From positions 3,100,501 to 3,164,500 of the forward strand of contig NZ_WUQX01000001.1 in the NCBI RefSeq assembly GCF_009830285.1: a DNA stretch of 64,000 nucleotides, in the 5' to 3' direction. Under the pieces are notes generated by a model, which saw only the letters and a program-made list of their open reading frames with translations, had not been told where the DNA came from and made no database searches. Below, piece by piece: positions 1 to 64,000 of the stretch. The position numbers were made by a program, and so were the translations under genes. This stretch comes from Sporofaciens musculi (GTDB lineage: Bacteria > Bacillota > Clostridia > Lachnospirales > Lachnospiraceae). How positions within the stretch are numbered: position 1 is the first letter of the stretch; every line of letters begins with the position of its first letter.

Positions 1-230
1 TCGTCTCCCTTCAACAGATTGCAGACATTGTGCACTCTGTTATAGGCAATCTCAGGCTCAACACCTCGACTATCCGTTGGATACAGGACACAGTCGCAAT
101 CCGCCAGGGTTGACAGCTCGATTCGCTCGGTATTCATCACCGTGTACGCTTCGTAGTTCATCTTCTTTAGGAGTACACCGGTGGCATTGGCTCCTGTCAA
201 GTCGTCTGCTATTACAACACACTGAGACAT
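1..230 (-). CDS. four-carbon acid sugar kinase (DUF1537), 5' part only
   Basis: Only the first 76 codons are inside the window; the gene continues past the left edge. Translation from ATG at 230 gives MSQCVVIADDLTGANATG, the N-terminal nucleotide-fold signature (ADDLTGAN) of the four-carbon acid sugar kinase family (OtnK/DtnK-like), which phosphorylates 3-oxo-tetronate or threonate-type acids in the cytoplasm. The start is supported by AAGGAGG about 7 nt upstream and by a good promoter at 276-304. A second kinase of the same broad family ends 160 bp upstream, so this is a tandem pair of diverged paralogues. Family call is firm, substrate is not. Confidence 0.8.
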   Translation of the reverse strand, partial: MSQCVVIADDLTGANATGVLLKKMNYEAYTVMNTERIELSTLADCDCVLYPTDSRGVEPEIAYNRVHNVCNLLKGD

Positions 231-275
231 AACCAGCCTCCTTTCTATAAACATTTTTTGTTTGATTGTGTTTAT

Positions 276-304
276 ATTGTACTCTTATTGTTCATTTATG
301 TCAA
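276..304 (-). promoter_or_regulatory. promoter of the left-edge DUF1537 kinase
   Basis: On the minus strand TTGACA (299-304) is followed after 17 bp by TACAAT (276-281), about 45 bp before the ATG at 230. The AT-rich flanks contain T-rich motifs of the form TGTTTGTTT near 350 and TTTGTTTGATT near 258, which could be operator half-sites, but no regulator can be named. The second kinase therefore probably has its own transcript. Confidence 0.7.
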
Positions 305-390
305 TTTAATCTATTTATTATCAAAAATTTCAGCTAATCGCACAAATAAAATGTTTGTTTTTGTTTATTTTCACCAGAACCCTACATGGG

Positions 391-1815
391 CTATTTTCCC
401 ATCAGCACCTCTGCTGCCTCTTTTAGAGTCGTAATCTCCCCTACATTTCCTGGGAAAATGACATAAGGTGTCATTGGAAACTTGCTCTCATCCCCTGTCT
501 GCCAAACCGGAATACCCGGCTTAATCTGACCGAGAACATTAGCTTTCCTGACCCTAAGGGCTTTCGTCCCCACATCACTGGAGGTAATGCCACCTTTGGC
601 AATCACGAAGCTTGGCGTAACGCTAAGCCGTCCCACCAAAGACTGCACCGCATCGGAAATCTTAACGGACAGTCTCAGTTCGTCCTCCTTATCTCCGGTA
701 TCCGCCGTGATTAATGCCCGCGTCGTATAACAGCAAACAGTCTTTCCGGCTTTGATGCACTCCTCCTCTTTATCAAGGCACCGCTTCACCTCTGCCTCAA
801 ACGCAGCCTCATCCTTTACGAGAGTCGCATCCAATTCAATAAATTCAATATCAGACAGCTCTTTTAAACACTCTACCTGCTTCGTGGTTTTATCCGTGTG
901 GGAGCCGACTACAATAATTCCTCCGTTTGACGTCTCTTTTACCACCATCTGCTCTCTTAACAGCAAGGGCTGGTCTGTCACAGCGCCCATGACCTTTACG
1001 ATGGCGGCCGCTGTACGGAACATGAATACCTTGCCCTTTGCCATAGCGCGGTAAAGAGCCACACAGAACACCTTCACATCCACATAATCGACTGCATTTA
1101 CAATAATCTTATTGAAATCCTTCACCTCCATCAACTGGGCCTCAATCCTGTCAATGTCCATGTTGTGGATATCCTCAAGGGAAATACAGGTCACATCAGC
1201 GGCTTTATATGCGCCCTTCGTCTTTTCCTCCACGTATTCTGGCATGGTCATTGCAGTATAGCCAAAGGTCTTATCCTTGGCAAATTCCGTCTCATTTGCC
1301 GGAACAAGGTCGTCGCCGTACTTTACGTAGTGTACGTTCTCAATGGTAAAGCGTCCTCCTTCTTTGAAAAACGGACAGAGAATCTCGCCGTCAATGGTCT
1401 TTCCCGTATTCTGCTCATAGCAGCTCTTAAGAAGCTGCGTCTCCAAGGGGTAATGTCCCCGCAGCGTGCTGTCGCTTCTGCTGATGAAAATGTATTCCTT
1501 CCCCGTCTCCTTTGCCACTTGATCCACCACATCCCCAATCTCTTTATGGGCTTTCGTGGTCTGCTCCTCTGTAAAACCGCGGGAGTTGGTCAATACATAG
1601 AACAGATTGTTCTCCTCCTCAAAGCCCTGCCGGATGCTGTCCTTCTCCCAGTTGGTGTAAACAGAAATATCATGAACCGTCTGCACTCCCGTAGGGTCGT
1701 CGTCCAATACCACAATCTTCTTATTATTCCTGTCGATTTCCTTCTTCAAAAGGCTGTCGATATATTCCTCATCAATCCTCTTGTAAGAGTTTATAACCTC
1801 TGCTTTGACTGCCAT
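391..1815 (-). CDS. four-carbon acid sugar kinase family protein (DUF1537)
   Basis: A 474-residue cytoplasmic kinase of the DUF1537 family; known members phosphorylate 3-oxo-tetronates or D-threonate. The N-terminal domain carries LDDDPTGVQTVHD (about residues 35-48); the C-terminal nucleotide-binding half holds FVIAKGGITSSDVGTKAL and GIPVWQTG, typical of the family. The frame stays open to a TTG at 1839, but ATG at 1815 is preferred because AGGGAGG sits 8 nt upstream. It lies 16 bp after the dehydrogenase stop and is almost certainly cotranscribed with it. The pair resembles LtnD/OtnK modules for threonate or erythronate; no third-step enzyme (OtnC-type) is visible. The exact substrate is inferred only. 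Confidence 0.87.
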   Translation of the reverse strand: MAVKAEVINSYKRIDEEYIDSLLKKEIDRNNKKIVVLDDDPTGVQTVHDISVYTNWEKDSIRQGFEEENNLFYVLTNSRGFTEEQTTKAHKEIGDVVDQVAKETGKEYIFISRSDSTLRGHYPLETQLLKSCYEQNTGKTIDGEILCPFFKEGGRFTIENVHYVKYGDDLVPANETEFAKDKTFGYTAMTMPEYVEEKTKGAYKAADVTCISLEDIHNMDIDRIEAQLMEVKDFNKIIVNAVDYVDVKVFCVALYRAMAKGKVFMFRTAAAIVKVMGAVTDQPLLLREQMVVKETSNGGIIVVGSHTDKTTKQVECLKELSDIEFIELDATLVKDEAAFEAEVKRCLDKEEECIKAGKTVCCYTTRALITADTGDKEDELRLSVKISDAVQSLVGRLSVTPSFVIAKGGITSSDVGTKALRVRKANVLGQIKPGIPVWQTGDESKFPMTPYVIFPGNVGEITTLKEAAEVLMGK

Positions 1816-1831
1816 TGCAAAATCCTCCCTG

Positions 1832-2719
1832 TTAATCAAACTTCTTTACTTCCACGTCCGCCAGCTTCTCGAAATACTGAACGATTCCGCCGTGGTCGTC
1901 GTTCATATGTCCGTGAATCTTCAAGGTCTGTAAAATCTCATAGAGCTGTGCGGTATATGGAATCGGAACGTCAATGGAATGGGCAGTATTCACCACATTC
2001 TTGATATCCTTGTGATTGATGCGGATTGGGCCGCCCGGCTTAAAGTTGCGCTCTACAATCATCGGAATCTTTGCGTCCAGGACTGCGCTTCCCGCAAGGC
2101 CGCCGCGAATGGCCTCATATACCTTCTGAGGGTCTGCCCCTGCCTTTGTTGCCAGTACAAACGCCTCAGATACGACTGCTATGGTGTTGTTTACAATAAC
2201 CTGGTTGGCAAGCTTGGTGACGCTTCCGCTTCCACTCTCTCCAATCAACAGTGCGGATGAGCCTAAGATGTCAAAATATTCCTTCATCTCATTAAAATCC
2301 TTCTCGTCTCCGCCTGCCATAATCGCCAATGTTCCGGCAACCGCCCCCGGCTCTCCTCCGGAAACCGGCGCGTCCAAAAAGCCTACGCCCTTCTCCTTCA
2401 ACGCCGTGTAACACTCCTTAGATTCCACAGGGGTCACTGAGCTCATGTCGCAGATAATGGTTCCCGCTTTCACGGTTGACGCCACGCCGCCCTCGTCAAA
2501 CAGGATGGATTTGGTAATGGCGCCGCTTGGAACCATAATGATGATACGCTCGCACTTTTCTCCGATCTCTGCGTAGCTCGCTTCTACTGCGCCGGCTGCA
2601 ACCACATCCGCAACTGCCTCCTTGTTCAGATCAGCAACCATCAAGTCTACTCCTGCCTTCAGCATGTTCTTTGCCATTGGTCTTCCCATGATACCAAGTC
2701 CGATAAATCCTACCTTCAT
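1832..2719 (-). CDS. NAD(P)-dependent 2-hydroxyacid dehydrogenase, GarR/LtnD-like
   Basis: A 295-residue member of the 3-hydroxyisobutyrate/tartronate-semialdehyde reductase family. It begins with the Rossmann motif GFIGLGIMGRPMAKN (residues 4-18) and has the substrate loop DAPVSGGEPGA (about 117-127) and the catalytic-lysine region GSGSVTKLANQ (about 160-170). Known relatives reduce tartronate semialdehyde or oxidise L-threonate/D-erythronate at C2. It is the first gene of the minus-strand operon, with AAGGAAG ahead of ATG 2719 and a promoter at 2759-2787. The DUF1537 kinase just downstream favours an LtnD-like role in four-carbon sugar-acid breakdown over glyoxylate metabolism. Family certain, substrate tentative. 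Confidence 0.87.
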   Translation of the reverse strand: MKVGFIGLGIMGRPMAKNMLKAGVDLMVADLNKEAVADVVAAGAVEASYAEIGEKCERIIIMVPSGAITKSILFDEGGVASTVKAGTIICDMSSVTPVESKECYTALKEKGVGFLDAPVSGGEPGAVAGTLAIMAGGDEKDFNEMKEYFDILGSSALLIGESGSGSVTKLANQVIVNNTIAVVSEAFVLATKAGADPQKVYEAIRGGLAGSAVLDAKIPMIVERNFKPGGPIRINHKDIKNVVNTAHSIDVPIPYTAQLYEILQTLKIHGHMNDDHGGIVQYFEKLADVEVKKFD

Positions 2720-2758
2720 TTTTTCAACTTCCTTTCTTGATTTAAATTTGTTGTACCC

Positions 2759-2787
2759 ATCTTACTGCATACCGGTATACCGGTCAA
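2759..2787 (-). promoter_or_regulatory. promoter of the dehydrogenase-kinase operon
   Basis: Minus-strand TTGACC (2782-2787), 17-bp spacer, TAAGAT (2759-2764), 40 bp before the dehydrogenase start. The spacer and part of the -35 box are covered by the palindrome at 2771-2784, a layout expected for repression. Confidence 0.75.
2771..2784. promoter_or_regulatory. palindromic candidate GntR operator
   Basis: ACCGGTATACCGGT is a perfect 14-bp palindrome. Its core GGTATACC fits the GntR-family pattern of GT and AC half-sites. It lies inside the spacer and -35 box of the catabolic promoter and 200 bp upstream of a divergent FCD-type GntR gene, its most likely ligand. Binding is inferred from position and symmetry. 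Confidence 0.65.
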
Positions 2788-2911
2788 TAGATTTGTCAGA
2801 ATTCTTTTGTTTTCTCTCTTTTCTACAGTTTTGCAGGCTTATTTTTGTGCAAAATGTATATGATATTAATTTTATTTCGTTATATTTTTCACAGAATATA
2901 CAATATTGCGG

Positions 2912-2940
2912 TTGACAGGATATATGACAGAATATATACT
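2912..2940 (+). promoter_or_regulatory. promoter of the GntR regulator gene
   Basis: TTGACA (2912-2917), exactly 17 bp, TATACT (2935-2940), 47 bp before ATG 2988. A near-consensus housekeeping promoter. ATATATGACAGAATATAT in and beside the spacer could be a second regulatory site but is not a clean palindrome. Confidence 0.75.
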
Positions 2941-2987
2941 ATTTTTAGATAAGAATCAGAAGCACCAAGAAACGAAAGGATTGTGGC

Positions 2988-3644
2988 ATGACACCGTTAA
3001 ACGAGCAAGCATACCAACATCTGCAAGGCCTAATCATGGAAGGGCAATTTGCTTACAATCAGATTTATTCCGAGACAAAGCTTTCCAAAGAGCTTGGCAT
3101 CTCCCGAACGCCATTTCGGGACGCTGTCCACAGGCTTACCCAGGAGGGTTATATTGACATCATCCCAAGCAAGGGCTTCATGCTTCACAAGCTTACAAGA
3201 CAGGATATTGACGAGACGTTCCAGGTTCGTTCCGCTTTAGAATGTTACTGTACGTTACAGATTACAAAAGAGATTGCGGCCGCGCCTGCAAGCCGAACTG
3301 TAAAGAAGCTCATAAAGGAACTGCGGCTGATCATGGATATGTTAAAGGAAATCATTGACACAGGCGGGTCGATTGAAGAATTCTGCGAGTATGATTTCCA
3401 GTTTCATACCAAGATAATCGACTATCCTGGGAATCATCAGATTTCTTCTATCTTTGCAACCTTCAAATACCGTATGCGCAAGCTGGCCGAGCTTTCACTG
3501 GCACATGATGGAAGGCTTACGGACACCTGGCATGAACATCTGGCTATTTTGGAGGCTATGGAAAATGGGGATGTGGCACACATCTATGAGATTACCCTTA
3601 CACATATGGAGACGGCGCGGGAGATTAATCTGGAGGACCTATAG
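2988..3644 (+). CDS. GntR-family transcriptional regulator (FCD type)
   Basis: A 218-residue regulator. Residues 5-70 form the winged helix (LSKELGISRTPFRDAVHRL, then a YIDIIPSKGF wing); about 75-210 form the all-helical FCD effector domain, with DFQFHTKIIDYPGN and MEETLTHM-like His/Asp positions (FHTK, HEHLAILEAM, LTHMETA) of the metal-binding FCD type. GAAAGGA precedes the ATG. Members of this family sense sugar acids or other carboxylates. It is divergent from the dehydrogenase-kinase operon, whose promoter holds a matching palindrome, so it is probably the local repressor released by the catabolised sugar acid. Its stop is only 2 bp from the convergent response-regulator stop. Confidence 0.9.
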   Translation: MTPLNEQAYQHLQGLIMEGQFAYNQIYSETKLSKELGISRTPFRDAVHRLTQEGYIDIIPSKGFMLHKLTRQDIDETFQVRSALECYCTLQITKEIAAAPASRTVKKLIKELRLIMDMLKEIIDTGGSIEEFCEYDFQFHTKIIDYPGNHQISSIFATFKYRMRKLAELSLAHDGRLTDTWHEHLAILEAMENGDVAHIYEITLTHMETAREINLEDL

Positions 3645-3646
3645 GG

Positions 3647-4372
3647 CTACCCTCCAATCTCCCTGCGCGTCTGCTCAAAACAAAACTCCATATAAGCCTT
3701 TTGTACCTCCTTCTCCCTCCTGCGGCTCATATACACCTTTTTCCCATTGCTCATCTCAAAGAAATGACCGCCAAACTCCTCCACTTCATAGAAATTCACT
3801 ACAATCCCCTTAGCACAGCGCCAAAAATAAGGATATTCACAGATGAGCTTCTCAAACTCAGTCTGAGTAATCCTTGTCCGGATATCTTCCCCTTTCTTAT
3901 TGTAGACCGTTACAATATGATTACCGTATTCTGTGTAAATAATATTGCGCAGAACCATATGCTGTCCGTCCGGCAGGATCACAAAACGGCCGGTCTCATA
4001 TTCCTCCATCTTAAGCCTCTTGAACATATCCGAAATCCTCTGTTTTGAAACCGGCTTCTGCAGATAATAGTGAGCGCCCACTTCATAGCTTTCACTGGCA
4101 AACCCGTTACTGATTGTACAGAAAACCAGCCGGACATCCGCGTCCAGCCGGCGGATTCTTCGTGCGGCGTCAATGCCGGAAAGCCCGTCCATATAGATAT
4201 CCATAAGAATCAGGTCATATCCTTGGACCTCCCACACCCCAAAAAATTCCTCGGCGCTTTGGAAGGTATCCACCCTGTTTTCCAAATACCCTGCTTCGGA
4301 CAGATACCCTCTGATTGCCTCGGACAGATAGCTTAACTCCATCTTTTCATCGTCTATCACAGCGATTTTCAT
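3647..4372 (-). CDS. LytTR-family response regulator
   Basis: A 241-residue two-domain regulator. The receiver (1-120) has the acidic pocket DDEK near residue 7, the phospho-acceptor Asp in LILMDIYMDGLSG (about 57), the Thr/Ser position in VFCTIS and the Lys in YYLQKPVS. A LytTR DNA-binding domain follows (about 135-230: IIYTEYGNHIVTVYN, FWRCAKGIVVNFYEV, VYMSRRREKEV). AgrA/LytR-type proteins bind direct repeats upstream of surface or virulence genes. No histidine kinase lies beside it, so it is an orphan here. It is divergent from the large adhesin gene, and repeat-like sites stand in front of that gene's promoter, which makes the adhesin the likely target. Confidence 0.9.
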   Translation of the reverse strand: MKIAVIDDEKMELSYLSEAIRGYLSEAGYLENRVDTFQSAEEFFGVWEVQGYDLILMDIYMDGLSGIDAARRIRRLDADVRLVFCTISNGFASESYEVGAHYYLQKPVSKQRISDMFKRLKMEEYETGRFVILPDGQHMVLRNIIYTEYGNHIVTVYNKKGEDIRTRITQTEFEKLICEYPYFWRCAKGIVVNFYEVEEFGGHFFEMSNGKKVYMSRRREKEVQKAYMEFCFEQTRREIGG

Positions 4373-4455
4373 AGATTTTCTCCAAACACAAATTTAATGA
4401 ATTCATGATACCACATGTTGATATAAGAGACAATATTGGATACTTTACCACTTGT

Positions 4456-4486
4456 TACCGTTTGAGTTAAAAAAAAACCGTTTAAG
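4456..4486 (+). promoter_or_regulatory. candidate LytTR binding repeats
   Basis: Two direct repeats, ACCGTTTGA (4457-4465) and ACCGTTTAA (4477-4485), start 20 bp apart, about two helical turns. They end 9 bp before the -35 box of the adhesin promoter. LytTR regulators such as AgrA recognise paired 9-bp direct repeats with a GTT core and a 12-13 bp gap, so the core and general layout fit while the gap (11 bp) is slightly short. The regulator gene is the adjacent divergent gene. Confidence 0.6.
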
Positions 4487-4494
4487 AAATTATA

Positions 4495-4524
4495 TTGAAT
4501 GTACGTTTTTCTTCTTTATATAAT
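4495..4524 (+). promoter_or_regulatory. promoter of the anchored adhesin gene
   Basis: TTGAAT (4495-4500), 18 bp, TATAAT (4519-4524), with LytTR-like repeats immediately upstream. The untranslated leader contains two related palindromic 8-mers (CTGTACAG at 4527-4534 and ATGTACAG at 4548-4555). The weak -35 box and long spacer suit an activated promoter. Confidence 0.65.
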
Positions 4525-4615
4525 TTCTGTACAGTCTGCAGAACAGAATGTACAGAAAACACGGATGATTTGCAAACAGCAATGATTCGGATATGGAAAA
4601 GGAGTACAAAGCTTT

Positions 4616-7600
4616 ATGAAAATGAAACCAAACAAACCAACCATCCTTCTTCTCGGAGCGGCAATGCTGTTTTCAATCCTGTCGGCAGGGACGTCCTCTC
4701 TTGCCGCTTTAGCAGCGCCGGAACAATCGGGACAAAATCCCAACTCTTCTTCAAGACCAGGCGAAGAAAAAAATAGGGCTCCGGATACACAACATTTCTC
4801 TACATACTCAGAAGATATTCATACACAGACCAAAAGTCTCTCCAATACAGGGGGCCGCGTTACCTATGAGACAACAGCCGATTATGTGCATACCATATAT
4901 GCCAACGGGGAGCCTTTAATCATCAAAGCCTCCAATTCTGTTGACTATGTAAAATTGTATCTTGATTCCAATGGAAACGGCTTAGGAGAACCGGAGGAGG
5001 AAATCGTTGATTTTAAAGGTGACGGCACCGTTACAGGCGGCGGTATCTTTTACAGGGATGGGGACGGATATTTCCTTCCAAACTCCTCCGTATACGGCGG
5101 CGCCAAGGAGGGCAGATGCCAATATGATACTGACATCACCCTGACAGGCCCAACAGACTCATCCGGAAAATACAATATCAGGTTAATCTTCGGCGGCAAT
5201 AAAAGCGGAAGTTTGACAGGGAATACCCATGTAACGATTTCGGGCGGCAATGCTGGATGGGTATTCGGCGGCGGAAATGAAGGCGAGCTGAACGGAGATA
5301 CCTCCATCTATATGACCGGCGGAAGCTCATTAAAAAATATGTATGGCGGGAGTTTATCCGGACAGATTAACGGGAATACCCACATTCATATCGAAGCCGG
5401 ACAGGTTGCTTCTGTCTACGGCGGCAATGAGAATTCGGGACTGATTACAGGCAATACTGAGCTTACCTTTGACGCCAACTCCACAGCAGAGGGATGGATT
5501 TACGGCGGCGGCGCCGGATACTCTGACAGCGCTGCAACAGAGGTTGCCGGAAGCGCCAACATTAGGGTCAACGGCGGTACCTTTTTCCATAACCTTTACG
5601 GCGGCGGCGCCTTTAGAGGCGCAAAGGTTGGCGGCAGCAGCATTACCGTTAATGACGGCGCCTTTAGCGGGTGGATCTACGGCGGCGGCGAGGAAACCTC
5701 CCTCGTGGCCAATCAAGCCTCAATCACCATTAAGGGCGGCAACATTCCTGCCGTATGCGCTTCCGGCGCCGGTTTTAACAATACAACGGCCCAGGTCCAA
5801 GACGCCGAGCTTCTCTTACAAGGCGGCGCCGTGGGCAGATGCTTAACCCATCCCAATGAAGCCGACAGAGCGGCGGCCTTAAACGGCGATTTTTCCCTCC
5901 AATTATCCGGAAATACATTTTCTAATACAGAGATTTATCTGGGGCAAACCAATCCCTCTGTGCAGCTTAAAAATGTGGCGGTAACATTGACAGACACATC
6001 TTTAAGACTCCTGAAACTCCAGTCTCAGATAACAGGAAAGCTGTCTGTCACCTTAAAGCATGCAGACCTTGCAGAGCTTGTGCTATTAAAAGATACCCTT
6101 GCCCCTGCTTTAGAGACAAACCTTACCTACACAGACTGCGGCTCAAGCACAGGACGCTTTGGAACCTTTGTCCAGGGTTCAAATAATTACTTTACAGACA
6201 GGGATAATCCTCTGCTGACAGGCTCACAACTGAATCAGAACCAATTCAGTACCCTCACATTCCAAAACAGCTATGTGAATTACTATGACGACACCCTGGC
6301 AAATGAGGACAACAGCCCAAAGGCATGTGCAGAAAAACTTGTTATCAACGGCGGCGCATTGAGGATTACCGGAAATATGCTTACCAATATGCCTAAAACC
6401 GAATTTCAGAACAATCCCCTGCTGATTCGCACCAGCAGTTTCTATGAGGGGTTCCATTTTGATGAAAATCCCGAAGGTCTGGCCCGTCTCCAATGGATGG
6501 ATACCAACGGGACAGGGATTCCTGAACAGACGGCTGACCATTGTATTGCGGAAACGCCACTTGATACCCCTGACGATACCTTTGGGGCCGCAAGTTCGGA
6601 ATATGCCCTAAAGAGAGACACAGCCTACCGCGCCGACTTAACGGGCCAGCAGTTCTGGGAAGGGACGGTATGGTACACCGACAAGACTGAACTGCTGTGC
6701 AAATGTCAGGTCATCCCTTCTTTCTTAACAGAAACCTTGTTTTCCCTTCCCAAAGATAACACACTGGCCTCCTTTACCTTGAAGGACGTACTCACAGGCA
6801 CTACCAACCTTTCCTCTAGCTGTCTGGTTATCGGCCACAGGGGCTCCTCTCCAAGCTTTACTTACTCCGTGGTTCCCGACGGGACAACCATTGCAGACAT
6901 TGCAATCACTGACGACTGCCTTACCGTCGGCAGCGCCGGAACCGTCCATGTCTCAGTGACCCAGGAACTGAATGGTAAGACTCTTCACTATAACGACTAT
7001 GTGAAAATCATTCATGTTCCCATGGAAGACAGCTTTCGGTTTACGAAAGGGCTGGCAGAGGATCTTCCCCTCTCCTTTGACGGGGATGGAATAGAGTTTG
7101 ACACAAGATACTCTTTTATCTGGAACGAATCAGACCACAAATTCATGGCTTCCGACGATTATACCATGACGCTTGACAATAATGCCCTTAATTTCATTCT
7201 TAAGAAAGATTATCTGAATCAGCTTGACCCTGGCGAATATTATTTTCAGACCAATGCATATGTAAAGAAGGACGACTACAACGGACAGCGATGCGAATAT
7301 AATTTTAAGGTTACCATTACCCTTCCCACAGAAGTAGATCATCCGGTGATTGAGTTGTCCCAGAACCGCTTTCACTACGACGGACTCCTAAAAAAACCCT
7401 CCGTAACCGTAAAACACGGCGACACGGTCATTCCTTCCAGTGAGTACGCCGTAACCTATGAGAATAACTTGAACGTGGGTACCGCCTCCGTCATAATTAA
7501 GAATAACGCGGGAGGAAATTATATTGTAAACGGACAGACCACTTTTGAGATTACCAACGAATATCGTCCAGAAAAGGGGACTGATTACGTCACGACACCC

Positions 7601-9370
7601 TTAAACGACGGCTGGACAAACAAGGACTTCGTAATAACTGCAGCGGACAACCGCCTCATTTCCACCGGCAATACGCTTAAGGACGAATGGGTAAAGAGCC
7701 TTAACAGGACCGAAGAAACCGCCAAAGCTTCTGTCTCCTTCTACGTAAAAAACCTGGAAAACGGAGAGATTTCCCTCATGGCAGAAGAAAGCTACAAGCT
7801 GGATAAAACGAATCCGTCCGACTATGATATCCTATTTAACGAAAATTCTGTAAAAAAGCTGATTCACGAGGTTTCCTTCGGGCTGTTCTTTAGGAAAACG
7901 GTTGACGTAAGAATCACCGCCGAAGATTCCTTAAGCGGAATCGGAAAGATTTCCTATTACCTCTCTGAAAGGGCTCTGACCGAAGAAGATGTGCGAAGGA
8001 TTACTGACTGGACAGACGGCGGACATTTTAGCCTTGCCCCTGAGGATGAAAAAAAGTTTATCGCCTACGTTAAGGCGTCCGACCAGGCAGGAAACCTTGT
8101 ATGCTTTTCCTCAGACGGCGCGGAATTTGACCTGATGCCGCCTGAAATCACAGAGGTCAATGAAAACACTGTGTACTATACCACCCAGGCCGTAACCGTG
8201 ACGGACAGAAACCTTAAAACCGTCACACTAAACGGACAACCCATTTCCGGAGACATTCTCCTTTCCGGAAATGTGGATGAAGCCTACATAATCAAAGCCG
8301 TTGACCAGGCAGGAAACGAGTCGTCTGTCACAATCACCATGAAGCCGATTCAGACCATTGCTAAACCCATCAGCGGGCTTTTAGAAGCTACGGTAACATC
8401 TGACAATCAGCCCGCCGTCAAAGCCGTAATCACTGAGCTGAACCTTCTGCTTGAGTCTGAATATCTGACAGAACAGGAGAAAGCCGAGCTTCAAGACCTG
8501 AAATCCCATGCAGAAGATCTGGACGCCCAGATTACCTCTGCCTCAAATGCAGCAAGCTCAAAGGAGATACAGGCTGTTGACGGTATTTCCAAAGATACGG
8601 TCAGCATGGAGGATAAAGAGATTTTGGAAGCAGCAAAGAAAGCGTTGGAAACAGCCCTTAATGAGTTCGTCCAAAACTACACAGAAGCCGAAGCACAGGC
8701 AATCAAGGAGGACCTTGACCGTATTGACCAAGCGCTCAAAAGCATCCAAAACGTACAGACCGTAACTGATGCAATCGAAAAGCTTCCCAATCCAGACGAT
8801 GTATGTCCGGATGATACGGAGACTGAAAAAATGGCTAAGGAGGCTGAAAAGCTTTTTGAAGCCCTGACAAATCACGAAAAATCTCTGGCAGACGCCTCCA
8901 GGCTTAAGAAGGTGCTTGCCGCGCTGACAGACTATCAGATTCTTGAAGGCAACAACAGCCTGTGGGAGAAAGGTATAAAGCACAGCTTAAGCTTCAAAGC
9001 CAACGGGCCTGTCAGCAAGTTTACAGGGATTCTAATTGACGGAAGGGATGTGGATGCGCAGCATTATTCTGTGGCCCCTGGCAGTACCATAATTACGTTG
9101 AACGCAGATTATCTTGAAAAGTTACCTGTCGGCAGACACAGCCTGACCCTGCTCTACCTGGACGGCAAAACTACCGCGGTCTTTGAGACGACGGAAAAGC
9201 CCTCTGGAAATACTTCAACTGGAACGCCTGTTGAAAGTGACGGTACTCATCTTTCTGCTTCTCCCCAAACCGGCGAAAAAAGCCATTCTCTGCTTTGGCT
9301 TGCGCTGTTAGCAGGCAGCGTTTTATCCTGGGTCAGCTTCTATAATAAAAGGACATCCCGCGCTGCATAA
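4616..9370 (+). CDS. large cell-wall-anchored surface protein, SPQTG sorting signal
   Basis: A 1584-residue exported protein. Residues 1-34 are a signal peptide (basic start, ILLLGAAMLFSILSAG core, cleavage near ALAAPE). About 160-420 is a glycine-rich repeat region of short TGNT/NGGT...YGGG units, likely a stacked beta-helix. About 910-980 resembles an MBG-like module, about 1050-1200 bacterial Ig-like modules, and about 1260-1440 is helical, Glu/Ala/Lys-rich. The C-terminus has SPQTGE (about 1549), a hydrophobic stretch and a basic tail: the (S/P)PxTG pattern used by class B sortases of clostridia rather than LPxTG. AAGGAG precedes ATG 4616. Probably an adhesin; the ligand is unknown and no sortase is in the window. 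Confidence 0.88.
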   Translation: MKMKPNKPTILLLGAAMLFSILSAGTSSLAALAAPEQSGQNPNSSSRPGEEKNRAPDTQHFSTYSEDIHTQTKSLSNTGGRVTYETTADYVHTIYANGEPLIIKASNSVDYVKLYLDSNGNGLGEPEEEIVDFKGDGTVTGGGIFYRDGDGYFLPNSSVYGGAKEGRCQYDTDITLTGPTDSSGKYNIRLIFGGNKSGSLTGNTHVTISGGNAGWVFGGGNEGELNGDTSIYMTGGSSLKNMYGGSLSGQINGNTHIHIEAGQVASVYGGNENSGLITGNTELTFDANSTAEGWIYGGGAGYSDSAATEVAGSANIRVNGGTFFHNLYGGGAFRGAKVGGSSITVNDGAFSGWIYGGGEETSLVANQASITIKGGNIPAVCASGAGFNNTTAQVQDAELLLQGGAVGRCLTHPNEADRAAALNGDFSLQLSGNTFSNTEIYLGQTNPSVQLKNVAVTLTDTSLRLLKLQSQITGKLSVTLKHADLAELVLLKDTLAPALETNLTYTDCGSSTGRFGTFVQGSNNYFTDRDNPLLTGSQLNQNQFSTLTFQNSYVNYYDDTLANEDNSPKACAEKLVINGGALRITGNMLTNMPKTEFQNNPLLIRTSSFYEGFHFDENPEGLARLQWMDTNGTGIPEQTADHCIAETPLDTPDDTFGAASSEYALKRDTAYRADLTGQQFWEGTVWYTDKTELLCKCQVIPSFLTETLFSLPKDNTLASFTLKDVLTGTTNLSSSCLVIGHRGSSPSFTYSVVPDGTTIADIAITDDCLTVGSAGTVHVSVTQELNGKTLHYNDYVKIIHVPMEDSFRFTKGLAEDLPLSFDGDGIEFDTRYSFIWNESDHKFMASDDYTMTLDNNALNFILKKDYLNQLDPGEYYFQTNAYVKKDDYNGQRCEYNFKVTITLPTEVDHPVIELSQNRFHYDGLLKKPSVTVKHGDTVIPSSEYAVTYENNLNVGTASVIIKNNAGGNYIVNGQTTFEITNEYRPEKGTDYVTTPLNDGWTNKDFVITAADNRLISTGNTLKDEWVKSLNRTEETAKASVSFYVKNLENGEISLMAEESYKLDKTNPSDYDILFNENSVKKLIHEVSFGLFFRKTVDVRITAEDSLSGIGKISYYLSERALTEEDVRRITDWTDGGHFSLAPEDEKKFIAYVKASDQAGNLVCFSSDGAEFDLMPPEITEVNENTVYYTTQAVTVTDRNLKTVTLNGQPISGDILLSGNVDEAYIIKAVDQAGNESSVTITMKPIQTIAKPISGLLEATVTSDNQPAVKAVITELNLLLESEYLTEQEKAELQDLKSHAEDLDAQITSASNAASSKEIQAVDGISKDTVSMEDKEILEAAKKALETALNEFVQNYTEAEAQAIKEDLDRIDQALKSIQNVQTVTDAIEKLPNPDDVCPDDTETEKMAKEAEKLFEALTNHEKSLADASRLKKVLAALTDYQILEGNNSLWEKGIKHSLSFKANGPVSKFTGILIDGRDVDAQHYSVAPGSTIITLNADYLEKLPVGRHSLTLLYLDGKTTAVFETTEKPSGNTSTGTPVESDGTHLSASPQTGEKSHSLLWLALLAGSVLSWVSFYNKRTSRAA

Positions 9371-9378
9371 CCCTTAGT

Positions 9379-9418
9379 AAGGAAAAGGAGATGCCAACTC
9401 CTGCATCTCCTTTTCCTT
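9379..9418. terminator. bidirectional terminator between adhesin and degV
   Basis: A perfect 16-bp inverted repeat (9379-9394 and 9403-9418) with an 8-nt loop lies between two convergent genes. The arms are purine-rich on one side and T/C-rich on the other, so either strand gives a stable hairpin ending in a T-rich arm, though there is no long separate T run. Confidence 0.75.
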
Positions 9419-9434
9419 CAAATATATCAAATAT

Positions 9435-10298
9435 CTAACGCTTCTCCCCCATACAGAACACTGCAGCCACGCCAGGCCCTGTATGGCTCCCAATCACCGT
9501 CCCAATATTGTTAATCAGGATATTGTCTATCCCCATCTTCTCCCGAACTAGCTTCGCCACATATTCGGCGTCCTCCCTGCAGTCTCCATGGGTAATCATT
9601 ATGATATCATTCTCCCATCCCTTAGACTGAACGACAGCCTTATCTACAATGTTGTTCAAAGATTTCTTACGTCCCCTCTCTTTCCCGATTACCTGCAAAG
9701 CGCCCTTATCGTCTATATGAATCATAGGCTTAATCTTCACCATGCCCCCAAGCACAGCCACCGTCTTAGAAATCCGTCCTCCCCGCTGAAGATGGTTTAA
9801 ATCATCAATCGTCACATTATGGCAGACATGCAGCTTGTTTTCCTCCACCCATTTAGCCGTCTCCTCCATGGAACAGCCTTCAGCCTTGCGCTTCAACGCA
9901 TAGTAAAGCAAAAGTCCCTCCCCCATGCAGGCACACAGCGTATCAATCACTATAATGTTCTGGTTGGGATACTCCTCCTTAAGCTCCTCTGCCGCAATCC
10001 GCATACTGTTTAAGGTCCCACTCAGCGCAGAAGAAAACCCAAGGTGGAGAATATCCTTCCCCTCCTCAAGAAACGGCCTCAGCGCCTCTTTTGCATCGTC
10101 CGGATTCACCTGAGAAGTCACCGCCATTTTTCCAGCACGCAGCTTTTTGAAAAATTCCTTGGCGGACAATCCGTTCATATCCTGGTATGTCTCCCCGTCA
10201 ATGGTATAACTAAGGGGCACTACCGGCACCCCTCTTTCTGTCAGCCATTCCTTCGGCAAATCGACCGTACTGTTCACAGTTATGATATAATCCTTCAA
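9435..10298 (-). CDS. DegV family fatty-acid-binding protein
   Basis: A 287-residue DegV protein. The N-terminal domain has the family's TVNSTVDLP start and a TSQVNPDDA segment; the second domain carries LGFSSALSGTLNS (about 93-105) and IDTLCACMGEGLL (about 138-150), where conserved Ser/Thr residues contact the lipid carboxylate. DegV/FakB proteins present fatty acids to the FakA kinase; no fakA is nearby. The start is TTG at 10298, supported by AAAGGAGG 8 nt upstream inside the end of the MATE gene. It is cotranscribed with the MATE gene (3-bp gap). The specific lipid is unknown. Confidence 0.88.
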   Translation of the reverse strand: MKDYIITVNSTVDLPKEWLTERGVPVVPLSYTIDGETYQDMNGLSAKEFFKKLRAGKMAVTSQVNPDDAKEALRPFLEEGKDILHLGFSSALSGTLNSMRIAAEELKEEYPNQNIIVIDTLCACMGEGLLLYYALKRKAEGCSMEETAKWVEENKLHVCHNVTIDDLNHLQRGGRISKTVAVLGGMVKIKPMIHIDDKGALQVIGKERGRKKSLNNIVDKAVVQSKGWENDIIMITHGDCREDAEYVAKLVREKMGIDNILINNIGTVIGSHTGPGVAAVFCMGEKR

Positions 10299-10301
10299 TA
10301 T

Positions 10302-11684
10302 TTATGCCTCCTTTGATGTATGATTCTTATCCATATTTCCTAAAATCTTCTTCATGGTAAATGTAAATACAATCCCTGTCGTCACGACCGAGATAATATC
10401 CGCCACCGGCTCAGCCCTATAAACTCCCATCACCCCCATAAACTTCGGGAAAATGATTGCCAGCGGAATCAGAAGGAGTACCTTTCTCAAAAGAGCTATA
10501 AACAGAGAAACCTTCGCCTGCCCCAGAGCCAGAAAGGTAGACTGGCACGCAGACTGTAATCCAAAGATGGTAATCCCCAGGAAATACACTGGCATTACCT
10601 GACAGGTCAGTTGGATTAATTTCTCATTATTGGTAAATATACCCGCATAGACCTTGGGCACAAATACCGCCACGCCGCCCAGAACCAGAGTCCCCAGAAG
10701 TCCTGATGCCAAAAGCCTCATAAACGCGTCTTTTACCCGCTTCTTATCCCCCGCGCCATAGCTGTAGCTGATAATCGGCTGCACTCCCTGGGCAATCCCC
10801 TGAACCGGAATCAGAATCAACTGCATGATACTGGTCATAATGGACATGGTACCCACGTATAAATCCCCGCCATAATTCTGAAGACCGGAATTTAAAGTAA
10901 TGCTCACCATGCTCTCCGTACTCTGCATAATAAACGGCGAAATCCCAAGTCCTGCAATCCGCTTCACAATGTCTGCCCTAAGCCTCATATTCCTGACTCC
11001 AAGCTTCATGACGCTGCGCTCACAGGTTAGGAAACGAATCACCCACGCCGCGCTGACCGCCTGAGAGATTACCGTCGCCATAGCCGCGCCTCTCACCCCA
11101 AAATCCATAACGAAAATCAAGATTGGGTCAAGAATAATATTTAATACCGCGCCTATGACCACCGACAGCATGGCCGTCCTGGACTCTCCCTGTCCGCTGA
11201 TAAAGGTGTTAAGCCCCACCGCCACCTGCACGAATATGGTTCCGATCAGATAGATTCCAATATAGCTCTGGGCATACGTTATGGTTACGTCACTGGCTCC
11301 AAACGCGTACAGAACCGGCGTCTTGAATATGGAAAAGCCGATTGTGAGCACAATGGAGAACAGAACAATCATACCGGCAGAATTTCCCAAAATCAGCTCA
11401 GCCTTGCCAACGTCCTTTCTTCCAAGCTCAATAGACGCAAGAGGGGCGCCGCCCATACCTGCAAACGCACTGAACGCTGAAATCAGCATGATAATAGGAA
11501 ATGTAACCCCCACTCCTGTCAGCGCCACATCTCCATATCCTTCAATATGCCCGATATAGATTCTGTCCACAATGTTGTATAATACATTGATAAGCTGGGC
11601 CGCCACAGCAGGTACTGCAAGGGAAACCATCAGCCTTCCCAGGGGCGCCCTGCCTAGCCTCTGGCTGTCCATTTCTTTTTTCAT
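10302..11684 (-). CDS. MATE family efflux transporter
   Basis: A 460-residue polytopic membrane protein with about 12 predicted hydrophobic helices in two MATE repeats. It opens RAPLGRLMVSLAVPAVAAQLINVLYNIVDRIYIG, the conserved helix-1 region with the P-A and N-x-x-D/YNIVDRI positions, and later has PIISYSYGAGDKKRV, a common MATE loop. Family members export cationic drugs or metabolites by Na+ or H+ antiport. It is the first gene of a two-gene transcript with degV, promoter at 11773-11801 and AGGAAGGGG ahead of the start. The substrate cannot be read from sequence. Confidence 0.9.
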   Translation of the reverse strand: MKKEMDSQRLGRAPLGRLMVSLAVPAVAAQLINVLYNIVDRIYIGHIEGYGDVALTGVGVTFPIIMLISAFSAFAGMGGAPLASIELGRKDVGKAELILGNSAGMIVLFSIVLTIGFSIFKTPVLYAFGASDVTITYAQSYIGIYLIGTIFVQVAVGLNTFISGQGESRTAMLSVVIGAVLNIILDPILIFVMDFGVRGAAMATVISQAVSAAWVIRFLTCERSVMKLGVRNMRLRADIVKRIAGLGISPFIMQSTESMVSITLNSGLQNYGGDLYVGTMSIMTSIMQLILIPVQGIAQGVQPIISYSYGAGDKKRVKDAFMRLLASGLLGTLVLGGVAVFVPKVYAGIFTNNEKLIQLTCQVMPVYFLGITIFGLQSACQSTFLALGQAKVSLFIALLRKVLLLIPLAIIFPKFMGVMGVYRAEPVADIISVVTTGIVFTFTMKKILGNMDKNHTSKEA

Positions 11685-11772
11685 ATGTACCCCTTCCTAA
11701 TCGTCTTTTCTCAGTCATGCAGGCAATCCCCTTGTTCATTTACCAGAGACTGCCTGCACAATCATGCCCCTT

Positions 11773-11801
11773 ATTCTAACATGTCTGGAAGATAATGTAA
11801 A
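11773..11801 (-). promoter_or_regulatory. promoter of the MATE-degV operon
   Basis: Minus-strand TTTACA (11796-11801), 17 bp, TAGAAT (11773-11778). An 8-bp inverted repeat (TGCAGGCA at 11718-11725 with TGCCTGCA at 11751-11758) lies in the leader before the MATE start. It could form a weak hairpin but lacks a T tract. Confidence 0.65.
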
Positions 11802-11835
11802 GCAAAGGCATCCTGCTGCCACATAAAGCCAACTC

Positions 11836-13197
11836 TTAATTTAATTTTACATTCAGATAATTTCTTCCTGAAAGGGTCTTGTTAAAACAGATACTCAACA
11901 CGATAATCAGAGTTCCGGCTGCAAATCCCCACCAGTTGAACAGAGCCGTCAGAATCAAAAGCTCCAAACGCATGAATTTTAAGGCATAACCAAGTTCAAA
12001 GTTGGGCTGAGTGTAATTTGCCACGGACACAAAGGCCATGTACAGCATAACCTCCGCATTAAACCACCCTGATTTGACTGAGAATTCTCCCATAACCAGA
12101 CCGGCAATTACACTTAAGGGCGTGCTTAACATACTGGGCGTATTCAGAGCCGCCAGACGCAGACCGTCAATGGCAATCTCCAGAATCAAAAGCTGAAAGA
12201 TTAGCGGAATATTAACCGTATCCTTCACAGACACAAAGGAAAACGCCTCTGGAAGCCAGTTCAGATTCTGCATGAACAGAAGAAAAACCGGCGTCAAAAA
12301 TACGGTCATCAGGGTAATGAGCCCCCGCGCCACCTTCAGATAGATATTGGTCAGGGTTGGAAAATAGTAGTCATTTGCCTCCTCAATCATATCAAAAATT
12401 GATGTGGGAAGAATCATTGCCGACGGAGAGTTATCTACCAGCAGCACAATCTTCCCCTCTAACAGACAGGCAGTTGCCGTATCGGGTCTCTCTGTAAACT
12501 TAAACTTGGGAAAGGGATTAAACCATTTCCGTTTATATAATTCTTCTGCCAGGCTTTGCTGGTTCATGCGCAGAGCGTCTGTACGGATACTGTTGATGCG
12601 GTCTGACACATTTTTCAGAAGCTCATGATCCACCCTGTCGCTCATATAACAGATGGCAACATCCGTCCGTGAACTGTCCCCAATCTCCATCATTTTCATG
12701 ACCAGATGGGGATCACGAATCCGCCGCCGCATAAGCGCCGTATTAAACACAATGGTTTCCACGAATCCGTCCCTTGAGCCTCTAAGAGACTTATCCTTGT
12801 CCGGCTCCTCCACACTTCTGGCCGGATATGTTCGGCAGTCGATGGCAATTCCCACCTCGTATCCATCAATAAACAGGCAGCTGACGCCAGATAACAGATT
12901 CTTTAAGACCTGGTCAAAATCCTCCAGGATATCCACCTCCACATAGGGGATACATTTTCTTGAGAAGCTGTTGGCATCTCCAGGCATATCATCTTCTGTA
13001 ACTCCGAAAAAAGAATCCATAATCTTAAGCAGGGACTCATCATTAGCAAATCCATTGATAGAATAAAAGGTGGAGCATCGGCCTCCTATCATGATATCTC
13101 TCTTTATAATGTCAAAGCTCTCCTTAACCGGAAGGATCTGGTTGAGATACTCTGTATTTTCTTCTCTTGAAGCAGTTACCTTCTTTACGTCTGACAT
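11836..13197 (-). CDS. spore germination protein, GerA/SpoVAF family A subunit
   Basis: A 453-residue GerA-family protein. The soluble N-terminal part (1-265) has the conserved DIIKRDIMIGGRCSTFYSINGF and YPARSVEEPDKDKSLRGSRDGFVE segments; the C-terminal part has about five membrane helices with the FNWWGFAAGTLIIV region. GerA proteins sit in the inner spore membrane and take part in nutrient-triggered germination. Full nutrient receptors are encoded as A-B-C operons, but no B or C subunit gene is adjacent, which fits a SpoVAF-type stand-alone A subunit better. GCGGAGG precedes ATG 13197. It implies that the organism, or its recent ancestor, makes spores. Confidence 0.87.
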   Translation of the reverse strand: MSDVKKVTASREENTEYLNQILPVKESFDIIKRDIMIGGRCSTFYSINGFANDESLLKIMDSFFGVTEDDMPGDANSFSRKCIPYVEVDILEDFDQVLKNLLSGVSCLFIDGYEVGIAIDCRTYPARSVEEPDKDKSLRGSRDGFVETIVFNTALMRRRIRDPHLVMKMMEIGDSSRTDVAICYMSDRVDHELLKNVSDRINSIRTDALRMNQQSLAEELYKRKWFNPFPKFKFTERPDTATACLLEGKIVLLVDNSPSAMILPTSIFDMIEEANDYYFPTLTNIYLKVARGLITLMTVFLTPVFLLFMQNLNWLPEAFSFVSVKDTVNIPLIFQLLILEIAIDGLRLAALNTPSMLSTPLSVIAGLVMGEFSVKSGWFNAEVMLYMAFVSVANYTQPNFELGYALKFMRLELLILTALFNWWGFAAGTLIIVLSICFNKTLSGRNYLNVKLN

Positions 13198-13250
13198 AGC
13201 AATTCCTCCGCTCGTTTACACTGTATTCAGACTTATGATTCCCTGAACGC

Positions 13251-13284
13251 AAAAAAAATATGCAGAAAAGCCGCTATCTGCATA
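13251..13284 (-). terminator. intrinsic terminator after dut
   Basis: Minus strand: 8-bp stem TATGCAGA/TCTGCATA (13277-13284 with 13259-13266) with a 10-nt loop, followed directly by eight T (13251-13258). It ends the dut transcript ahead of the germination gene. Confidence 0.85.
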
Positions 13285-13308
13285 ACACCCCTTCTGCATA
13301 TGTAAAAA

Positions 13309-13827
13309 TCAGTTATTCGTGGTACTGCCAAAGCCTCCGTTGCGAACTGCCGTCACACAATCGTCCTCCGTAATACCGTATTCCATGAAAATCCCCTGCA
13401 TGAATCCTGCCCCTGCTTCCAGACAGACCGTCTTTCCTTCTCTGCTGTCATTGGTAATCTTAGCAAAGATATGTCCCTCGTTATCCGAATAGAAATAGTC
13501 GCTGTCTATGATTCCCACCGTATTATTAAGCTGCAGCCGGTATTTGAAGCCAAGGCCGCTTCTGGGATAGCACATAAGCACCCAGTCCGCCTCCATTCTG
13601 GCGCGGATTCCTGTTGGAATCTTTACTGTCTCCCCCGACTTTAGCGTAATCTTTACAGGTGTGAAAAAATCGTATCCCGCCGAGCCTGCGGTTGCTCGCT
13701 TGGGCGCCATGATACTGTCATAAATCTTCTGAATCTCCTGCTCATTCTCCTTACCAAATGCATCCTCGTATCCTTCTTTAAACTGCTCATAACTTACCTT
13801 ATAGAACTGTGCAATCCTTCTTGCCAT
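13309..13827 (-). CDS. dut: dUTP diphosphatase
   Basis: A 172-residue trimeric-type dUTPase, which hydrolyses dUTP to dUMP and diphosphate in the cytoplasm. All five motifs are visible: AGSAGYDFFTP (motif 1), PRSGLGFK (2), GIIDSDY (3), AGAGFMQGIF (4) and RNGGFGSTT (5, with the ring-stacking Phe). It is longer than the usual 140-150 residues because of a 40-residue N-terminal extension (MARRIAQFYKVSYEQFKEG). Motif 3 is followed by an FYSDNEGHI insertion, a variant seen in clostridial dUTPases. It lies 49 bp after the alanine symporter gene on the same strand and is followed by a strong terminator. Confidence 0.9.
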   Translation of the reverse strand: MARRIAQFYKVSYEQFKEGYEDAFGKENEQEIQKIYDSIMAPKRATAGSAGYDFFTPVKITLKSGETVKIPTGIRARMEADWVLMCYPRSGLGFKYRLQLNNTVGIIDSDYFYSDNEGHIFAKITNDSREGKTVCLEAGAGFMQGIFMEYGITEDDCVTAVRNGGFGSTTNN

Positions 13828-13876
13828 ATCCTTCCTCCATTCATCCTTTATTCATTCTTTTTCATTATTAATTCCG

Positions 13877-15262
13877 TCAATCCTCCACCACCGAAATGGG
13901 CGTGTCGTCTTTTGCATCAAGGTTATGTATAAATCTTTTCGTATCCTTCACCATCACATTCGACAAAAGTAGAACGGCCACCAGGTTGGGAATGGCCATC
14001 AGTGCGTTCAAAGTATCCGCAATCAGCCATATCAAGTCAAGGGCCTCCACAGACGCAATGACCGCTACCCCAACATAGAGAAGCCGATATGGAAGAAGCC
14101 CCGCCTTGCCGGAAAAATACTCCACACACCGCTCTCCGTAATATGCCCACCCAAGAATCGTAGAGTAGGCAAACGAAATGATTCCAAGGGTCAGGATAAT
14201 GGGCCCAAGATAAGGAATCTGCCCAAATGCCAGCGTAGTAAGCTGCCCGCCGTTGTCAATGGTATCTGCATTGATGTTGGGATTCTTCATAATCGTGGTC
14301 ACCAGCACCAGCCCCGTCATCAGACACACCACAACCGTATCCCAAAATGTACCTGTGGAGGATACAAGCGCCTGACGCACAGGATTCCTGGTCTGGGCGG
14401 CCGCCGCTGCAATGGGAGCAGAGCCAAGGCCCGACTCATTGGAAAACAGTCCCCGTGCCACTCCATAGCGAATCGCCATACGCACGCCATTTCCCACAAG
14501 TCCCCCCGCCGCCGCGCCAGGTGTAAATGCCAGACTGCATATAACGCTTATGGCAGGAATGATATAGTCAAAATTCATACACAAAATAATAATACATCCC
14601 AGCACATAGAATACCGCCATAAATGGAACCAGCTTCTCACAGACTCTTGCGATTGAACGAATCCCACCGAAAATAACGACCGCCGTAAGAGCGCCAATGG
14701 CAATGCCCACCCCAAGCCTTGGGATGTGGAAATTTGTCTCACAAATCTCCGCGATTGCATTTACCTGGGTAGCGCAGCCAATTCCAAAAGAAGCAAAGGC
14801 CGCAAAAAATGCAAACAACATTCCCAGCCATTTCATATTAAGACCTCTCTCCAACGCATACATGGCGCCGCCCTGCATACGCCCATCCGCTGTCTTAACC
14901 CGATACTTAACGGCTATGTAAGACTCTGCATATTTTGTGGCAATGCCGAACACTCCGGTAAGCCAGCACCACAGAACCGCACCGGGACCTCCGATGGCAA
15001 TAGCAGTACCCACGCCGACAATATTTCCTGTGCCAATCGTCGCCGCCAGCGCCGTGGTCAGCGCCCCAAACTGGGATACCTCGCCTTCTGCATCCGGCTC
15101 CTTGGCTATGGAAAGCCTGATTCCTTTGGATATGGTATACCTCTGGATAAATCCTGTACGGATTGTCAGGAATACGTGGGTTCCCAACAGCAGTACAATC
15201 ATTCCCCATCCCCACACCACGTCGTTAATTGCCTGCACCAATGAATTAATCATATCATACAT
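13877..15262 (-). CDS. sodium:alanine symporter family (AGCS) transporter
   Basis: A 461-residue inner-membrane transporter with about 11 hydrophobic helices. It carries the AGCS signatures GALTTALAATIGTGNIVGVGTA (near residue 65), GGPGAVLWCW and GLFSNESGLGSAPIAAAAAQ (near 270). Relatives take up alanine or glycine with Na+. A long open antisense frame covers part of it but has no coding character. It lies downstream of the folD terminator hairpin (15301-15335), followed by dut. A weak promoter-like TTGAAT/TATATG lies upstream of that hairpin at about 15335-15365, so the hairpin might also act as a leader attenuator. Confidence 0.92.
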   Translation of the reverse strand: MYDMINSLVQAINDVVWGWGMIVLLLGTHVFLTIRTGFIQRYTISKGIRLSIAKEPDAEGEVSQFGALTTALAATIGTGNIVGVGTAIAIGGPGAVLWCWLTGVFGIATKYAESYIAVKYRVKTADGRMQGGAMYALERGLNMKWLGMLFAFFAAFASFGIGCATQVNAIAEICETNFHIPRLGVGIAIGALTAVVIFGGIRSIARVCEKLVPFMAVFYVLGCIIILCMNFDYIIPAISVICSLAFTPGAAAGGLVGNGVRMAIRYGVARGLFSNESGLGSAPIAAAAAQTRNPVRQALVSSTGTFWDTVVVCLMTGLVLVTTIMKNPNINADTIDNGGQLTTLAFGQIPYLGPIILTLGIISFAYSTILGWAYYGERCVEYFSGKAGLLPYRLLYVGVAVIASVEALDLIWLIADTLNALMAIPNLVAVLLLSNVMVKDTKRFIHNLDAKDDTPISVVED

Positions 15263-15300
15263 GTAAATCCCCCTTTTTTAACGTCTGTACATAAAAACAT

Positions 15301-15335
15301 AAAAACTCCAAAGCCTTTCCATCCTTGGAGTTTTT
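15301..15335. terminator. terminator after folD
   Basis: An 11-bp perfect stem (AAAAACTCCAA at 15301-15311 and its complement at 15325-15335) with a 13-nt loop. Both ends are five A/T pairs, so it can end transcripts on either strand; in context it closes the glyA-fchA-folD operon. Confidence 0.8.
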
Positions 15336-15379
15336 CATATACAGTCTTTCTAATATTATTCAATAATACGGATAATATA

Positions 15380-16258
15380 CTACCATATACTTGAATTCTG
15401 TGCAAGCATTTTACAAAAACCTTTTGCACTCTTAACTACGTGCTTCGCCAGCACAGAGGAAGTGACGCTTCCGACTCCGCCAGGCACTGGGCTAATGTAT
15501 GCGGCCTTGTTCTTTACCGCCTCAAAATCCACATCCCCGCAAAGACCTCCATCTTCGTCCACATTGATTCCCACATCTATAACCACAGCATTCTCGCCCA
15601 CCATATCCTCTGTGACCATCCTGGCTTTCCCTGCTGCCGCCACCAGAATCTGGGCTTTATTGCACTCCTGCGCCAACTCCTCTGTCCGCGTATGGCATAG
15701 GGTAACGGTGCCGTCCGCCTTGAGCAGACTCATGGCTAAGGGACGTCCCACTACCATACTTCTGCCCAAGATTGTAATTCTTTTGCCCCTGGGCATGACT
15801 CCATAATACTGAAGGATTTCCATAACGGCCTGCGCCGTACAGGGCGCAAATCCCGTCTCGTCTCCGGAAAATACCTTCGCCATATTTACGGGACTCATGC
15901 CGTCCACGTCTTTATTTGGATGAATCATCGCTCTGACAGGTCCCTCGTCCAAAGACTTTGGAAGCGGGCGGAGTAATAAGATTCCATGTACGTCTGAATC
16001 CTCATTGATTCGGGAAAATGTCTGCTCAAACTCCTCCTGGCTTACGTCCTTTGGAAGCGCTGTCACCCTGCACTGGATTCCCGTCATCTCCATGCGTTTT
16101 CTCGCGCCCCGCTCATAGGATAAGTCGTCCGAACGCTCCCCTACCCTGATAATAGAAAGGCAGGGTGTGATTCCTTTTTCCTTCAAGGCTTCCACCTCTT
16201 TGACCAACTCCTCCTTTATGGACTTTGCCACATCGGCTCCCTTCATAATGATACTCAT
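15380..16258 (-). CDS. folD: FolD-family methylene-THF dehydrogenase lacking cyclohydrolase residues
   Basis: A 292-residue FolD-fold protein of folate one-carbon metabolism. It keeps the substrate Tyr (SYERGA, about residue 49), DVDGMSP, the PCTAQAVM region and the NAD(P) motif ILGRSMVVGRPLAM with HTRT and DVGINVDEDG. Two residues needed for the cyclohydrolase step are changed. The Lys that normally follows the Tyr by four positions (YxxxK) is Ala (Y-E-R-G-A), and the usual VQLPLP is LLRPLP, losing the Gln. It is therefore probably a dehydrogenase only, with the hydrolase step supplied by the fchA-like gene 74 bp upstream. The assignment of lost activity is inference from known FolD mechanism. 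Confidence 0.88.
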   Translation of the reverse strand: MSIIMKGADVAKSIKEELVKEVEALKEKGITPCLSIIRVGERSDDLSYERGARKRMEMTGIQCRVTALPKDVSQEEFEQTFSRINEDSDVHGILLLRPLPKSLDEGPVRAMIHPNKDVDGMSPVNMAKVFSGDETGFAPCTAQAVMEILQYYGVMPRGKRITILGRSMVVGRPLAMSLLKADGTVTLCHTRTEELAQECNKAQILVAAAGKARMVTEDMVGENAVVIDVGINVDEDGGLCGDVDFEAVKNKAAYISPVPGGVGSVTSSVLAKHVVKSAKGFCKMLAQNSSIW

Positions 16259-16332
16259 TCTACACTCTCCCTTTTTGGATATTCTGTCTGTAAATTTAGC
16301 CTGTAATTAGCTTTTCCCTGGACAGGACAGAA

Positions 16333-16959
16333 TCATCGGATTTTTGCCAACACTTCTCCATAGATTTTCTCCTGAAACGCGGCGCCCTCCTGTATCAAAT
16401 CGTCTGCTCTTCCATTCAGCTTTTGGGCCTTTTCACGGTCCTTCATCAGCTTCGTATTGATAAATACATTCAAAGAGGCTCCATTTAGCGCCGCCTGTGC
16501 AAACAGGATACCCACGCCTGCATCACTGACTGCAAGCCGGCTGCCTTTTTCTTCCAGAAGCTTCAGACACTCCATGACCTCAATGATTGTCTCCATCAGC
16601 TCCAATGGCACGATACTGGCCTCGTACAAGGCCTTTTCAAGCACCCTCTCCTTGTGAGCCTTCTCCTCCTGGGTTTCCCTGGGAAGACCATACGCCCTTG
16701 ACAACGGCTCAAAACACTCTGCATCCTTATCCGTCAGCTCAATCAGCCGATTCTTAAGCTCCTTTAGACGTGCTAAGGCTCCCTTTATTTCTTCCTCCAC
16801 ATCTGCATAGCGTTTCTTTCCCACAGTCAGGTTCCCCACCATCATCCCAAGAGCCGCGGCCAAAGCACCCACTGCGGCGCAGGCGCCTCCTCCTCCCGGA
16901 ACCGGCTTTGCCGAAGAAAGCTCGTCTATAAAATCCGTCGCCTTTTTTTCTAACATCAT
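16333..16959 (-). CDS. fchA: cyclodeaminase/cyclohydrolase family protein (FchA-like)
   Basis: A 208-residue all-helical protein of the formiminotransferase-cyclodeaminase C-terminal family. The hallmark is PVPGGGGACAAVGALAAALGMMVGNLT (residues 19-45). Stand-alone members act as methenyl-THF cyclohydrolase (FchA) or formimino-THF cyclodeaminase. It sits between glyA (12 bp upstream) and a FolD that lacks its hydrolase lysine, so the cyclohydrolase role (5,10-methenyl-THF to 10-formyl-THF) is favoured. The gene is clearly cotranscribed with both neighbours. A cyclodeaminase role in histidine breakdown is less likely because no hut genes are present. Confidence 0.85.
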   Translation of the reverse strand: MMLEKKATDFIDELSSAKPVPGGGGACAAVGALAAALGMMVGNLTVGKKRYADVEEEIKGALARLKELKNRLIELTDKDAECFEPLSRAYGLPRETQEEKAHKERVLEKALYEASIVPLELMETIIEVMECLKLLEEKGSRLAVSDAGVGILFAQAALNGASLNVFINTKLMKDREKAQKLNGRADDLIQEGAAFQEKIYGEVLAKIR

Positions 16960-16971
16960 AGCCTGGTTCCT

Positions 16972-18219
16972 CTACACATACAGGGGATACTTCTCACAAA
17001 TCTGGTTCACCGACCTTCGTATCTCGTCTGACTTGGTCTCAAAATCCGTCACCGCCATCTTAATCAATCCTGCGATTGTCTTCATATCCTCCTCCTTCAG
17101 CCCCCGCGTGGTGACTGCCGGAGTGCCGATACGGATACCGCTGGTCACAAAGGGGCTTGCCGGATCATTAGGAACCGCATTCTTATTGACCGTGATATAC
17201 ACCTCGTCCAGCCGTTTCTGCATCTCCTTTCCAGAAACGTCCATATTCTGCAGATCAACCAGCATCAGATGGTTATCTGTACCGCCGCTGACCAGATCAA
17301 AGCCTTCCTCCACCATCGCCTCGGCAAGAGCCTTGGCGTTCTTCACAACCTGCTGTTGATATGCCTTAAATTCCGGCTTTAAAGCTTCCCCGAAGCAGAC
17401 CGCTTTTGCAGCGATGATATGCATCAGAGGCCCTCCCTGGGTTCCTGGGAAGATAGCCTTGTCAATGGCCTTGGCATGCTCCTCCTTACAAAGAATAATA
17501 CCGCCTCTTGGCCCTCTCAGGGTCTTATGAGTGGTGCTGGATACCACATCCGCATAAGGAACTGGACTCTGGTGTAAGCCTGCCGCAACCAATCCGGCGA
17601 TATGGGCCATATCTACAAACAGATACGCTCCCACTTCCTTGGCAATATCCCCAAAAATATCAAACCGTATCTCCCTGGGATAAGCAGACGCGCCCGCAAC
17701 AATCATCTTCGGCTTACATTCCCTGGCCTGTCTTCTGATCTCATCATAGTCCAGAAATCCCTGGTCATTTACATTATATGGTACAAAATTATAAAGAAGT
17801 CCTGACATATTTACCGGAGAACCATGGGTGAGATGGCCGCCATGGGCCAGATTCAGCCCCATTACCGTATCTCCCGGCTTAATCAAAGCCTGGTAGACGG
17901 CATTGTTGGCATTAGCCCCTGAATGAGGCTGCACACATGCGTGGTCGCAGCCAAACAGCTTCTTCACACGCTCGATTGCAAGGTCCTCCAGGATGTCCAC
18001 ATGCTCACACCCGCCGTAGTAGCGTCTTCCCGGATAACCCTCCGCGTACTTGTTGGTGGGCACTGTTCCCATCGCCAGCATGACTGCAGGGCTTACAACA
18101 TTTTCAGAAGCAATCAGCTCCAGATTCCTTCTCTGGCGGTTCAGTTCCAGATAAAGAGCATCACCAATCTCATCATCACAGCTTTTGATGTAATCCATAA
18201 CATCTTGAATCATGTTCAT
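16972..18219 (-). CDS. glyA: serine hydroxymethyltransferase
   Basis: A 415-residue PLP enzyme interconverting serine plus THF with glycine plus 5,10-methylene-THF. Signature regions include [17 protein letters not shown] (near 25), the [12 protein letters not shown] segment and the PLP-lysine motif [14 protein letters not shown] (near 225). The frame is open upstream, but ATG 18219 is chosen because GGAGG lies 8 nt ahead and the length then matches the family. It leads an operon with fchA and folD, which together convert the serine C3 unit to formyl-THF. Promoter at 18275-18303, with a palindrome at the expected transcript start. Confidence 0.95.
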
Positions 18220-18257
18220 CGCATTTCCCTCCATTTGTCTTTTGCGTTCTCCGTTTG

Positions 18258-18274
18258 GTAAATGTAACATTTAC
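18258..18274. promoter_or_regulatory. palindrome at the glyA transcription start
   Basis: GTAAATG-TAA-CATTTAC, 7-bp perfect arms around 3 bp, lies immediately downstream of the glyA -10 box, the position of a repressor operator. No regulator can be assigned. No tetrahydrofolate, glycine or other riboswitch core was recognised in the short leader. Confidence 0.5.
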
Positions 18275-18303
18275 ATCTTACCATTTGCCGGAAGATTCGT
18301 AAA
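18275..18303 (-). promoter_or_regulatory. promoter of glyA-fchA-folD
   Basis: Minus-strand TTTACG (18298-18303), 17 bp, TAAGAT (18275-18280), 56 bp before the glyA ATG. Confidence 0.6.
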
Positions 18304-18377
18304 GACAGAAATTAAAAGCCCAATATCCTTCGGCGGATGTATATATGGTATTTAAAAGAATTCTATGGTGTAAAGTA

Positions 18378-18406
18378 TTGCCATTAAGGGAAGAATTATG
18401 TATAAT
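18378..18406 (+). promoter_or_regulatory. promoter of the flavin reductase/rubredoxin gene
   Basis: TTGCCA (18378-18383), 17 bp, TATAAT (18401-18406) with an extended TG before the -10 box, 67 bp before ATG 18473. It is divergent from the glyA promoter about 75 bp away. Confidence 0.75.
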
Positions 18407-18472
18407 TTCCATAGACAAAGACGCTGGAATTCTTTGACAAAAAGACTTGCTTCAGCGCAAAAGGAGGAGAAA

Positions 18473-19075
18473 ATGGACAGAAAAGCAATGTATAAGCTTA
18501 CCTACGGACTCTTTATTCTGACGGCAAAAGAGGGTGAGAAAGACAACGGCTGTATCGTAAACACGGTAACCCAGGTTACCACAGAACCCAACCGGATTAC
18601 GGTAGCAGTAAATAAAAAGAATTATACCCATGATATGATTCAAAGGACAGGCGCTTTCAATGTTTCTGTCCTTACAGAGAATTCTCAATTTGATACTTAT
18701 AAGAACTGGGGCTTTCAGAGCGGCGCCCAGGTTGACAAGCTGGAGGCAATTTCATCAAAGAGGGCAGAGAATGGGATTGTGTATATTGAAGATGAATGTA
18801 ATGCGTACATTTCCGCAAAGGTGGTGTCAGCCACAGACCTTGGAACCCACACTCTGTTTTTAGCGGATGTGACGGATGCCTGCGCGTTGTCGGAGGACGA
18901 GTCGGTGACTTATAGTTATTATCAGAAGAAGATTAAGACCGCGCCTAAGACGGACGGGGCGAAGAAGGGGTTTGTCTGTACGGTGTGCGGATATGTCTAT
19001 GAAGGGGATGCGCTGCCGGAGGATTTTGTGTGTCCTTGGTGTAAGCATCCGGCAAGTGATTTTAAGAGGTTGTAG
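18473..19075 (+). CDS. flavin reductase domain fused to rubredoxin (Hrb-like)
   Basis: A 200-residue two-domain redox protein. Residues 1-145 are a flavin-reductase-like FMN-binding domain (KLTYGLFILTAKEG, NCIVNTVTQVT-type strands, THTLFLADVTDA). Residues 155-200 are a rubredoxin with CTVCGYVYEG and CPWCKHPASDF, giving four Fe-binding Cys. In clostridia such high-molecular-weight rubredoxins pass electrons from NAD(P)H to flavodiiron proteins or rubrerythrins for O2 and peroxide removal. The frame is open further upstream, but ATG 18473 has AAGGAGG 7 nt ahead and begins the domain. It is monocistronic, with its own promoter and terminator. The partner protein is not in the window. Confidence 0.9.
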   Translation: MDRKAMYKLTYGLFILTAKEGEKDNGCIVNTVTQVTTEPNRITVAVNKKNYTHDMIQRTGAFNVSVLTENSQFDTYKNWGFQSGAQVDKLEAISSKRAENGIVYIEDECNAYISAKVVSATDLGTHTLFLADVTDACALSEDESVTYSYYQKKIKTAPKTDGAKKGFVCTVCGYVYEGDALPEDFVCPWCKHPASDFKRL

Positions 19076-19094
19076 GGGATGGCGCTCCATCCCC
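19075..19094 (+). terminator. terminator after the rubredoxin fusion gene
   Basis: An 8-bp stem GGGGATGG/CCATCCCC with a CGCT loop starts at the last base of the stop codon and is followed by a T-rich tail (TTATTTGTATATTTG). Confidence 0.75.
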
Positions 19095-19133
19095 TTATTT
19101 GTATATTTGTAAATTAGCCTCTCGACTATACTC

Positions 19134-20681
19134 TCAACTTTTCTCCAAATACGCCTTTGCCTCCTTGATAAAACTGGCAATAATTAAAACAATTACCATC
19201 CCAATGGGAAATGCGGCAATAATAGATACCGTCTGAAGATTACTCATTGACCCTTCGGAGAAAATCAAGGCAATCGGCAGCAGGATCAATAGAATCGCCC
19301 AGAACAATTTCATCCTGCCGCCAGCTTCCTCACCGTCCTGAAATTCTCTATAACTGTAGGCGGACGCAACCAATGTAATGCTGTCAAATGAAGTGGCGTA
19401 AAAAGCAATCATGGCAGCAACCAGCAGAACCAGCGCAATCCAATGTGCCGGCAGAGTTTTTATAATCTCAATCACCGTCTGATAGAGATCACCGCAGCTC
19501 TCATAAAAAACAATTCCATCAAATCTCCCTGTCATCTGTAAACCAAGGCCATAATTCCCCAGAACGATAAAGGAAATAAATGTGCTGCTCACTCCGAAAG
19601 CATACGCCCCTAGTATCACCTGTTTCACAGTCCTTCCCCTGCTGATGCCTCCCATGAAAAAAGGCGACGCTACGCACCACACCAACCAGTACGCCCAATA
19701 GAAAATCGTCCAGTTCTGAGGAAATGAGGTCGTTCTTCCCGCATCTGTCCAGGTAGAAAGCCCGATAAAGTTCTGCACCACATTTCCTACTGCTGTAAAT
19801 CCAGTCTCAATGATATATCTGGTCTCGCCTCCAAGCGCCAGGACAAACAGCAGCAAAATCCCGAACAGCCACATACAGGCATTGGCCAGCCATGAAACCT
19901 TCTTCATTCCTCCCATTACAGACACCGTATATACTATACAAATCACCACCAGAAGACTAATGGTTATGAGCTTTGAGCTTTCCACGCCCACAAGACTCGA
20001 AAGCGCCGCCGAGAGCAGAGGCGTCGCAACAGAAAATGTGGTAGCAGTTCCAGCAATCAACGCAGCCACTGCCAGCACGTCAATCAGCCTCCCAGGAAAA
20101 CGATCTGTCCAGTCCCCTAAAATGGGTCGGCATGCTTCTGAATACTTCTGTTTTCTCACGTCCCGCACATGCACCATAAATCCAAAACAAGCCGCCAATG
20201 TAGCATAGAAACTCCAGGGAATGGGGCCCCAATGGAACAGGGGGTAAGCAGACGCCCAATCCTGAACAGAGCCAAGCTCTGCCGTGTGAGCCTCCTGTGC
20301 ATAGGAAATCCACTCGCACAGGGAATAAAACAGGATATCTGCCGCAAGACCGCAAGTAAATACCATGGCCCCCCAGGACCAAAATCCATATTGTGGCTTC
20401 TCCCCTGGTTTTCCAAGGGTGATTTTCCCTATATCAGAAAATGCAATCCATAATGAGACAAGTAAAATTCCCAGACCAAGCATAAGATAATAGACACCAA
20501 ATTTATCCCCAAGAAAAGTCCGTACAGACGACAGCAAATTAGTTGATCCTTCTGGATTCACTAAAAAAAACGTGCATAGAACCAGTATTACAATGAGGGG
20601 TACAATCGTAGTTGCGGGATCAATCCGTCTGAGTAAATTCTCCCCTTTCCTATTCTTCAGGTCCGTTTTATCAATCATCAT
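19134..20681 (-). CDS. BCCT family transporter (probable choline/betaine uptake)
   Basis: A 515-residue membrane protein with about 12 helices and the BCCT hallmark region: FWSWGAMVFTCGLAADILFYSLCEW, YPLFHWGPIPWSFYATLAA, and TNWTIFYWAYWLVWC-like aromatic helix 8 (NWTIFYWAYWLVWCVASPFFMGGISRGR, whose Trp residues form the quaternary-amine box). BCCT carriers import choline, betaine or carnitine, often with Na+. It is the last gene of a minus-strand group with two LicC-like domains and a LicA-like kinase, 68 bp downstream of licC. It plausibly replaces the LicB choline permease. Choline as substrate is inferred from context. Confidence 0.88.
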   Translation of the reverse strand: MMIDKTDLKNRKGENLLRRIDPATTIVPLIVILVLCTFFLVNPEGSTNLLSSVRTFLGDKFGVYYLMLGLGILLVSLWIAFSDIGKITLGKPGEKPQYGFWSWGAMVFTCGLAADILFYSLCEWISYAQEAHTAELGSVQDWASAYPLFHWGPIPWSFYATLAACFGFMVHVRDVRKQKYSEACRPILGDWTDRFPGRLIDVLAVAALIAGTATTFSVATPLLSAALSSLVGVESSKLITISLLVVICIVYTVSVMGGMKKVSWLANACMWLFGILLLFVLALGGETRYIIETGFTAVGNVVQNFIGLSTWTDAGRTTSFPQNWTIFYWAYWLVWCVASPFFMGGISRGRTVKQVILGAYAFGVSSTFISFIVLGNYGLGLQMTGRFDGIVFYESCGDLYQTVIEIIKTLPAHWIALVLLVAAMIAFYATSFDSITLVASAYSYREFQDGEEAGGRMKLFWAILLILLPIALIFSEGSMSNLQTVSIIAAFPIGMVIVLIIASFIKEAKAYLEKS

Positions 20682-20749
20682 ATTCTTTTTTCTCCTAATT
20701 TCTGTTTAATATATACATAACGGTATATCTTTTGACCATACAGCCCGCT

Positions 20750-21511
20750 TCAAATTGTTGAAGCTTCCCTATCTTCTGGAATTTTAGACTGTCTTTGGGA
20801 AATCATATATTTCAGATATTCACGATCAATGGCTGCCAATTCCTTTAGATTATCAATCTCCGTCACATCATTTCTGCCCATTTCATAAATACCAAGCTGA
20901 TACTCCTTAGGATAACAAAACATTGCCACATCATCCCAGTAAATCTGTCTGTTCATCTTTTCCTCAAATTCGATTTCCAAATGCCTTTTAAGCCTTCTGC
21001 CATCCTTGGCACTCCATCTTGAGATACTGTAAAGCTGCCATCCTCTTTTTCCTCCTGTACGGCTACAATTTACCACAACACCATTTTCAACCGTCATGAG
21101 CCATTCATCTGTAGGCTCGTTCGTCCATACTGCATTGTAACCGGAGCGTTCAAATTGAGGACAAAGAATGTCCTTGTTATAGATCATCTGATCTCCGTCA
21201 AGAATCATAGCATTTTCCAGATAGTCTCTGGCAGCATACAGGGATGAGATATTGTTACAGGAGAAATAGTATGGATTTTCAATCAGATTCACCTCTGGAT
21301 ATGCTTCCTTCAACACCCTGAACTTTTCCTTTTGATATCCGACTACCACATAAATTTCTCGAATACGATTCTGTATCAAGCCCTGGATTACCGTATCAAT
21401 CATCCTCACTCCATTCACAGGGATTAAAGGCTTCGGCGTCTCCAATGTCAGAGGATGCATCCGTTTTCCAATCCCCGCCGCCATAACAATGGCTTTATTC
21501 ACATATTCCAT
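20750..21511 (-). CDS. licC: LicC-like CTP:phosphocholine cytidylyltransferase
   Basis: A 253-residue nucleotidyltransferase. It starts AIVMAAGIGKRMHPLTLETPKPLIPVNG (G-x-G-x-R-x(n)-P-K-x-L signature) and has YFSCNNISSLYAARDYL, ILDGDQMIY (metal-binding Asp) and IYWDDVAMF...VTEIDNLKELAAID, the C-terminal pattern of pneumococcal LicC (WDN...YEIDS). It would make CDP-choline from phosphocholine. The frame is open upstream, but ATG 21511 is preferred: the GGAGGAG ribosome site lies in the last codons of the fused licC-licA gene, giving tight coupling. Another NDP-sugar or alcohol substrate cannot be excluded from the fold alone. Confidence 0.8.
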   Translation of the reverse strand: MEYVNKAIVMAAGIGKRMHPLTLETPKPLIPVNGVRMIDTVIQGLIQNRIREIYVVVGYQKEKFRVLKEAYPEVNLIENPYYFSCNNISSLYAARDYLENAMILDGDQMIYNKDILCPQFERSGYNAVWTNEPTDEWLMTVENGVVVNCSRTGGKRGWQLYSISRWSAKDGRRLKRHLEIEFEEKMNRQIYWDDVAMFCYPKEYQLGIYEMGRNDVTEIDNLKELAAIDREYLKYMISQRQSKIPEDREASTI

Positions 21512-21512
21512 C

Positions 21513-23333
21513 CTACTCCTCCTCGTATGCGTTCCTTTGATGCTTATCCTCTGATGATTGCTCCCCGCTGTGTATTTCCATCTCCTGCAGGGCATATCTG
21601 TAATAATCTTTTGCAAAACGATACTGCTTTAGCGAATACTCCCCGAATTCCACCCCAAGGCTTCTCTTATATTCGCACCAGTTACTCCACAAAAGACCGC
21701 AGGCTGCAATATAACAATAAATCTTAAGCCGATTCTCCCAGGAGCACTTTTCTTCAAAGTAAATATCAATCAACTGGTCAACCTGCTCTCTGTCATAAAA
21801 ACTGTAGACGCAGAACATGGCAAGATCCAAATGTGGGTCCTGCATCCCCGCATATTCCCAGTCCGTAAGCCTAAGTTCTTCCTCCCCTTTCTGATTCCGG
21901 TAAAACAGAAAATTATCCGGAACCGCATCTATATGGGTCAATGTTTTCCGTTCTATGTGACTCTCAACAAAAGTCTTTAACGATAAGACTCCCGCCTTAG
22001 CCTCCTGATAATCCTTGAAAACAGAAGGCTCGCCACTCCACAGAGATTCATAGAATTCAATCTGTCCATACAGGTTAAACTCATGGCCGACCTCCAGATG
22101 CATGGAATGAAAATCCCGTAATTTTTCCATACATTGATTCAAATCCCGACAGTCCTTTGGATCAGCCGTTCTGACGTCTCTTAAATATTTTGTAATCTTA
22201 TATCCATTTTCCGGATTAAGATAGACTACATCATCACACAGCCCAAGCCCTGCAATCGTCCGATAAACACAGGCCTCCTGCCTTCGATTAATGAGTTTTT
22301 CTGTCCCTTCTCCTGGTATCCGCATAATATATTCTTCTCCCTCACAGGAAAATAAAAAGGAACGGTTTGTCATTCCTTTTTTCAGGACTTTTATATCTGT
22401 AATCTCATCTACATGAACGTGGAACACATCGGCAATCACATCAAGGGCGTCTGATTTCAAATGATTTGATTCCTCATCCAATTCCCGTAGTTGTTCATAG
22501 GTGTTAATCTCCGCCACATCAAAGGCATGGACCACCCTTGCCGGCACAATCATTTTTCCATTATCATACAAAGTTATCTCCCAGAAAGCATTATCATTGC
22601 GGGAATCCTGGCATAATTCTTCCAGTCGTTTCCGGACAAGGACACACTCCTCCTTAAGAAGATAGGCAATGCCTGTCATTGCATTTCCCCCGCTTAATTT
22701 GGGTACAGACACCAGCTCCATCTTACGGTTCACCCTGACATCGCTGTCATTGTCTACGATATCGCTGACCATATACCAGGAATAGAGCTCATGCCTGCTA
22801 AATGGATTTTGGTCGCACCAGATATCACAGGGAACAATGTATGTATTGGAAAGATATTCTGCTGCCAGGCGTAAGGAATGTAGATTATTTTTGGCTGCGT
22901 AATTCGGATTGAAGATGAGCTTTACTTTGTATTTGTCGATAAGATATTCATATTTTTCTTTCAAAAATCCTACTATAATATAGATTTCTGTGATTCCAAC
23001 CTTTTGTAATTGTCTGATCTGCCTCTCGATTAACGGCTCGTTGTTTACTTCCAACAGACCTTTAGGGAGCTCTCTGTTAATGGGAACCATACGCATCCCA
23101 AAACCTGCAGCCAAAATGACTGCATTTCTAGGCTCTTTGTCCTGGTACTCCTGCCTTGCCTTTAAAGTTGGTTTTAGCTGCCCATCCAGGTATCCGTTTT
23201 CCATCAGCCTCCTGACGGAACGGTTCACGACTCCCAATGAATGACCGCTGGACTGTGCAAGAATACGCTGGTTAATGTACGGCTCTGAAAACAAGACTTT
23301 CAGAACATCGTTTTCTTGTTTGTTCTTGAACAA
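21513..23333 (-). CDS. licA: winged-helix / LicC-like nucleotidyltransferase / LicA-like choline kinase fusion
   Basis: A 606-residue three-part protein. Residues 1-60 are a winged helix (VLKVLFSEPYINQRILAQSS, SVRRLMENGYLDG). About 68-310 is a nucleotidyltransferase (VILAAGFGMRMVPINRELPKGLLEV). About 330-606 is an APH/choline kinase domain with the Brenner motif HIDAVPDNFLF near 466 and LTDWEYAGMQDPHLDLAM. It probably phosphorylates imported choline and makes CDP-choline. Longer starts are possible (ATG 23405), but that ATG lies inside a terminator hairpin. TTG 23333 has AAAGGAG 8 nt upstream and starts at the winged helix. The operon continues to licC and the BCCT gene. The winged helix may regulate the gene or sense a product; that is speculative. 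Confidence 0.82.
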   Translation of the reverse strand: MFKNKQENDVLKVLFSEPYINQRILAQSSGHSLGVVNRSVRRLMENGYLDGQLKPTLKARQEYQDKEPRNAVILAAGFGMRMVPINRELPKGLLEVNNEPLIERQIRQLQKVGITEIYIIVGFLKEKYEYLIDKYKVKLIFNPNYAAKNNLHSLRLAAEYLSNTYIVPCDIWCDQNPFSRHELYSWYMVSDIVDNDSDVRVNRKMELVSVPKLSGGNAMTGIAYLLKEECVLVRKRLEELCQDSRNDNAFWEITLYDNGKMIVPARVVHAFDVAEINTYEQLRELDEESNHLKSDALDVIADVFHVHVDEITDIKVLKKGMTNRSFLFSCEGEEYIMRIPGEGTEKLINRRQEACVYRTIAGLGLCDDVVYLNPENGYKITKYLRDVRTADPKDCRDLNQCMEKLRDFHSMHLEVGHEFNLYGQIEFYESLWSGEPSVFKDYQEAKAGVLSLKTFVESHIERKTLTHIDAVPDNFLFYRNQKGEEELRLTDWEYAGMQDPHLDLAMFCVYSFYDREQVDQLIDIYFEEKCSWENRLKIYCYIAACGLLWSNWCEYKRSLGVEFGEYSLKQYRFAKDYYRYALQEMEIHSGEQSSEDKHQRNAYEEE

Positions 23334-23363
23334 TTTTGATTCTCCTTTCGTGAACTTTGGCAT

Positions 23364-23410
23364 AAAAAATAATACCTTGGAGATAAAGTAACATCTCCCA
23401 GGCATTATTT
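23364..23410 (-). terminator. terminator after the lipoprotein gene, before the lic operon
   Basis: An imperfect 18-bp stem (23367-23384 and 23393-23410, 16 pairs matched) with an 8-nt loop, followed on the minus strand by six T. It separates the choline-binding-protein/lipoprotein transcript from the lic genes. The lic ribosome site begins only about 20 nt further on and no promoter fits between. The lic genes may thus depend on read-through, making this a possible attenuator. Confidence 0.7.
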
Positions 23411-23433
23411 TTCATAAACAACTCTTTTTAATA

Positions 23434-24063
23434 TTATTCAGGATTTTGGGGATCCTCCGGACCATCGGCGCCCTTAGGACCGACAACCATATTTTTATAC
23501 TCCAGTGAACATACCTGCAGCGAATGTCCCCCCGGCCCTTCTGAAATGCTGACAGAGAAGCCCCCAATCTCTGCCGTGGTATTCCCATTTACATTTTCGG
23601 TTACCCAGGCTGCCGCATCGCTTCCAAATGTTCCTGCACATTTAGACAAAAAATCAGCATAGTCATCCCCTGAGTCTGTAAAAACTGCATTATAGACATT
23701 TCCGTTCCCATCAGCCTGGATGTCACAGGTATAGTTACCATTTTGCAAGACCCAACTGGCAGACCCATCCGGCGCATCCACTCCTCCGGTATCAGAAAAA
23801 CCGTACTCTGACAGCAGCTCTAACACCTGCTGGCCCCTGACATCCTTAAGTCCCTCAATTTCTTCCATCACCGGCGCATCTGACGGGTCCTTGATTTCTA
23901 CATCATTCTCATCATGTACCTCGTCTGCCGGCGACTGTGGTTCTTTCTTATTTTCATTTTCAATACTGCTGCTATTTTTATCTGAACATCCCCATATACA
24001 TATTGTGCAGAGCAGACATATAAAAAAACAGCCTTTTTTGATACAATTACCTTTACTCAACAT
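23434..24063 (-). CDS. small secreted lipoprotein, unknown function
   Basis: A 209-residue protein with a lipoprotein signal: basic start (CIKKG), hydrophobic core CFFICLLCTICIW and a lipobox-like IWGC with Cys at about 26. A disordered acidic linker follows (NENKKEPQSPADEVHDEND), then a compact domain from about 70 (LLSEYGFSDTGG, WVLQNGNYTCDIQADGNGNVYNAVFTDS). The end is GPKGADGPEDPQNPE. Family not recognised. The start overlaps the end of the choline-binding-type protein gene by 11 bp, with translational coupling expected, so it may assist or sit beside that surface protein. Confidence 0.75.
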   Translation of the reverse strand: MLSKGNCIKKGCFFICLLCTICIWGCSDKNSSSIENENKKEPQSPADEVHDENDVEIKDPSDAPVMEEIEGLKDVRGQQVLELLSEYGFSDTGGVDAPDGSASWVLQNGNYTCDIQADGNGNVYNAVFTDSGDDYADFLSKCAGTFGSDAAAWVTENVNGNTTAEIGGFSVSISEGPGGHSLQVCSLEYKNMVVGPKGADGPEDPQNPE

Positions 24064-26848
24064 CTATCGCTCTTTCCCCCCTGGTTGCATCCCATTTTCC
24101 ATCCTGACCAACGTGATATTTTCCGATCCATTCCTCCCGCGCCATGGTACCGTCAGACTTCATATAATATTCTCCAAGTACCCACTGATTGACAAGCATA
24201 CGCCCTGATGAATCAAGATAATACCAATTTGAATCTGCATATAGCCATCCAGTCTGCATATAGCCGCTGGCATTAAAATGATACCAATGATTACCTACCT
24301 TCCTCCAACTGTTTCTTGGATAAGAACCGTCTGCATTCTGATACCACCAGCCTGTGGAATTTTTCTTCCACCCCTCCGTGACCTTCACCTTGTTCGGCAC
24401 CCATGCTCCGCTGCCGTCTACATAGTATTTTCCGTTATCCACCCATTCGTTCATTGCCAAGGCGCCGTTGGATTTCACATAATATTTATCTGCTATCCAC
24501 TGGCTGGATGCCATAGCCCCTGAACTGTTAAAATAGTACCAGCTTCCTCCGATTTTCTGCCACCCTGTCCTCATGGCTCCATTTGTTCCAAAATAATACC
24601 AGACAGAACCGATTTTCTGCCAGCTTGTCTGCATGTAACCATTGACGTTAAAATGATACCAGCTATTTTCAATCTTTTTCCATTCATTCTTCGGGTAGGA
24701 ACCATCTTTATTCTGATACCACCAGCCTGTGGAATTTTTCTTCCATCCCTCTGTGACCTTCACCTTGTTCGGCACCCATGCTCCGCTGCCGTCCACATAG
24801 TATTTTCCGTTATCCACCCATTCGTTCATTGCCATAACACCGTTGGATTTCACATAATATTTATCTGCTATCCACTGGCTGGATGCCATAGCCCCTGAAC
24901 TGTTAAAATAGTACCAGCTTCCTCCGATTTTCTGCCACCCTGTCCTCATGGCTCCATTTGTTCCAAAATAATACCAGACAGAACCGATTTTCTGCCAGCT
25001 TGTCTGCATGTAACCATTGACGTTAAAATGATACCAGCTATTTTCAATCTTTTTCCATTCATTCTTCGGGTAGGAACCGTCTGCATTCTGATACCACCAG
25101 CCTGTAGAGTTAGATTTCCAGCCTTCCTGAATTGGGGTTGGATTCTGGCCCGGCTGATATCCATTAATAAACGGAATGGAATAATCGCTGGCATAATCCT
25201 GGGCAAAAGAACCAGACATCCCATATATGGTCAGATTATTGTCATTTCTAAACACATTACTGCCAAAGACGGTGACACTATCTGGAATATAAATTTTCTT
25301 CAAACTGGTACAGCCGTCAAATGCATAGCTGTTGATTACCGTAACACTCTCCGGAATATGTACGTTTTCTAGCGAGATATTATTCCGGAAAGCATAAGAG
25401 TCAATCTTGGTTACAGAATTCGCAATCGCCAATTCTGAGAGAAGCTTACAATTATAAAAGGCTTCATAACCGATTACAGTCGTTCCGTTATATATTACGG
25501 CTTTTTTCAGTGACGTACAGTCTGCAAAACAACTGCTGGATATGCCGGCAGTTCCTGAATAATAAACCGTTTTCAAATTCGTACAATATCTGAATGCACT
25601 GTTTCCCAAAGAGCTAACGCTGGCAGGGATTGTACATGTCGTAATGGATGTATTATAAAACGCTGAACTTCCGATAGAAGACAATCCGTTATTAAACGAT
25701 ACATTCGTCAGAGCCTCACAATAATCGAAAGCGCTGTCCCCAATACTTTGCAATCCAGGTGGAAATGTAACCGACTGCAATGCACTGCAATTATTAAACG
25801 CTCTGGTCCCAATCGTTTGTAATCCCGAAGGAAGGGCAATTCCCTGCAATGCGGCGCAATCCCTGAATGCATAATCATCAATTACTGTTAATGTCTGCGG
25901 GAAATTAATCCTTTCCAATACAGAACAACCACGAAATGCTTCATAGCCTATTTTCTTAATCGGGACATTGATGGTTACGGAGTTTAGATTTGAGCAGCTC
26001 TTAAATGTGTAATTGCAAAGCTCTGTAAACGAACCTCGTAATACTGCCGAAGTCAGTTTTGTGCATCCCTCAAATGCGCCTTTTCCCAATGTCACCATGG
26101 ATTCCGGAATGGAGATACTTGTCAGCGCCGTGCCACTGAAGCACCATTCACCGATTGTAGTCACATGGTTTCCTATGGTTACCTGTCTAAGCGCACTGCA
26201 ATCATTGAACGCCCTTTCTCCAAGCTCCACAACCGTACCCGGAATCGAAATAGACGTAATAGCCGTACATTTTCGGAACGCGCGACTTCCGATTGAGATA
26301 AGCCCTGAATTCAATGTTACAGTCCGAAGTCCTGTACAGCCAAAAAACGCTTCATAACCAATCGTTGTTACTGATGAAGGGATTGTTACGGACTGAACGC
26401 CTGTACATTCCTTGAATGCATAGCTTCCAATCTCAGTAACCGTATTGGGAATTACCACCTGTCCGCCGGCTCCGTTGTATTTCTTTAATACAGTACCTTC
26501 AATAGTAAAATCAGCTGAAGAACTGAATAGCTGCGCCGTTTCATCTGATTCCGCCCCGTCGTCTGCTTCCTGTATATCTTGTTCTTCTTCAGCAGACGCC
26601 TGATCTTCTGCAGATACATCTGTGACTGTACCAGAAAATGATTCTTCTGAATCTTCATCCTGTTCTCCATTTGCGTTATCGGTGATGCTTGTATCTTTAG
26701 AATCTTCCAATTCTGTTTCAGTCTCGATTTCGACATTAACATTATCTGCGTATACATCGTCTGTCGAATCTGCCGCCCATACAGTCAAATTGAATAACAT
26801 TGTTACTAATACACTACTTAAGATGATTCCTCTTTTTATCTTTCGCAC
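24053..26848 (-). CDS. BspA-like leucine-rich repeat surface protein with choline-binding-type repeats
   Basis: A 931-residue secreted protein. Residues 1-26 are a signal peptide ending VWAA; 27-110 is an acidic linker. About 113-545 holds roughly nineteen LRR_5/BspA units of the form IGxxAFxxCxxLxxVTIPxSV. About 575-915 holds cell-wall-binding repeats (GWWYQN, SWYHFNVNGYMQTSWQKIG, VWYYFGTNGAMRTGW) of the pneumococcal choline-binding type. The start is GTG 26848 with AGGAG ahead. The repeats would hold it non-covalently on phosphocholine-bearing polymers, which fits the adjacent lic genes; the LRR part would face outward, perhaps binding host or bacterial ligands. Clostridial repeats of this family can also bind glycans, so choline binding is inferred. 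Confidence 0.87.
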   Translation of the reverse strand: MRKIKRGIILSSVLVTMLFNLTVWAADSTDDVYADNVNVEIETETELEDSKDTSITDNANGEQDEDSEESFSGTVTDVSAEDQASAEEEQDIQEADDGAESDETAQLFSSSADFTIEGTVLKKYNGAGGQVVIPNTVTEIGSYAFKECTGVQSVTIPSSVTTIGYEAFFGCTGLRTVTLNSGLISIGSRAFRKCTAITSISIPGTVVELGERAFNDCSALRQVTIGNHVTTIGEWCFSGTALTSISIPESMVTLGKGAFEGCTKLTSAVLRGSFTELCNYTFKSCSNLNSVTINVPIKKIGYEAFRGCSVLERINFPQTLTVIDDYAFRDCAALQGIALPSGLQTIGTRAFNNCSALQSVTFPPGLQSIGDSAFDYCEALTNVSFNNGLSSIGSSAFYNTSITTCTIPASVSSLGNSAFRYCTNLKTVYYSGTAGISSSCFADCTSLKKAVIYNGTTVIGYEAFYNCKLLSELAIANSVTKIDSYAFRNNISLENVHIPESVTVINSYAFDGCTSLKKIYIPDSVTVFGSNVFRNDNNLTIYGMSGSFAQDYASDYSIPFINGYQPGQNPTPIQEGWKSNSTGWWYQNADGSYPKNEWKKIENSWYHFNVNGYMQTSWQKIGSVWYYFGTNGAMRTGWQKIGGSWYYFNSSGAMASSQWIADKYYVKSNGVMAMNEWVDNGKYYVDGSGAWVPNKVKVTEGWKKNSTGWWYQNKDGSYPKNEWKKIENSWYHFNVNGYMQTSWQKIGSVWYYFGTNGAMRTGWQKIGGSWYYFNSSGAMASSQWIADKYYVKSNGALAMNEWVDNGKYYVDGSGAWVPNKVKVTEGWKKNSTGWWYQNADGSYPRNSWRKVGNHWYHFNASGYMQTGWLYADSNWYYLDSSGRMLVNQWVLGEYYMKSDGTMAREEWIGKYHVGQDGKWDATRGERAIDVE
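24351..25100. repeat. two 375-bp near-identical tandem units in the choline-binding region
   Basis: The 125-codon block repeats with a period of exactly 375 bp (landmark CCTGTGGAAT at 24351 and 24726, degenerate at 25101). Only scattered, mostly silent differences were seen. Each unit spans several cell-wall-binding repeats. Such a recent in-frame duplication can expand or contract by recombination and will also confuse short-read assembly. Confidence 0.88.
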
Positions 26849-26925
26849 TTAACTCCATCTCCTATTCAAATAATACTATTCCTACACCGAGGGCCATATC
26901 CATTTCTCCTAATTGTTAGTTTTAT

Positions 26926-26953
26926 ATAATATTAGCTTATATTATTTTTTCAA
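26926..26953 (-). promoter_or_regulatory. probable promoter of the choline-binding-type protein gene
   Basis: Minus-strand TTGAAA (26948-26953), 16 bp, TATTAT (26926-26931), in a very AT-rich stretch. Between it and the GTG start lies a short open frame (ATGGATATGGCCCTC..., 13 codons, stop overlapping the next ribosome site) preceded by TTAGGAG. This could be a leader peptide. Other -10 choices are possible here. Confidence 0.5.
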
Positions 26954-26997
26954 AACACTTTTATATACGTTCTAGCAAAGAACTTTTAACTGTACAA

Positions 26998-28464
26998 TTA
27001 TCTTTTTATATTTTTATTTAACCATATTACAGCACTTTTTACAGAATTGTATATCACCTCATTCTTAAGCCAATATTCAATCACAAAATATCCTGACGCA
27101 CATAAGAAAATACTTAAAAATAATTCTGGAATTGTTCCTGCCGTCACCCGTTTCATAACAATCGCCGCTGCCAGTACAAATCCACTTCCAATCAAACTTT
27201 TTCTGACCACCGAACTGACTCCATACAACGTAACCATCCTTCTTCCATAAATATACGCCATCAACCCTGTAAAACCTTCACTTAACATTGTGGTAAACGC
27301 CGCTGCTTCCTGTTTAAAAAAGGGAATGAATATAAGATTCAGCACAAAATTTATCCCTGCGCTGACTGCAGTTATATAGAGAAGGGCTTTTTCTTTTCCA
27401 TTAGGTACAAGAACGCACTGTCCCCAATAGACTGCCATCACAAAACAGTACAGACCAATGGAAAGAATAAACATAGATGTGGCTGCTTCCAGATACTCAC
27501 TGCCTCCCACAAGATAAACTGCTTCTTTGGAGAACACGCACAATCCAATGACTGTAGGAAATGTAATCGTCAGAACCATGCGATATATTTCCGATGCAGT
27601 CTGATAAAAACTCTCCAGATTTCCATTGCCCACAAATTCACTTAATCTTGAAATTCCAATGACAACTGCTGCAACTAAAATCCCACCTACCACACTATAA
27701 ATCTTTACTCCGGTGCTGTATAATCCCACACTGTAATCTCCGCACAGAAAACCAAGCAAGGTCTGGTCCGTATTTACATAAATGGTTATCATCAACGAAT
27801 TAGCAAAAAAGATAATACTCTTTTTCAGATGTCTGCCCCAATCAATATGAAACACCAGCCTTAGGTCGCAATATTTCCTTGCATATATAAAATTAAATAT
27901 ATTTGAGCCGGCAGACGCTATGATTGAGATGAATGCATAATGAAGCAAGTCATCTCTGTCACGCACTAACAGAAAAAGCATTGCCATGGACAAAATCTGT
28001 GTGACAACCTGACGAAGTGTAATATACAGATAATCCTCATATATGTTAAACACCCATTCGACGCCAATCGCCGTAAGAAAAATGGACAGAGAACACAGGA
28101 ACACTAAAAGCGCATCTTTCCGGAGATAGGGCGCTGATAGGGTGCAGATGAACAAAAGAAGATAAGCTATTCCAACTATAAAAATCTGAAAGGAAAAAAC
28201 CTCAGACCCAAATTCTGACATCTTTTTCCTGTCACTTCGGATCATAGCTCCGTCCCGTCTGGCATAATCCGTTAATCCAAGTGCCCCAATCAGGCTAAAG
28301 TAACCAATAATAGACAAAACAAAATTATAACGCCCTATGTTTTCCACCCCAAGGGTCCGCAGCGCATAGGGCATGGTAATCATCGGAAAAATAACATTTA
28401 ACACTCTTTTACATGCAAATATGATTGTATTAATCTTAATTGATTTATTTTGCCCGCCATTCAT
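26998..28464 (-). CDS. polysaccharide flippase (Wzx-like), locus A
   Basis: A 488-residue membrane protein with 12-14 hydrophobic helices, starting INTIIFACKRVLNVIFPMITMPYALRTLGVENIGRYNFVLSI, the PST/MOP-superfamily opening. Wzx flippases move undecaprenyl-linked oligosaccharide repeat units across the membrane. It is the last gene of locus A, beginning at an ATGA overlap with the HAD remnant. Locus B encodes a second, clearly different flippase, so each glycan probably has its own. No terminator was evident after it. Confidence 0.88.
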   Translation of the reverse strand: MNGGQNKSIKINTIIFACKRVLNVIFPMITMPYALRTLGVENIGRYNFVLSIIGYFSLIGALGLTDYARRDGAMIRSDRKKMSEFGSEVFSFQIFIVGIAYLLLFICTLSAPYLRKDALLVFLCSLSIFLTAIGVEWVFNIYEDYLYITLRQVVTQILSMAMLFLLVRDRDDLLHYAFISIIASAGSNIFNFIYARKYCDLRLVFHIDWGRHLKKSIIFFANSLMITIYVNTDQTLLGFLCGDYSVGLYSTGVKIYSVVGGILVAAVVIGISRLSEFVGNGNLESFYQTASEIYRMVLTITFPTVIGLCVFSKEAVYLVGGSEYLEAATSMFILSIGLYCFVMAVYWGQCVLVPNGKEKALLYITAVSAGINFVLNLIFIPFFKQEAAAFTTMLSEGFTGLMAYIYGRRMVTLYGVSSVVRKSLIGSGFVLAAAIVMKRVTAGTIPELFLSIFLCASGYFVIEYWLKNEVIYNSVKSAVIWLNKNIKR

Positions 28465-28631
28465 AATGCTTCATCAAATCCCAGTCTAAGCTTCAAAGCC
28501 CCATCCCTTTTCTTTGACACCGCATATTCCGTCCTAAGCCCCGACGGCTCCGCCTGATAGCCATTATGCTTCACAATGGTTCCATCCAGAATCCAGGCAT
28601 GGCCTAATGTAGATAAAATCAGCTTATTCAT
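28461..28631 (-). pseudogene. remnant of a HAD-family phosphatase gene
   Basis: A 56-codon open frame from ATG 28631. It reads LGHAWILDGTIVKHNGYQ and then AEPSGLRTEYAVSKKRDGALKLRLGFDEAL. The first part matches the N-terminus of HAD phosphatases found in capsule loci, whose usual WILDLDGTIVKHNGY nucleophile motif here lacks two residues (LD), and the body of about 80-100 residues is missing. I read it as an internally deleted gene joined to its C-terminal tail. It overlaps the SIS gene by 8 bp and the flippase by 4 bp, so translation is still coupled. A functional small protein cannot be ruled out. Confidence 0.5.
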
Positions 28632-29223
28632 GATTCAGTCTCTCCCCAATAGCCCCTCCCGGATGGTTAGGCTTAAAATCCCTCTCCAAATCCAGACGAA
28701 GCCGCCTTGACAACTCCACCGCAACCGTCTGAAGCACAATCAGATTCAGGGTTGTGGAATTATTCGGAACAATATCCCACAGATCCCCCTCATGTTCCAT
28801 CTGGATTAATATCTTATTTTCCATGGTGTCCGCCAGCACACTCTGCTGCTCAAAGCTTATTAGCCACAGCTTCACATCCTCCCGCTTCCTCAGCAATTCC
28901 ACAAGGTACACCGTCTCCGCAGTCGCACCGCTTTTGGTAAGAATAATCACCAAATCTCCCTTATGTACCATTCCCATATCCCCATGCACCGCAGAATTCA
29001 TATGGAGGAATCCCGCGTCCAGCCCAAGGGAAAGCATGGTCCCCACAAACTTATCACAGATAGGCACATTCTTCCCCAATCCAGACGCAATCACCTTATG
29101 CCCCTTTCTAATCGTTCTCTCACAGTCAGAAATCAGCCTCTCCATATCATGTTCAGAAATCGAATCCAACGCATTCCCAATAATCCTGCTATTCATGTCA
29201 AAAAATTTATTCATTGTATTCAT
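28624..29223 (-). CDS. SIS-domain sugar-phosphate isomerase
   Basis: A 199-residue single SIS domain. Features are KVIASGLGKNVPICDKFVGTM (near 43), LTKSGATAETVYLVE (near 95, phosphosugar-binding Ser/Thr) and the C-terminal HPGGAIGERL, typical of the KpsF/GutQ arabinose-5-phosphate isomerase group and also close to phosphoheptose isomerases. It overlaps the upstream nucleotidyltransferase/kinase by 17 bp and precedes a HAD remnant. Isomerase, kinase, phosphatase and nucleotidyltransferase together resemble the logic of nucleotide-heptose pathways. The actual sugar is unknown. Confidence 0.82.
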   Translation of the reverse strand: MNTMNKFFDMNSRIIGNALDSISEHDMERLISDCERTIRKGHKVIASGLGKNVPICDKFVGTMLSLGLDAGFLHMNSAVHGDMGMVHKGDLVIILTKSGATAETVYLVELLRKREDVKLWLISFEQQSVLADTMENKILIQMEHEGDLWDIVPNNSTTLNLIVLQTVAVELSRRLRLDLERDFKPNHPGGAIGERLNHE

Positions 29224-30727
29224 CTAGCGCCTCCTCCAAATAATAAAGTCCATTATAAAATGCCCCGCAAATCGAATCATAATCCTCCCAGGCATAGGTG
29301 GTAAGACTCAACCACGTAATCGCCAGAAACAGCTTCATCTGCCTCCTTGTCACTTCCCCCTCCAAGAGCTCAAAAAAACAGTCCTCCATATCTTCCCAAT
29401 GGTTTGACGCAATCACAAGTCTCACGCCTTTCTCATCAATATCAAGGGTAAAACGCTTCAAATTAAACTGGTCATAATTACTTACCAGGGAATAATACAG
29501 CTTTACCCAGTCATAGGCTGCGTCGCCATAGAGCTTAGTCCTTCCAAAATACCCCCGCGGGTCAAGTAAAACCGGCGTCTTCTCCTGCTTAAGCATCATA
29601 TTGCTGAAGGTACAATCCCCATGAATCAGTCGGAAGCTGTCCGGACAATACTCCATCACCAGCCTCTCCACAATATCCTGACAGCAGAAAATATTTCTGC
29701 ACCTTCTACCGTTTACCACCACCGCCTCATCATCCCCAAAAGGAACCAGACGGCGCACCTTCTTAAGCCTCTCATATGTTTTATCCAAATAAGCAATCCT
29801 GTAACTCTCCTGGTCAGACGGAACCGACTCCAAACCATGGACTTGCCTCAGACACCCAATCACCTGTTCCAGAATCCCCTTCTTCTCCTCATAGGAAATG
29901 GAATCATATTCATAGATATTCCTTCCATCAATGTACTCCATACAAAGAGGCTCATACTCATAGATTACAGGGATATTTTCAAACTTTTCCTCTTTAATCT
30001 TTTGATACCAGGCCGCCTCCCGAACTGCCAGCTCTCTGCCCTGCTTATCAACAGGAAGCTTATAGATTCTATCCCCCTCCACTCTCATACTGTTAAAGGG
30101 ACGGCATCTTGCCTTACTCAACTTCTCCCACTCACTGTACAGCCCGTACTCATGAGTGTGGTACAGCCCTTGTTCTTCAAAATGAAAGCCTTTTGATTGA
30201 AGCCAGCGAACAAACTCCCCCTCATCCGGTACATCTTCAAGGCGCTGTTTGTCATGAAAAATGAAAAAACCCGCCACGCCAAACTCAGAACTTTTTTCCT
30301 CACTGAACACCCCGTTCTCATACTTCCACCTGCATGGAAAATCCTTTGACAGACCGATGATATCACCCTTTGAGTTTGGTATTTCATACACATCCGGAAG
30401 AATCAAATCGCACCAGATTAGCATGAAACGTTTCTGCCCAGGAATATGAGAAAGAGCCTCCTTTAGTCCCCCGCAGGTGCCCACATGCCCCGTACCGCAT
30501 ACCAGACAATACTCCACCTCTGCAAATTCCCTCAGATAACGTTTTAGCACATCATATTTATAATCCCCGATAATCACATACTTCTTATCCGGAAATTTAC
30601 GGAACAAATGAAAAAGCATCGGCAGGTTATTCACCGGTACCAATGCTTTTGGTTTATTTTTTGTCAACTCCTTCATGCGCGTTCCCTTGCCGCCTGCCTG
30701 AACGATAATATACTCCAACTCTCCCAT
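29207..30727 (-). CDS. bifunctional sugar nucleotidyltransferase / APH-type kinase
   Basis: A 506-residue fusion. Residues 1-230 are a nucleotidyltransferase (IIVQAGGKGTRMKELTKNKPKALVPVNNLPM, IWCDLILPD). Residues 240-506 are an aminoglycoside-phosphotransferase/choline-kinase-like domain with CMEYIDGRNIYEY, the catalytic HGDCTFSNMMLKQ (H-G-D-x(4)-N, near 375) and the metal-binding DPRG. ATG 30727 is chosen for GGGAGG 8 nt upstream. It probably phosphorylates a sugar and then activates it with an NTP, comparable in layout to bifunctional HldE although the domains are unrelated. The adjacent SIS isomerase and HAD remnant support a dedicated activated-sugar route for glycan A. Confidence 0.8.
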   Translation of the reverse strand: MGELEYIIVQAGGKGTRMKELTKNKPKALVPVNNLPMLFHLFRKFPDKKYVIIGDYKYDVLKRYLREFAEVEYCLVCGTGHVGTCGGLKEALSHIPGQKRFMLIWCDLILPDVYEIPNSKGDIIGLSKDFPCRWKYENGVFSEEKSSEFGVAGFFIFHDKQRLEDVPDEGEFVRWLQSKGFHFEEQGLYHTHEYGLYSEWEKLSKARCRPFNSMRVEGDRIYKLPVDKQGRELAVREAAWYQKIKEEKFENIPVIYEYEPLCMEYIDGRNIYEYDSISYEEKKGILEQVIGCLRQVHGLESVPSDQESYRIAYLDKTYERLKKVRRLVPFGDDEAVVVNGRRCRNIFCCQDIVERLVMEYCPDSFRLIHGDCTFSNMMLKQEKTPVLLDPRGYFGRTKLYGDAAYDWVKLYYSLVSNYDQFNLKRFTLDIDEKGVRLVIASNHWEDMEDCFFELLEGEVTRRQMKLFLAITWLSLTTYAWEDYDSICGAFYNGLYYLEEALDEYNE

Positions 30728-30741
30728 TATGCAGCCTCCCT

Positions 30742-31856
30742 TCAAAATCTTAGATAACCTTTATCACTTGCAAAATCCTGGTTTTGAAATAACCTTCTTT
30801 GCTGGCTCTGAAAATATCTGGATTTACAGATTCTATTTTCCAGAATCCTCATACCCTCATCCTTCGTGGCTCTCACGTCGATTCTGACCGCATCCGCAAT
30901 ATCCAGACATCCAGCTTCTTTATTGTGATAGATCCCCTCCAAAATCGGATAATGTATCTTCCCATTCTCCCAATAATTTACCCAGGAATAAAAAGGATTG
31001 ATAAGAGAATTTCCCCAATGGATGAACCAGCACCTTTCTATATAAAAGGTCTCTATCTTTATGTCCTCAAAATCCTTCAGATAAGTAAAAAACCAATCCA
31101 GGTTAAATGCGGTTTCCATCTCTTGATAATGCTTCATCCATTCTTTAGATACCGTATTCTGAAAAATGTCTATAAATCCTACATTATCATTAATAAAAGT
31201 CACGCCAAAGCTCCAATGTTTGCCATGGGTACGGCTAAACCACATATCAAGGGACATGGCAGATACGCCCTTTTCCTTTACATACTGTTCCACCTGTATA
31301 AGAGCCTGACTCGTTCTTTCATATTCCATCAAAAAAGAAGTATCGTCTGCATCCACACTCCAAAACGACTGATATCCCATTTTTTTCGCATGATAGAAAG
31401 GTGTTAAATGGGCATGTGTGGCAAACCTCCAATTTCCTGTATAGAGCCTGTCCGCAGTCTGCCTGACAGAACGGCCATAAGAGGGGATGAATTTGATATT
31501 ACGGTCCTCAAAAAGACAGGTTTTCAAAACCTTGTGCTCCAGCCATTTATTATCACATATAATATAATAATCTGCCCCCATCTGCGCCGCGATATCCAGC
31601 CACATCTGAATACATTCCAGAGTGTACGGGGCCTCTCTGTTAATTTTCAGATAAAATACTGGAGTACTTATACCCCCCCCTTACCCTTTTGGCCATCTAA
31701 TTTACCGCTTACCGTAAAGCCGAAAAATCTGATAATCCGATGGATTTGTCCATTCATATGGACATCTATAGGGCCGGTATCCATACATCTCCATCCCACT
31801 TTTTTAAACGACTTTATAATCGTTTTAACCATATTTTTTATCTTACTTTTTATCAT
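30742..31856 (-). pseudogene. glycosyltransferase, out of frame at a G8 tract (phase-variable candidate)
   Basis: Two frames make one gene. From ATG 31856 (GGAGGAAAT ahead) the N-terminal part runs to a TAA right after the tract at 31673-31680. The remainder continues in another frame as STPVFYLKINREAPYTLECIQMW..., uninterrupted to 30742. With 9 (or 6) G the frames join into about 371 residues; with the 8 G here it is off. The protein has FWSVDADDTS (DxD-like) and YYIICDN, suggesting a GT-A-type transferase of glycan A. Internal initiation at ATG 31605 might give a truncated product. A real switch or a homopolymer error are the two explanations. Confidence 0.78.
31673..31680 (-). repeat. poly-G8 tract in coding strand, gene off
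   Basis: Eight C on the plus strand equal eight G in the gene. The upstream frame reads AAG GGG GGG GTA TAA; one extra G gives GGT ATA AGT and joins the downstream frame. Slipped-strand length change would switch the glycosyltransferase. Confidence 0.8.
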
Positions 31857-31919
31857 ATTTCCTCCATCCCGCTTCGCAGTCATGTTACCCTACCCTTTCG
31901 GTTACCTAATTTCTCTGAT

Positions 31920-32867
31920 TTAATTTCCACATCTTATAACCCTGTCTATCACCTGCTCTGCGATTCGAGTCTCATCTTCCTTGCACCAGTGATATGTTTT
32001 TATTCTGGAATGGTTCTTCCAACATTTCTCCAACAGAAATAAATCCTTATGAGGATACAATAGATTATCGATTGAAATAATATTAGCTTCTGAGAAACTG
32101 ATTAAATCCATAAATCCGCTTCTGGCGCCAATCACAGTTCCACATATTTCACAAAGAGAGATTGCTTCAATCAAATCAAAATCCAACCCATATGTATTCT
32201 CTAAAGCTTTCTGACCTTTGATAGCCGAACTAATCACCTGATATCCTCTGGCTGCCAGGTGATTAGCAATTTTCTGAAAAAAAGAAAAGGGAATATTTCT
32301 GCAACTGTTTGCATATGGATTCATTACTACCGTTTTCTCCGGTACAATCACCCCTGAAGCTATAAGCTGCTTTGTCCTTTTCGATAGCGGAAACTTTTTA
32401 CAAGCTGCCGGTTTTGTTTCCTGCGGCAGCTTATAGATAGCCTTTACGATGTGTGAGTAATCTACGAATTCAACCGAACTGAAAAGCTCTGACCTTACAT
32501 ATGCGTCAACTGAGACTGACAAGATCTCTGGTTGAATATGCCTAAAATGGCAGCCAATATCCATTGTATAGAAATCATTCAGCATCAGCATCTTTTCTCT
32601 TTTAACAGGAAGGATTTCTTCTTTTTTGATATCAAAATATTGATATACTGCATTATAGGGATCAGCGGAAATGATTTTAATATCATTAATATGGTTTCTT
32701 TTTTGATATTCTCTTAGATATGAAAGAGTAAAGACCCGGTCTCCCACTCCAGAATATGTTGATATCATCTTACTTTTCGGATTATGCTTAATCAAACTAT
32801 TTGCCGTCAGTAATCCGCCCATAGCGGCATACCCTTTTCTGGCATACTTTAATACTGAAATACCCAT
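31920..32867 (-). CDS. GT9-like (heptosyltransferase-fold) glycosyltransferase
   Basis: A 315-residue GT-B-like protein. An N-terminal GVGDRVFTLSYLREYQKR region resembles the GDxxxxTP...L opening of family-9 transferases. The C-terminal half has VVMNPYANSCRNIPFSFFQKIANHLAARGYQVI (P-x-A, W/F-x-x-L-x-L-type acceptor) and EICGTVIGARSGFMDLISF, like the NDSGP/GARSG donor-site loop. It probably adds one sugar to glycan A on the inner face of the membrane. ATG 32867; the phase-variable gene follows 63 bp downstream. Family placement is by pattern only; donor and acceptor are unknown. Confidence 0.65.
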   Translation of the reverse strand: MGISVLKYARKGYAAMGGLLTANSLIKHNPKSKMISTYSGVGDRVFTLSYLREYQKRNHINDIKIISADPYNAVYQYFDIKKEEILPVKREKMLMLNDFYTMDIGCHFRHIQPEILSVSVDAYVRSELFSSVEFVDYSHIVKAIYKLPQETKPAACKKFPLSKRTKQLIASGVIVPEKTVVMNPYANSCRNIPFSFFQKIANHLAARGYQVISSAIKGQKALENTYGLDFDLIEAISLCEICGTVIGARSGFMDLISFSEANIISIDNLLYPHKDLFLLEKCWKNHSRIKTYHWCKEDETRIAEQVIDRVIRCGN

Positions 32868-32895
32868 ATATAAAATACTCCTGGTTTTAATCTAT

Positions 32896-33717
32896 TCATT
32901 CGATATAATATGCCTCAATATCATGCTGAGCTGCTGATTGTTCTTCTTTTGACGGTAATTTCATATAATCTCCATACAGTATTTTCAGCCATTTATCATA
33001 CTTTGCAGGTGCATGATATTTTTTCCCTTCAAATTCAACTTCGCAGAAATCCTCAAATAATTTCCTGCTTACAACCCAATGAATCTTATCATAGGGGTCT
33101 GTCATATCACATACCCGCTTTGTCTCTGCATGTGTATATTTCCGAGCATTATGAATAATTTTTAGTGCAAAATATTGTCTGGGTACAAATTTTAATATGG
33201 CTTGTATTCCTAGAACTCCTATCCTTTTAGCAGAAATCTTTGCCTGTCCCAATGGTAATTGATATCTTCTCAGTCTTCCATAAAAATCTCTTTTTCTGAA
33301 TATCTTCCGAAGTTTCACATCATCATCAGGCGCATAATCCACCACAAAAACATCTATGTATACTCCTATCTTTAAACCTTTTTCTCCCATTTCGTATAAT
33401 ACTGTTTCAGTATCTACTATTTTGCCAAAAGGATAATAATATTCTCTATCCTTTTCAGGACACAAAAACTGATATCTTCCCATACCCTCACGATTAAAGC
33501 AATCCATTAAACGCTCGTAATCTTTCCGAAGCATGGATACATCTATATCGTCATCCCATGGAATATAGCCTCTATGCCGTATTGCTCCCAATAATGTACC
33601 ATAATCAATCCAATATCGAAGCTCATGGTTGTCACAAAATTCTGCAAAATAATCTAAAATACCAATTTGAATCCTATGCAACTCCTCTTTTTCTATCTTT
33701 TTCATCTCTTTCCTCAT
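32896..33717 (-). CDS. LicD family phosphotransferase, locus A (1)
   Basis: A 273-residue LicD/fukutin-type transferase. The core is YWIDYGTLLGAIRHRGYIPWDDDIDVSM (residues about 36-63), with the G-T-L-L-G and metal-binding D-D-D-x-D of the nucleotidyltransferase fold. The C-terminus has KWLKILYGDYMKLPSKEEQ, the usual YGDYM-LPP ending. LicD proteins move phosphocholine from CDP-choline, or polyol-phosphates from CDP-polyols, onto glycan sugars. The first ATG (33717) overlaps the polymerase gene by 44 bp; ATG 33705 is an alternative with AGGAAAG close by. One of three LicD copies in the window. Confidence 0.87.
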   Translation of the reverse strand: MRKEMKKIEKEELHRIQIGILDYFAEFCDNHELRYWIDYGTLLGAIRHRGYIPWDDDIDVSMLRKDYERLMDCFNREGMGRYQFLCPEKDREYYYPFGKIVDTETVLYEMGEKGLKIGVYIDVFVVDYAPDDDVKLRKIFRKRDFYGRLRRYQLPLGQAKISAKRIGVLGIQAILKFVPRQYFALKIIHNARKYTHAETKRVCDMTDPYDKIHWVVSRKLFEDFCEVEFEGKKYHAPAKYDKWLKILYGDYMKLPSKEEQSAAQHDIEAYYIE

Positions 33718-34957
33718 TTACTTCTATTTCTTTATTTCTCCTTATATATAAAAATGGAATATATTGGCCTATTGTCATCATTTGCAGAAAAGAGGTACCT
33801 AATATGTAGGGCACAATTAATACTAATATCATCATACAACGTTTTTCCTTATATAAATGAGCTTTCAACATCATCTGCATATATAATAAAACAAAAAGAA
33901 TCGTACCTACAATTCCCTGGCAATACAACATCTCTACGATAGCCGTCATATATATCTGATATCCTGTACTATAATTCATCGGTATATTCTTGTAGCCCAT
34001 CCCCCATACTCTGTCTAATCCCGTTAAATCCATCACATACTTAATTGACCATATACGCCCTTTTATTGCCGTACCCCCCTGAGAAGGCAGCAGCCTATTC
34101 ATAGTCTGGATAAAAAAGTCAGAGCTAAATATTAATATCACAAAAACAACAAGTACAAATAATATTCCTCCTACTGTCTCAACCATTTTCTTTTGGGAAA
34201 CGGTATCCATATTGATTAAATAAATATATAACCATAAAAAAATAACCGTTAATACTCCAATTCCCGATGTAGTCATTATTATTCCTGCCGAAACTAATAT
34301 TGTTTTACCGTTTACCCTTTTTTCTTCCTCTAACAGCAGACACGCTAATCCTATGGAGCAATATTGCGCAAAATGAGCTGGCTCTAAAAATAGAGCAGAT
34401 GGACGGAACAAACCATTATAAACCATCAAACTTACATCCAAATAGTGCTGCGAGTCAAGCACTAGACTTCGCATCGGCAGCAGGAAGCCCCTGTCGTTAT
34501 TAAAATCAAACTTAAAAATATAATAGAGCACATATTGTAAAACTACACAAATTGACATTATAATTGCAATATCTTTTACATAGTTTATATAGTATCTCTG
34601 TATTTCTGAATCATAAAAAGTCAATGCCATAAATGTTATAAACATTAATAAGCTTACAATATTAAAAAAATTTGAGGTGTTGTCTGAAATTATTTCCTCA
34701 GGACTTTTTCTAAAATAAGTAATAATTATATACAAGAACATAATTATGGTCATTATCCAAATGATAGATTTTGCTTTATTATCCTTATATACTCCTTTAA
34801 CACAATTCATAAAAACAGAATACAGCATCAATATCCAATATGTGACAAAACACATATTCATTTCCAAAAAAGGAATTTTATACAAGCTTAAAATTGGAGA
34901 TAGAGCAAATATAAATGCAAATATTTTCTTTTTATTTACTGTAATTTTACATATCAT
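33674..34957 (-). CDS. O-antigen-type polysaccharide polymerase (Wzy-like), locus A
   Basis: A 427-residue protein with about 11-12 hydrophobic helices and a central outer loop with FRPSALFLEPAHFAQYCSIGLACLLLEE, the O-antigen ligase/polymerase pattern (R-P...EPxxFA). It would join repeat units of glycan A outside the membrane. A GGGGGG tract (34074-34079) is in frame within SQGGTAI. The base composition is very AT-rich, as usual for wzy genes. It lies between a GT4 gene and licD in the same operon. Confidence 0.83.
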   Translation of the reverse strand: MICKITVNKKKIFAFIFALSPILSLYKIPFLEMNMCFVTYWILMLYSVFMNCVKGVYKDNKAKSIIWIMTIIMFLYIIITYFRKSPEEIISDNTSNFFNIVSLLMFITFMALTFYDSEIQRYYINYVKDIAIIMSICVVLQYVLYYIFKFDFNNDRGFLLPMRSLVLDSQHYLDVSLMVYNGLFRPSALFLEPAHFAQYCSIGLACLLLEEEKRVNGKTILVSAGIIMTTSGIGVLTVIFLWLYIYLINMDTVSQKKMVETVGGILFVLVVFVILIFSSDFFIQTMNRLLPSQGGTAIKGRIWSIKYVMDLTGLDRVWGMGYKNIPMNYSTGYQIYMTAIVEMLYCQGIVGTILFVLLYMQMMLKAHLYKEKRCMMILVLIVPYILGTSFLQMMTIGQYIPFLYIRRNKEIEVNEERDEKDRKRGVA

Positions 34958-34985
34958 AACACTATACTGTCCTTACTATCGGCAA

Positions 34986-36134
34986 TCAAATATTCAACAG
35001 CCTTTCATAAATTTCAATCATCTTCTTCACATATATTTTCTGGTCAAATTCCTCCACCGCGTAACTTTGCCCCTTGTCTGCAATCTTTCTCATTTCATTT
35101 CTATGTTCAACCGCAAACGCAATCTGATCCGCCAGCTCCACAGCGTTCCCCGGTTCATACAGTAATCCTGTAACCTTATCTTTTATAATCTCCGGTGAAG
35201 CGCCGGCATTGGCCGCAATCGTCAGATTCCCTGAAATCATACTTTCTATAGTCGTCCTTCCCAAGCCCTCCGCACGGGAACAAACCACACAGATATCGCT
35301 CTGTTTTCTAATCTCTCGCAATTTTGTATGATCTTCAAGCTCTCCAACAAACTCAACATTATTCAGGCAATGTTCTTCCACATATCTATGCAAAGAGGAT
35401 GCATAATCTTTATTTCCATTCCAATATCCGTCCCTGCCTACAATTCTCAAATAAAAATCTCCCGGTCTGTTTTCGTTTAATATTTCTATTGCTTTTATAA
35501 TATCCTTCTGCCCCTTTTGTGGATTAATGATGCCAACAATCAGCAGATTCGTACATTGATTCTCTAATATTGTTTTTTTCTCATAATAGTTTTCAGCATC
35601 TACGCTGTCAGGGACTAGTGCAAATGAAGCATCCGGTACAAAATCTTGATAGACCCTTTTTACATAATCAGAGATTACAATCACTTCTGATGCGCTCCTG
35701 ATCATATTTTTTATTCTACTAGGATGATAGAACTCCATTCCTAATCCATCCCAAATGTTTTCCCTGATATGGCAAATATAGGGAACTTGGGCTTTGTATG
35801 CCGCTTCCATTCCTATGGCAGTCGGCAGACTGTTATTATGTAGAATATCGATTCTTTTTCTTTTCAGATAAAAAGCAATACAATACTTAGAATATATATT
35901 TATTATCTTTTTTATCAACGTTTTCAAAGCTGAATCCGCCTTGACTGACGACTTGAACGGCAGAAGCTTATATTCTGCATCAACCGATTTTAAAGCGTCC
36001 TCCATACTTCCGTGACGGTTCATGAGCACAAAACATTCATGGCCATTTTTTTGTAACATCTTCAATAGCTCAAATAAGGATCTGTTTGCGCCGCCTGCCT
36101 TATTTACTGTTGACAAAACAAAACAAATCTTCAT
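34986..36134 (-). CDS. GT4 family glycosyltransferase, locus A
   Basis: A 382-residue GT-B enzyme. The N-terminal domain opens with the acceptor loop VLSTVNKAGGANRSLFELLKMLQ. The C-terminal domain has LIVGIINPQKGQKDIIKAI (near 195), VEFVGELEDH and the donor motif CSRAEGLGRTTIESMISGNLTIAANAGASPEII (E-x(7)-E). ATGA-type overlap joins it to the GT2 gene upstream. It likely adds one sugar in the glycan A repeat unit; linkage unknown. Confidence 0.88.
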   Translation of the reverse strand: MKICFVLSTVNKAGGANRSLFELLKMLQKNGHECFVLMNRHGSMEDALKSVDAEYKLLPFKSSVKADSALKTLIKKIINIYSKYCIAFYLKRKRIDILHNNSLPTAIGMEAAYKAQVPYICHIRENIWDGLGMEFYHPSRIKNMIRSASEVIVISDYVKRVYQDFVPDASFALVPDSVDAENYYEKKTILENQCTNLLIVGIINPQKGQKDIIKAIEILNENRPGDFYLRIVGRDGYWNGNKDYASSLHRYVEEHCLNNVEFVGELEDHTKLREIRKQSDICVVCSRAEGLGRTTIESMISGNLTIAANAGASPEIIKDKVTGLLYEPGNAVELADQIAFAVEHRNEMRKIADKGQSYAVEEFDQKIYVKKMIEIYERLLNI

Positions 36135-37132
36135 TTATTATTTTTTCCGGACAATGCAGGATATATTTTCAATAACCAATAAGCCATATAATTCGTTTTT
36201 CTCATCATACTAACAAAAATTCCCATCTTCTGGCATCTGGCAGCCCCTTTATAAATGTCTGGAAACTCCCTTCTTATTTTTTGATCATATCTTTTAATGG
36301 TTCTTCGATTATGGTCTGACAATGGCAGTAACAGATATGTCTGGATTGCTATTACATGGAATCTCGCCACACGTCTTAATATATACCTATAATTTTCGCT
36401 GTTTCTCTGTGTTTCACAAAACTCATAGGTTTTTCTGCAGATACGAAGCATCTCATCTTTGTGCCTGATTCTTGATTCAACGCTCATGCTTTGCCCATCT
36501 CTGCCGACCCTGTAACAATACACTGGCAAATCTATAAACAATGCTTTCTTTGCTGCTGAGAACGGAACAATCGCGTATAATTGATCTGTATAGAGACTAT
36601 GGGATGGAAGAATAAGATTGGTTCTTCTAAGCAATTCTGTTTTAAACGTAATACACCACATTCCAACTGGCTTTCGAGGTACAAAATCTTTCATCAGACA
36701 CTCATATCCATTATGCATATGATGACGCTTTATCAGCCTCAAATTCTTTTCATCACATCCATAAGCATAATGAGTAAATACAACATCTGCATCAGATGTT
36801 CTCAGCGCCTTAATCAAATATTTCAAATGATTGGCGTCAAACCAGTCGTCACCGTCAAGAAGCTTAAAGTATTTTCCCGTTGCATGGGCCATACTATAAT
36901 TGACGGTTGTACCATAACCACCGTTTTCTTTGTGAACCACATGAAAAGTTTCCGGATATTGTTCTTCATACTTTTTTGCTATTTCAGCCGTTTGATCGGT
37001 TCCGCCGTCATCCACAATAAATACTTCCAGCAAATCCATAATCTCAGGAATAATCATCGATTCAATATTTTGCTGGATATATTTTTCAACATTGTATGCA
37101 GCTACCGAAACTGTTAAAATTTTATTGCTCAT
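36131..37132 (-). CDS. GT2 family glycosyltransferase, locus A
   Basis: A 333-residue inverting GT-A enzyme: LTVSVAAYNVEKYIQQNIES (residues 5-24), VFIVDDGGTDQTAEIAKKY and KLLDGDDWFD with the DxD-type metal site near 98. ATG 37132 is preferred to the GTG at 37144; it overlaps the upstream GT4 gene by 11 bp (translational coupling). The C-terminus lacks strong membrane helices. A glycan A sugar transferase; specificity unknown. Confidence 0.88.
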   Translation of the reverse strand: MSNKILTVSVAAYNVEKYIQQNIESMIIPEIMDLLEVFIVDDGGTDQTAEIAKKYEEQYPETFHVVHKENGGYGTTVNYSMAHATGKYFKLLDGDDWFDANHLKYLIKALRTSDADVVFTHYAYGCDEKNLRLIKRHHMHNGYECLMKDFVPRKPVGMWCITFKTELLRRTNLILPSHSLYTDQLYAIVPFSAAKKALFIDLPVYCYRVGRDGQSMSVESRIRHKDEMLRICRKTYEFCETQRNSENYRYILRRVARFHVIAIQTYLLLPLSDHNRRTIKRYDQKIRREFPDIYKGAARCQKMGIFVSMMRKTNYMAYWLLKIYPALSGKNNK

Positions 37133-38291
37133 CAGTATCACCACCCAAATAATTTAGGAAAAGTTCTCTGTACTTTTCTTTGACAATTCTAATATCCATG
37201 ACTTCTTCGGCCGTTTTCCTGGCATTTTCTCTATACTTTCTAACCAATTCTTTATCCTGATAAAGCCTGAATATTTTTTCCGCTAAATCTGAAGCGTCAT
37301 TATTTTCAACATATACTCCTACGTCATATGTACAAATCAGCCTCTTCAAATCTCCATCATCCCCCCCAATCCCTACTAACGCCTCGCCGCATGCCATAAA
37401 ACTAAATGCCTTACTTGGGTATGCAATCATTGAATTTTCCGCATTTTGAGCTACGATTGCCACATCGCCGCATGCCATAGAAAAGACATATTTTTCCACT
37501 GACTGAAAAGGAAACAAGCGTACATTTTTATTCGGATATCTTGCAACATACTTTTCCACAAGCTGCCTTTTTACTCCCTGCCCGACGAAAACAAATAAAA
37601 TATCCTCTATCTTTTCCAATTTTCTGGCGGCCTTCAATACAATCTCTATATTATGTCCAATCCCCATTGTACCTGAGTACAAAACAACAAATTTCTCGGT
37701 CAATCCATTTTCTATACAAAATATATTTTCTTCTTTTTTCAATGGTTTAAGCAACCGGGTATCAACCCCAAACGGCATTGCTTTTATTCTGATCGGACAT
37801 TGTACGCTTTGCTCAATCAACTCCGCTTCTGCCGGTCCGTTTGCAAGCATTAAATCGTACTTTTTGTAATTTAGATGATTCCAACGCCTCCATAATTTAC
37901 ATACAATATGTGAAAGATAATGGTCGATGCTGCATTCAATCGCCTGTGGATAGATATCCCAATGTGTAAAGATAACGGGCGCTTGAAAATCCTTTTTTAA
38001 TCTTAATCCAATCCATATATTAATCGGCGGATTTGACGATACAAAAATCAAATCGTATTTTCTGCCTTTTTTATTCTTTCTTCTCCATCTCTGCATGAAA
38101 AGAAAGAAATTCATCCAACTGATAAACCGAGTCTTTAGGGATTCTGCATGATAATCCGGAGCTTTCCATATATCATTTTTTACTTTATTAGCCGTTATGA
38201 TATCAATCTGCGCAATTCCTTCCAAAGCCTGTTCCATGACATCATAAAATTGCTTCTGGATTTCCTGGGATACAATAAGTATTTTTTTCAT
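37122..38291 (-). CDS. GT4-like glycosyltransferase with in-frame G7 tract (on state)
   Basis: A 389-residue GT-B enzyme: KILIVSQEIQ start, FVVLYSGTMGIGHNIEIVLKAARKL (near 205), FVGQGVKRQLVEKY and the donor region AYPSKAFSFMACGEALVGIGGDDGDLKRLI (near 310). The codons for IGGD contain seven G (plus strand 37361-37367), so one slip would truncate the last 70 or so residues. It follows the epimerase gene by 1 bp and overlaps the GT2 gene. The architecture resembles WbuB-like 6-deoxysugar transferases; donor unknown. Confidence 0.87.
   Translation of the reverse strand: MKKILIVSQEIQKQFYDVMEQALEGIAQIDIITANKVKNDIWKAPDYHAESLKTRFISWMNFFLFMQRWRRKNKKGRKYDLIFVSSNPPINIWIGLRLKKDFQAPVIFTHWDIYPQAIECSIDHYLSHIVCKLWRRWNHLNYKKYDLMLANGPAEAELIEQSVQCPIRIKAMPFGVDTRLLKPLKKEENIFCIENGLTEKFVVLYSGTMGIGHNIEIVLKAARKLEKIEDILFVFVGQGVKRQLVEKYVARYPNKNVRLFPFQSVEKYVFSMACGDVAIVAQNAENSMIAYPSKAFSFMACGEALVGIGGDDGDLKRLICTYDVGVYVENNDASDLAEKIFRLYQDKELVRKYRENARKTAEEVMDIRIVKEKYRELFLNYLGGDTDEQ
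37361..37367 (-). repeat. poly-G7 tract in coding strand, gene on
   Basis: ATT GGG GGG GAT within the donor-binding loop of an intact GT4 gene. It is the same kind of tract as the G8 runs that break neighbouring genes, so this gene is a candidate contingency gene captured in the on state. Confidence 0.7.
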
Positions 38292-38292
38292 C

Positions 38293-39348
38293 TTAATCCA
38301 AACTCTCTTTCAAAATCTTTACTGTATGGGATAATCCTGTCTCTGCACAAAAGGCGCTTTTCCATCCTAACCTAAGCAATTTTGTGCTGTCTAATGATGA
38401 AGCTTCCATTGGATTAAATCCCTTCTTTTCTCTCATACCAGCCTCTCCCTGTACTAACTTAACGCCGCCGGCCTCAGACAGAAGCTCTGCCATCTGTCTG
38501 ATACTTATGATGGAGTTCGGATCAGATATATTGTAAGCGCAAAGGTTCTCTCCTCTTAACAGTACTTTTAATATAGCCGAAGCACAATCCAGGCAGTAGC
38601 AGTAACTCCGAAGCTGAGAACCCTTACTTTTCAAAACAATATCTTTTCCCTGTGCCGCTGCAAAAGCAAATGAAGACGATACCCTGTTATCCTCCTGTGA
38701 TGCGGTAGGTCCGTAAATGTGGCCGGGACGTACAATCACAGCCTCCATTCCATATTCAACGGCATAACTTACACATAAGGTTTCCGTTGCTTTTTTACTG
38801 AGTGAATAGGAATTCCTGGGATTCAAAATATCAATATATCCATAATCATTCTCCTGATAAGGGAATTTTTCATTCTTTGTTCCGTAAACTTCACTGCTGG
38901 AGAGATACAATACTCTCTTTGTTCCCCACTCTTTCGTTTGATTAAGCAGACAATACATCCCAGAAAAATTACTTAACATTGTTTCAACAGGTTCCTTCAT
39001 AATCATATTCGGACAGGCATTCCCTGCCCCATGGATGATATAATCAACAGGCGATTTAAGCTTTATATCCTTTAATGCATCATAGTGGATATGTTCAAAA
39101 TAATCTTTATCGCAGTATGGTTTAAAACGTCGGTCCAGCTTTTCAATATTTCTCCCTGCAGCCAAAATTTTAATTGGCTCATCATGTGTTTCGTTATAAC
39201 GTATCAATATATCCACAACCGCTGAACAGATCAGCCCGTAAGCCCCTGTAATCATTACCGCTGTTCCGGAAAGCTCGTTTAACTCCTCCAGATACATGAA
39301 TTCTCTGTCTATGTCCTGTATCCACTGTTCACTGTTATAAATACTCAT
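38293..39348 (-). CDS. NAD-dependent epimerase/dehydratase (extended SDR)
   Basis: A 351-residue extended SDR with VMITGAYGLICSAVVDILI (residues 30-48; TGxxGxxG with the third Gly replaced by Cys-Ser in GLICSA), the catalytic YSLSKKATE (YxxxK near 180) and PGHIYGPT. Sequence features resemble UDP-glucuronate decarboxylase/dTDP-glucose dehydratase-type enzymes. It lies 3 bp from an IspD/TarI-like CTP transferase and one gene from licD. A similar TarI-SDR pairing makes CDP-ribitol in other bacteria, so it may supply or modify a CDP-linked polyol or sugar. The substrate is open. Confidence 0.8.
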   Translation of the reverse strand: MSIYNSEQWIQDIDREFMYLEELNELSGTAVMITGAYGLICSAVVDILIRYNETHDEPIKILAAGRNIEKLDRRFKPYCDKDYFEHIHYDALKDIKLKSPVDYIIHGAGNACPNMIMKEPVETMLSNFSGMYCLLNQTKEWGTKRVLYLSSSEVYGTKNEKFPYQENDYGYIDILNPRNSYSLSKKATETLCVSYAVEYGMEAVIVRPGHIYGPTASQEDNRVSSSFAFAAAQGKDIVLKSKGSQLRSYCYCLDCASAILKVLLRGENLCAYNISDPNSIISIRQMAELLSEAGGVKLVQGEAGMREKKGFNPMEASSLDSTKLLRLGWKSAFCAETGLSHTVKILKESLD

Positions 39349-39351
39349 GTC

Positions 39352-40068
39352 TTAATCCTTTAACCACTCTGAACGTTTCGCCGCTAACAATGCTTTAAAA
39401 ATGTCAATATCCTCGACTGTCGTAAGCTTAATATTCTTCTCTGAACCGGCAGAAAAGTATACCTGTTGTCCCATCTCAATCATTAGCGTACAGGATGCCA
39501 CCGAATTGGTAATCCCTGCTTTCAAAGCCTTTCTGTGAAGTTCGCATATCTGACCGAGATAAAATCCCTGGGGAGTCTGTGTTCTCTTAAGCCTGTCCCG
39601 CGGATAACTTTTATCCGCCATAACCCCATTTTCCGTCTGCATCATCGCTTCCGCACATGGAATCACCGTAATTGCATTACCGTACTGTATGGTTTTACTA
39701 ATACAATCGGAAATAATCTCCGCCGACACCAACGGTCTGATTGCGTCATGAATCAATACAATATCATTCTCTTTAAACTGCTTCTCCAATTCATATACTC
39801 CGTTGCGGATAGATGCCTGTCCATTCTCACCGCCTGAAAACACATACTTTAATTTCGTTATATTAAACTGTTTTGCATAGGCCCAAAGCACTTGTTCCCA
39901 TCCATCTATACAAACCACCGCAATCGAACCAATCTCCGGATGCTTTTCAAATGCTTCCAGCGTATATATGATAACCGGCTTTTCATTTACCGTAAGAAAC
40001 TGCTTCGGTATATCCTGATGCATCCGATTGCCTGAACCTCCTGCTATTAAGAGTGCAATATTCGCCAT
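39352..40068 (-). CDS. IspD/TarI-family cytidylyltransferase
   Basis: A 238-residue CTP transferase: IALLIAGGSGNRMHQDIPKQFLTVNEKPVIIYTLEAF (Gly-rich CTP loop with the Arg and Lys), VLIHDAIRPLVSAEII (near 105), RDRLKRTQTPQGF (near 153) and LTTVEDIDIFKA. Members make CDP-methylerythritol (IspD) or CDP-ribitol (TarI). Its place beside an SDR and a LicD transferase in a glycan locus favours a TarI-like role, activating ribitol-5-phosphate or another polyol phosphate for transfer to the glycan. The stop codon abuts the licD gene upstream. Confidence 0.85.
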   Translation of the reverse strand: MANIALLIAGGSGNRMHQDIPKQFLTVNEKPVIIYTLEAFEKHPEIGSIAVVCIDGWEQVLWAYAKQFNITKLKYVFSGGENGQASIRNGVYELEKQFKENDIVLIHDAIRPLVSAEIISDCISKTIQYGNAITVIPCAEAMMQTENGVMADKSYPRDRLKRTQTPQGFYLGQICELHRKALKAGITNSVASCTLMIEMGQQVYFSAGSEKNIKLTTVEDIDIFKALLAAKRSEWLKD

Positions 40069-40863
40069 TTACTGATTCACTCCATTCTTAATCAATTCAT
40101 ACCGAACCTCACTGTTTCTCTCATGTACAGGAGGCAAAGTCATATAATTTCCGTACCTTTTGGTCAAATATTTATCCGGCTCTGTCGGTCCATCAAAATA
40201 CAGCCCTTCAAACAACATTTTCTTTGGCTTGGAAAACCAATTCTTATCATATGTAATCGCAGAGCATAAGGATACGTCCTCCCCAAAGTAATCGCAAATC
40301 GAATCACTCTTTCGTTTATACGACAATCCTTCTTCTAATCTTCGGATATCTCTTTCACGATTTTTCTTTCTGAAAAACAACAGCACCATTCCTGCGGCTG
40401 CTTTGCTTATGATTCCGTGATTCTGCGGTACTCCGCTCACAAGAATTTTATATAAATGCGAATGCCAAACCTTAAAGACAAGACCTGCTTTTGTCCTGGG
40501 GCAATCATAATAAGGGTATACATCTATATACGGATTCGTTTTCTCTAAAATTTTATTGCCCTTCTTTACATATAATTCTGCACTTCTATCTACAACATGC
40601 ATACCAATACTTCCAAAAGAGCAATCGGTTTCTCTGCTTCTGACAAAATATCGTTTTCCAAATTCTGTCTGATACCTGGAAAGTTTTTTTGCATCTTCTA
40701 TAGGCATTAACACATCTATATCATGATCCCACGGAATAAATCCCTGATGTCTGACCGAGCCAAGACAGGAACCATAGGCCAGATAATAACGCAACTGATG
40801 TCTGTGACATACTTCGTCTAATTTTATCAATATCTCTAATTGCAGTTTTTGAACTTCTGTCAT
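40069..40863 (-). CDS. LicD family phosphotransferase, locus A (2)
   Basis: A 264-residue LicD protein with LRYYLAYGSCLGSVRHQGFIPWDHDIDVLMP (about residues 23-53), keeping the G-S-x-L-G and D-x-D metal site, and the C-terminal KRYGNYMTLPP. It is immediately upstream of, and coupled to, the TarI-like gene, so its donor is probably the CDP-alcohol that enzyme makes (CDP-ribitol-like) rather than CDP-choline. It differs strongly from the other two LicD copies in the window. Confidence 0.87.
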   Translation of the reverse strand: MTEVQKLQLEILIKLDEVCHRHQLRYYLAYGSCLGSVRHQGFIPWDHDIDVLMPIEDAKKLSRYQTEFGKRYFVRSRETDCSFGSIGMHVVDRSAELYVKKGNKILEKTNPYIDVYPYYDCPRTKAGLVFKVWHSHLYKILVSGVPQNHGIISKAAAGMVLLFFRKKNRERDIRRLEEGLSYKRKSDSICDYFGEDVSLCSAITYDKNWFSKPKKMLFEGLYFDGPTEPDKYLTKRYGNYMTLPPVHERNSEVRYELIKNGVNQ

Positions 40864-40872
40864 TGATTTCTC

Positions 40873-42489
40873 CTATTTCCTATACAGGCCGTCTCTGTGA
40901 GCAACCCAAATCGTCTTCATTCCAAGCTGTCTCGCCGCCTGAAAATCTTTTGCAGGGTTATCTCCTACATAGACGAGCTGCTCATAGGGTATACGCCATC
41001 GATTCTGCATAATCCGAAAGGATATATCATTCGGTTTTCTAAACTGTAATCCTCCAAGCTCATCTGTAACAATGATATCATCCATCAAATCCTCAAGCCC
41101 TAATGCGGCAATCTTATTCCTCTGTCCTTCGGGGCGTCCATCTGTAATCATGCCTGTATTAATCCCGAAGTTTTTTAATTCCGTGATAAGCTCACACACT
41201 CCCTGATAAAGCTCTAGCTTTGGCTTATGGGCTCTATATATTTCCAAACATTGCGCCTTCAAATCTTCTCTGCCAATCTGCTTCAGGAATTCATCAATCG
41301 CATATAACCCCTTCTCAAAATAAGACCAGAGCTTTTTCTGTGCATCCTTTATTTCCAAAAAATCTGCCACAGCCTGAAAGCCGCTCCTCACATATTGTTT
41401 TTCAGGGTATAACGTATCGTCAAGGTCGAAGATCACTCCCTTAATTTTCCACCTGTCTATCCCTAAAGAGCTTACCGTCATACTTAAACCTGCACTCCCT
41501 TGCCGAATGAGCTTTGTCCCCCAAGCGCTTCCTTCATCGATACATACGCTCTGCTCGTAACGGCTATAGATTGCCCCGTCGGCTAACTCCATATCACAGC
41601 AAGCCTTTTCATGACTCAAAAGTTTTAATATTGTCTCTGCACTTCTTGCGCCTGCTTTCATACTCAAAGGAACACCGCCGCCAAATCTCGGATTAATCTC
41701 AATGTAATAGTTGCGGTCTGATTTCTCGTCACGAATCATCTGAACGGTCAGTGGTCCACAGGGCTTAAACGCCTCAGTCAATACTTTTGCTTCTCTGATG
41801 ATTGTCCTGTCCATACAAATCTGCGTTTTCAGAACCTCCCCTGCCCTTACGGCTAATCGTCTTCTCGGAACAACACTGAGCATTCGTCCCTCAAAATCAC
41901 AGAATATGTCTATTGTATATTCCTCTCCAGATACAAACGGCTGCACAATATAATTTTCAATCTGCTGCGCATAAACTGAAAGCTCTGTCACGTTTTCAAC
42001 CTTAAAGGCATTGATACTGCTGCTTCCGTCCCTGGGCTTTATAAAAGCCGGAAAACCGCCCTTATATGCTTTCCAATCATCTACTGGCGCTGGTGAGTGC
42101 AGCCCACAGGCGTCAAAAAGTTTTGATGTTTTTCTTTTATCCCGACAGATACGAATCTTCTCTAAAGGACTCACCATAATTTTTGTCCCTGACGCTTCGA
42201 TTTTCTCTTTATTTTCTGCAAGCACGAGAAGATCTGTATCAATCGTGGGAATCACTAAGTCTATTCTGTCTTTCCGACATATTTCTATAAGCTCTAAAAT
42301 ATAATGATCTTCCCGCATTCCGCAAATAATCCTTGAAAAATCGCAGTATGCCAGAGCCGGCGCCGTATTGCTGACATCTGCCCCATAAATTTTTAAATCT
42401 TTACCCAGACATAACGCTGCCTGACGGAAGGCCTGGAGAAGTTCAACACGCCGGCCTACTCCGGTAAATAAAATATGTAATTCTTTCAT
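40873..42489 (-). CDS. ATP-grasp ligase fused to HAD-family hydrolase
   Basis: A 538-residue fusion. Residues 1-320 are a carbamoyl-phosphate-synthase-like ATP-grasp ligase (FTGVGRRVELLQAF; PAFIKPRDGSSSINAF; YIEINPRFGGGVPLSMKAG with the metal-binding E-x-N). Residues about 350-538 are a HAD hydrolase (GVIFDLDDTLYPEK nucleophile motif; MITDGR; FRKPNDISF; VYVGDNPAKDFQAARQLG). ATP-grasp enzymes couple a carboxylate to an amine, so an amino acid or similar group may be joined to a sugar, with the HAD removing a phosphate. The product is unknown. It is near the start of locus A, beside the initiating sugar transferase. Confidence 0.83.
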   Translation of the reverse strand: MKELHILFTGVGRRVELLQAFRQAALCLGKDLKIYGADVSNTAPALAYCDFSRIICGMREDHYILELIEICRKDRIDLVIPTIDTDLLVLAENKEKIEASGTKIMVSPLEKIRICRDKRKTSKLFDACGLHSPAPVDDWKAYKGGFPAFIKPRDGSSSINAFKVENVTELSVYAQQIENYIVQPFVSGEEYTIDIFCDFEGRMLSVVPRRRLAVRAGEVLKTQICMDRTIIREAKVLTEAFKPCGPLTVQMIRDEKSDRNYYIEINPRFGGGVPLSMKAGARSAETILKLLSHEKACCDMELADGAIYSRYEQSVCIDEGSAWGTKLIRQGSAGLSMTVSSLGIDRWKIKGVIFDLDDTLYPEKQYVRSGFQAVADFLEIKDAQKKLWSYFEKGLYAIDEFLKQIGREDLKAQCLEIYRAHKPKLELYQGVCELITELKNFGINTGMITDGRPEGQRNKIAALGLEDLMDDIIVTDELGGLQFRKPNDISFRIMQNRWRIPYEQLVYVGDNPAKDFQAARQLGMKTIWVAHRDGLYRK

Positions 42490-42492
42490 CTT

Positions 42493-43176
42493 TTACTCCT
42501 TTGCAGTTTCCTTTGAACTTCCTTGAAATATTTCCATTGTCGCTGATGCCTGGGGACTGATTCCTTCTTTTTTCAAAACGATTCCTACAGTCTCAAAAAT
42601 AATCCTCCAATCCCTCAAAAACGTAATTCTATCCACATAATCTACATCCCATTCAAATTTTTCTTCCCAGGAAATGGCGTTTCTGCCATGGACTTGTGCA
42701 AGTCCTGTAAACCCTGGCAGAACTTCATGCCTACGCGCCTGACGCCGTGTATACCGTGAAAGATACTCTGGAAGAAGCGGTCTTGGCCCTACAACGGACA
42801 TATCTCCTCTGAGAATATTAACCAGCTCAGGTAGTTCATCCAGAGACGAGGCACGAAGCCTTCTGCCAAAAGGAGTCAGCCTAATCTCATCTGGCAAAAG
42901 CTTCCCGAATTCATCACGCTCGTCTGTCATGGTACGGAATTTATAATTATTGAATATTTTCCCGTTTTTTCCTGGTCTTTTCTGTTTAAAAATCACGGGA
43001 GAACCCAGTTTTATGCGAACCATCAAAGCGGTTGCAAGAATAACCGGCGACAATAAAGTAAGCGCGCTTGCAGATAAAATAATATCCATGGGCCGCTTTA
43101 TATATCTCTCATATAATCCGTAAGGAATATGCTTATTTTCCAGACACTTCCTATTATCTTTCCTTCGCTTCATCAA
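42493..43176 (-). CDS. initiating sugar transferase (polyisoprenyl-phosphate phosphoglycosyl transferase), locus A
   Basis: A 227-residue small monotopic phosphoglycosyl transferase: membrane segment near 24-50 (RPMDIILSASALTLLSPVILATALMV), PVIFKQKRPGKNGKIFNNYKFRTM, SLDELPELVNILRGDMSVVGPRPLLPEY (catalytic Asp-Glu and the GPRPL motif). Such PglC/WcaJ-type enzymes move sugar-1-phosphate from a UDP-sugar to undecaprenyl phosphate and start the repeat unit. With the aminotransferase just upstream, the first sugar could be a UDP-4-amino-4,6-dideoxyhexose derivative. Locus B has its own homologue. Confidence 0.9.
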   Translation of the reverse strand: MMKRRKDNRKCLENKHIPYGLYERYIKRPMDIILSASALTLLSPVILATALMVRIKLGSPVIFKQKRPGKNGKIFNNYKFRTMTDERDEFGKLLPDEIRLTPFGRRLRASSLDELPELVNILRGDMSVVGPRPLLPEYLSRYTRRQARRHEVLPGFTGLAQVHGRNAISWEEKFEWDVDYVDRITFLRDWRIIFETVGIVLKKEGISPQASATMEIFQGSSKETAKE

Positions 43177-43222
43177 TACCTCGACTTTTTCTCATGCAAA
43201 TCTCATATAAAAATTCATATGT

Positions 43223-44521
43223 TTACTCAAAACATCTATGAATAATATCAATAATCCTCTCCTGCTCTTTTGCAGTCATCTTGTTATCACTGGGTAGACA
43301 TAAACCCCGCCGGAAAATATCTGCGCTAACATCTGCTTTCTTACCTCTATCAGAGCCGCCAACGGTTATGAAACCATGATTCCGATAGATTGGCTGCATA
43401 TGCATGGGCTTCCAGATGGGCCTACCCTCCCCCTGAAAATGCTCGATTGCCTCCAGAATCTCCGCAGGTGTGGATTTGCCAGCTTCTGTCTTCCACAATA
43501 CCTCCCGTTCTCCCCGAACCTGAGTCGCCATGGCATCTTCGTCGATTAGCAATGCTGTCATCCAGTAATTAGGCTCGCTCTTTTCTTTATCAAATGGATT
43601 TATGCTTACCGGAAGATCAGAAAGCCCCTTTTTATACTGCTCATAAATTTTCTTTTTCTGCATAATATGTTCCTTAAGATAGGGTACCTGCCCCCTGACG
43701 ACTCCGGCAATCACATTGCTCATACGGTAGTTATAGCCAATTTCCTCATGCTGATACCAGGGTGCGTCTTCCCTGCTTTGCGTAGACCACTTACGGCATT
43801 GTTTTGCGTCTGCCAGATTGTCGGTCAAAAACATTCCTCCTGAACTTCCGGTGATAATTTTATTTCCATTGAAGCTGACCGCGCTGAAATCACCAAAGCT
43901 GCCAGTCTGAATTCCCTGATAAGAAGCGCCCAGGCTTTCCGCCGCATCCTCTACCATCAGCGCCCCGTGTTTTTTGCAGATTTTTGCCAACTCCATCATC
44001 TTTCCGGGAACGCCGTACAGATGGACAAATACTACTAATTTTACATCCGGATAGAGACAGAACGCTTTTTCTAATGCCTCAGGATTCATATTCCAGGTAT
44101 CGTACTCAGAGTCAATGAAAACCGGTTCGCCGCCTTCGTAGACGACAGGATTAACAGTAGCGTCAAAGGTCATATCCGAACAGAAAACACGTTTTCCTAA
44201 TAATGCGCCGCCGCATCCCATACCGAAAGGCGTATGTATTCCTGTAGAGCTTTGATACAAATGCTCTGCCGCCAGCTTCACGGCAAGGTGGAGAGACGCT
44301 GTTCCTGAACTTAATGCAACCCCGTATTTTACGCCAACCTTCTCTGCCACAATTTCTTCAATCTCATTAATATTGTCACCTACCGTACTCATCCAGTTTG
44401 TGTTGAATGCTTCCTGCATGTATTTCAATTCATCGCCATGCATGGTTGGGGATGAAAGCCATATTTTTTCCTTAAAAGGCTCTATTCCGGTAAACCTTGG
44501 ATCACTCTTAAAATCATGCAT
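43223..44521 (-). CDS. DegT/DnrJ/EryC1/StrS sugar aminotransferase (PglE-like)
   Basis: A 432-residue PLP aminotransferase of nucleotide sugars. Visible are ALSSGTASLHLAV (near 72), MVEDAAESLGASYQG (PLP-binding Asp, near 193), SFNGNKIITGSSGGM with the Schiff-base Lys (near 220) and YNYRMSNV. The long N-terminal part (FKEKIWLSSPTMHGDELKYM) matches PglE-type 4-keto-6-deoxy sugar aminotransferases. It would make a 4-amino-6-deoxy UDP-sugar. The dehydratase it needs is not in locus A, but locus B encodes a CapE-type dehydratase; sharing is possible. Confidence 0.87.
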   Translation of the reverse strand: MHDFKSDPRFTGIEPFKEKIWLSSPTMHGDELKYMQEAFNTNWMSTVGDNINEIEEIVAEKVGVKYGVALSSGTASLHLAVKLAAEHLYQSSTGIHTPFGMGCGGALLGKRVFCSDMTFDATVNPVVYEGGEPVFIDSEYDTWNMNPEALEKAFCLYPDVKLVVFVHLYGVPGKMMELAKICKKHGALMVEDAAESLGASYQGIQTGSFGDFSAVSFNGNKIITGSSGGMFLTDNLADAKQCRKWSTQSREDAPWYQHEEIGYNYRMSNVIAGVVRGQVPYLKEHIMQKKKIYEQYKKGLSDLPVSINPFDKEKSEPNYWMTALLIDEDAMATQVRGEREVLWKTEAGKSTPAEILEAIEHFQGEGRPIWKPMHMQPIYRNHGFITVGGSDRGKKADVSADIFRRGLCLPSDNKMTAKEQERIIDIIHRCFE

Positions 44522-44527
44522 CTTACG

Positions 44528-45638
44528 TTACTTTATTCCCCTTTTCTTTCCTGCCACGGTTTCATACAATAATACGGTTTTTCTTGTCATTGCTTCTACC
44601 GTGAAATTTTCTTTTGCATATTGGTATGCTTCTTCTACGTTTTCATAAACTTTGTCTATTCCGTCCTCTGCAATTCGGTTCAATATATTTTTCAGGTCTA
44701 TCGTATCGTCATGCCGAATCGGTATACAGAATCTTTGATCGTCAAATCCAGCAGTCCGTGTTCTTACTACAGGCTTTCTCAAAAGAAATGCCTCCGCAAC
44801 CGATAAACCAAATCCCTCTTTTGTACTCGGAAGTATTAACAGATCTGCAGTGCCTAGAATCTCTCTTGTCTTACTCCATCCCACAAACCGGAACTCATCT
44901 TCCAGACCATAATTCTTAATTGCAGTTTTCATTTTCTTATAATAACTTCCTTCTCTGGTTCCGCTGCATAGGAATAAAAGCTTCTCTTTCGTTTTATCTG
45001 ACAGCTCTGCTGCCGTCTTAACTACAAGCATATGGTTCTTGACTTCTTCTATTCTGGAATGTAGTGCCAATATGATCTTATCTTCCGGTATCTCCCATTT
45101 TCTTCGGAGTCTTTCTTTTTCTTCCTGCGACAGTTCGCCAAGCTCATCGCAATCTACGCCGTTATATATTGTCACAACTTTTTCCTTCTGAATTCCTAAC
45201 TTCTCTATCATAAATCTACTGACTTCGGATGAAACGCCGATAGCCATGTCTCCCGTATCAGTCATGAGCCTATGAATAAAGTCCGATGGTATATCAGCCA
45301 AATGTAAGGTATATACAACCGGTATTTTGTGAAAGAAACGATAAAATTTCATATATAAACCTGCCATTCTATGATGGCAATGAACAATATCTATTTTCTT
45401 TTTCTTTATTATTTTTCGTATCATACGAATACTTTTTATAATTGTAATTGGTGAGAGAGAAAGTCTGTTAATCTTTACAAATTCTACCCCCCCCTGCGTT
45501 ACTGCCGATATTCAAATCATTCGTAGCAGACACTACCACTACGTTGTGCCCTTGCCTAGCCAATTCTAAGGAAAGCATCCTTATATGATTCCCCACGCCA
45601 GACCTGGCAATAATTTTTGAAAATAACATGATATTCAT
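44528..45638 (-). pseudogene. GT4 glycosyltransferase, out of frame at a G8 tract (phase-variable candidate)
   Basis: ATG 45638 overlaps the NusG-like stop (ATGA). The first frame reads MNIMLFSKIIARSGVGNHIR, a normal GT4 opening, to NIGSNAGG, then stops at TAA 22 nt after the G8 tract (45487-45494). With 7 (or 10) G it continues as GVEFVKINRLSLSPITIIKS into the long frame holding DIVHCHHRMAGLY, TIYNGVDCDEL and the donor motif PSTKEGFGLSVAEAFLLRKPVV, ending at 44528 (about 369 residues in total). Here it is off. It would be the first transferase of locus A, so its state could decide the glycan A structure. Confidence 0.82.
45487..45494 (-). repeat. poly-G8 tract in coding strand, gene off
   Basis: Current frame GCA GGG GGG GGT AGA ... 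TAA; removal of one G gives GCA GGG GGG GTA GAA TTT and opens the full GT4 gene. Confidence 0.82.
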
Positions 45639-46162
45639 TCTTTGTCCACCATCTCAATCCCCAGATAGACCACTGATTTACTCCCCATAAACTCCATCTC
45701 CACCTCTGCAATCCTCTTATGCAGATTTATTTTTCTGATCTGCCCCTTAAAATTCTTAAGGGGGCCAGACAAAATCTTAATCTGCTCTCCTTCTTCCACA
45801 GCAATCTGTGAAATCTCCACTTCTGAAATACCGCTATCCAATGTCTTGTTCTTAAGCTTCTTAATCATCTGCACATCTGTTTCTGACAGCGGTGTAAAAT
45901 ATTCCCCCCACCTTCCCAGTATCTTGGTCAATGCGGGAATCCCTTTCAATTCTTCATATAATGACTGAGGATGGTCTGTGATCATGAACACATATCCAGG
46001 AAATAATTTCTCCCTTACCTCATGCCATACTCCCTGATATTTTTTTCTGAGCCTGCGCATGGGAATAAAACAGCTTTCCACAATTTCCTTAGAAACCATC
46101 TTTTCAATCAGCAAAACCGTTCGATTTTCCTGTCCTGAAACTACTTGCATTACATACCACAT
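45635..46162 (-). CDS. NusG paralogue, LoaP/UpxY-like antiterminator (1)
   Basis: A 175-residue NusG-family protein: NGN domain 1-110 (WYVMQVVSGQENRTVLLIEK; RRLRKKYQGVWHEVREKLFPGYVFM) and a C-terminal KOW domain (EGEQIKILSGPLKNFKGQIRKINLHKRIAEVEME). Specialised NusG paralogues such as LoaP in Bacillota, UpxY in Bacteroidota and RfaH keep RNA polymerase elongating through long polysaccharide or antibiotic operons. Placement at the head of locus A matches that role. It is coupled to the phase-variable GT4 gene by an ATGA overlap. Confidence 0.87.
   Translation of the reverse strand: MWYVMQVVSGQENRTVLLIEKMVSKEIVESCFIPMRRLRKKYQGVWHEVREKLFPGYVFMITDHPQSLYEELKGIPALTKILGRWGEYFTPLSETDVQMIKKLKNKTLDSGISEVEISQIAVEEGEQIKILSGPLKNFKGQIRKINLHKRIAEVEMEFMGSKSVVYLGIEMVDKE
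45904..45909 (-). repeat. in-frame G6 run in the NusG paralogue
   Basis: Six G within GRWGEYF (TGG GGG GAA). Shorter than the other tracts; a slip here would remove the antiterminator. Listed for completeness. Confidence 0.4.
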
Positions 46163-46215
46163 ACTTTTTCACGCCTCTATTCTGTCTGCTGTTTCACAGG
46201 TATAAATGATTTTGC

Positions 46216-46416
46216 TCAAAGCGGCTTCCTGTGCATAGCTTCGCCATCTATACCTGCATATATATCCATGCAGCCACAGCCATTTTCTATATGTCTGTCA
46301 TTCATAAGCTCAAGTGCCAATGCTTCAAGAGCTACTCCTGATATCCCGTTAAACTCACTATCATATTTTTCCGGTTTAGTACCACGACCTTCATGAATAT
46401 GCCAAAATAAACTCAA
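46216..46416 (-). CDS. small hypothetical protein between NusG paralogues
   Basis: A 66-residue open frame, MSLFWHIHEGRGTKPEKYDS..., beginning at TTG 46416, which overlaps the TGA of the upstream NusG paralogue (TTGA). AAGGAG lies exactly 7 nt before the TTG, a strong reason to accept it. It has no signal peptide or membrane helix, and holds a C-G-C motif (ENGCGCMDIY) and a helical middle (ALEALALELMND). No family recognised. Its position between antiterminators suggests a regulatory accessory role, comparable in place but not in sequence to UpxZ of Bacteroides loci. Confidence 0.55.
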   Translation of the reverse strand: MSLFWHIHEGRGTKPEKYDSEFNGISGVALEALALELMNDRHIENGCGCMDIYAGIDGEAMHRKPL

Positions 46417-46982
46417 ATAGGGTCTCCTTCCATCCGGATTCCAAACAATACATTTTCACACCGATTGAACAATGGTACCTCCGCCGTTACATACCTGTGT
46501 CTTAGCCGCTGTCTTATAATTCTTCCCACATAAGGCTTCAACGCCCCATTTGCGCTTTGAACACATCCTTTACCATCCACCTGTACGGTTGACAGTCCCA
46601 TATCATGGCCAAGGTTTTTGCCGCATACATTTTCAAGAAAATAAAGGTCTGCTTCCTCAACGGGTACAAGACCATCCAATTGATTACCCACCAACTGTGG
46701 AAACTTCCTCGACTTCTTAAGTTCCTCTGCCAATTCCATAGAGAATTCTGTATAGATAAAAATGTACCCTGGAAACATATCCTTTCTGCTAAGCAGATAA
46801 CTTCCCTGTGTGCGGAATAGCTGCTGCTTTTTCAGAATCCGGCAGCTTTGCCAGAGTGTATGGTCAATCCTTCTATCCAGAAGGCTGGCTGCCTCCTGTT
46901 CCTTGCCTTTGATTGTCCGCATGACATACCACCTTGGAGGTATACGGACTTCCATGCAATCTTCAATATATTTCTGATTCAT
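46413..46982 (-). CDS. NusG paralogue, LoaP/UpxY-like (2)
   Basis: A 189-residue NGN-domain protein: RWYVMRTIKGKEQEAASLLDRR (near 17), LLSRKDMFPGYIFIYTEF, QLVGNQLDGLVPVEEADLYFLENVCG. The C-terminal part is a diverged KOW-like domain (GALKPYVGRIIRQRLRHRYVTAEVPLF). ATG 46982 overlaps the stop of the third paralogue (ATGA), preceded by GGAGAGG. It differs from the other two at most positions, so these are old paralogues rather than a recent duplication. Confidence 0.8.
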   Translation of the reverse strand: MNQKYIEDCMEVRIPPRWYVMRTIKGKEQEAASLLDRRIDHTLWQSCRILKKQQLFRTQGSYLLSRKDMFPGYIFIYTEFSMELAEELKKSRKFPQLVGNQLDGLVPVEEADLYFLENVCGKNLGHDMGLSTVQVDGKGCVQSANGALKPYVGRIIRQRLRHRYVTAEVPLFNRCENVLFGIRMEGDPI

Positions 46983-47509
46983 ACAATCCTCTCCGTTATC
47001 TCTAAGCCAGCAGAGATATAACAAAAACTTAATCCATTCTCGTGAATTTCATAATCCCCCGACTTTGTCACAAACTGCACTCTCGCCAATCTCTTGTGAC
47101 GGTCAATCCTGCTGATTCGACTTTCCATGCCTTTTAGCGGCCCTTCTATAATCTTAGTTTCACCTCTACGGATGACTCCTCTGGACATTTCCAGATGATG
47201 TTTTACGCCGCACAACCTTTTTAGGAGCTGTTCTTCCTTTCTGCTCATTCGGATGAAAAGGTTCTCCTGCGGTGTAATAGCATTGCATTTTCCCAACTCC
47301 TTTAACAAGATTTCCTCATTATTACTTTCCAGAAATACGCTGCCTGGAAACAAGAGCTGACGTTCCAGATGCCATATGCCCTCATATTTCCTCATTCTGT
47401 CATAGGTTAGAACAAAAATGTCCTGTAATGCCTCTGGGGATAAATTTTTTCTGCATATTGTCAATATTTTTTGTTCTTCCTGCGTTTTACAGGTTATTAA
47501 GTACCAGAT
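46979..47509 (-). CDS. NusG paralogue, LoaP/UpxY-like (3), start codon apparently ATC
   Basis: First gene of locus A. The NGN homology needs residues upstream of the only standard start (TTG 47464): the frame reads I-WYLITCKTQEEQKIL from ATC at 47507-47509, aligning with M-WYVMQVVSGQEN of the first paralogue, and AAAGAGGG lies 7 nt before that ATC. Downstream are YDRMRKYEGIWHLERQLLFPGSVFLES and a KOW domain (RRGETKIIEGPLKGMESRISRIDRHKRLARVQF). So the initiator is either a rare ATC, a mutated ATG, or translation begins at TTG 47464 and lacks the first strand. The frame stays open upstream through the left inverted repeat without any ATG, GTG or TTG. Confidence 0.7.
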   Translation of the reverse strand: MWYLITCKTQEEQKILTICRKNLSPEALQDIFVLTYDRMRKYEGIWHLERQLLFPGSVFLESNNEEILLKELGKCNAITPQENLFIRMSRKEEQLLKRLCGVKHHLEMSRGVIRRGETKIIEGPLKGMESRISRIDRHKRLARVQFVTKSGDYEIHENGLSFCYISAGLEITERIV

Positions 47510-47528
47510 TCTAAATCCCTCTTTCGTT

Positions 47529-47759
47529 GAGTAAACTACTCTGCGAAAATTTTTAAAGGATATCTTTGGATAATGAAATGATTATTTAAGATAAATACAG
47601 AATTTTTGATAATAGATTTGAATAAATAGATTTTTCACTTAATTTCTTTCGTGATTTTGCACCAAATTTTTACAAAAATAAATTAAGTGTTGATTTATTA
47701 ATTTTAGATGGTTATAATAATTATGCTGTTAAAGCAAAAAATCGCAGAGTAGTTTACTC
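47529..47759. promoter_or_regulatory. candidate invertible promoter segment (18-bp inverted repeats)
   Basis: GAGTAAACTACTCTGCGA (47529-47546) recurs inverted at 47742-47759, perfect over 18 bp, enclosing 195 bp of AT-rich DNA with no gene. Inside is one near-consensus promoter (47690-47718) on the plus strand, facing away from locus A. Inversion would point it at the three NusG paralogues, 180-200 bp away. Each arm is itself palindromic, as recombinase sites often are. The layout equals the invertible promoter-upxY arrangement of Bacteroides capsule loci. The right arm also acts as a terminator (47739-47767), so a copied terminator is the alternative reading. No recombinase gene is in the window. 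Confidence 0.6.
47690..47718 (+). promoter_or_regulatory. strong promoter inside the inverted-repeat segment, facing away from locus A
   Basis: TTGATT (47690-47695), exactly 17 bp, TATAAT (47713-47718). In the present orientation transcription would start near 47725 and run straight into the hairpin at 47739-47767, with no plus-strand gene to express. That is the expected picture of an invertible promoter in the off orientation. Confidence 0.7.
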
Positions 47760-47767
47760 TGCGATTT
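47739..47767. terminator. bidirectional terminator after the acetyltransferase gene
   Basis: A perfect 13-bp stem (AAATCGCAGAGTA, 47739-47751, with 47755-47767) and a 3-nt loop; on the minus strand it ends in six T. It terminates the acetyltransferase transcript and contains the right arm of the inverted repeat. Confidence 0.8.
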
Positions 47768-47793
47768 CTTTATCTTTCATATAAAATTTTTTC

Positions 47794-48558
47794 TCACAAG
47801 CTGACCTCATAAGCCGCATATTCCTTCTCAAAATGATACCCCAGCTTCTCCGCCAACGCCACCGACTGCCGATTCTGCGCGTCCCAACTGGGATACCATC
47901 CCCGCTTAAGGCACTCAAGAATCAACCTCGCCCCGCAAATACCGGCAAGTCCTCTCCTGCGGAAATCCTCCCTGGTATCAATCTGCACCTCTATCCCTCC
48001 TCTGTAACCAGAGTAAGAAGAAGCGCCGGAAACCATTTCGCCATCCTTTAGAATTACCGCACCAAGACCATACTTTTGATATTCATCAAAAGTGTCATAC
48101 TGAGACACCCAATCCCTACACCATTTTATTTCTTTACATTTCCGGAATAAACTCTCGTCCATCAGCTCTAAAGTATATTCATCCGGCAGTTCTTCCACCA
48201 CATCTTTAAGCGCCTTTTGGTCAAAGATATCCGGCTCCTTCTTAATCGCATAGCGAATTACTTTCTTCGCACGTTCTCCATAACATACCTTTATCAATTC
48301 CGCCCATTTATCATTCTGCGGAACCATAATCAAAAACTTACGCCCGCCTCTTCCTGGCCCATATAATACCAGCTCTTTATTAGGCTTTCCTGCAAAAAAA
48401 CAGAAATCTCCCAACAGAGCCATGGCAGAAGCCGGCTTTTCCGGTGCGTCTGCATAGATTGTCCCCATTATGCCCTGCAGGCAGGACCAGATCATAGTTT
48501 CCTGCCATTCGCCAAACAATGGAGCTGATTTTTCGGTCTGTAATAATCTGTAAATCAT
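47794..48558 (-). CDS. GNAT family N-acetyltransferase
   Basis: A 254-residue protein with the C-terminal GNAT fold. The acetyl-CoA loop is DTREDFRRRGLAGICGARLILECLKRG (near 197), followed by PSWDAQNRQSVALAEKLGYHFEKEY (near 225), a common GNAT ending. The N-terminal 110 residues (FCFFAGKPNKELVLYGPG) match the GNAT_acetyltran/zwittermicin-type group. It has its own promoter (48646-48674) and terminator, separating it from both glycan loci, so it need not act on glycans. Substrate unknown. Confidence 0.83.
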   Translation of the reverse strand: MIYRLLQTEKSAPLFGEWQETMIWSCLQGIMGTIYADAPEKPASAMALLGDFCFFAGKPNKELVLYGPGRGGRKFLIMVPQNDKWAELIKVCYGERAKKVIRYAIKKEPDIFDQKALKDVVEELPDEYTLELMDESLFRKCKEIKWCRDWVSQYDTFDEYQKYGLGAVILKDGEMVSGASSYSGYRGGIEVQIDTREDFRRRGLAGICGARLILECLKRGWYPSWDAQNRQSVALAEKLGYHFEKEYAAYEVSL

Positions 48559-48645
48559 TTTTACCTCACGATGATCATCCCTGCATCCTATTCTTTCAGC
48601 AGCATCAAATAGTTATCCTCTGTTTTACCGTCATTTTTCTAAAAC

Positions 48646-48674
48646 ATTATACCCGCTTTTCGGAACAATATCAA
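48646..48674 (-). promoter_or_regulatory. promoter of the GNAT gene
   Basis: Minus-strand TTGATA (48669-48674), 17 bp, TATAAT (48646-48651), about 88 bp before the ATG. Confidence 0.75.
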
Positions 48675-48736
48675 TCGTAAAGAAATAATTTACTCTATCC
48701 CCATTGTTTCTAAAAGTTCAGCAGCCAAATATTGTA

Positions 48737-49921
48737 CTAATATTTCCTCCACACCATTTTGTCTATAACTTTCGTATAACTCTGAATTAACTTCACAACC
48801 TTTGTGCTCACATTTTCATCCATATAATCCGGCGCCGGTGCTCCGCAATCCCCGTTAAGATTCATTCCTACCGCAGTTTCCACCGCTTGCAAAAGGGATT
48901 TCCCCTCAATCCCCGCCAGAACAAAGCAGGCTTTATCCAGGGCTTCTGGTCGTTCTGTGCTGGTGCGGATGCACACTGCCGGAAAACTTTTCCCGATACT
49001 TGTAAAAAAGCTGCTTTCTTCTGGTAATGTTCCTGAATCGGAAACCACCGCAAATGCATTCATCTGAAGTTGGTTATAATCGTGGAACCCTAAAGGCTCA
49101 TGCCTTACCACCCGCCTGTCCAGAGTAAATCCTGTCTCCTCCAGACGTTTCCTGCTTCTTGGATGGCAGGAATACAGAATTGGCATGTTATAATTCTCTG
49201 CCATCTGATTGACTGCTGTAAACAGAGAGGTAAAATTCTTCTGCGTGTCGATATTCTCCTCTCGGTGGGCGGATAGCAGGATGTATTTCTTCGGTTCCAA
49301 GTTCAGACGATTCAGAATATCCGAACCCTCAATATTAGGCAAATTCTGGCGAAGCACCTCCGCCATAGGAGAACCTGTCACATATACCCTCTCTTTTGGC
49401 AGACCACATTCATGCAGGTATTTTCTCGCGTGTTCCGAGTAAGCCAGATTCACATCTGATATGATGTCCACAATGCGGCGGTTTGTCTCCTCCGGCAGAC
49501 ACTCATCCTTACACCGGTTTCCCGCCTCCATGTGGAAAATCGGGATGTGCAGGCGTTTTGCGGATATGGCGGACAGGCAGCTATTGGTGTCGCCCAAAAT
49601 CAAAAGAGCGTCCGGACGAATGGTTTTCATTAGCTTATATGAGCAGTTAATGATATTACCAACAGTAGCGCCCAAATCTTCTCCCGCCGCGTCCATGTAG
49701 ACGTCGGGGGCATCCAGCTTCAAATCATGGAAAAACACGCCGTTTAGGTTATAGTCATAATTCTGTCCGGTGTGGGCTAAGATACAGTCAAAATATCTCC
49801 TGCATTTCTGGATGACTGCGCTTAAGCGAATGATTTCCGGACGTGTTCCTACGATGATGAGAAGTTTTAATCTGCCGTTTTCCTGAAAATGTATTTCTGT
49901 GTAATCTGTTTTCATCTTCAT
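48737..49921 (-). CDS. capG: UDP-N-acetylglucosamine 2-epimerase family, CapG-like
   Basis: A 394-residue non-hydrolysing 2-epimerase: IVGTRPEIIRLSAVI (near 24), AHTGQNYDYNLNGVFF, ILGDTNSCLSAI, FHMEAGNRCKDECLPEETNRRI and AVVSDSGTLPEESSF (near 293). Directly following CapE- and CapF-like genes, it matches the third enzyme of UDP-N-acetyl-L-fucosamine synthesis, epimerising UDP-L-PneNAc at C2. Two start codons, 49921 and 49915, are possible; AGAGGAG suits the second slightly better. It is the last gene of locus B. Confidence 0.9.
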   Translation of the reverse strand: MKMKTDYTEIHFQENGRLKLLIIVGTRPEIIRLSAVIQKCRRYFDCILAHTGQNYDYNLNGVFFHDLKLDAPDVYMDAAGEDLGATVGNIINCSYKLMKTIRPDALLILGDTNSCLSAISAKRLHIPIFHMEAGNRCKDECLPEETNRRIVDIISDVNLAYSEHARKYLHECGLPKERVYVTGSPMAEVLRQNLPNIEGSDILNRLNLEPKKYILLSAHREENIDTQKNFTSLFTAVNQMAENYNMPILYSCHPRSRKRLEETGFTLDRRVVRHEPLGFHDYNQLQMNAFAVVSDSGTLPEESSFFTSIGKSFPAVCIRTSTERPEALDKACFVLAGIEGKSLLQAVETAVGMNLNGDCGAPAPDYMDENVSTKVVKLIQSYTKVIDKMVWRKY

Positions 49922-49930
49922 TTTCTCCTC

Positions 49931-51178
49931 TTAAACCATTTCCACCAGCTCGGTAAAGGTATCCGGATGGCTGGCATCGAAGGGCTCGTTTGCCCACATC
50001 AGGGTTACAAGGTTCTCTGTCTTAGACAGATTTATGAGATTGTGGGTATATCCCGGAAGCATATGGACCGCCTCAAGCTTCTCCCCCGATACCTCAAACC
50101 TCCTGACTGGGTGGGGCTTCCCTTTCTCGTCTGTTCCTATTTTTCGTTCTTCTATTAATCCATGTCCGGAAACAACGATAAAAAACTCCCATTTACTGTG
50201 ATGCCAGTGCTGCCCTTTTGTGACCCCCGGCTTATTGATATTTACAGAAAACTGGCCGCTGTCAGCCGTCTTTAACAACTCGGTGAAGCTGCCCCTGTCG
50301 TCGCAGTTCATTTTTAACGGAAATTTTGTCTTGCTTTCCGGTAAATAGGATAGATATGTGGAATACAGCTTCTTTGGGAAGGAATTGGAGGGAATAGGAG
50401 GCATAAGGAGAGACTGGGGCTGCTGCCGGAAGGTGTTCAGAAGCTCTGCGATTTCACCCAAAGCCGCTTTGTGAGTGACCGGCGCATAACAGTACCTCCT
50501 TCGGTCCGCTTCATCGGACTTTATTATCATATCCGCCGGTTCTCCTGTGTCATATTCACAGAGATGCTCGTTCCCCTCCAATGCGTCCAGCAGTTCTGTA
50601 ATCAGATCGTCAATATATAATAATTCCAGTTGGGTGGAAGGGTCGTTCACCTGAATCGGCAAATCGTTTGCAATGTTGTGACAGAAGGTTGCCACCACAG
50701 AATTGTAATTGGGGCGGCACCATTTTCCAAAGAGATTGGGAAAACGGTAGACGAGAACCTTTGCCCCTGTCTCCTGAGCGTATTTAAAAAATAATTGTTC
50801 CCCTGCCAGCTTGGATTTCCCATAGTCTGAATCCCCATAGCGTCCGGTTAAGGATGCCTGAATGGAGGACGCCAGCATGACGGGACTGGTGTTATGGTGC
50901 TTCTTTAAGGTGTTAAGTAAAGTAGAAGCAAACCCAAAGTTTCCTGCCATAAATTCTTCGTTGTTTTTGGGACGGTTTACGCCTGCCAGGTTGAATACAA
51001 AGTCGGCGCTTTTACAGTAATCATCAAGCAGCGCCGGCTCTGTGGCAACGTCATATTCGTAGATATTTTCGACGATAAGCTTCGGCCTTGTACGGTCCTT
51101 CTTCTGTTGGATATTTCTTAAGGCTTCGGCCAGATTCTTTCCCACAAAGCCTCTGGCGCCGGTAATCAGTATGTTCAT
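49931..51178 (-). CDS. capF: CapF-like bifunctional epimerase/reductase with cupin domain
   Basis: A 415-residue protein. Residues 1-250 are an SDR reductase (ILITGARGFVGKNLAEAL; SDYGKSKLAGEQLF with YxxxK; YRFPNLFGKW). Residues 290-415 are a cupin (CDDRGSFTELLKT; GVTKGQHWHHSKWEFFIVVSG with metal-binding His; EAVHMLPGYTHNLINLS). This two-domain layout is diagnostic of CapF, which acts between CapE and CapG in UDP-L-FucNAc synthesis. ATG 51178 overlaps the capE stop (ATGA) and has GGGAGG 10 nt ahead; the longer frame is not used. Confidence 0.92.
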   Translation of the reverse strand: MNILITGARGFVGKNLAEALRNIQQKKDRTRPKLIVENIYEYDVATEPALLDDYCKSADFVFNLAGVNRPKNNEEFMAGNFGFASTLLNTLKKHHNTSPVMLASSIQASLTGRYGDSDYGKSKLAGEQLFFKYAQETGAKVLVYRFPNLFGKWCRPNYNSVVATFCHNIANDLPIQVNDPSTQLELLYIDDLITELLDALEGNEHLCEYDTGEPADMIIKSDEADRRRYCYAPVTHKAALGEIAELLNTFRQQPQSLLMPPIPSNSFPKKLYSTYLSYLPESKTKFPLKMNCDDRGSFTELLKTADSGQFSVNINKPGVTKGQHWHHSKWEFFIVVSGHGLIEERKIGTDEKGKPHPVRRFEVSGEKLEAVHMLPGYTHNLINLSKTENLVTLMWANEPFDASHPDTFTELVEMV

Positions 51179-52221
51179 AATGCTCTTGCCTCCCATTTGG
51201 CGATTTCGTCGCGGATATATTGAAGGCTCAATAATTTCTCCTTGACCTGGTCGATATCTAACAGCTCTGTGTTGCTTGAATTGAACTCCCTCAATTTACT
51301 GCGCTCCTTATCGCCGTCTTTGAAATATTTGTCATAATTTAAATCCCGCTTATCGCAGGGAACCCGATAAAAATTCCCCATATCCACGGCATGGGCGCAT
51401 TCCTCGTTTGTCAGCAGGGTTTCATACATCTTCTCGCCGTGGCGGATTCCGATAACCTTAATCTCATTTTCTGCATGGAAAAGCTGTCTCACCGCCTGAG
51501 CCAGTATTTCGATGGTACATGCGGGCGCTTTCTGAACCATGATGTCGCCGGAGGCGGCGTTTTGAAAAGCAAATACCACCAGCTCCACCGCCTCTGAAAG
51601 ACTCATGATGAAACGGGTCATGGCCGGCTCGGTTACGGTTATGGCCTTTCCTTCTTTGATCTGGCTGATGAATAAGGGGATGACAGAGCCTCTTGAACAC
51701 ATGACGTTTCCGTAACGGGTACAGCAGATCTCTGTCTTTTCCGGAGAAACGGTTCGAGATTTTGCGACGATAACTTTTTCCATCATGGCCTTGGAGGTGC
51801 CCATGGCATTGACCGGATAGGCGGCTTTGTCTGTGGAAAGGCAGATGACCTTTCGGACGCCCTCCTCGATGGCGGCTGTCAGGACGTTTTCTGTGCCAAG
51901 TACATTGGTCTTTACAGCTTCTACCGGAAAGAATTCGCAGGAGGGGACTTGCTTTAAAGCCGCCGCATGGAAGATGTAGTCAACGCCGTGGATTGCGTTT
52001 TTGACGCTTCTAAGGTCGCGGACGTCGCCTATGTAGAATTTTAATTTGTCGCTGTATTGGGGATAATTTTGCTGATAAAAATGCCGCATATTGTCCTGCT
52101 TTAATTCGTCGCGGGAGAATATGCGGATTTCTTTGATGTCGGTTGTTAAGAAGCGGTCCAGGACTGCGTTGCCGAAAGAGCCTGTGCCGCCGGTGATTAA
52201 TAATGTTTTGTTGTGAAACAT
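51175..52221 (-). CDS. capE: CapE-like UDP-GlcNAc 4,6-dehydratase/5-epimerase
   Basis: A 348-residue short-chain dehydratase: LLITGGTGSFGNAVLDRFL (residues 7-25), IRIFSRDELKQDNMRHFY, GDVRDLRSVKNAI, ICLSTDKAAYPVNAMGTSKAMMEK (YxxxK replaced by MGTSK, the usual FlaA1/CapE variant) and HGEKMYETLL. It carries out the first step from UDP-GlcNAc towards UDP-L-FucNAc. With capF and capG directly downstream the set is complete, so glycan B very probably contains N-acetyl-L-fucosamine. Confidence 0.92.
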   Translation of the reverse strand: MFHNKTLLITGGTGSFGNAVLDRFLTTDIKEIRIFSRDELKQDNMRHFYQQNYPQYSDKLKFYIGDVRDLRSVKNAIHGVDYIFHAAALKQVPSCEFFPVEAVKTNVLGTENVLTAAIEEGVRKVICLSTDKAAYPVNAMGTSKAMMEKVIVAKSRTVSPEKTEICCTRYGNVMCSRGSVIPLFISQIKEGKAITVTEPAMTRFIMSLSEAVELVVFAFQNAASGDIMVQKAPACTIEILAQAVRQLFHAENEIKVIGIRHGEKMYETLLTNEECAHAVDMGNFYRVPCDKRDLNYDKYFKDGDKERSKLREFNSSNTELLDIDQVKEKLLSLQYIRDEIAKWEARAL

Positions 52222-52239
52222 AATACTATTCCTCTCATG

Positions 52240-53296
52240 TTATTCAGGTTCGTTCATATTTAAAAATCTCTCAAGACAGTAGATTTGCCATTTCTGATTA
52301 CCGGTAAACCGATTCATATCCATATTCTTCTTAAATTCCGGTCTTACAGGTCCCTCCCACGTCTTAAAATACTCGTCAACCGGCCTTGGCATGGGTATTT
52401 TATCCGGAACCGGAATCTCCGGATATTTTTTTGTCATCAACTGACGGATTAAATATTTGGGTTCTCCATGGCGTACTCTGTAAAGATCCAACTCATCTGC
52501 CATTTTCAATCTGGCATATGGATCATAATATGGCATGCCTGCTACTTGAAAAGCATTCAGATAAGAACTTGACGATTCTATGGAGAATACCTCATCCATA
52601 AATTTCAAGAAGTCAATCCTGTCTCCATCCATCCGATATCTCTCAAACAAATACTGCATAGACACCGGCTCTGCAAGTACATCCTCCGGATGAGTAAAAA
52701 TGTACCGGTCCATAAATTCGTCAAACGACCAATCCTTTGCAAGAAGTCCGTCCATACCGCCAAAAACCAAGTCGCTGCTCTCTCCAACAAACATCATTTC
52801 CACACCGTCTGCCTTTGCCTGCAATGCAGCCTGCAAAATCTGGGGTTCTATGGAATGTACCGGAGCCGCCTTTGCTGTCATCACCGGCTCAAGATGGGTA
52901 AGAACCGTATCCCAAGTGATATCTACATAATGGAGATTCAGTCCGTAATATCTCGCATAATATTCTGCCCTTTCCAATTCTTCCTTCTGGAATTTCCCTT
53001 TAAGGAAACGAAAAGTATAAGCGTCTGAACCTGTAAGATACGATGCGACAATGGCAGAATCCATACCTCCACTAAGAAGAATCCCTTTTTTCTTATCTGC
53101 AAATTTATTTATTTGTTTTCTGATTTCCCTGTCAATATCGTCTGCGGTATGTACAAGAACCCTCTGTTCATCCGGAATTGGGACGATGTTATTATGCCCC
53201 CCCCAAACAAATATCTTCGTAAAAATCAACGTCTTTACACTCTATAAAACGAAACGCCATATATGAACTCATACAAAATTTTTTATCAACAGCCAT
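52240..53296 (-). pseudogene. asparagine-synthase-like amidotransferase, out of frame at a G8 tract (phase-variable candidate)
   Basis: From ATG 53296 (GGGAGG ahead) the frame reads MAVDKKFCMSSYMAFRFIECKDVDFYEDICLGG and stops at TAA just after the tract at 53197-53204. With 7 G it runs on as HNNIVPIPDEQRVLVHTADDIDR into a 310-residue body with the PP-loop ATP site GILLSGGMDSAIVASYL and FVGESSDLVFGG, characteristic of the asparagine synthetase C-terminal domain. The N-terminal glutaminase is absent. Such proteins in glycan loci amidate sugar carboxyls or transfer amino groups. It is off here; a TTG at 53229 might give a shortened product. Confidence 0.8.
53197..53204 (-). repeat. poly-G8 tract in coding strand, gene off
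   Basis: Present reading TTG GGG GGG GCA TAA; seven G would give TTG GGG GGG CAT AAT and restore the complete asparagine-synthase-like protein. Confidence 0.82.
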
Positions 53297-53313
53297 TACT
53301 TATTCCTCCCTAT

Positions 53314-53739
53314 TCATTCTACTGTCCATCCTCGGACTGCTTTCAACGTCTCTGTAATTTTTGTTGAGGATACGCCTTTTGTATATGGAAAATAAATAAT
53401 CTTAATCCCATGGTCAGTGAATTCTTCTTCATACTTCTTCCACTTTTCTGTACCATACCAGTCGTCCCCCACAAAGAGCATAGAAGCCCCCAGTTCCCTG
53501 CATACTTTTAGCTTATCCATATCATACTGAGGTACTGCTGCATCCACATATTTACAGCTTCTTACAATTTCAATCCGATCCTCAAAGGGAATCATCGGAC
53601 GTTTTCCCTTGTATGTGACAAGCTCATCGACGGTAACTCCGACAACCAGTTTGTCACACATCCCTTTTGCATTTTTCAGAAGATTCAAATGACCAATATG
53701 AAAAAGATCATATACTCCGGTTGTATAACCAATTATCAT
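53314..53739 (-). CDS. TagD-like glycerol-3-phosphate (or related) cytidylyltransferase
   Basis: A 141-residue cytidylyltransferase: GYTTGVYDLFHIGHLNLLKNAK (HxGH motif, near 16) and GVSSTKITETL (the RTxGISTT-type C-terminal motif, here SSTKI). TagD makes CDP-glycerol; relatives make CDP-ethanolamine or CDP-choline. The gene overlaps the licD gene upstream by 4 bp, a strong sign that its CDP product is the donor for that LicD in modifying glycan B. Glycerol is the likeliest alcohol by family resemblance. Confidence 0.85.
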   Translation of the reverse strand: MIIGYTTGVYDLFHIGHLNLLKNAKGMCDKLVVGVTVDELVTYKGKRPMIPFEDRIEIVRSCKYVDAAVPQYDMDKLKVCRELGASMLFVGDDWYGTEKWKKYEEEFTDHGIKIIYFPYTKGVSSTKITETLKAVRGWTVE

Positions 53740-54569
53740 TTCCTCTCCCCCTTATATTCACTATATGGTAACTGTGTACTTACAAATACCTGATGATGAT
53801 CCTGTCTCTTATCCAAAGGAGGCAATGTCAGATAATCGCCAAATTGTCTGGATAAATATCCATCCCAATCCCCCGGACAGGCTATGGAAGTATTTTCAAA
53901 CTGCTTTTCCTCTGTATTCCTGAAAAACGCAAAGGGAAAACACAGGTTGTCTGATATCTGATTATGCCATGTATACCCGGTAAGTTCAGATTGATACAAC
54001 GGATATTTTCTCAGCAGCTTCATCCACTTTTGAGAATAGTAATTAAAAGGAATTCCAAACCGGAAAATCCACATGATCATCCACATTAATTTTCTTTTTA
54101 CATTCTCCATCTCATGAAACGGATACCGCCTTACATAATTTAGGACTCCCAAACGATAAATTTTTTTGCAAAATTTCTTCTTTTTCTCTTTTTCTATTGG
54201 AATTCCGGCAATGGGCATAACATCAACATAAATCCCCTTATATGCATCCGGATAATCCACCTCTGCTTCCTCAATAAACGTAGTATCCCTGTCATGTATT
54301 TTCCAAAAAATATAACGATAATGCCGAACTTTATCGCCATTATAGATTCCCAGATGCAGGGGTAAATTCTTTTCCATGCAATCCCAAAATCTATCCCATT
54401 CTTCAATGGGAATTGCTATATCCATATCGTCGTCCCACGGAATGAACCCCTTATGTCTGACCGCACCGATACAGGTGCCGCCAATAGCATAATAAGGAAT
54501 ATGATTTTCGTCGCAAATGTTTTTTATCTGCTCAAATATCGTCAATATTCTTGATTGAATCTCATTCAT
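53736..54569 (-). CDS. LicD family phosphotransferase, locus B
   Basis: A 277-residue LicD protein: IPYYAIGGTCIGAVRHKGFIPWDDDMDIAIP (residues about 23-53; G-T-C-I-G and DDDxD) and the C-terminal YLSRQFGDYLTLPP. It is coupled to the TagD-like gene, suggesting transfer of glycerol-phosphate (or choline-phosphate) to glycan B. It is third of the LicD copies; the group could serve different donors: CDP-choline, CDP-ribitol-like and CDP-glycerol-like. Confidence 0.88.
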   Translation of the reverse strand: MNEIQSRILTIFEQIKNICDENHIPYYAIGGTCIGAVRHKGFIPWDDDMDIAIPIEEWDRFWDCMEKNLPLHLGIYNGDKVRHYRYIFWKIHDRDTTFIEEAEVDYPDAYKGIYVDVMPIAGIPIEKEKKKKFCKKIYRLGVLNYVRRYPFHEMENVKRKLMWMIMWIFRFGIPFNYYSQKWMKLLRKYPLYQSELTGYTWHNQISDNLCFPFAFFRNTEEKQFENTSIACPGDWDGYLSRQFGDYLTLPPLDKRQDHHQVFVSTQLPYSEYKGERK

Positions 54570-54589
54570 TTTTCTAATCCTCCAAACGA

Positions 54590-55885
54590 TTACCGGTTCC
54601 TTATTATCTTTTTTACCGTATCCACAAATAACATTGGATCAGCCCCTTTAAGTATTACTTGATTGATTCCTCGTATAGGCGCAAAGATATAACCCGTAAT
54701 AAAATTTGTTGCGAATTGTGTAATTAATGATGCGATTGCAGCGCCGTTTACGCCAAAGGGTGGAATCAACAAAGTATTCAGCAGCACATTCGCCAACGCG
54801 CCAAACAAATTAATCTTCCATAAATGCTTCTGCTTTCCCTCTGCCAAAATCCAGATATTTCTGGCGGAACCCAGATATGAAAAAGTGGTATACCATACGA
54901 CGATCTGCAATGCTGATATTGACTGTATAAATTGCCTGCCGTAAAGTATACTGACTATAAGAGGTGCAAATAATGTCATAACCACACTCTGTATTAGGGA
55001 CAAATATATAATTACAGAAAACAGTCTCGCCAGATTTTTCTTATAGAGTTCCTCTGATTTTTTCCTACTTTCAAAGATGGTAGGCCGCATTGAATCAATA
55101 ATTGCACCAAAGACAAACTGTGTCATTCCCGCGCAGGCTACGGCCGCCGAATAATACCCTGTGGCCTGATTCCCCATCATGGATTTCAACATAATACGGT
55201 CTGTCTGTGCAAAAACTGTAATCAGCAAATCTGACAGAATATAATACTTACCTATGCTTATCAGTTTTTTTGCCCGCCTTTTAAGATACCGCAGCTTTTG
55301 ATTCCCCAATCTGTGATATACGATTAGAAGCCCTGCTGCAATCACAAGATAATCCAACGTATTTGCAACTGCAAACCAAAAGATACTTTTTCGATTAATC
55401 AATAAAATGATTTTGTACAGAGAAACCACTGTATAGGCAATCAGCGCTATAATCGAGCTATACTTTGCCAAAAGCTTTGCCTGAAACCAATAATTAATCA
55501 TCTCAAAGCTTTGAAAAATCAGCGTAAAGCTATATAAAGTACATACGATTATGGTATCCCTCTCTCCTGCGTTTACACAACTGACGAAGGTGATTATGCC
55601 TATAATGCATACAATCGCAGAAATAAAACTTAAAGTAATCGAAGTGCCTAAAATTTCCCCCTCATACTCCTCAGAAGCCACAAATTCCTGTACAAGAACC
55701 CCATGGATTCCCAACCGCATGACCGGTATCACAAAGGTGACGATTGAATTTGCATAATTCAGCAGTCCAAAATTTGAAGGTCCCAGGTATCTTGCCATAA
55801 TCATGGAAATAATCAAACCAAGTACAGCCTGTACAACCCTGCACATGATGATCCACGAAGCATTTTTGATTACCCTATTGTTCAT
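54590..55885 (-). CDS. polysaccharide flippase (Wzx-like), locus B
   Basis: A 431-residue MOP-superfamily protein with about 12 hydrophobic helices, opening KNASWIIMCRVVQAVLGLIISMIMARYLGPSNFGLLNYANSI. It exports the lipid-linked repeat unit of glycan B. It is only distantly similar to the locus A flippase. The start overlaps the GT4 fragment upstream by 4 bp. Confidence 0.88.
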   Translation of the reverse strand: MNNRVIKNASWIIMCRVVQAVLGLIISMIMARYLGPSNFGLLNYANSIVTFVIPVMRLGIHGVLVQEFVASEEYEGEILGTSITLSFISAIVCIIGIITFVSCVNAGERDTIIVCTLYSFTLIFQSFEMINYWFQAKLLAKYSSIIALIAYTVVSLYKIILLINRKSIFWFAVANTLDYLVIAAGLLIVYHRLGNQKLRYLKRRAKKLISIGKYYILSDLLITVFAQTDRIMLKSMMGNQATGYYSAAVACAGMTQFVFGAIIDSMRPTIFESRKKSEELYKKNLARLFSVIIYLSLIQSVVMTLFAPLIVSILYGRQFIQSISALQIVVWYTTFSYLGSARNIWILAEGKQKHLWKINLFGALANVLLNTLLIPPFGVNGAAIASLITQFATNFITGYIFAPIRGINQVILKGADPMLFVDTVKKIIRNR

Positions 55886-56412
55886 CCTGTTTCCCTGCCA
55901 AGTAAACTGTCATATAAATCCACATATTCCTTAAATTTTGTATAGCGGTCAAATTGCCTTGCCCGTTTTATACATGCTTCTTCGCTAAACACACCATTTT
56001 CACATATATGTACAATTCTATCCACAAGCTCGTTATAGTCATCTGTTTCGACACAGTAACCGCTTCCAGTATCTAACATTTCAGCGCTTCCTCCCGTATG
56101 GAAGGTGATAACCGGCGTTCCGCAGGCAAGCGCCTCTATATTAACCGTCGGAAAATTATCCTCTCTTGTAGGATTTACAAAAACATTGGCGGCAGAATAA
56201 AGCCTAGCCAGTTCTTCCTGGTCTGCCGTCCTCGGTATCTTGACGATACGGTCTGGAATCTTATACGCAAGATTTTCATCTGCACCAACCAGCACAATCT
56301 TATAATCTAATCCCAGACGTTTTTCCAACTCTATAAAAACATCAAGCCCTTTTCTTTTCTCCCAATTAAATGAAACTCCTAAAACCAAATACTTACTCAT
56401 GTTCCACCTCAT
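55882..56412 (-). CDS. C-terminal domain of a GT4 glycosyltransferase as a separate gene
   Basis: A 176-residue protein consisting only of a GT4 donor-binding domain: LVLGVSFNWEKRKGLDVFIELEKRL, VFVNPTREDNFPTVNIEALACGTPVITFHTGGSAEML. Full GT4 enzymes have about 370 residues, so the acceptor domain is missing. It is closely similar to the C-terminal domain of the preceding gene, whose own end is cut short (AIEEMAV). Together they look like a partial tandem duplication with the true C-terminal tail (FDRYTKFKEYVDLYDSLLG) left on the second copy. It may be non-functional or complement the upstream protein. Confidence 0.75.
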   Translation of the reverse strand: MRWNMSKYLVLGVSFNWEKRKGLDVFIELEKRLGLDYKIVLVGADENLAYKIPDRIVKIPRTADQEELARLYSAANVFVNPTREDNFPTVNIEALACGTPVITFHTGGSAEMLDTGSGYCVETDDYNELVDRIVHICENGVFSEEACIKRARQFDRYTKFKEYVDLYDSLLGRETG

Positions 56413-57512
56413 ACAGCCATTTCCTCGATTGCCGTCTTTAAAGCCTGAATATCGTCGCAGGCAACGACTACTCCGCAGGTGTCATCTATGCACTCTGGCG
56501 AGCCTCCTGTACGAAACGTGACCACCGGCGTTCCGCAGGCCAAAGCCTCTAAATTCACCATTCCAAGTGCTTCTTCTCTTGTCGGGTTCACAAAAATATT
56601 CGCAGCAGTATATATCTGAGCCAATTCCCGCTTATCCCTGGTTCGCTCTATTGTAAGAATATTCTCAGGGAGTGTTTTCCCCGTCTGGGCATCTATGCCA
56701 ACCAATACGATTTTATATCTATTGTCTAACATTTTGCTCAGCTCGATAAATACATCCAGTCCTTTTCTTTTTTCCCAATTAAATGAAACTCCTAATAAGA
56801 CTTTTACCCCCCCTATGCCGTAAGCGCTTCTAAAATCACTGGGCGTAGGTTTAAATACATCCAAGTCTATTCCATTGTAGATGACCTGAACCGGATATTC
56901 TTTGAGAAAAGACTCTTTTACCAAACCCGCAAGCCATTCTGACGGAGTAACAATCGTCAGATTCTCAACGCCGGTAAATGCTGCCTTTTTCATTTTCCAA
57001 AGAACATCTGATTTATCTACCCTCACCGAAGGATACTCTTCCTTTGGATATGGGCAGTCGTGACATCCTGTTTTCCAACGTTTGCATCCACTCATCTGGA
57101 AATACGGACAACGCCCTGTGAATGCCCAACAGTCATGGAGCGTCCAAACCACCTTAATGCGGTTCTTTTTTATGTAATCAAACAGCAGGCCGACATGAAT
57201 ATAGTTATTATGAAGATTATGAAGGTGGATAATATCCGGTTTGATCTTATCAACTTTTTTCAAAAAGGCTTTCGTTGAAAAATAGGCTTGGAATCCACGC
57301 ATTCCCGTATATCGTGAATATAATTCATTCAATCTTCTTACATTATAGCTTTCGATCACGATATCCCTCTCCAACGCAATCCCGTTGTTCCTATCAGGCG
57401 CATAGGCTTGCCAGCAAGTATACCCACTCTGCTCGGCTGCTTTTGAAATGCCCCGCATAATATTTCCCGTACTGCCAAAATTACCGAGATTAATTGACAG
57501 AATTGTTTTCAC
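56409..57512 (-). CDS. GT4 glycosyltransferase with in-frame G7 tract, shortened C-terminus
   Basis: A 367-residue GT-B enzyme from GTG 57512 (GGGGG upstream; start reads KTILSINLGNFGSTGNIMRGI). The N-terminal domain has IIHLHNLHNNYIHVGLL and a Cys-rich WTLHDCWAFTGRCPYFQMSGCKRW typical of WbuB/WcaC-like transferases. The C-terminal domain has FVNPTREEALGMVNLEALACGTPVV. Seven G (56807-56813) encode IGGV in frame. The protein ends soon after the donor motif and lacks the last 30 or so residues usual for the family; these are present on the following gene. It overlaps the polymerase gene by 23 bp. Confidence 0.83.
   Translation of the reverse strand: MKTILSINLGNFGSTGNIMRGISKAAEQSGYTCWQAYAPDRNNGIALERDIVIESYNVRRLNELYSRYTGMRGFQAYFSTKAFLKKVDKIKPDIIHLHNLHNNYIHVGLLFDYIKKNRIKVVWTLHDCWAFTGRCPYFQMSGCKRWKTGCHDCPYPKEEYPSVRVDKSDVLWKMKKAAFTGVENLTIVTPSEWLAGLVKESFLKEYPVQVIYNGIDLDVFKPTPSDFRSAYGIGGVKVLLGVSFNWEKRKGLDVFIELSKMLDNRYKIVLVGIDAQTGKTLPENILTIERTRDKRELAQIYTAANIFVNPTREEALGMVNLEALACGTPVVTFRTGGSPECIDDTCGVVVACDDIQALKTAIEEMAV
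56807..56813 (-). repeat. poly-G7 tract in coding strand, gene on
   Basis: ATA GGG GGG GTA at the linker between the two GT-B domains of an otherwise open GT4 gene. A slip would remove the donor domain, and the downstream stand-alone donor domain is then of interest. Confidence 0.7.
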
Positions 57513-58788
57513 AAGGAACACCCCCAATATGAATAAATTTATTTTCAGCCTCCACAGGAGCATAAGCTCGATCCACACCATAAAAAATCAAAATGTATGG
57601 GAAAATAGATGTAAATAGGTTTTCTCCTATATACAACATCACAAACATCACAAATATAGATAATTTCATAAACACTTTATTGCTTAGTCTGCCTCCGAAC
57701 TTGTAAGTCCCCAAGGTAAACGGAATGCCAAAAAAGCAACCATGCGCAGCAAATTGGTATAGGAGTGTGTTTGTATTCTGATGCGTCCACCCATATATTG
57801 CACTTGACCGATAAGATCTTTGTATAAATTCATCTTCCATTATTTCCATACCGATTCCTGCAAAAGGATGATCTCTGATTATTTCCAGATTAATCAGAAC
57901 TGACGCCAGACGAACCATTGTTGATCCATCTTTCATATTAAACAGTTTGCCAAACACAGACGTTCCCAAATTTGTATTGAAGACGATAAAGTATGCAGCT
58001 ATGGAACCTATTATCAGAGCAATGAATACAACTATATTTTTTGTTACAGACCGACTATTATCCCTGCCAAACAGAGCATATGTTGCAATCATCCATCCAA
58101 ACGCCAGAAATCCGGTAGTAGAAAATGTAAGGAACAGTGCAATTATATAAATGGCTATTCTCTTCTTGTTCTTTGCATTGTCAAGCATTAACTCCAACAA
58201 AATAGCCAGGTTCAAGTACATCTGAAATACTCCGGGTTCCCAAAAAATCCCACTGGTTCTAATATTCCATGTAGTTAAGGATCTTTCGTCTAACCCGGCA
58301 AACCCAATAGAATAATACCGTATTCCTGCTGTGTTGATAATTGATGGCAAGGCTCTGACAATAGCCGGTGAAATATAGGCAATCAGTGTAAGGAAAATTG
58401 CAGATACCGAGAAAAATGTCATACACTTTAGAAAAGCCTGTGTATAATCCTCAAGAGGATATGATATACATATAAACATGCTGGTTGTCATACACAAAAC
58501 TTTAATCAAAATCCGGTTAAAATACTCGTGGTGATAAATTGATACTGCCAAAAAAGCTAGAATCATCACAAAATATAGAATCATGATTTTTTTATGCTCC
58601 GTATATTTTTTCCCGACCATAGAAAAAAATATACTTATAGCACAATAGCCGAGCATGAGGTATCTCGGTATGGCAACCATCAGTTCATTGGAATTGGTTC
58701 CAAATAGGTATGTGTCGTTTGAGAAAAACAATAAAACGAAAACTAATGCTATTATTTTAAATTCCTTTTTATCTATATTTATTGACAT
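57490..58788 (-). CDS. O-antigen-type polysaccharide polymerase (Wzy-like), locus B
   Basis: A 432-residue protein with about 11 hydrophobic helices and an outer loop holding TSGIFWEPGVFQMYLNLAILLELML, the EPG/EPxxF pattern of O-antigen polymerases, plus AGIGMEIMEDEFIQRS. It joins glycan B repeat units at the outer face of the membrane. Overlaps neighbours by a few bases on both sides. It is a second, different polymerase from that of locus A, which argues for two separate polymers. Confidence 0.83.
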   Translation of the reverse strand: MSINIDKKEFKIIALVFVLLFFSNDTYLFGTNSNELMVAIPRYLMLGYCAISIFFSMVGKKYTEHKKIMILYFVMILAFLAVSIYHHEYFNRILIKVLCMTTSMFICISYPLEDYTQAFLKCMTFFSVSAIFLTLIAYISPAIVRALPSIINTAGIRYYSIGFAGLDERSLTTWNIRTSGIFWEPGVFQMYLNLAILLELMLDNAKNKKRIAIYIIALFLTFSTTGFLAFGWMIATYALFGRDNSRSVTKNIVVFIALIIGSIAAYFIVFNTNLGTSVFGKLFNMKDGSTMVRLASVLINLEIIRDHPFAGIGMEIMEDEFIQRSYRSSAIYGWTHQNTNTLLYQFAAHGCFFGIPFTLGTYKFGGRLSNKVFMKLSIFVMFVMLYIGENLFTSIFPYILIFYGVDRAYAPVEAENKFIHIGGVPCENNSVN

Positions 58789-59948
58789 TATTTATCACCC
58801 ATTAAGACTCTCTTGATTTGCTTTGCATTCCATTCTGGTGTATTATGTGTAAATGTTCTCCTTACATAATCCAGAGATAACCTCTTTCCATGATTATTTT
58901 TCATGAACTCGATTAATTTTTTTGCGTTTTCCTCAAACGGATCGCGCTCGTCTATAACAATATACAAACCATATCTTTCAAGATAATGAATCGATGCGTC
59001 ATTCTCCTGATTTTTTATGTGGATAATAGGCTTTCCTGTCATGAAATAAGTTAATAGCTTGGATGGAAGCATATCAGAATATTTATTTCCAATGTTTAAA
59101 AGAAACTGAGCCTCTTCTATTTTTTCTTCAAGATCTTCCTTTGGTATATATCCAAACGACTTAATTCTCTTGTTGTTCGCTGCTCTTTCTTCGATTTCCT
59201 TAACGCTGTTCCCTTTCGCATAGAAATGAAGCTGTGCGTCAATCGATTCTGACACAACATCATATAATTCAAGAAAATACTTAGGCGAACGGTAAACATC
59301 ATTGAGAAGCCCTGAGTATAGTATGAGCAAAGCTGATGAATCATGTTCCTGCCCTGACTTTACATCCCTTGATTCTATCAGTGGGAAATCTAAATAGGAA
59401 AACTTGTCCGCATATTTCTTGTATTTTTCTTCATCATATTTTCTCTTGTTGCACTCCATGTGAAAAATATGATCCGCTATTTCAAACACCTTTTCTTCCG
59501 CTATTTTCGACAAAAAGAAAAGATGTTTACCTATACCGTTATTTGCATCGACCTCATTAGCGATTGGGTCAAGCGCATAAATGTACAGCTTGGCCTTCGG
59601 ATGTTTCTTTTTTATATAACATGCGGCATATACTGTCTCAAATGGCTTATGTGGAACAAAAAGGCAATCATAATCCTGAGCATCAAAAATTTCACATAAT
59701 TCCTTCCTGCACGCTTTCTCAACATCCGGATTGTTTGACGGCCAGCATTTTATCCGGCGCAGCATATACAATGGATGACACTTCCAATTTTTCTCCGGTG
59801 TCTTTTCAACAATACCATCACACGCAATATCTATTTGAATATTCGGATATTTTTTCAGCCATTTGATTATCCTGGTTTCGCAAATAGGATTAGGAACAGT
59901 TGAATTGATTCCAAATCCGCTAACAAATAAAACTCTCATATTAATCAC
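58788..59948 (-). CDS. GT-B glycosyltransferase, locus B
   Basis: A 386-residue protein with a GT-B pattern: RVLFVSGFGINSTVPNPICETRIIKWL N-terminus, LLILYSGLLNDVYRSPKYFLELYDVV at the start of domain two (near 207), IKSFGYIPKEDLEEKIEEAQFLLNIGN and the donor region SDMLPSKLLTYFMTGKPIIHIKN. It resembles WbuB/WsaE-like transferases in layout only. ATGA-type overlap with the GT4 gene upstream (59945-59948). Donor and acceptor are unknown. Confidence 0.75.
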   Translation of the reverse strand: MINMRVLFVSGFGINSTVPNPICETRIIKWLKKYPNIQIDIACDGIVEKTPEKNWKCHPLYMLRRIKCWPSNNPDVEKACRKELCEIFDAQDYDCLFVPHKPFETVYAACYIKKKHPKAKLYIYALDPIANEVDANNGIGKHLFFLSKIAEEKVFEIADHIFHMECNKRKYDEEKYKKYADKFSYLDFPLIESRDVKSGQEHDSSALLILYSGLLNDVYRSPKYFLELYDVVSESIDAQLHFYAKGNSVKEIEERAANNKRIKSFGYIPKEDLEEKIEEAQFLLNIGNKYSDMLPSKLLTYFMTGKPIIHIKNQENDASIHYLERYGLYIVIDERDPFEENAKKLIEFMKNNHGKRLSLDYVRRTFTHNTPEWNAKQIKRVLMGDK

Positions 59949-61090
59949 TCATGCATCTTCCTGACGTATATTTCTTCGAGCCGCTTTGCGGACTGCTTAA
60001 TATCATACCCCGCATTTTTAACTTCTTTGAACAAATCTTTTCGTTCATACCTATCATTATAGCTGAGGATTTTTTCAGCCCATTTTTCCTGTGTTCCAGA
60101 TAAAGGCAAATACTCCAAAAGCCCTGTGATTTTTGCCTCTTGTGTTATTGCGTCTGAGCATAGTGTTTTAAGTCCGGCTGCCTGAGCCTCAACCAAAACA
60201 ATCGGCAGTCCTTCAAAGAGCGAGGACAAAACAAAACAATCCATTGCTTGGTAAAGCTCGTTTGTGCTCGAAGTTGTCCCATAAAATATCACGGATTTTT
60301 CAATTCCGAGGTTTTTGGTCTTTTCTTTTATCTTATTTTCAAGGGGACCGTCCCCGATAAGCAATAAAACGGCGTTTGGATTTTTCTTTAACACCTCGTT
60401 AAAAATATCAAGCAGAAATTCGTGGTTTTTCTGTATTGAAAAACGCCCTATATTACCTATGACAAATTTGTTATCAACTTTCAATTCGGAGCGTATCCTG
60501 TTTCTGACTTCTTCGTTATATGTGAATTTCTTTACGTCAATTCCGTTATTTATAACCTCAAATTTGTATTTCGGAGGGTACATCCATTCTCCGGCGGCTT
60601 TTGAGCAGGCTAAACGTATAACTTTTTTGCTGTTCAGCAAACACCTGCAAACCTTATGAAGAAAACGTTTCAGTTTCATTAACACACCCGAATTTACATC
60701 GGTTCCCGTACAGTGGGAGTGGATTATAATCTTTTTGCAGAACGGTTTTACAGCTAAGTAATATGTAAATGCAATAAATGCATCTTGAGCATGAATGTGG
60801 ATGACATCATAATCATTGTTTTTTGCAATTTTCTTTGCATAACGCATGATTCCGAAAGTGTTTATAATTTTCCCGAAAATCTTTGGGGAAGTATACTTCG
60901 TGTATTTGTAATATTCCCCATGATTGCTGTTTATAGATTTTATGTACTCATCATTCCTTGAATAATCTCCAAGAAAATCAATTACTAATTCGGGGGAGGA
61001 AAAGTTATGATACCAATTCCAAACCATTACTTCAGTTCCCCCTCTTCCCAAATTACTTATAGGTAATTCAAGAACTTTAACCTTTTCCAT
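59945..61090 (-). CDS. GT4 family glycosyltransferase, locus B
   Basis: A 381-residue enzyme: VLELPISNLGRGGTEVMVWNWYHNF acceptor loop, VIHIHAQDAFIAFTYYLA, FVIGNIGRFSIQKNHEFLLDIF (near 205), LLIGDGPLENKI, and the donor motif LSSLFEGLPIVLVEAQAAGLKTLCSD. ATG 61090 is chosen for AGGAGG five nt upstream, dropping 21 residues of the longer frame. EpsF-like in layout. One sugar transferase of glycan B; specificity unknown. Confidence 0.88.
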   Translation of the reverse strand: MEKVKVLELPISNLGRGGTEVMVWNWYHNFSSPELVIDFLGDYSRNDEYIKSINSNHGEYYKYTKYTSPKIFGKIINTFGIMRYAKKIAKNNDYDVIHIHAQDAFIAFTYYLAVKPFCKKIIIHSHCTGTDVNSGVLMKLKRFLHKVCRCLLNSKKVIRLACSKAAGEWMYPPKYKFEVINNGIDVKKFTYNEEVRNRIRSELKVDNKFVIGNIGRFSIQKNHEFLLDIFNEVLKKNPNAVLLLIGDGPLENKIKEKTKNLGIEKSVIFYGTTSSTNELYQAMDCFVLSSLFEGLPIVLVEAQAAGLKTLCSDAITQEAKITGLLEYLPLSGTQEKWAEKILSYNDRYERKDLFKEVKNAGYDIKQSAKRLEEIYVRKMHE

Positions 61091-61101
61091 TTTTCCTCCT
61101 G

Positions 61102-61685
61102 CTAAACCGATTTGTTCAAAATGTTTCTCCCATTTAAAAATTCCCTCCAGCAACGATCTTCCATTTCACCTGAGATAAATTCTGTCCCAAACTCAATATA
61201 GCTTTTGTCGTCCTCTGTCCTTTTCTTCAAATATTCCTCGAAACTCGAAATTACTTTTGCGGGTACTCCGGCTACCACGCTGTTGCCGGGAACATCCTTT
61301 GTGATTAAACTGCATGCTCCAATTATTACATTCGAGCCAATCCTCACATTGTAATTGATACTCGTACCCGCCCCGATAAAAACGTTGTCTCCAATCTCAA
61401 TGCAGCCTGTTTTTTCATGATACTTACCCCCCTAGGTAAAGAGGACTCTCTGTTGTTTAACATTACATGAGTAATATCATGTGTATTGAAGTGAACATTA
61501 GATGCAATCTGTACGTTATTCCCCAGGCTGATTAACCTTGCATAAAGGGGAACAATCCTGTCCATAATCAGACAATTTTCTCCCATAGAATGGAATATTT
61601 TTTTATCTTTATAATATTGAGTTCTCTTTACAGCAGATAAAATTGTAAATAGCCTGAACGTGTGCCACATTCTCTCTCCATGCAT
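61102..61685 (-). pseudogene. LbH-type sugar O-acetyltransferase, frame broken at a G6 run
   Basis: Left-handed beta-helix acyltransferase in two frames. From ATG 61685 the first reads IFHSMGENCLIMDRIVPLYARLISLGNNVQIASNVHFNTHDITHVML to SSLPRG, then leaves register. The correct continuation GKYHEKTGCIEIGDNVFIGAGTSINYNVRIGSNVIIGACSLITKDVPGNSVVAGVPAKVI lies in the frame ending at 61102. Seven G instead of six at 61427-61432 would join them into about 194 residues, the normal length for the family. It would acetylate a glycan B sugar; broken here, by slippage, decay or sequencing error. Confidence 0.8.
61427..61432 (-). repeat. G6 run at the break of the acetyltransferase gene
   Basis: Reading CCT AGG GGG GTA AGT; one added G gives GGT AAG TAT CAT GAA and restores the beta-helix frame. 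Shorter than the other tracts, so slippage would be slower. Confidence 0.65.
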
Positions 61686-61690
61686 ACATC

Positions 61691-62374
61691 CTATCTCCTA
61701 TACTCTCTCACCAGCGCAAACGCCTCTGCCGCTTCGGCTCCCATAGTGGTTCCTCTAAGCCTTGCCAGAGCCTCTACCGCCTCAATCGAACGGGGATCCG
61801 GATATTTTCCCACTTGTGACACGAAACATTCCATAGCCGCCATTTTCTTTTTGAGGTATTCGCTGATATCTACAAATGTATTGGGAATAAAACAGTTTGA
61901 AGAATGAGGGATATTCCATTCTGTTTCAGACAGCGTCTCATAAGAGTACACGTATCGAACAATATTTTCATGCTTCGGCCTCACCGAAACCATGACGGCT
62001 TCCGAAACAATCTGGTGATCCTTCTGCATATCGCCAAAGTGGGGAATATAGACAATCTCAGGTAAAATGCGCCGCACCAGATTATTAATCTTTCCATTAA
62101 GCTCGTACCTGGGGACAGTTTCCATCTGGACAGTCGGAAACTTAAGGAAAAATGTTTCTTTAATTCCCAACAATTGATGTGCTTTCATAATCTCAGGATA
62201 GATCATATGGGGCCATCCATTCTCTACTGCAATCCTGTTGTCGTAAACCGGCGGCTGTGCACTCGTAACAATACATACGTACACTTCATCTCCGTTTGCA
62301 GTATATCTCGCTATCGTCCCCCCTAAGCCCAACACTTCATCATCCGGATGAGGGGCAAATACTAATATCTTCAT
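61691..62374 (-). CDS. PIG-L family deacetylase
   Basis: A 227-residue Zn-dependent LmbE/PIG-L deacetylase: LVFAPHPDDEVLGLGGTIARYTANG (AHPDDE-type zinc motif, residues 4-28), VYIPHFGDMQKDHQIVSEAV (third zinc His, near 118). Relatives remove N-acetyl groups from GlcNAc-type sugars. Its place next to the initiating sugar transferase suggests deacetylation of a lipid-linked or nucleotide amino sugar of glycan B. A run of six G (62318-62323) in GLGGT is in frame. It overlaps the sugar transferase gene by 4 bp. Confidence 0.88.
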   Translation of the reverse strand: MKILVFAPHPDDEVLGLGGTIARYTANGDEVYVCIVTSAQPPVYDNRIAVENGWPHMIYPEIMKAHQLLGIKETFFLKFPTVQMETVPRYELNGKINNLVRRILPEIVYIPHFGDMQKDHQIVSEAVMVSVRPKHENIVRYVYSYETLSETEWNIPHSSNCFIPNTFVDISEYLKKKMAAMECFVSQVGKYPDPRSIEAVEALARLRGTTMGAEAAEAFALVREYRR

Positions 62375-63087
62375 CTTCCGTCTTCCAATCCTTTTTCCAA
62401 ACTTTCAAAATGTACCTTAATTCCCAATTCGCCTCTGTTCCTCGTCTCATCAAGATTCGTTCCGTCAAACGGCACCCTGGTATCGCTTGCCCTGAATTCG
62501 CTTCCACGGAAAACCGCTTTTATAATGGCTGATACCATCCTGATATCCGTGGCAAAACTGATATGCTCAATATACCAGATATCATTTTCAAACTGCTCGC
62601 GCCAAGTCCATGTCTTGCTGTCGCTTTTTACAATTCTCTCCAATGTAAGACCCGGCTTGACAGCCTGTCGCATGGCATGTCTTGGGCTGTAATACTGCAT
62701 ATACTCCGCCAGAAGGGGGCGAGGGCCTACAATGCTCATATCACCTTTCAGAACATTGAGCAGCCCCGGAAGCTCATCAATCGATGTCTTACGGAGGAAA
62801 TGGCCGAATTTCGTAAGGCGCTTTTCCTCCGGCAGAAGATAACCGTCGTCCCCTCTTTCATTGGTCATACTCCTGAATTTATACATAGGAAAGATTTTCC
62901 CATCCTTTCCCGGACGCTTTGTACAATAAAGTACCGGTCTTCCATGGAACACCAGCTCCAGAATTCCCACAAGTAACAACACGGGCGATAACACAATCAA
63001 TGCAGTTGCGCTTAAGAGTATATCCAACACTCTCTTTACAACAACAGAATAAAAAGATTTTTTTATCTTAGGCAAATCACTTCTCAT
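62371..63087 (-). CDS. initiating sugar transferase (phosphoglycosyl transferase), locus B
   Basis: A 238-residue small phosphoglycosyl transferase: membrane part [29 protein letters not shown] (near 18-46), [61 protein letters not shown]. It loads the first sugar-phosphate onto undecaprenyl phosphate for glycan B. Its C-terminal 35 residues ([20 protein letters not shown]) go beyond the usual length. It is about half identical by eye in the core to the locus A enzyme. Confidence 0.9.
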
Positions 63088-63119
63088 AACTTCAAGTTCC
63101 TGCTTTCAGCATGTATTTT

Positions 63120-64000
63120 TTAAAAAATATCTGAGTCCGCCATGGTAATGTAGGATTTTTTTATATTGAGATCCTGATTCCAGACTGTCATCGCAAAAGG
63201 ATGCTCTCCATAGACGAAGCCGCTTTCCACAAGGACATCCTCATAGTTCTCAGATGTAAGCCATAGCTTGACTACCTCGCAAGACCACTGGTACGCCAGA
63301 TGAATACTGTATAAAAGCAACTGTTTCATGACATTTGGGGAATCCGCAATGATATCCACCACCTGAAGCTGCTTCACTTCATTTTCCACATAGATATCCA
63401 CCACAATATATCCATGCTTTCCCTTTTCATCCACAAATTCAAATCCCCTATATTCATATTCCGGCTTCAAAAAAAAGCGCCAGTTTAGAAATGCACTTTT
63501 TCTGATTTTGATAAATTCATGCTCTTTTGACAGCTCTTTGCTAATCCCCTCATATTCGTCCGAAAAGGAAAAAAACTCTTTGATCTTGTCTGACGCTTCT
63601 GTCCTGACGGCCTGCGCCGTCCAAAAGCTCACATCTCCCACATAGCGGTGGTCCAGATATTTTACTGTAATCCCATAGGAGTTGTGATTGGGAAAACCGT
63701 AAATAATACTGATATCCCTGTTCTGTCTTGCACACTCTGTAAATAACTGCAAAGAGGCGCCAGGAAAATGTACGTCTGCCATCGTCGTCCCGCTGACTGC
63801 AGCCACCACCTCCTTGCCGTCTAAGACGGCGTAAGAAGGAGTCAGGGCGTTATATGCAACCAATGTATCCTCCTGCCACAGAGTCGTCGCCCTCTTTTGT
63901 AAGCAAGGGTTATCCTCCATCTGCCATTTCAGCATCCTGACAGATAACCTCCTGCCTCCGAATGCCTGCGAAAATAATGCCTGAACCTGCCCTAAGCTTT
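63120..64000 (-). CDS. GNAT-fold acetyltransferase-like protein of glycan locus B, 5' end outside window
   Basis: The frame is open to the right edge (…QALFSQAFGGRRLSVRMLKWQMEDNP), so ATG 63935 is internal and the gene starts beyond the window. About 293 residues are visible. The pattern LKWQMEDNPCLQ...VLDGKEVVAAVSG and IYGFPNHNSYGITVKYLDHRYVGDV is that of GNAT proteins found in exopolysaccharide loci (FemAB/GNAT_9-like). The C-terminal half has a second GNAT-like part with VKLWLTSENYEDVLVESGFV. It may acylate a sugar; function unproven. Confidence 0.7.
   Translation of the reverse strand, partial: SLGQVQALFSQAFGGRRLSVRMLKWQMEDNPCLQKRATTLWQEDTLVAYNALTPSYAVLDGKEVVAAVSGTTMADVHFPGASLQLFTECARQNRDISIIYGFPNHNSYGITVKYLDHRYVGDVSFWTAQAVRTEASDKIKEFFSFSDEYEGISKELSKEHEFIKIRKSAFLNWRFFLKPEYEYRGFEFVDEKGKHGYIVVDIYVENEVKQLQVVDIIADSPNVMKQLLLYSIHLAYQWSCEVVKLWLTSENYEDVLVESGFVYGEHPFAMTVWNQDLNIKKSYITMADSDIF

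Follow-up and report, generated by a model that had tools for sequence, protein, structure and literature searches.

The element at positions 47523-47765 of the window (the whole 64 kb stretch of Sporofaciens musculi DNA that was analysed, G000:C2:3100501-3164500 in a genome of 5.76 Mb) is very probably an invertible promoter, or inverton, lying in the OFF orientation, and we put the probability of this reading at about 0.92. It draws on the sites and their cores, the repetition of the element, its inversion between relatives or paralogues, and the association of a recombinase subfamily with a site type, all of which are present in the sequences compared; flipping within the strain, the action of an enzyme, promoter activity, the function of LoaP and a change of capsule are inferred. 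A promoter of this kind, caught OFF before NusG-type genes and a glycan operon, had been proposed from the letters of the window alone (the sequence-only reading), and the proposal is now supported by complementary cores, inverted homologues and the recombinase subfamily. The features concerned are collected in the table.

Table. Features of the putative invertible element and its surroundings (window positions)
Feature	Position	Strand	Remarks
hp1, putative distal recombination site and terminator-like hairpin	47741..47765		ATCGCAGAG-TAGTTTA-CTCTGCGAT on + strand
hp2, putative LoaP-proximal recombination site	47523..47547		TTCGTTGAG-TAAACTA-CTCTGCGAA on + strand
hp1 core, 7 nt	47750..47756		
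hp2 core, 7 nt	47532..47538		exact reverse complement of hp1 core
Putative invertible AT-rich segment, 193 bp	47548..47740		homologous segments in the ten further intact S. musculi elements
Predicted promoter TTGATT-17-TATAAT	47690..47718	+	directed away from LoaP (OFF)
First LoaP-like antiterminator gene	46979..47509	-	LoaP NF033641 109.1 bits, cut-off 125
Second LoaP-like/NusG-type gene	46413..47024	-	LoaP 77.3 bits, under cut-off; Pfam NusG
Third gene, LoaP above curated cut-off	45635..46162	-	163.3 bits, cut-off 125
Glycan locus A, part	33674..45424	-	8 genes scanned, 7 with Pfam match
GNAT acetyltransferase gene	47794..48558	-	3' end facing hp1

The inverted repeat from which the analysis set out is indeed exact over 18 bp (arms 47529-47546 and 47742-47759, with 195 bp between them) and lengthens to 23 nt at 91%; no second inverted repeat of at least 18 nt whose arms lie within 500 bp of each other was detected in the 64 kb (seed 14). 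The repeat as first delimited exists, but the true units are the two 25-bp palindromic sites hp1 and hp2, each laid out as a 9-nt arm, a 7-nt core and an inverted 9-nt arm with the consensus TTCGCAGAG-N7-CTCTGCGAA; hp1 separates the element from the GNAT acetyltransferase gene. The promoter does run away from locus A, as had been said, and into a terminator-like hairpin (47739-47767), the sole one in 47400-47900 (mean of shuffles, 0.2). Promoter-like matches near the element were not above chance (four seen, 2.5 expected), and two of the four, at 9/12 each, face locus A. Because of these two weak matches, the statement that locus A has no other promoter holds for strong promoters only. A search of the element against Rfam gave a single match far under the threshold (27.4 against 59 bits).

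The element is far from unique. A 401-bp query matched the S. musculi genome 23 times, spread over 14 loci, several of the matches being partial, and the site pattern, allowing up to three mismatches, was found at 28 places as against none for a reversed control; this repetition excludes a chance origin. Twenty-two of the 28 places make up 11 intact pairs, 209-239 bp apart, before LoaP-like genes, and the remaining six comprise two that enclose a tyrosine recombinase gene, three solitary sites and one (C2:4937166) that is apparently unrelated. Each intact copy precedes a LoaP-like gene and glycan genes, and the repeat did not turn out to be a general terminator sequence used at many sites, which would have counted against that reading. 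Across five genomes, several of the compared ones being incomplete, 32 recognisable pairs were found (11 in S. musculi, 11 in G004, eight in G009 and one each in G164 and G024). Some sites are no more than 150 nt away from the end of a contig (three in G008, two in G006 and one in G042); these may fit mixed orientations, and other causes are possible. Among the solitary sites (L013:8032, L018:2255 and L021:4534 in S. musculi; also L058:2323 and L072:2911), L013 and L018 retain the conserved promoter-side sequence, and L058 retains the LoaP-like start with no recognisable distal site. They are possibly decayed elements.

A site for a tyrosine recombinase consists of two inverted arms around a core of 6-8 bp that matches between partners, and the enzyme requires the matching core at both. 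These criteria are met here by 9-nt arms, 7-nt cores and exact complementarity of the cores in 32/32 pairs with at most four arm mismatches in the distal site, as compared with a mean of 2.6 complementary pairs and a maximum of 10 when partners were shuffled (10,000 shuffles). Partner sites had been picked by their arms alone, which gave 37 candidates; two with seven or eight distal-arm mismatches were dropped and 35 were counted. The three without complementary cores (L058, the first at L069, and L197) each have a presumed distal site with six mismatches in its arms, which is probably not a site at all. The core varies between loci, nine being found among the 11 S. musculi elements: TAAACTA and TAACCTA each occur twice, the former also at the solitary L021. 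Exact complementarity within a locus combined with variation between loci is the signature of a crossover core. Insulation between loci is incomplete, however, because two of the cores occur twice in the one genome.

All 11 S. musculi copies are OFF, and over the 32 elements 28 are OFF, three ON and one (L226) undecided. The first 27 were oriented by alignment to seven reference segments, which gave 26 OFF and one ON (L054). Of the five others, L175 and L195 were scored OFF; L198, with 118 for the reversed and 71 for the forward alignment against a best shuffle of 92, is ON; for L226 and L229 neither direction exceeded shuffles, L229 being called ON by the direction of its promoter only (TTGAAA-17-TATAAT). 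Only two ON calls, those of L054 and L198, are based on homology of the reversed segment. With alignments of inverted pairs assigned by coordinates, L198 is inverted site to site relative to another G009 element, the OFF one at L069, the LoaP side being collinear, and comparison of L054 with L020 shows the half with the promoter turned round with respect to LoaP. The end letters of L198 are compatible with half-site exchange; this evidence is weak, since OFF elements, L057, L062, L064 and L071 among them, have mixed end letters too. As far as these comparisons go, both orientations exist, between relatives or paralogues only, and flipping within one strain remains an inference.

The sequence-only reading had been cautious chiefly because the right arm doubles as the terminator of the neighbouring gene. 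A terminator-like right arm fits the design. We compared the fold energy of the site that a transcript would meet in either direction and counted T over 11 nt beginning with the last base of the site, modelling unobserved states by joining half-sites and counting L226 as OFF. Averaged over the 32 elements, the values are -12.4 kcal/mol and 6.6 T away from LoaP (the OFF side) and -8.5 kcal/mol and 2.1 T towards LoaP (the ON side); for the site in the window they are -15.1 kcal/mol and 8 T at present, with -6.1 kcal/mol and 3 T modelled after a flip. There are exceptions: on the OFF side eight of the 32 elements have no more than four T, a loss of over 1 kcal/mol in hairpin strength on the ON side is seen in only 18/32, and L229 has the T pattern reversed, its T-run being on the side towards LoaP. 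In most elements, on this modelling, the outer site is a stop that silences the OFF orientation.

In our working model both palindromic sites are bound by a tyrosine recombinase, strand exchange takes place within the 7-nt cores, and the 193-bp segment is thereby flipped. In the OFF orientation the promoter would fire into hp1, with its strong hairpin and T-run, and locus A would be silent. After inversion the promoter would come to lie about 22 nt from hp2, and the crossover, by swapping half-sites, would leave the transcript to meet a weaker hairpin without a T-run, followed by a purine-rich sequence resembling a ribosome-binding site and then by LoaP, whose antitermination activity would enable RNA polymerase to traverse the long glycan operon. 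A flip of the cassette is thus expected, by inference, to turn a sugar coat on or off. With arms common to the eleven S. musculi loci and cores that are mostly specific to one locus, recombination would stay local.

The three genes at the head of locus A had been described as NusG paralogues, and NusG-type they are, although LoaP-like is the more exact term. The top NCBIfam match of the first gene on the LoaP side is LoaP at all 11 S. musculi loci (92.5-118.6 bits, cut-off 125), and the corresponding score at L226 in G164 (138 bits) is above that cut-off. UpxY reaches no more than 56 bits (cut-off 100) for the antiterminator genes, LoaP being the top match throughout. Locus A itself encodes glycosyltransferases, a DegT aminotransferase, a sugar transferase and an epimerase, and nine of the ten window genes scanned have Pfam matches, mostly to glycan synthesis. 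At each of the ten S. musculi loci outside the window at least one glycan-type gene was found among the one to three downstream genes scanned (20 genes in all, 3, 3, 2, 2, 2, 2, 2, 2, 1 and 1 per locus), the types including glycosyltransferase, sugar transferase, DegT aminotransferase, glycerophosphotransferase, EpsG and epimerase. One of these intact elements, L011, is OFF and lies about 10 kb past the right end of the window (G000:C2:3174562-3174840); provided that the intervening genes form one operon, transcription of the window's second glycan locus (minus strand, 48737-63935) could depend on it.

No ATG, GTG or TTG start lies close to the conserved beginning of the first LoaP-like gene in locus A. 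An ATC or ATT codon precedes the conserved Trp-Tyr codons in the LoaP-like genes of all 32 elements (47507-47509 in the window), and only the A of this codon counts as independent, because the search motif set the last two letters. In 15 of the 30 rows that were in register (L017 and L019 being left out) no in-frame ATG, GTG or TTG occurs from the site core to the ATC/ATT codon. The LoaP-like genes may start at AUC or AUU (the candidate in the window being the AUC at 47509-47507), and translation would then be held low.

The search for a recombinase that had been suggested gave tyrosine candidates, with 31 PF00589 matches in the S. musculi genome; serine recombinases were outside its scope. 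Two enzymes were considered, both tyrosine recombinases of the Phage_integrase family. One (382 aa, matched part C2:926413-926886) is encoded in a cassette bounded by two TTCGCAGAT-type sites of its own, the arms of which agree with those of the LoaP elements in the first 8 of 9 nt and have T, not G, at position 9. A recombinase of the closest named relative encountered, Schaedlerella arabinosiphila (Lachnospiraceae), is 90% identical to one of S. musculi, and between the two species the recombinase cassette is inverted exactly site to site (88%); its right flank is collinear for kilobases, and alignment on the left stops about 23 nt past the site. In the family of the cassette recombinase (at least 532 relatives confirmed), flanking inverted repeats of at least 16 nt were found at 63 of the 80 loci kept (shuffles, at most 14), and a second search gave paired palindromic sites for 83 of 122 recombinase ORFs. 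The other candidate is encoded by a stand-alone gene (G000:C2:5146331-5147302), with homologues 94% identical in G009 and 73% identical in G008. Matches in seven other genomes of the genus do not exceed 46%, and the incomplete genomes G002 and G004 have no match to it at E 1e-30; G004, which is 62% complete, carries 11 elements all the same. The LoaP element of G024 has a 59% relative of the stand-alone recombinase about 1.4 kb away.

A recombinase tree of 116 rows, built by a quick method with automatic site-type labels, splits into two halves (SH-aLRT 93), one of 42 rows (18 GAG, 19 site-free, four AA and one AT) and one of 74 rows (44 AT, 15 AA, 15 site-free and no GAG); a few of the GAG labels are based on sites with quite different outer arms, for example L225. 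The stand-alone recombinase belongs to a site-free clade of six (SH-aLRT 100) within the GAG half. Among 250 genomes of the family, 27 contain the recombinase (E 1e-60) and four contain GAG-TA sites with at most one mismatch, all four being among the 27; leaving out S. musculi, the association is 3/3 among 26/249, or about 0.001 when calculated by hand. Two of the genomes, G230 and G258, support the site type and not the LoaP elements, because the site there adjoins the recombinase gene itself. The prediction that genomes with the stand-alone clade carry GAG sites (at most one mismatch) was borne out in G008 (five sites), G024 (two) and G164 (two), with none in any of six comparison genomes, but failed in G239, which has a clade member and no such site; when three mismatches were allowed, GAG sites were not above control in any of the ten genomes. 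We think it likely that the stand-alone recombinase is the master invertase, its action being inferred from these associations.

Explanations without programmed inversion have also to be considered. The elements might be fixed promoter-terminator or leader-RNA modules, in which the two hairpins base-pair together or work as a terminator-antiterminator couple, with no recombination involved; both sites are hairpins, hp1 is terminator-like and 28/32 elements are OFF, all as such modules would have it. A terminator, however, needs no loop complementary to a hairpin 200 bp away, and such complementarity is found in 32/32 pairs; inverted segments exist, related sites flank tyrosine recombinase genes, and the lone Rfam match does not reach half the threshold. 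We regard fixed modules as very improbable, and are equally sceptical that recombination is real but merely evolutionary, that is, a rare exchange via repeated sites rather than programmed phase variation. The latter draws support from the fact that ON and OFF were compared between species or paralogues and not within one strain, yet it leaves unexplained the complementary cores, the breakpoints at the sites and the way in which the recombinase subfamily tracks the site type. Repeats this short are, moreover, poor substrates for ordinary homologous recombination.

The identity of the enzyme is less secure than the invertible promoter itself. That the promoter inverts but is served by the cassette recombinase is unlikely without being negligible: the near-identity of the arms speaks for it, as does the presence of this recombinase in both S. 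musculi and G009 (64% identity), which both have LoaP elements. The T at position 9 of its sites does not, and as the master enzyme it was downgraded by the tree, in which it falls in the half with 44 AT-type and no GAG-type rows. We retain the reading of an invertible promoter that is probably flipped by the stand-alone recombinase.

The design recalls that of Bacteroides, in which, in the parts of the sources available to us, seven capsule promoters of B. fragilis are inverted by the serine recombinase Mpi (PMC4747536) and regulators up(a-h)Y and up(a-h)Z are encoded at the start of the capsule loci (PMC3090145). Both arrangements have several polysaccharide operons, each with an invertible promoter and initial NusG-type regulator genes, and in both one trans-acting recombinase serves many loci, here by inference. 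The comparison with Bacteroides made by the sequence-only reading holds for the way the system would work and not for membership, because the antiterminator is LoaP-like instead of UpxY and the recombinase candidates are tyrosine instead of serine enzymes; the host, too, is a member of the Bacillota. Closer to hand, the accessible portions of a study of a defined human gut community link Clostridia inverton group 139 to tyrosine-type recombinase group 35, and describe for Clostridium sp. D5 a member of the group with repeats of 25-26 nt (from the printed coordinates) and about 205 nt inside, which changes orientation over passages in culture (PMC11892184). The word 'LoaP' is absent from PMC11892184; by analogy group 139 may be of the same class as the present elements. 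Capsule switching in Eggerthella lenta, as far as its description was available, likewise involves inverted repeats, capsule clusters and LoaP, but proceeds by megabase inversions between 16-bp repeats that move whole clusters relative to LoaP, without a small promoter flip (PMC13174815). LoaP genes often adjoin secondary-metabolite or polysaccharide operons, according to PMC12691694. Among the matches listed for open PMC papers we found none joining LoaP with short invertible promoters in Lachnospiraceae; most subscription papers were not covered. In the switches of Clostridioides difficile that depend on RecV, as in the present element, a recombinase of the Clostridia inverts a small segment before surface genes, judging by the limited material at hand. 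To our knowledge these are not capsule operons with LoaP.

We lean, if only slightly, towards a more general hypothesis, that the Lachnospiraceae have independently evolved a multi-locus capsule switch in which the stand-alone recombinase flips about a dozen LoaP-linked promoters, the cores serve as addresses that confine the inversions, and the outer site is at once a recombination site and an OFF terminator disarmed by half-site exchange. If so, the Bacteroides strategy of many capsules, flipping promoters and NusG-type antiterminators would be found in Gram-positive gut commensals with unrelated parts, and the core addresses would stop a shared enzyme from scrambling the chromosome. The system also offers a test bed, with 11 natural loci of nearly one arm sequence, nine cores, a candidate enzyme and an orientation that is simple to assay, in which to study capsule switching in relation to phage escape and immune recognition, and core insulation between loci.

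Variants on the theme were seen elsewhere. In S. arabinosiphila, L183 and L184 have long LoaP-like genes (68 and 64 bits, under the cut-off) adjoining TTCGCAGAT-type inverted site pairs; the pair at L184 contains a recombinase gene, and that locus is, from its arrangement, a putative variant with the enzyme inside the segment. In G049 a site pair 386 bp apart (C3:12156-12566) has the same core as the recombinase cassette of that genome (C4:284851-286248), as would be expected if a single enzyme acted on the two.

Immediately beyond the self-flanked cassette of the S. musculi recombinase lies a gene of the TnpB family (L053:9812-11227, plus strand; C2:927811-929226), and such a gene occurs in 28 of the 80 recombinase loci. 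In these 28, some on cut contigs and two of them identical rows, the recombinase and TnpB-like genes are co-directional in 19 and divergent in nine, so that both of the states expected of an inverting cassette are represented. By comparison with what we take to be the canonical RuvC motifs, the catalytic D of motif I is missing from 31/31 aligned TnpB-like proteins, and wherever motifs II and III could be aligned they are degenerate; the family is apparently nuclease-dead. The idea of a guide RNA for the LoaP elements was rejected, the region around and 3' of the end of the TnpB-like gene sharing no word of 12 nt or more with those of S. musculi and one of 11 nt. A structured RNA was recognized 3' of the TnpB-like gene (L053:11299-11507, plus strand) and in 24 more of 31 loci, with the motif CGGCAUUAGAAG...UAUGCC...GGGAGCGAAGC... 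and simple-motif cuts of 161-244 nt, one being 346 nt. It had no match in Rfam at the six loci searched. Over 16 aligned sequences, 11 of 17 predicted pairs have pair-keeping changes on both sides, and the RNA may be an omega-RNA-like partner of the TnpB-like protein.
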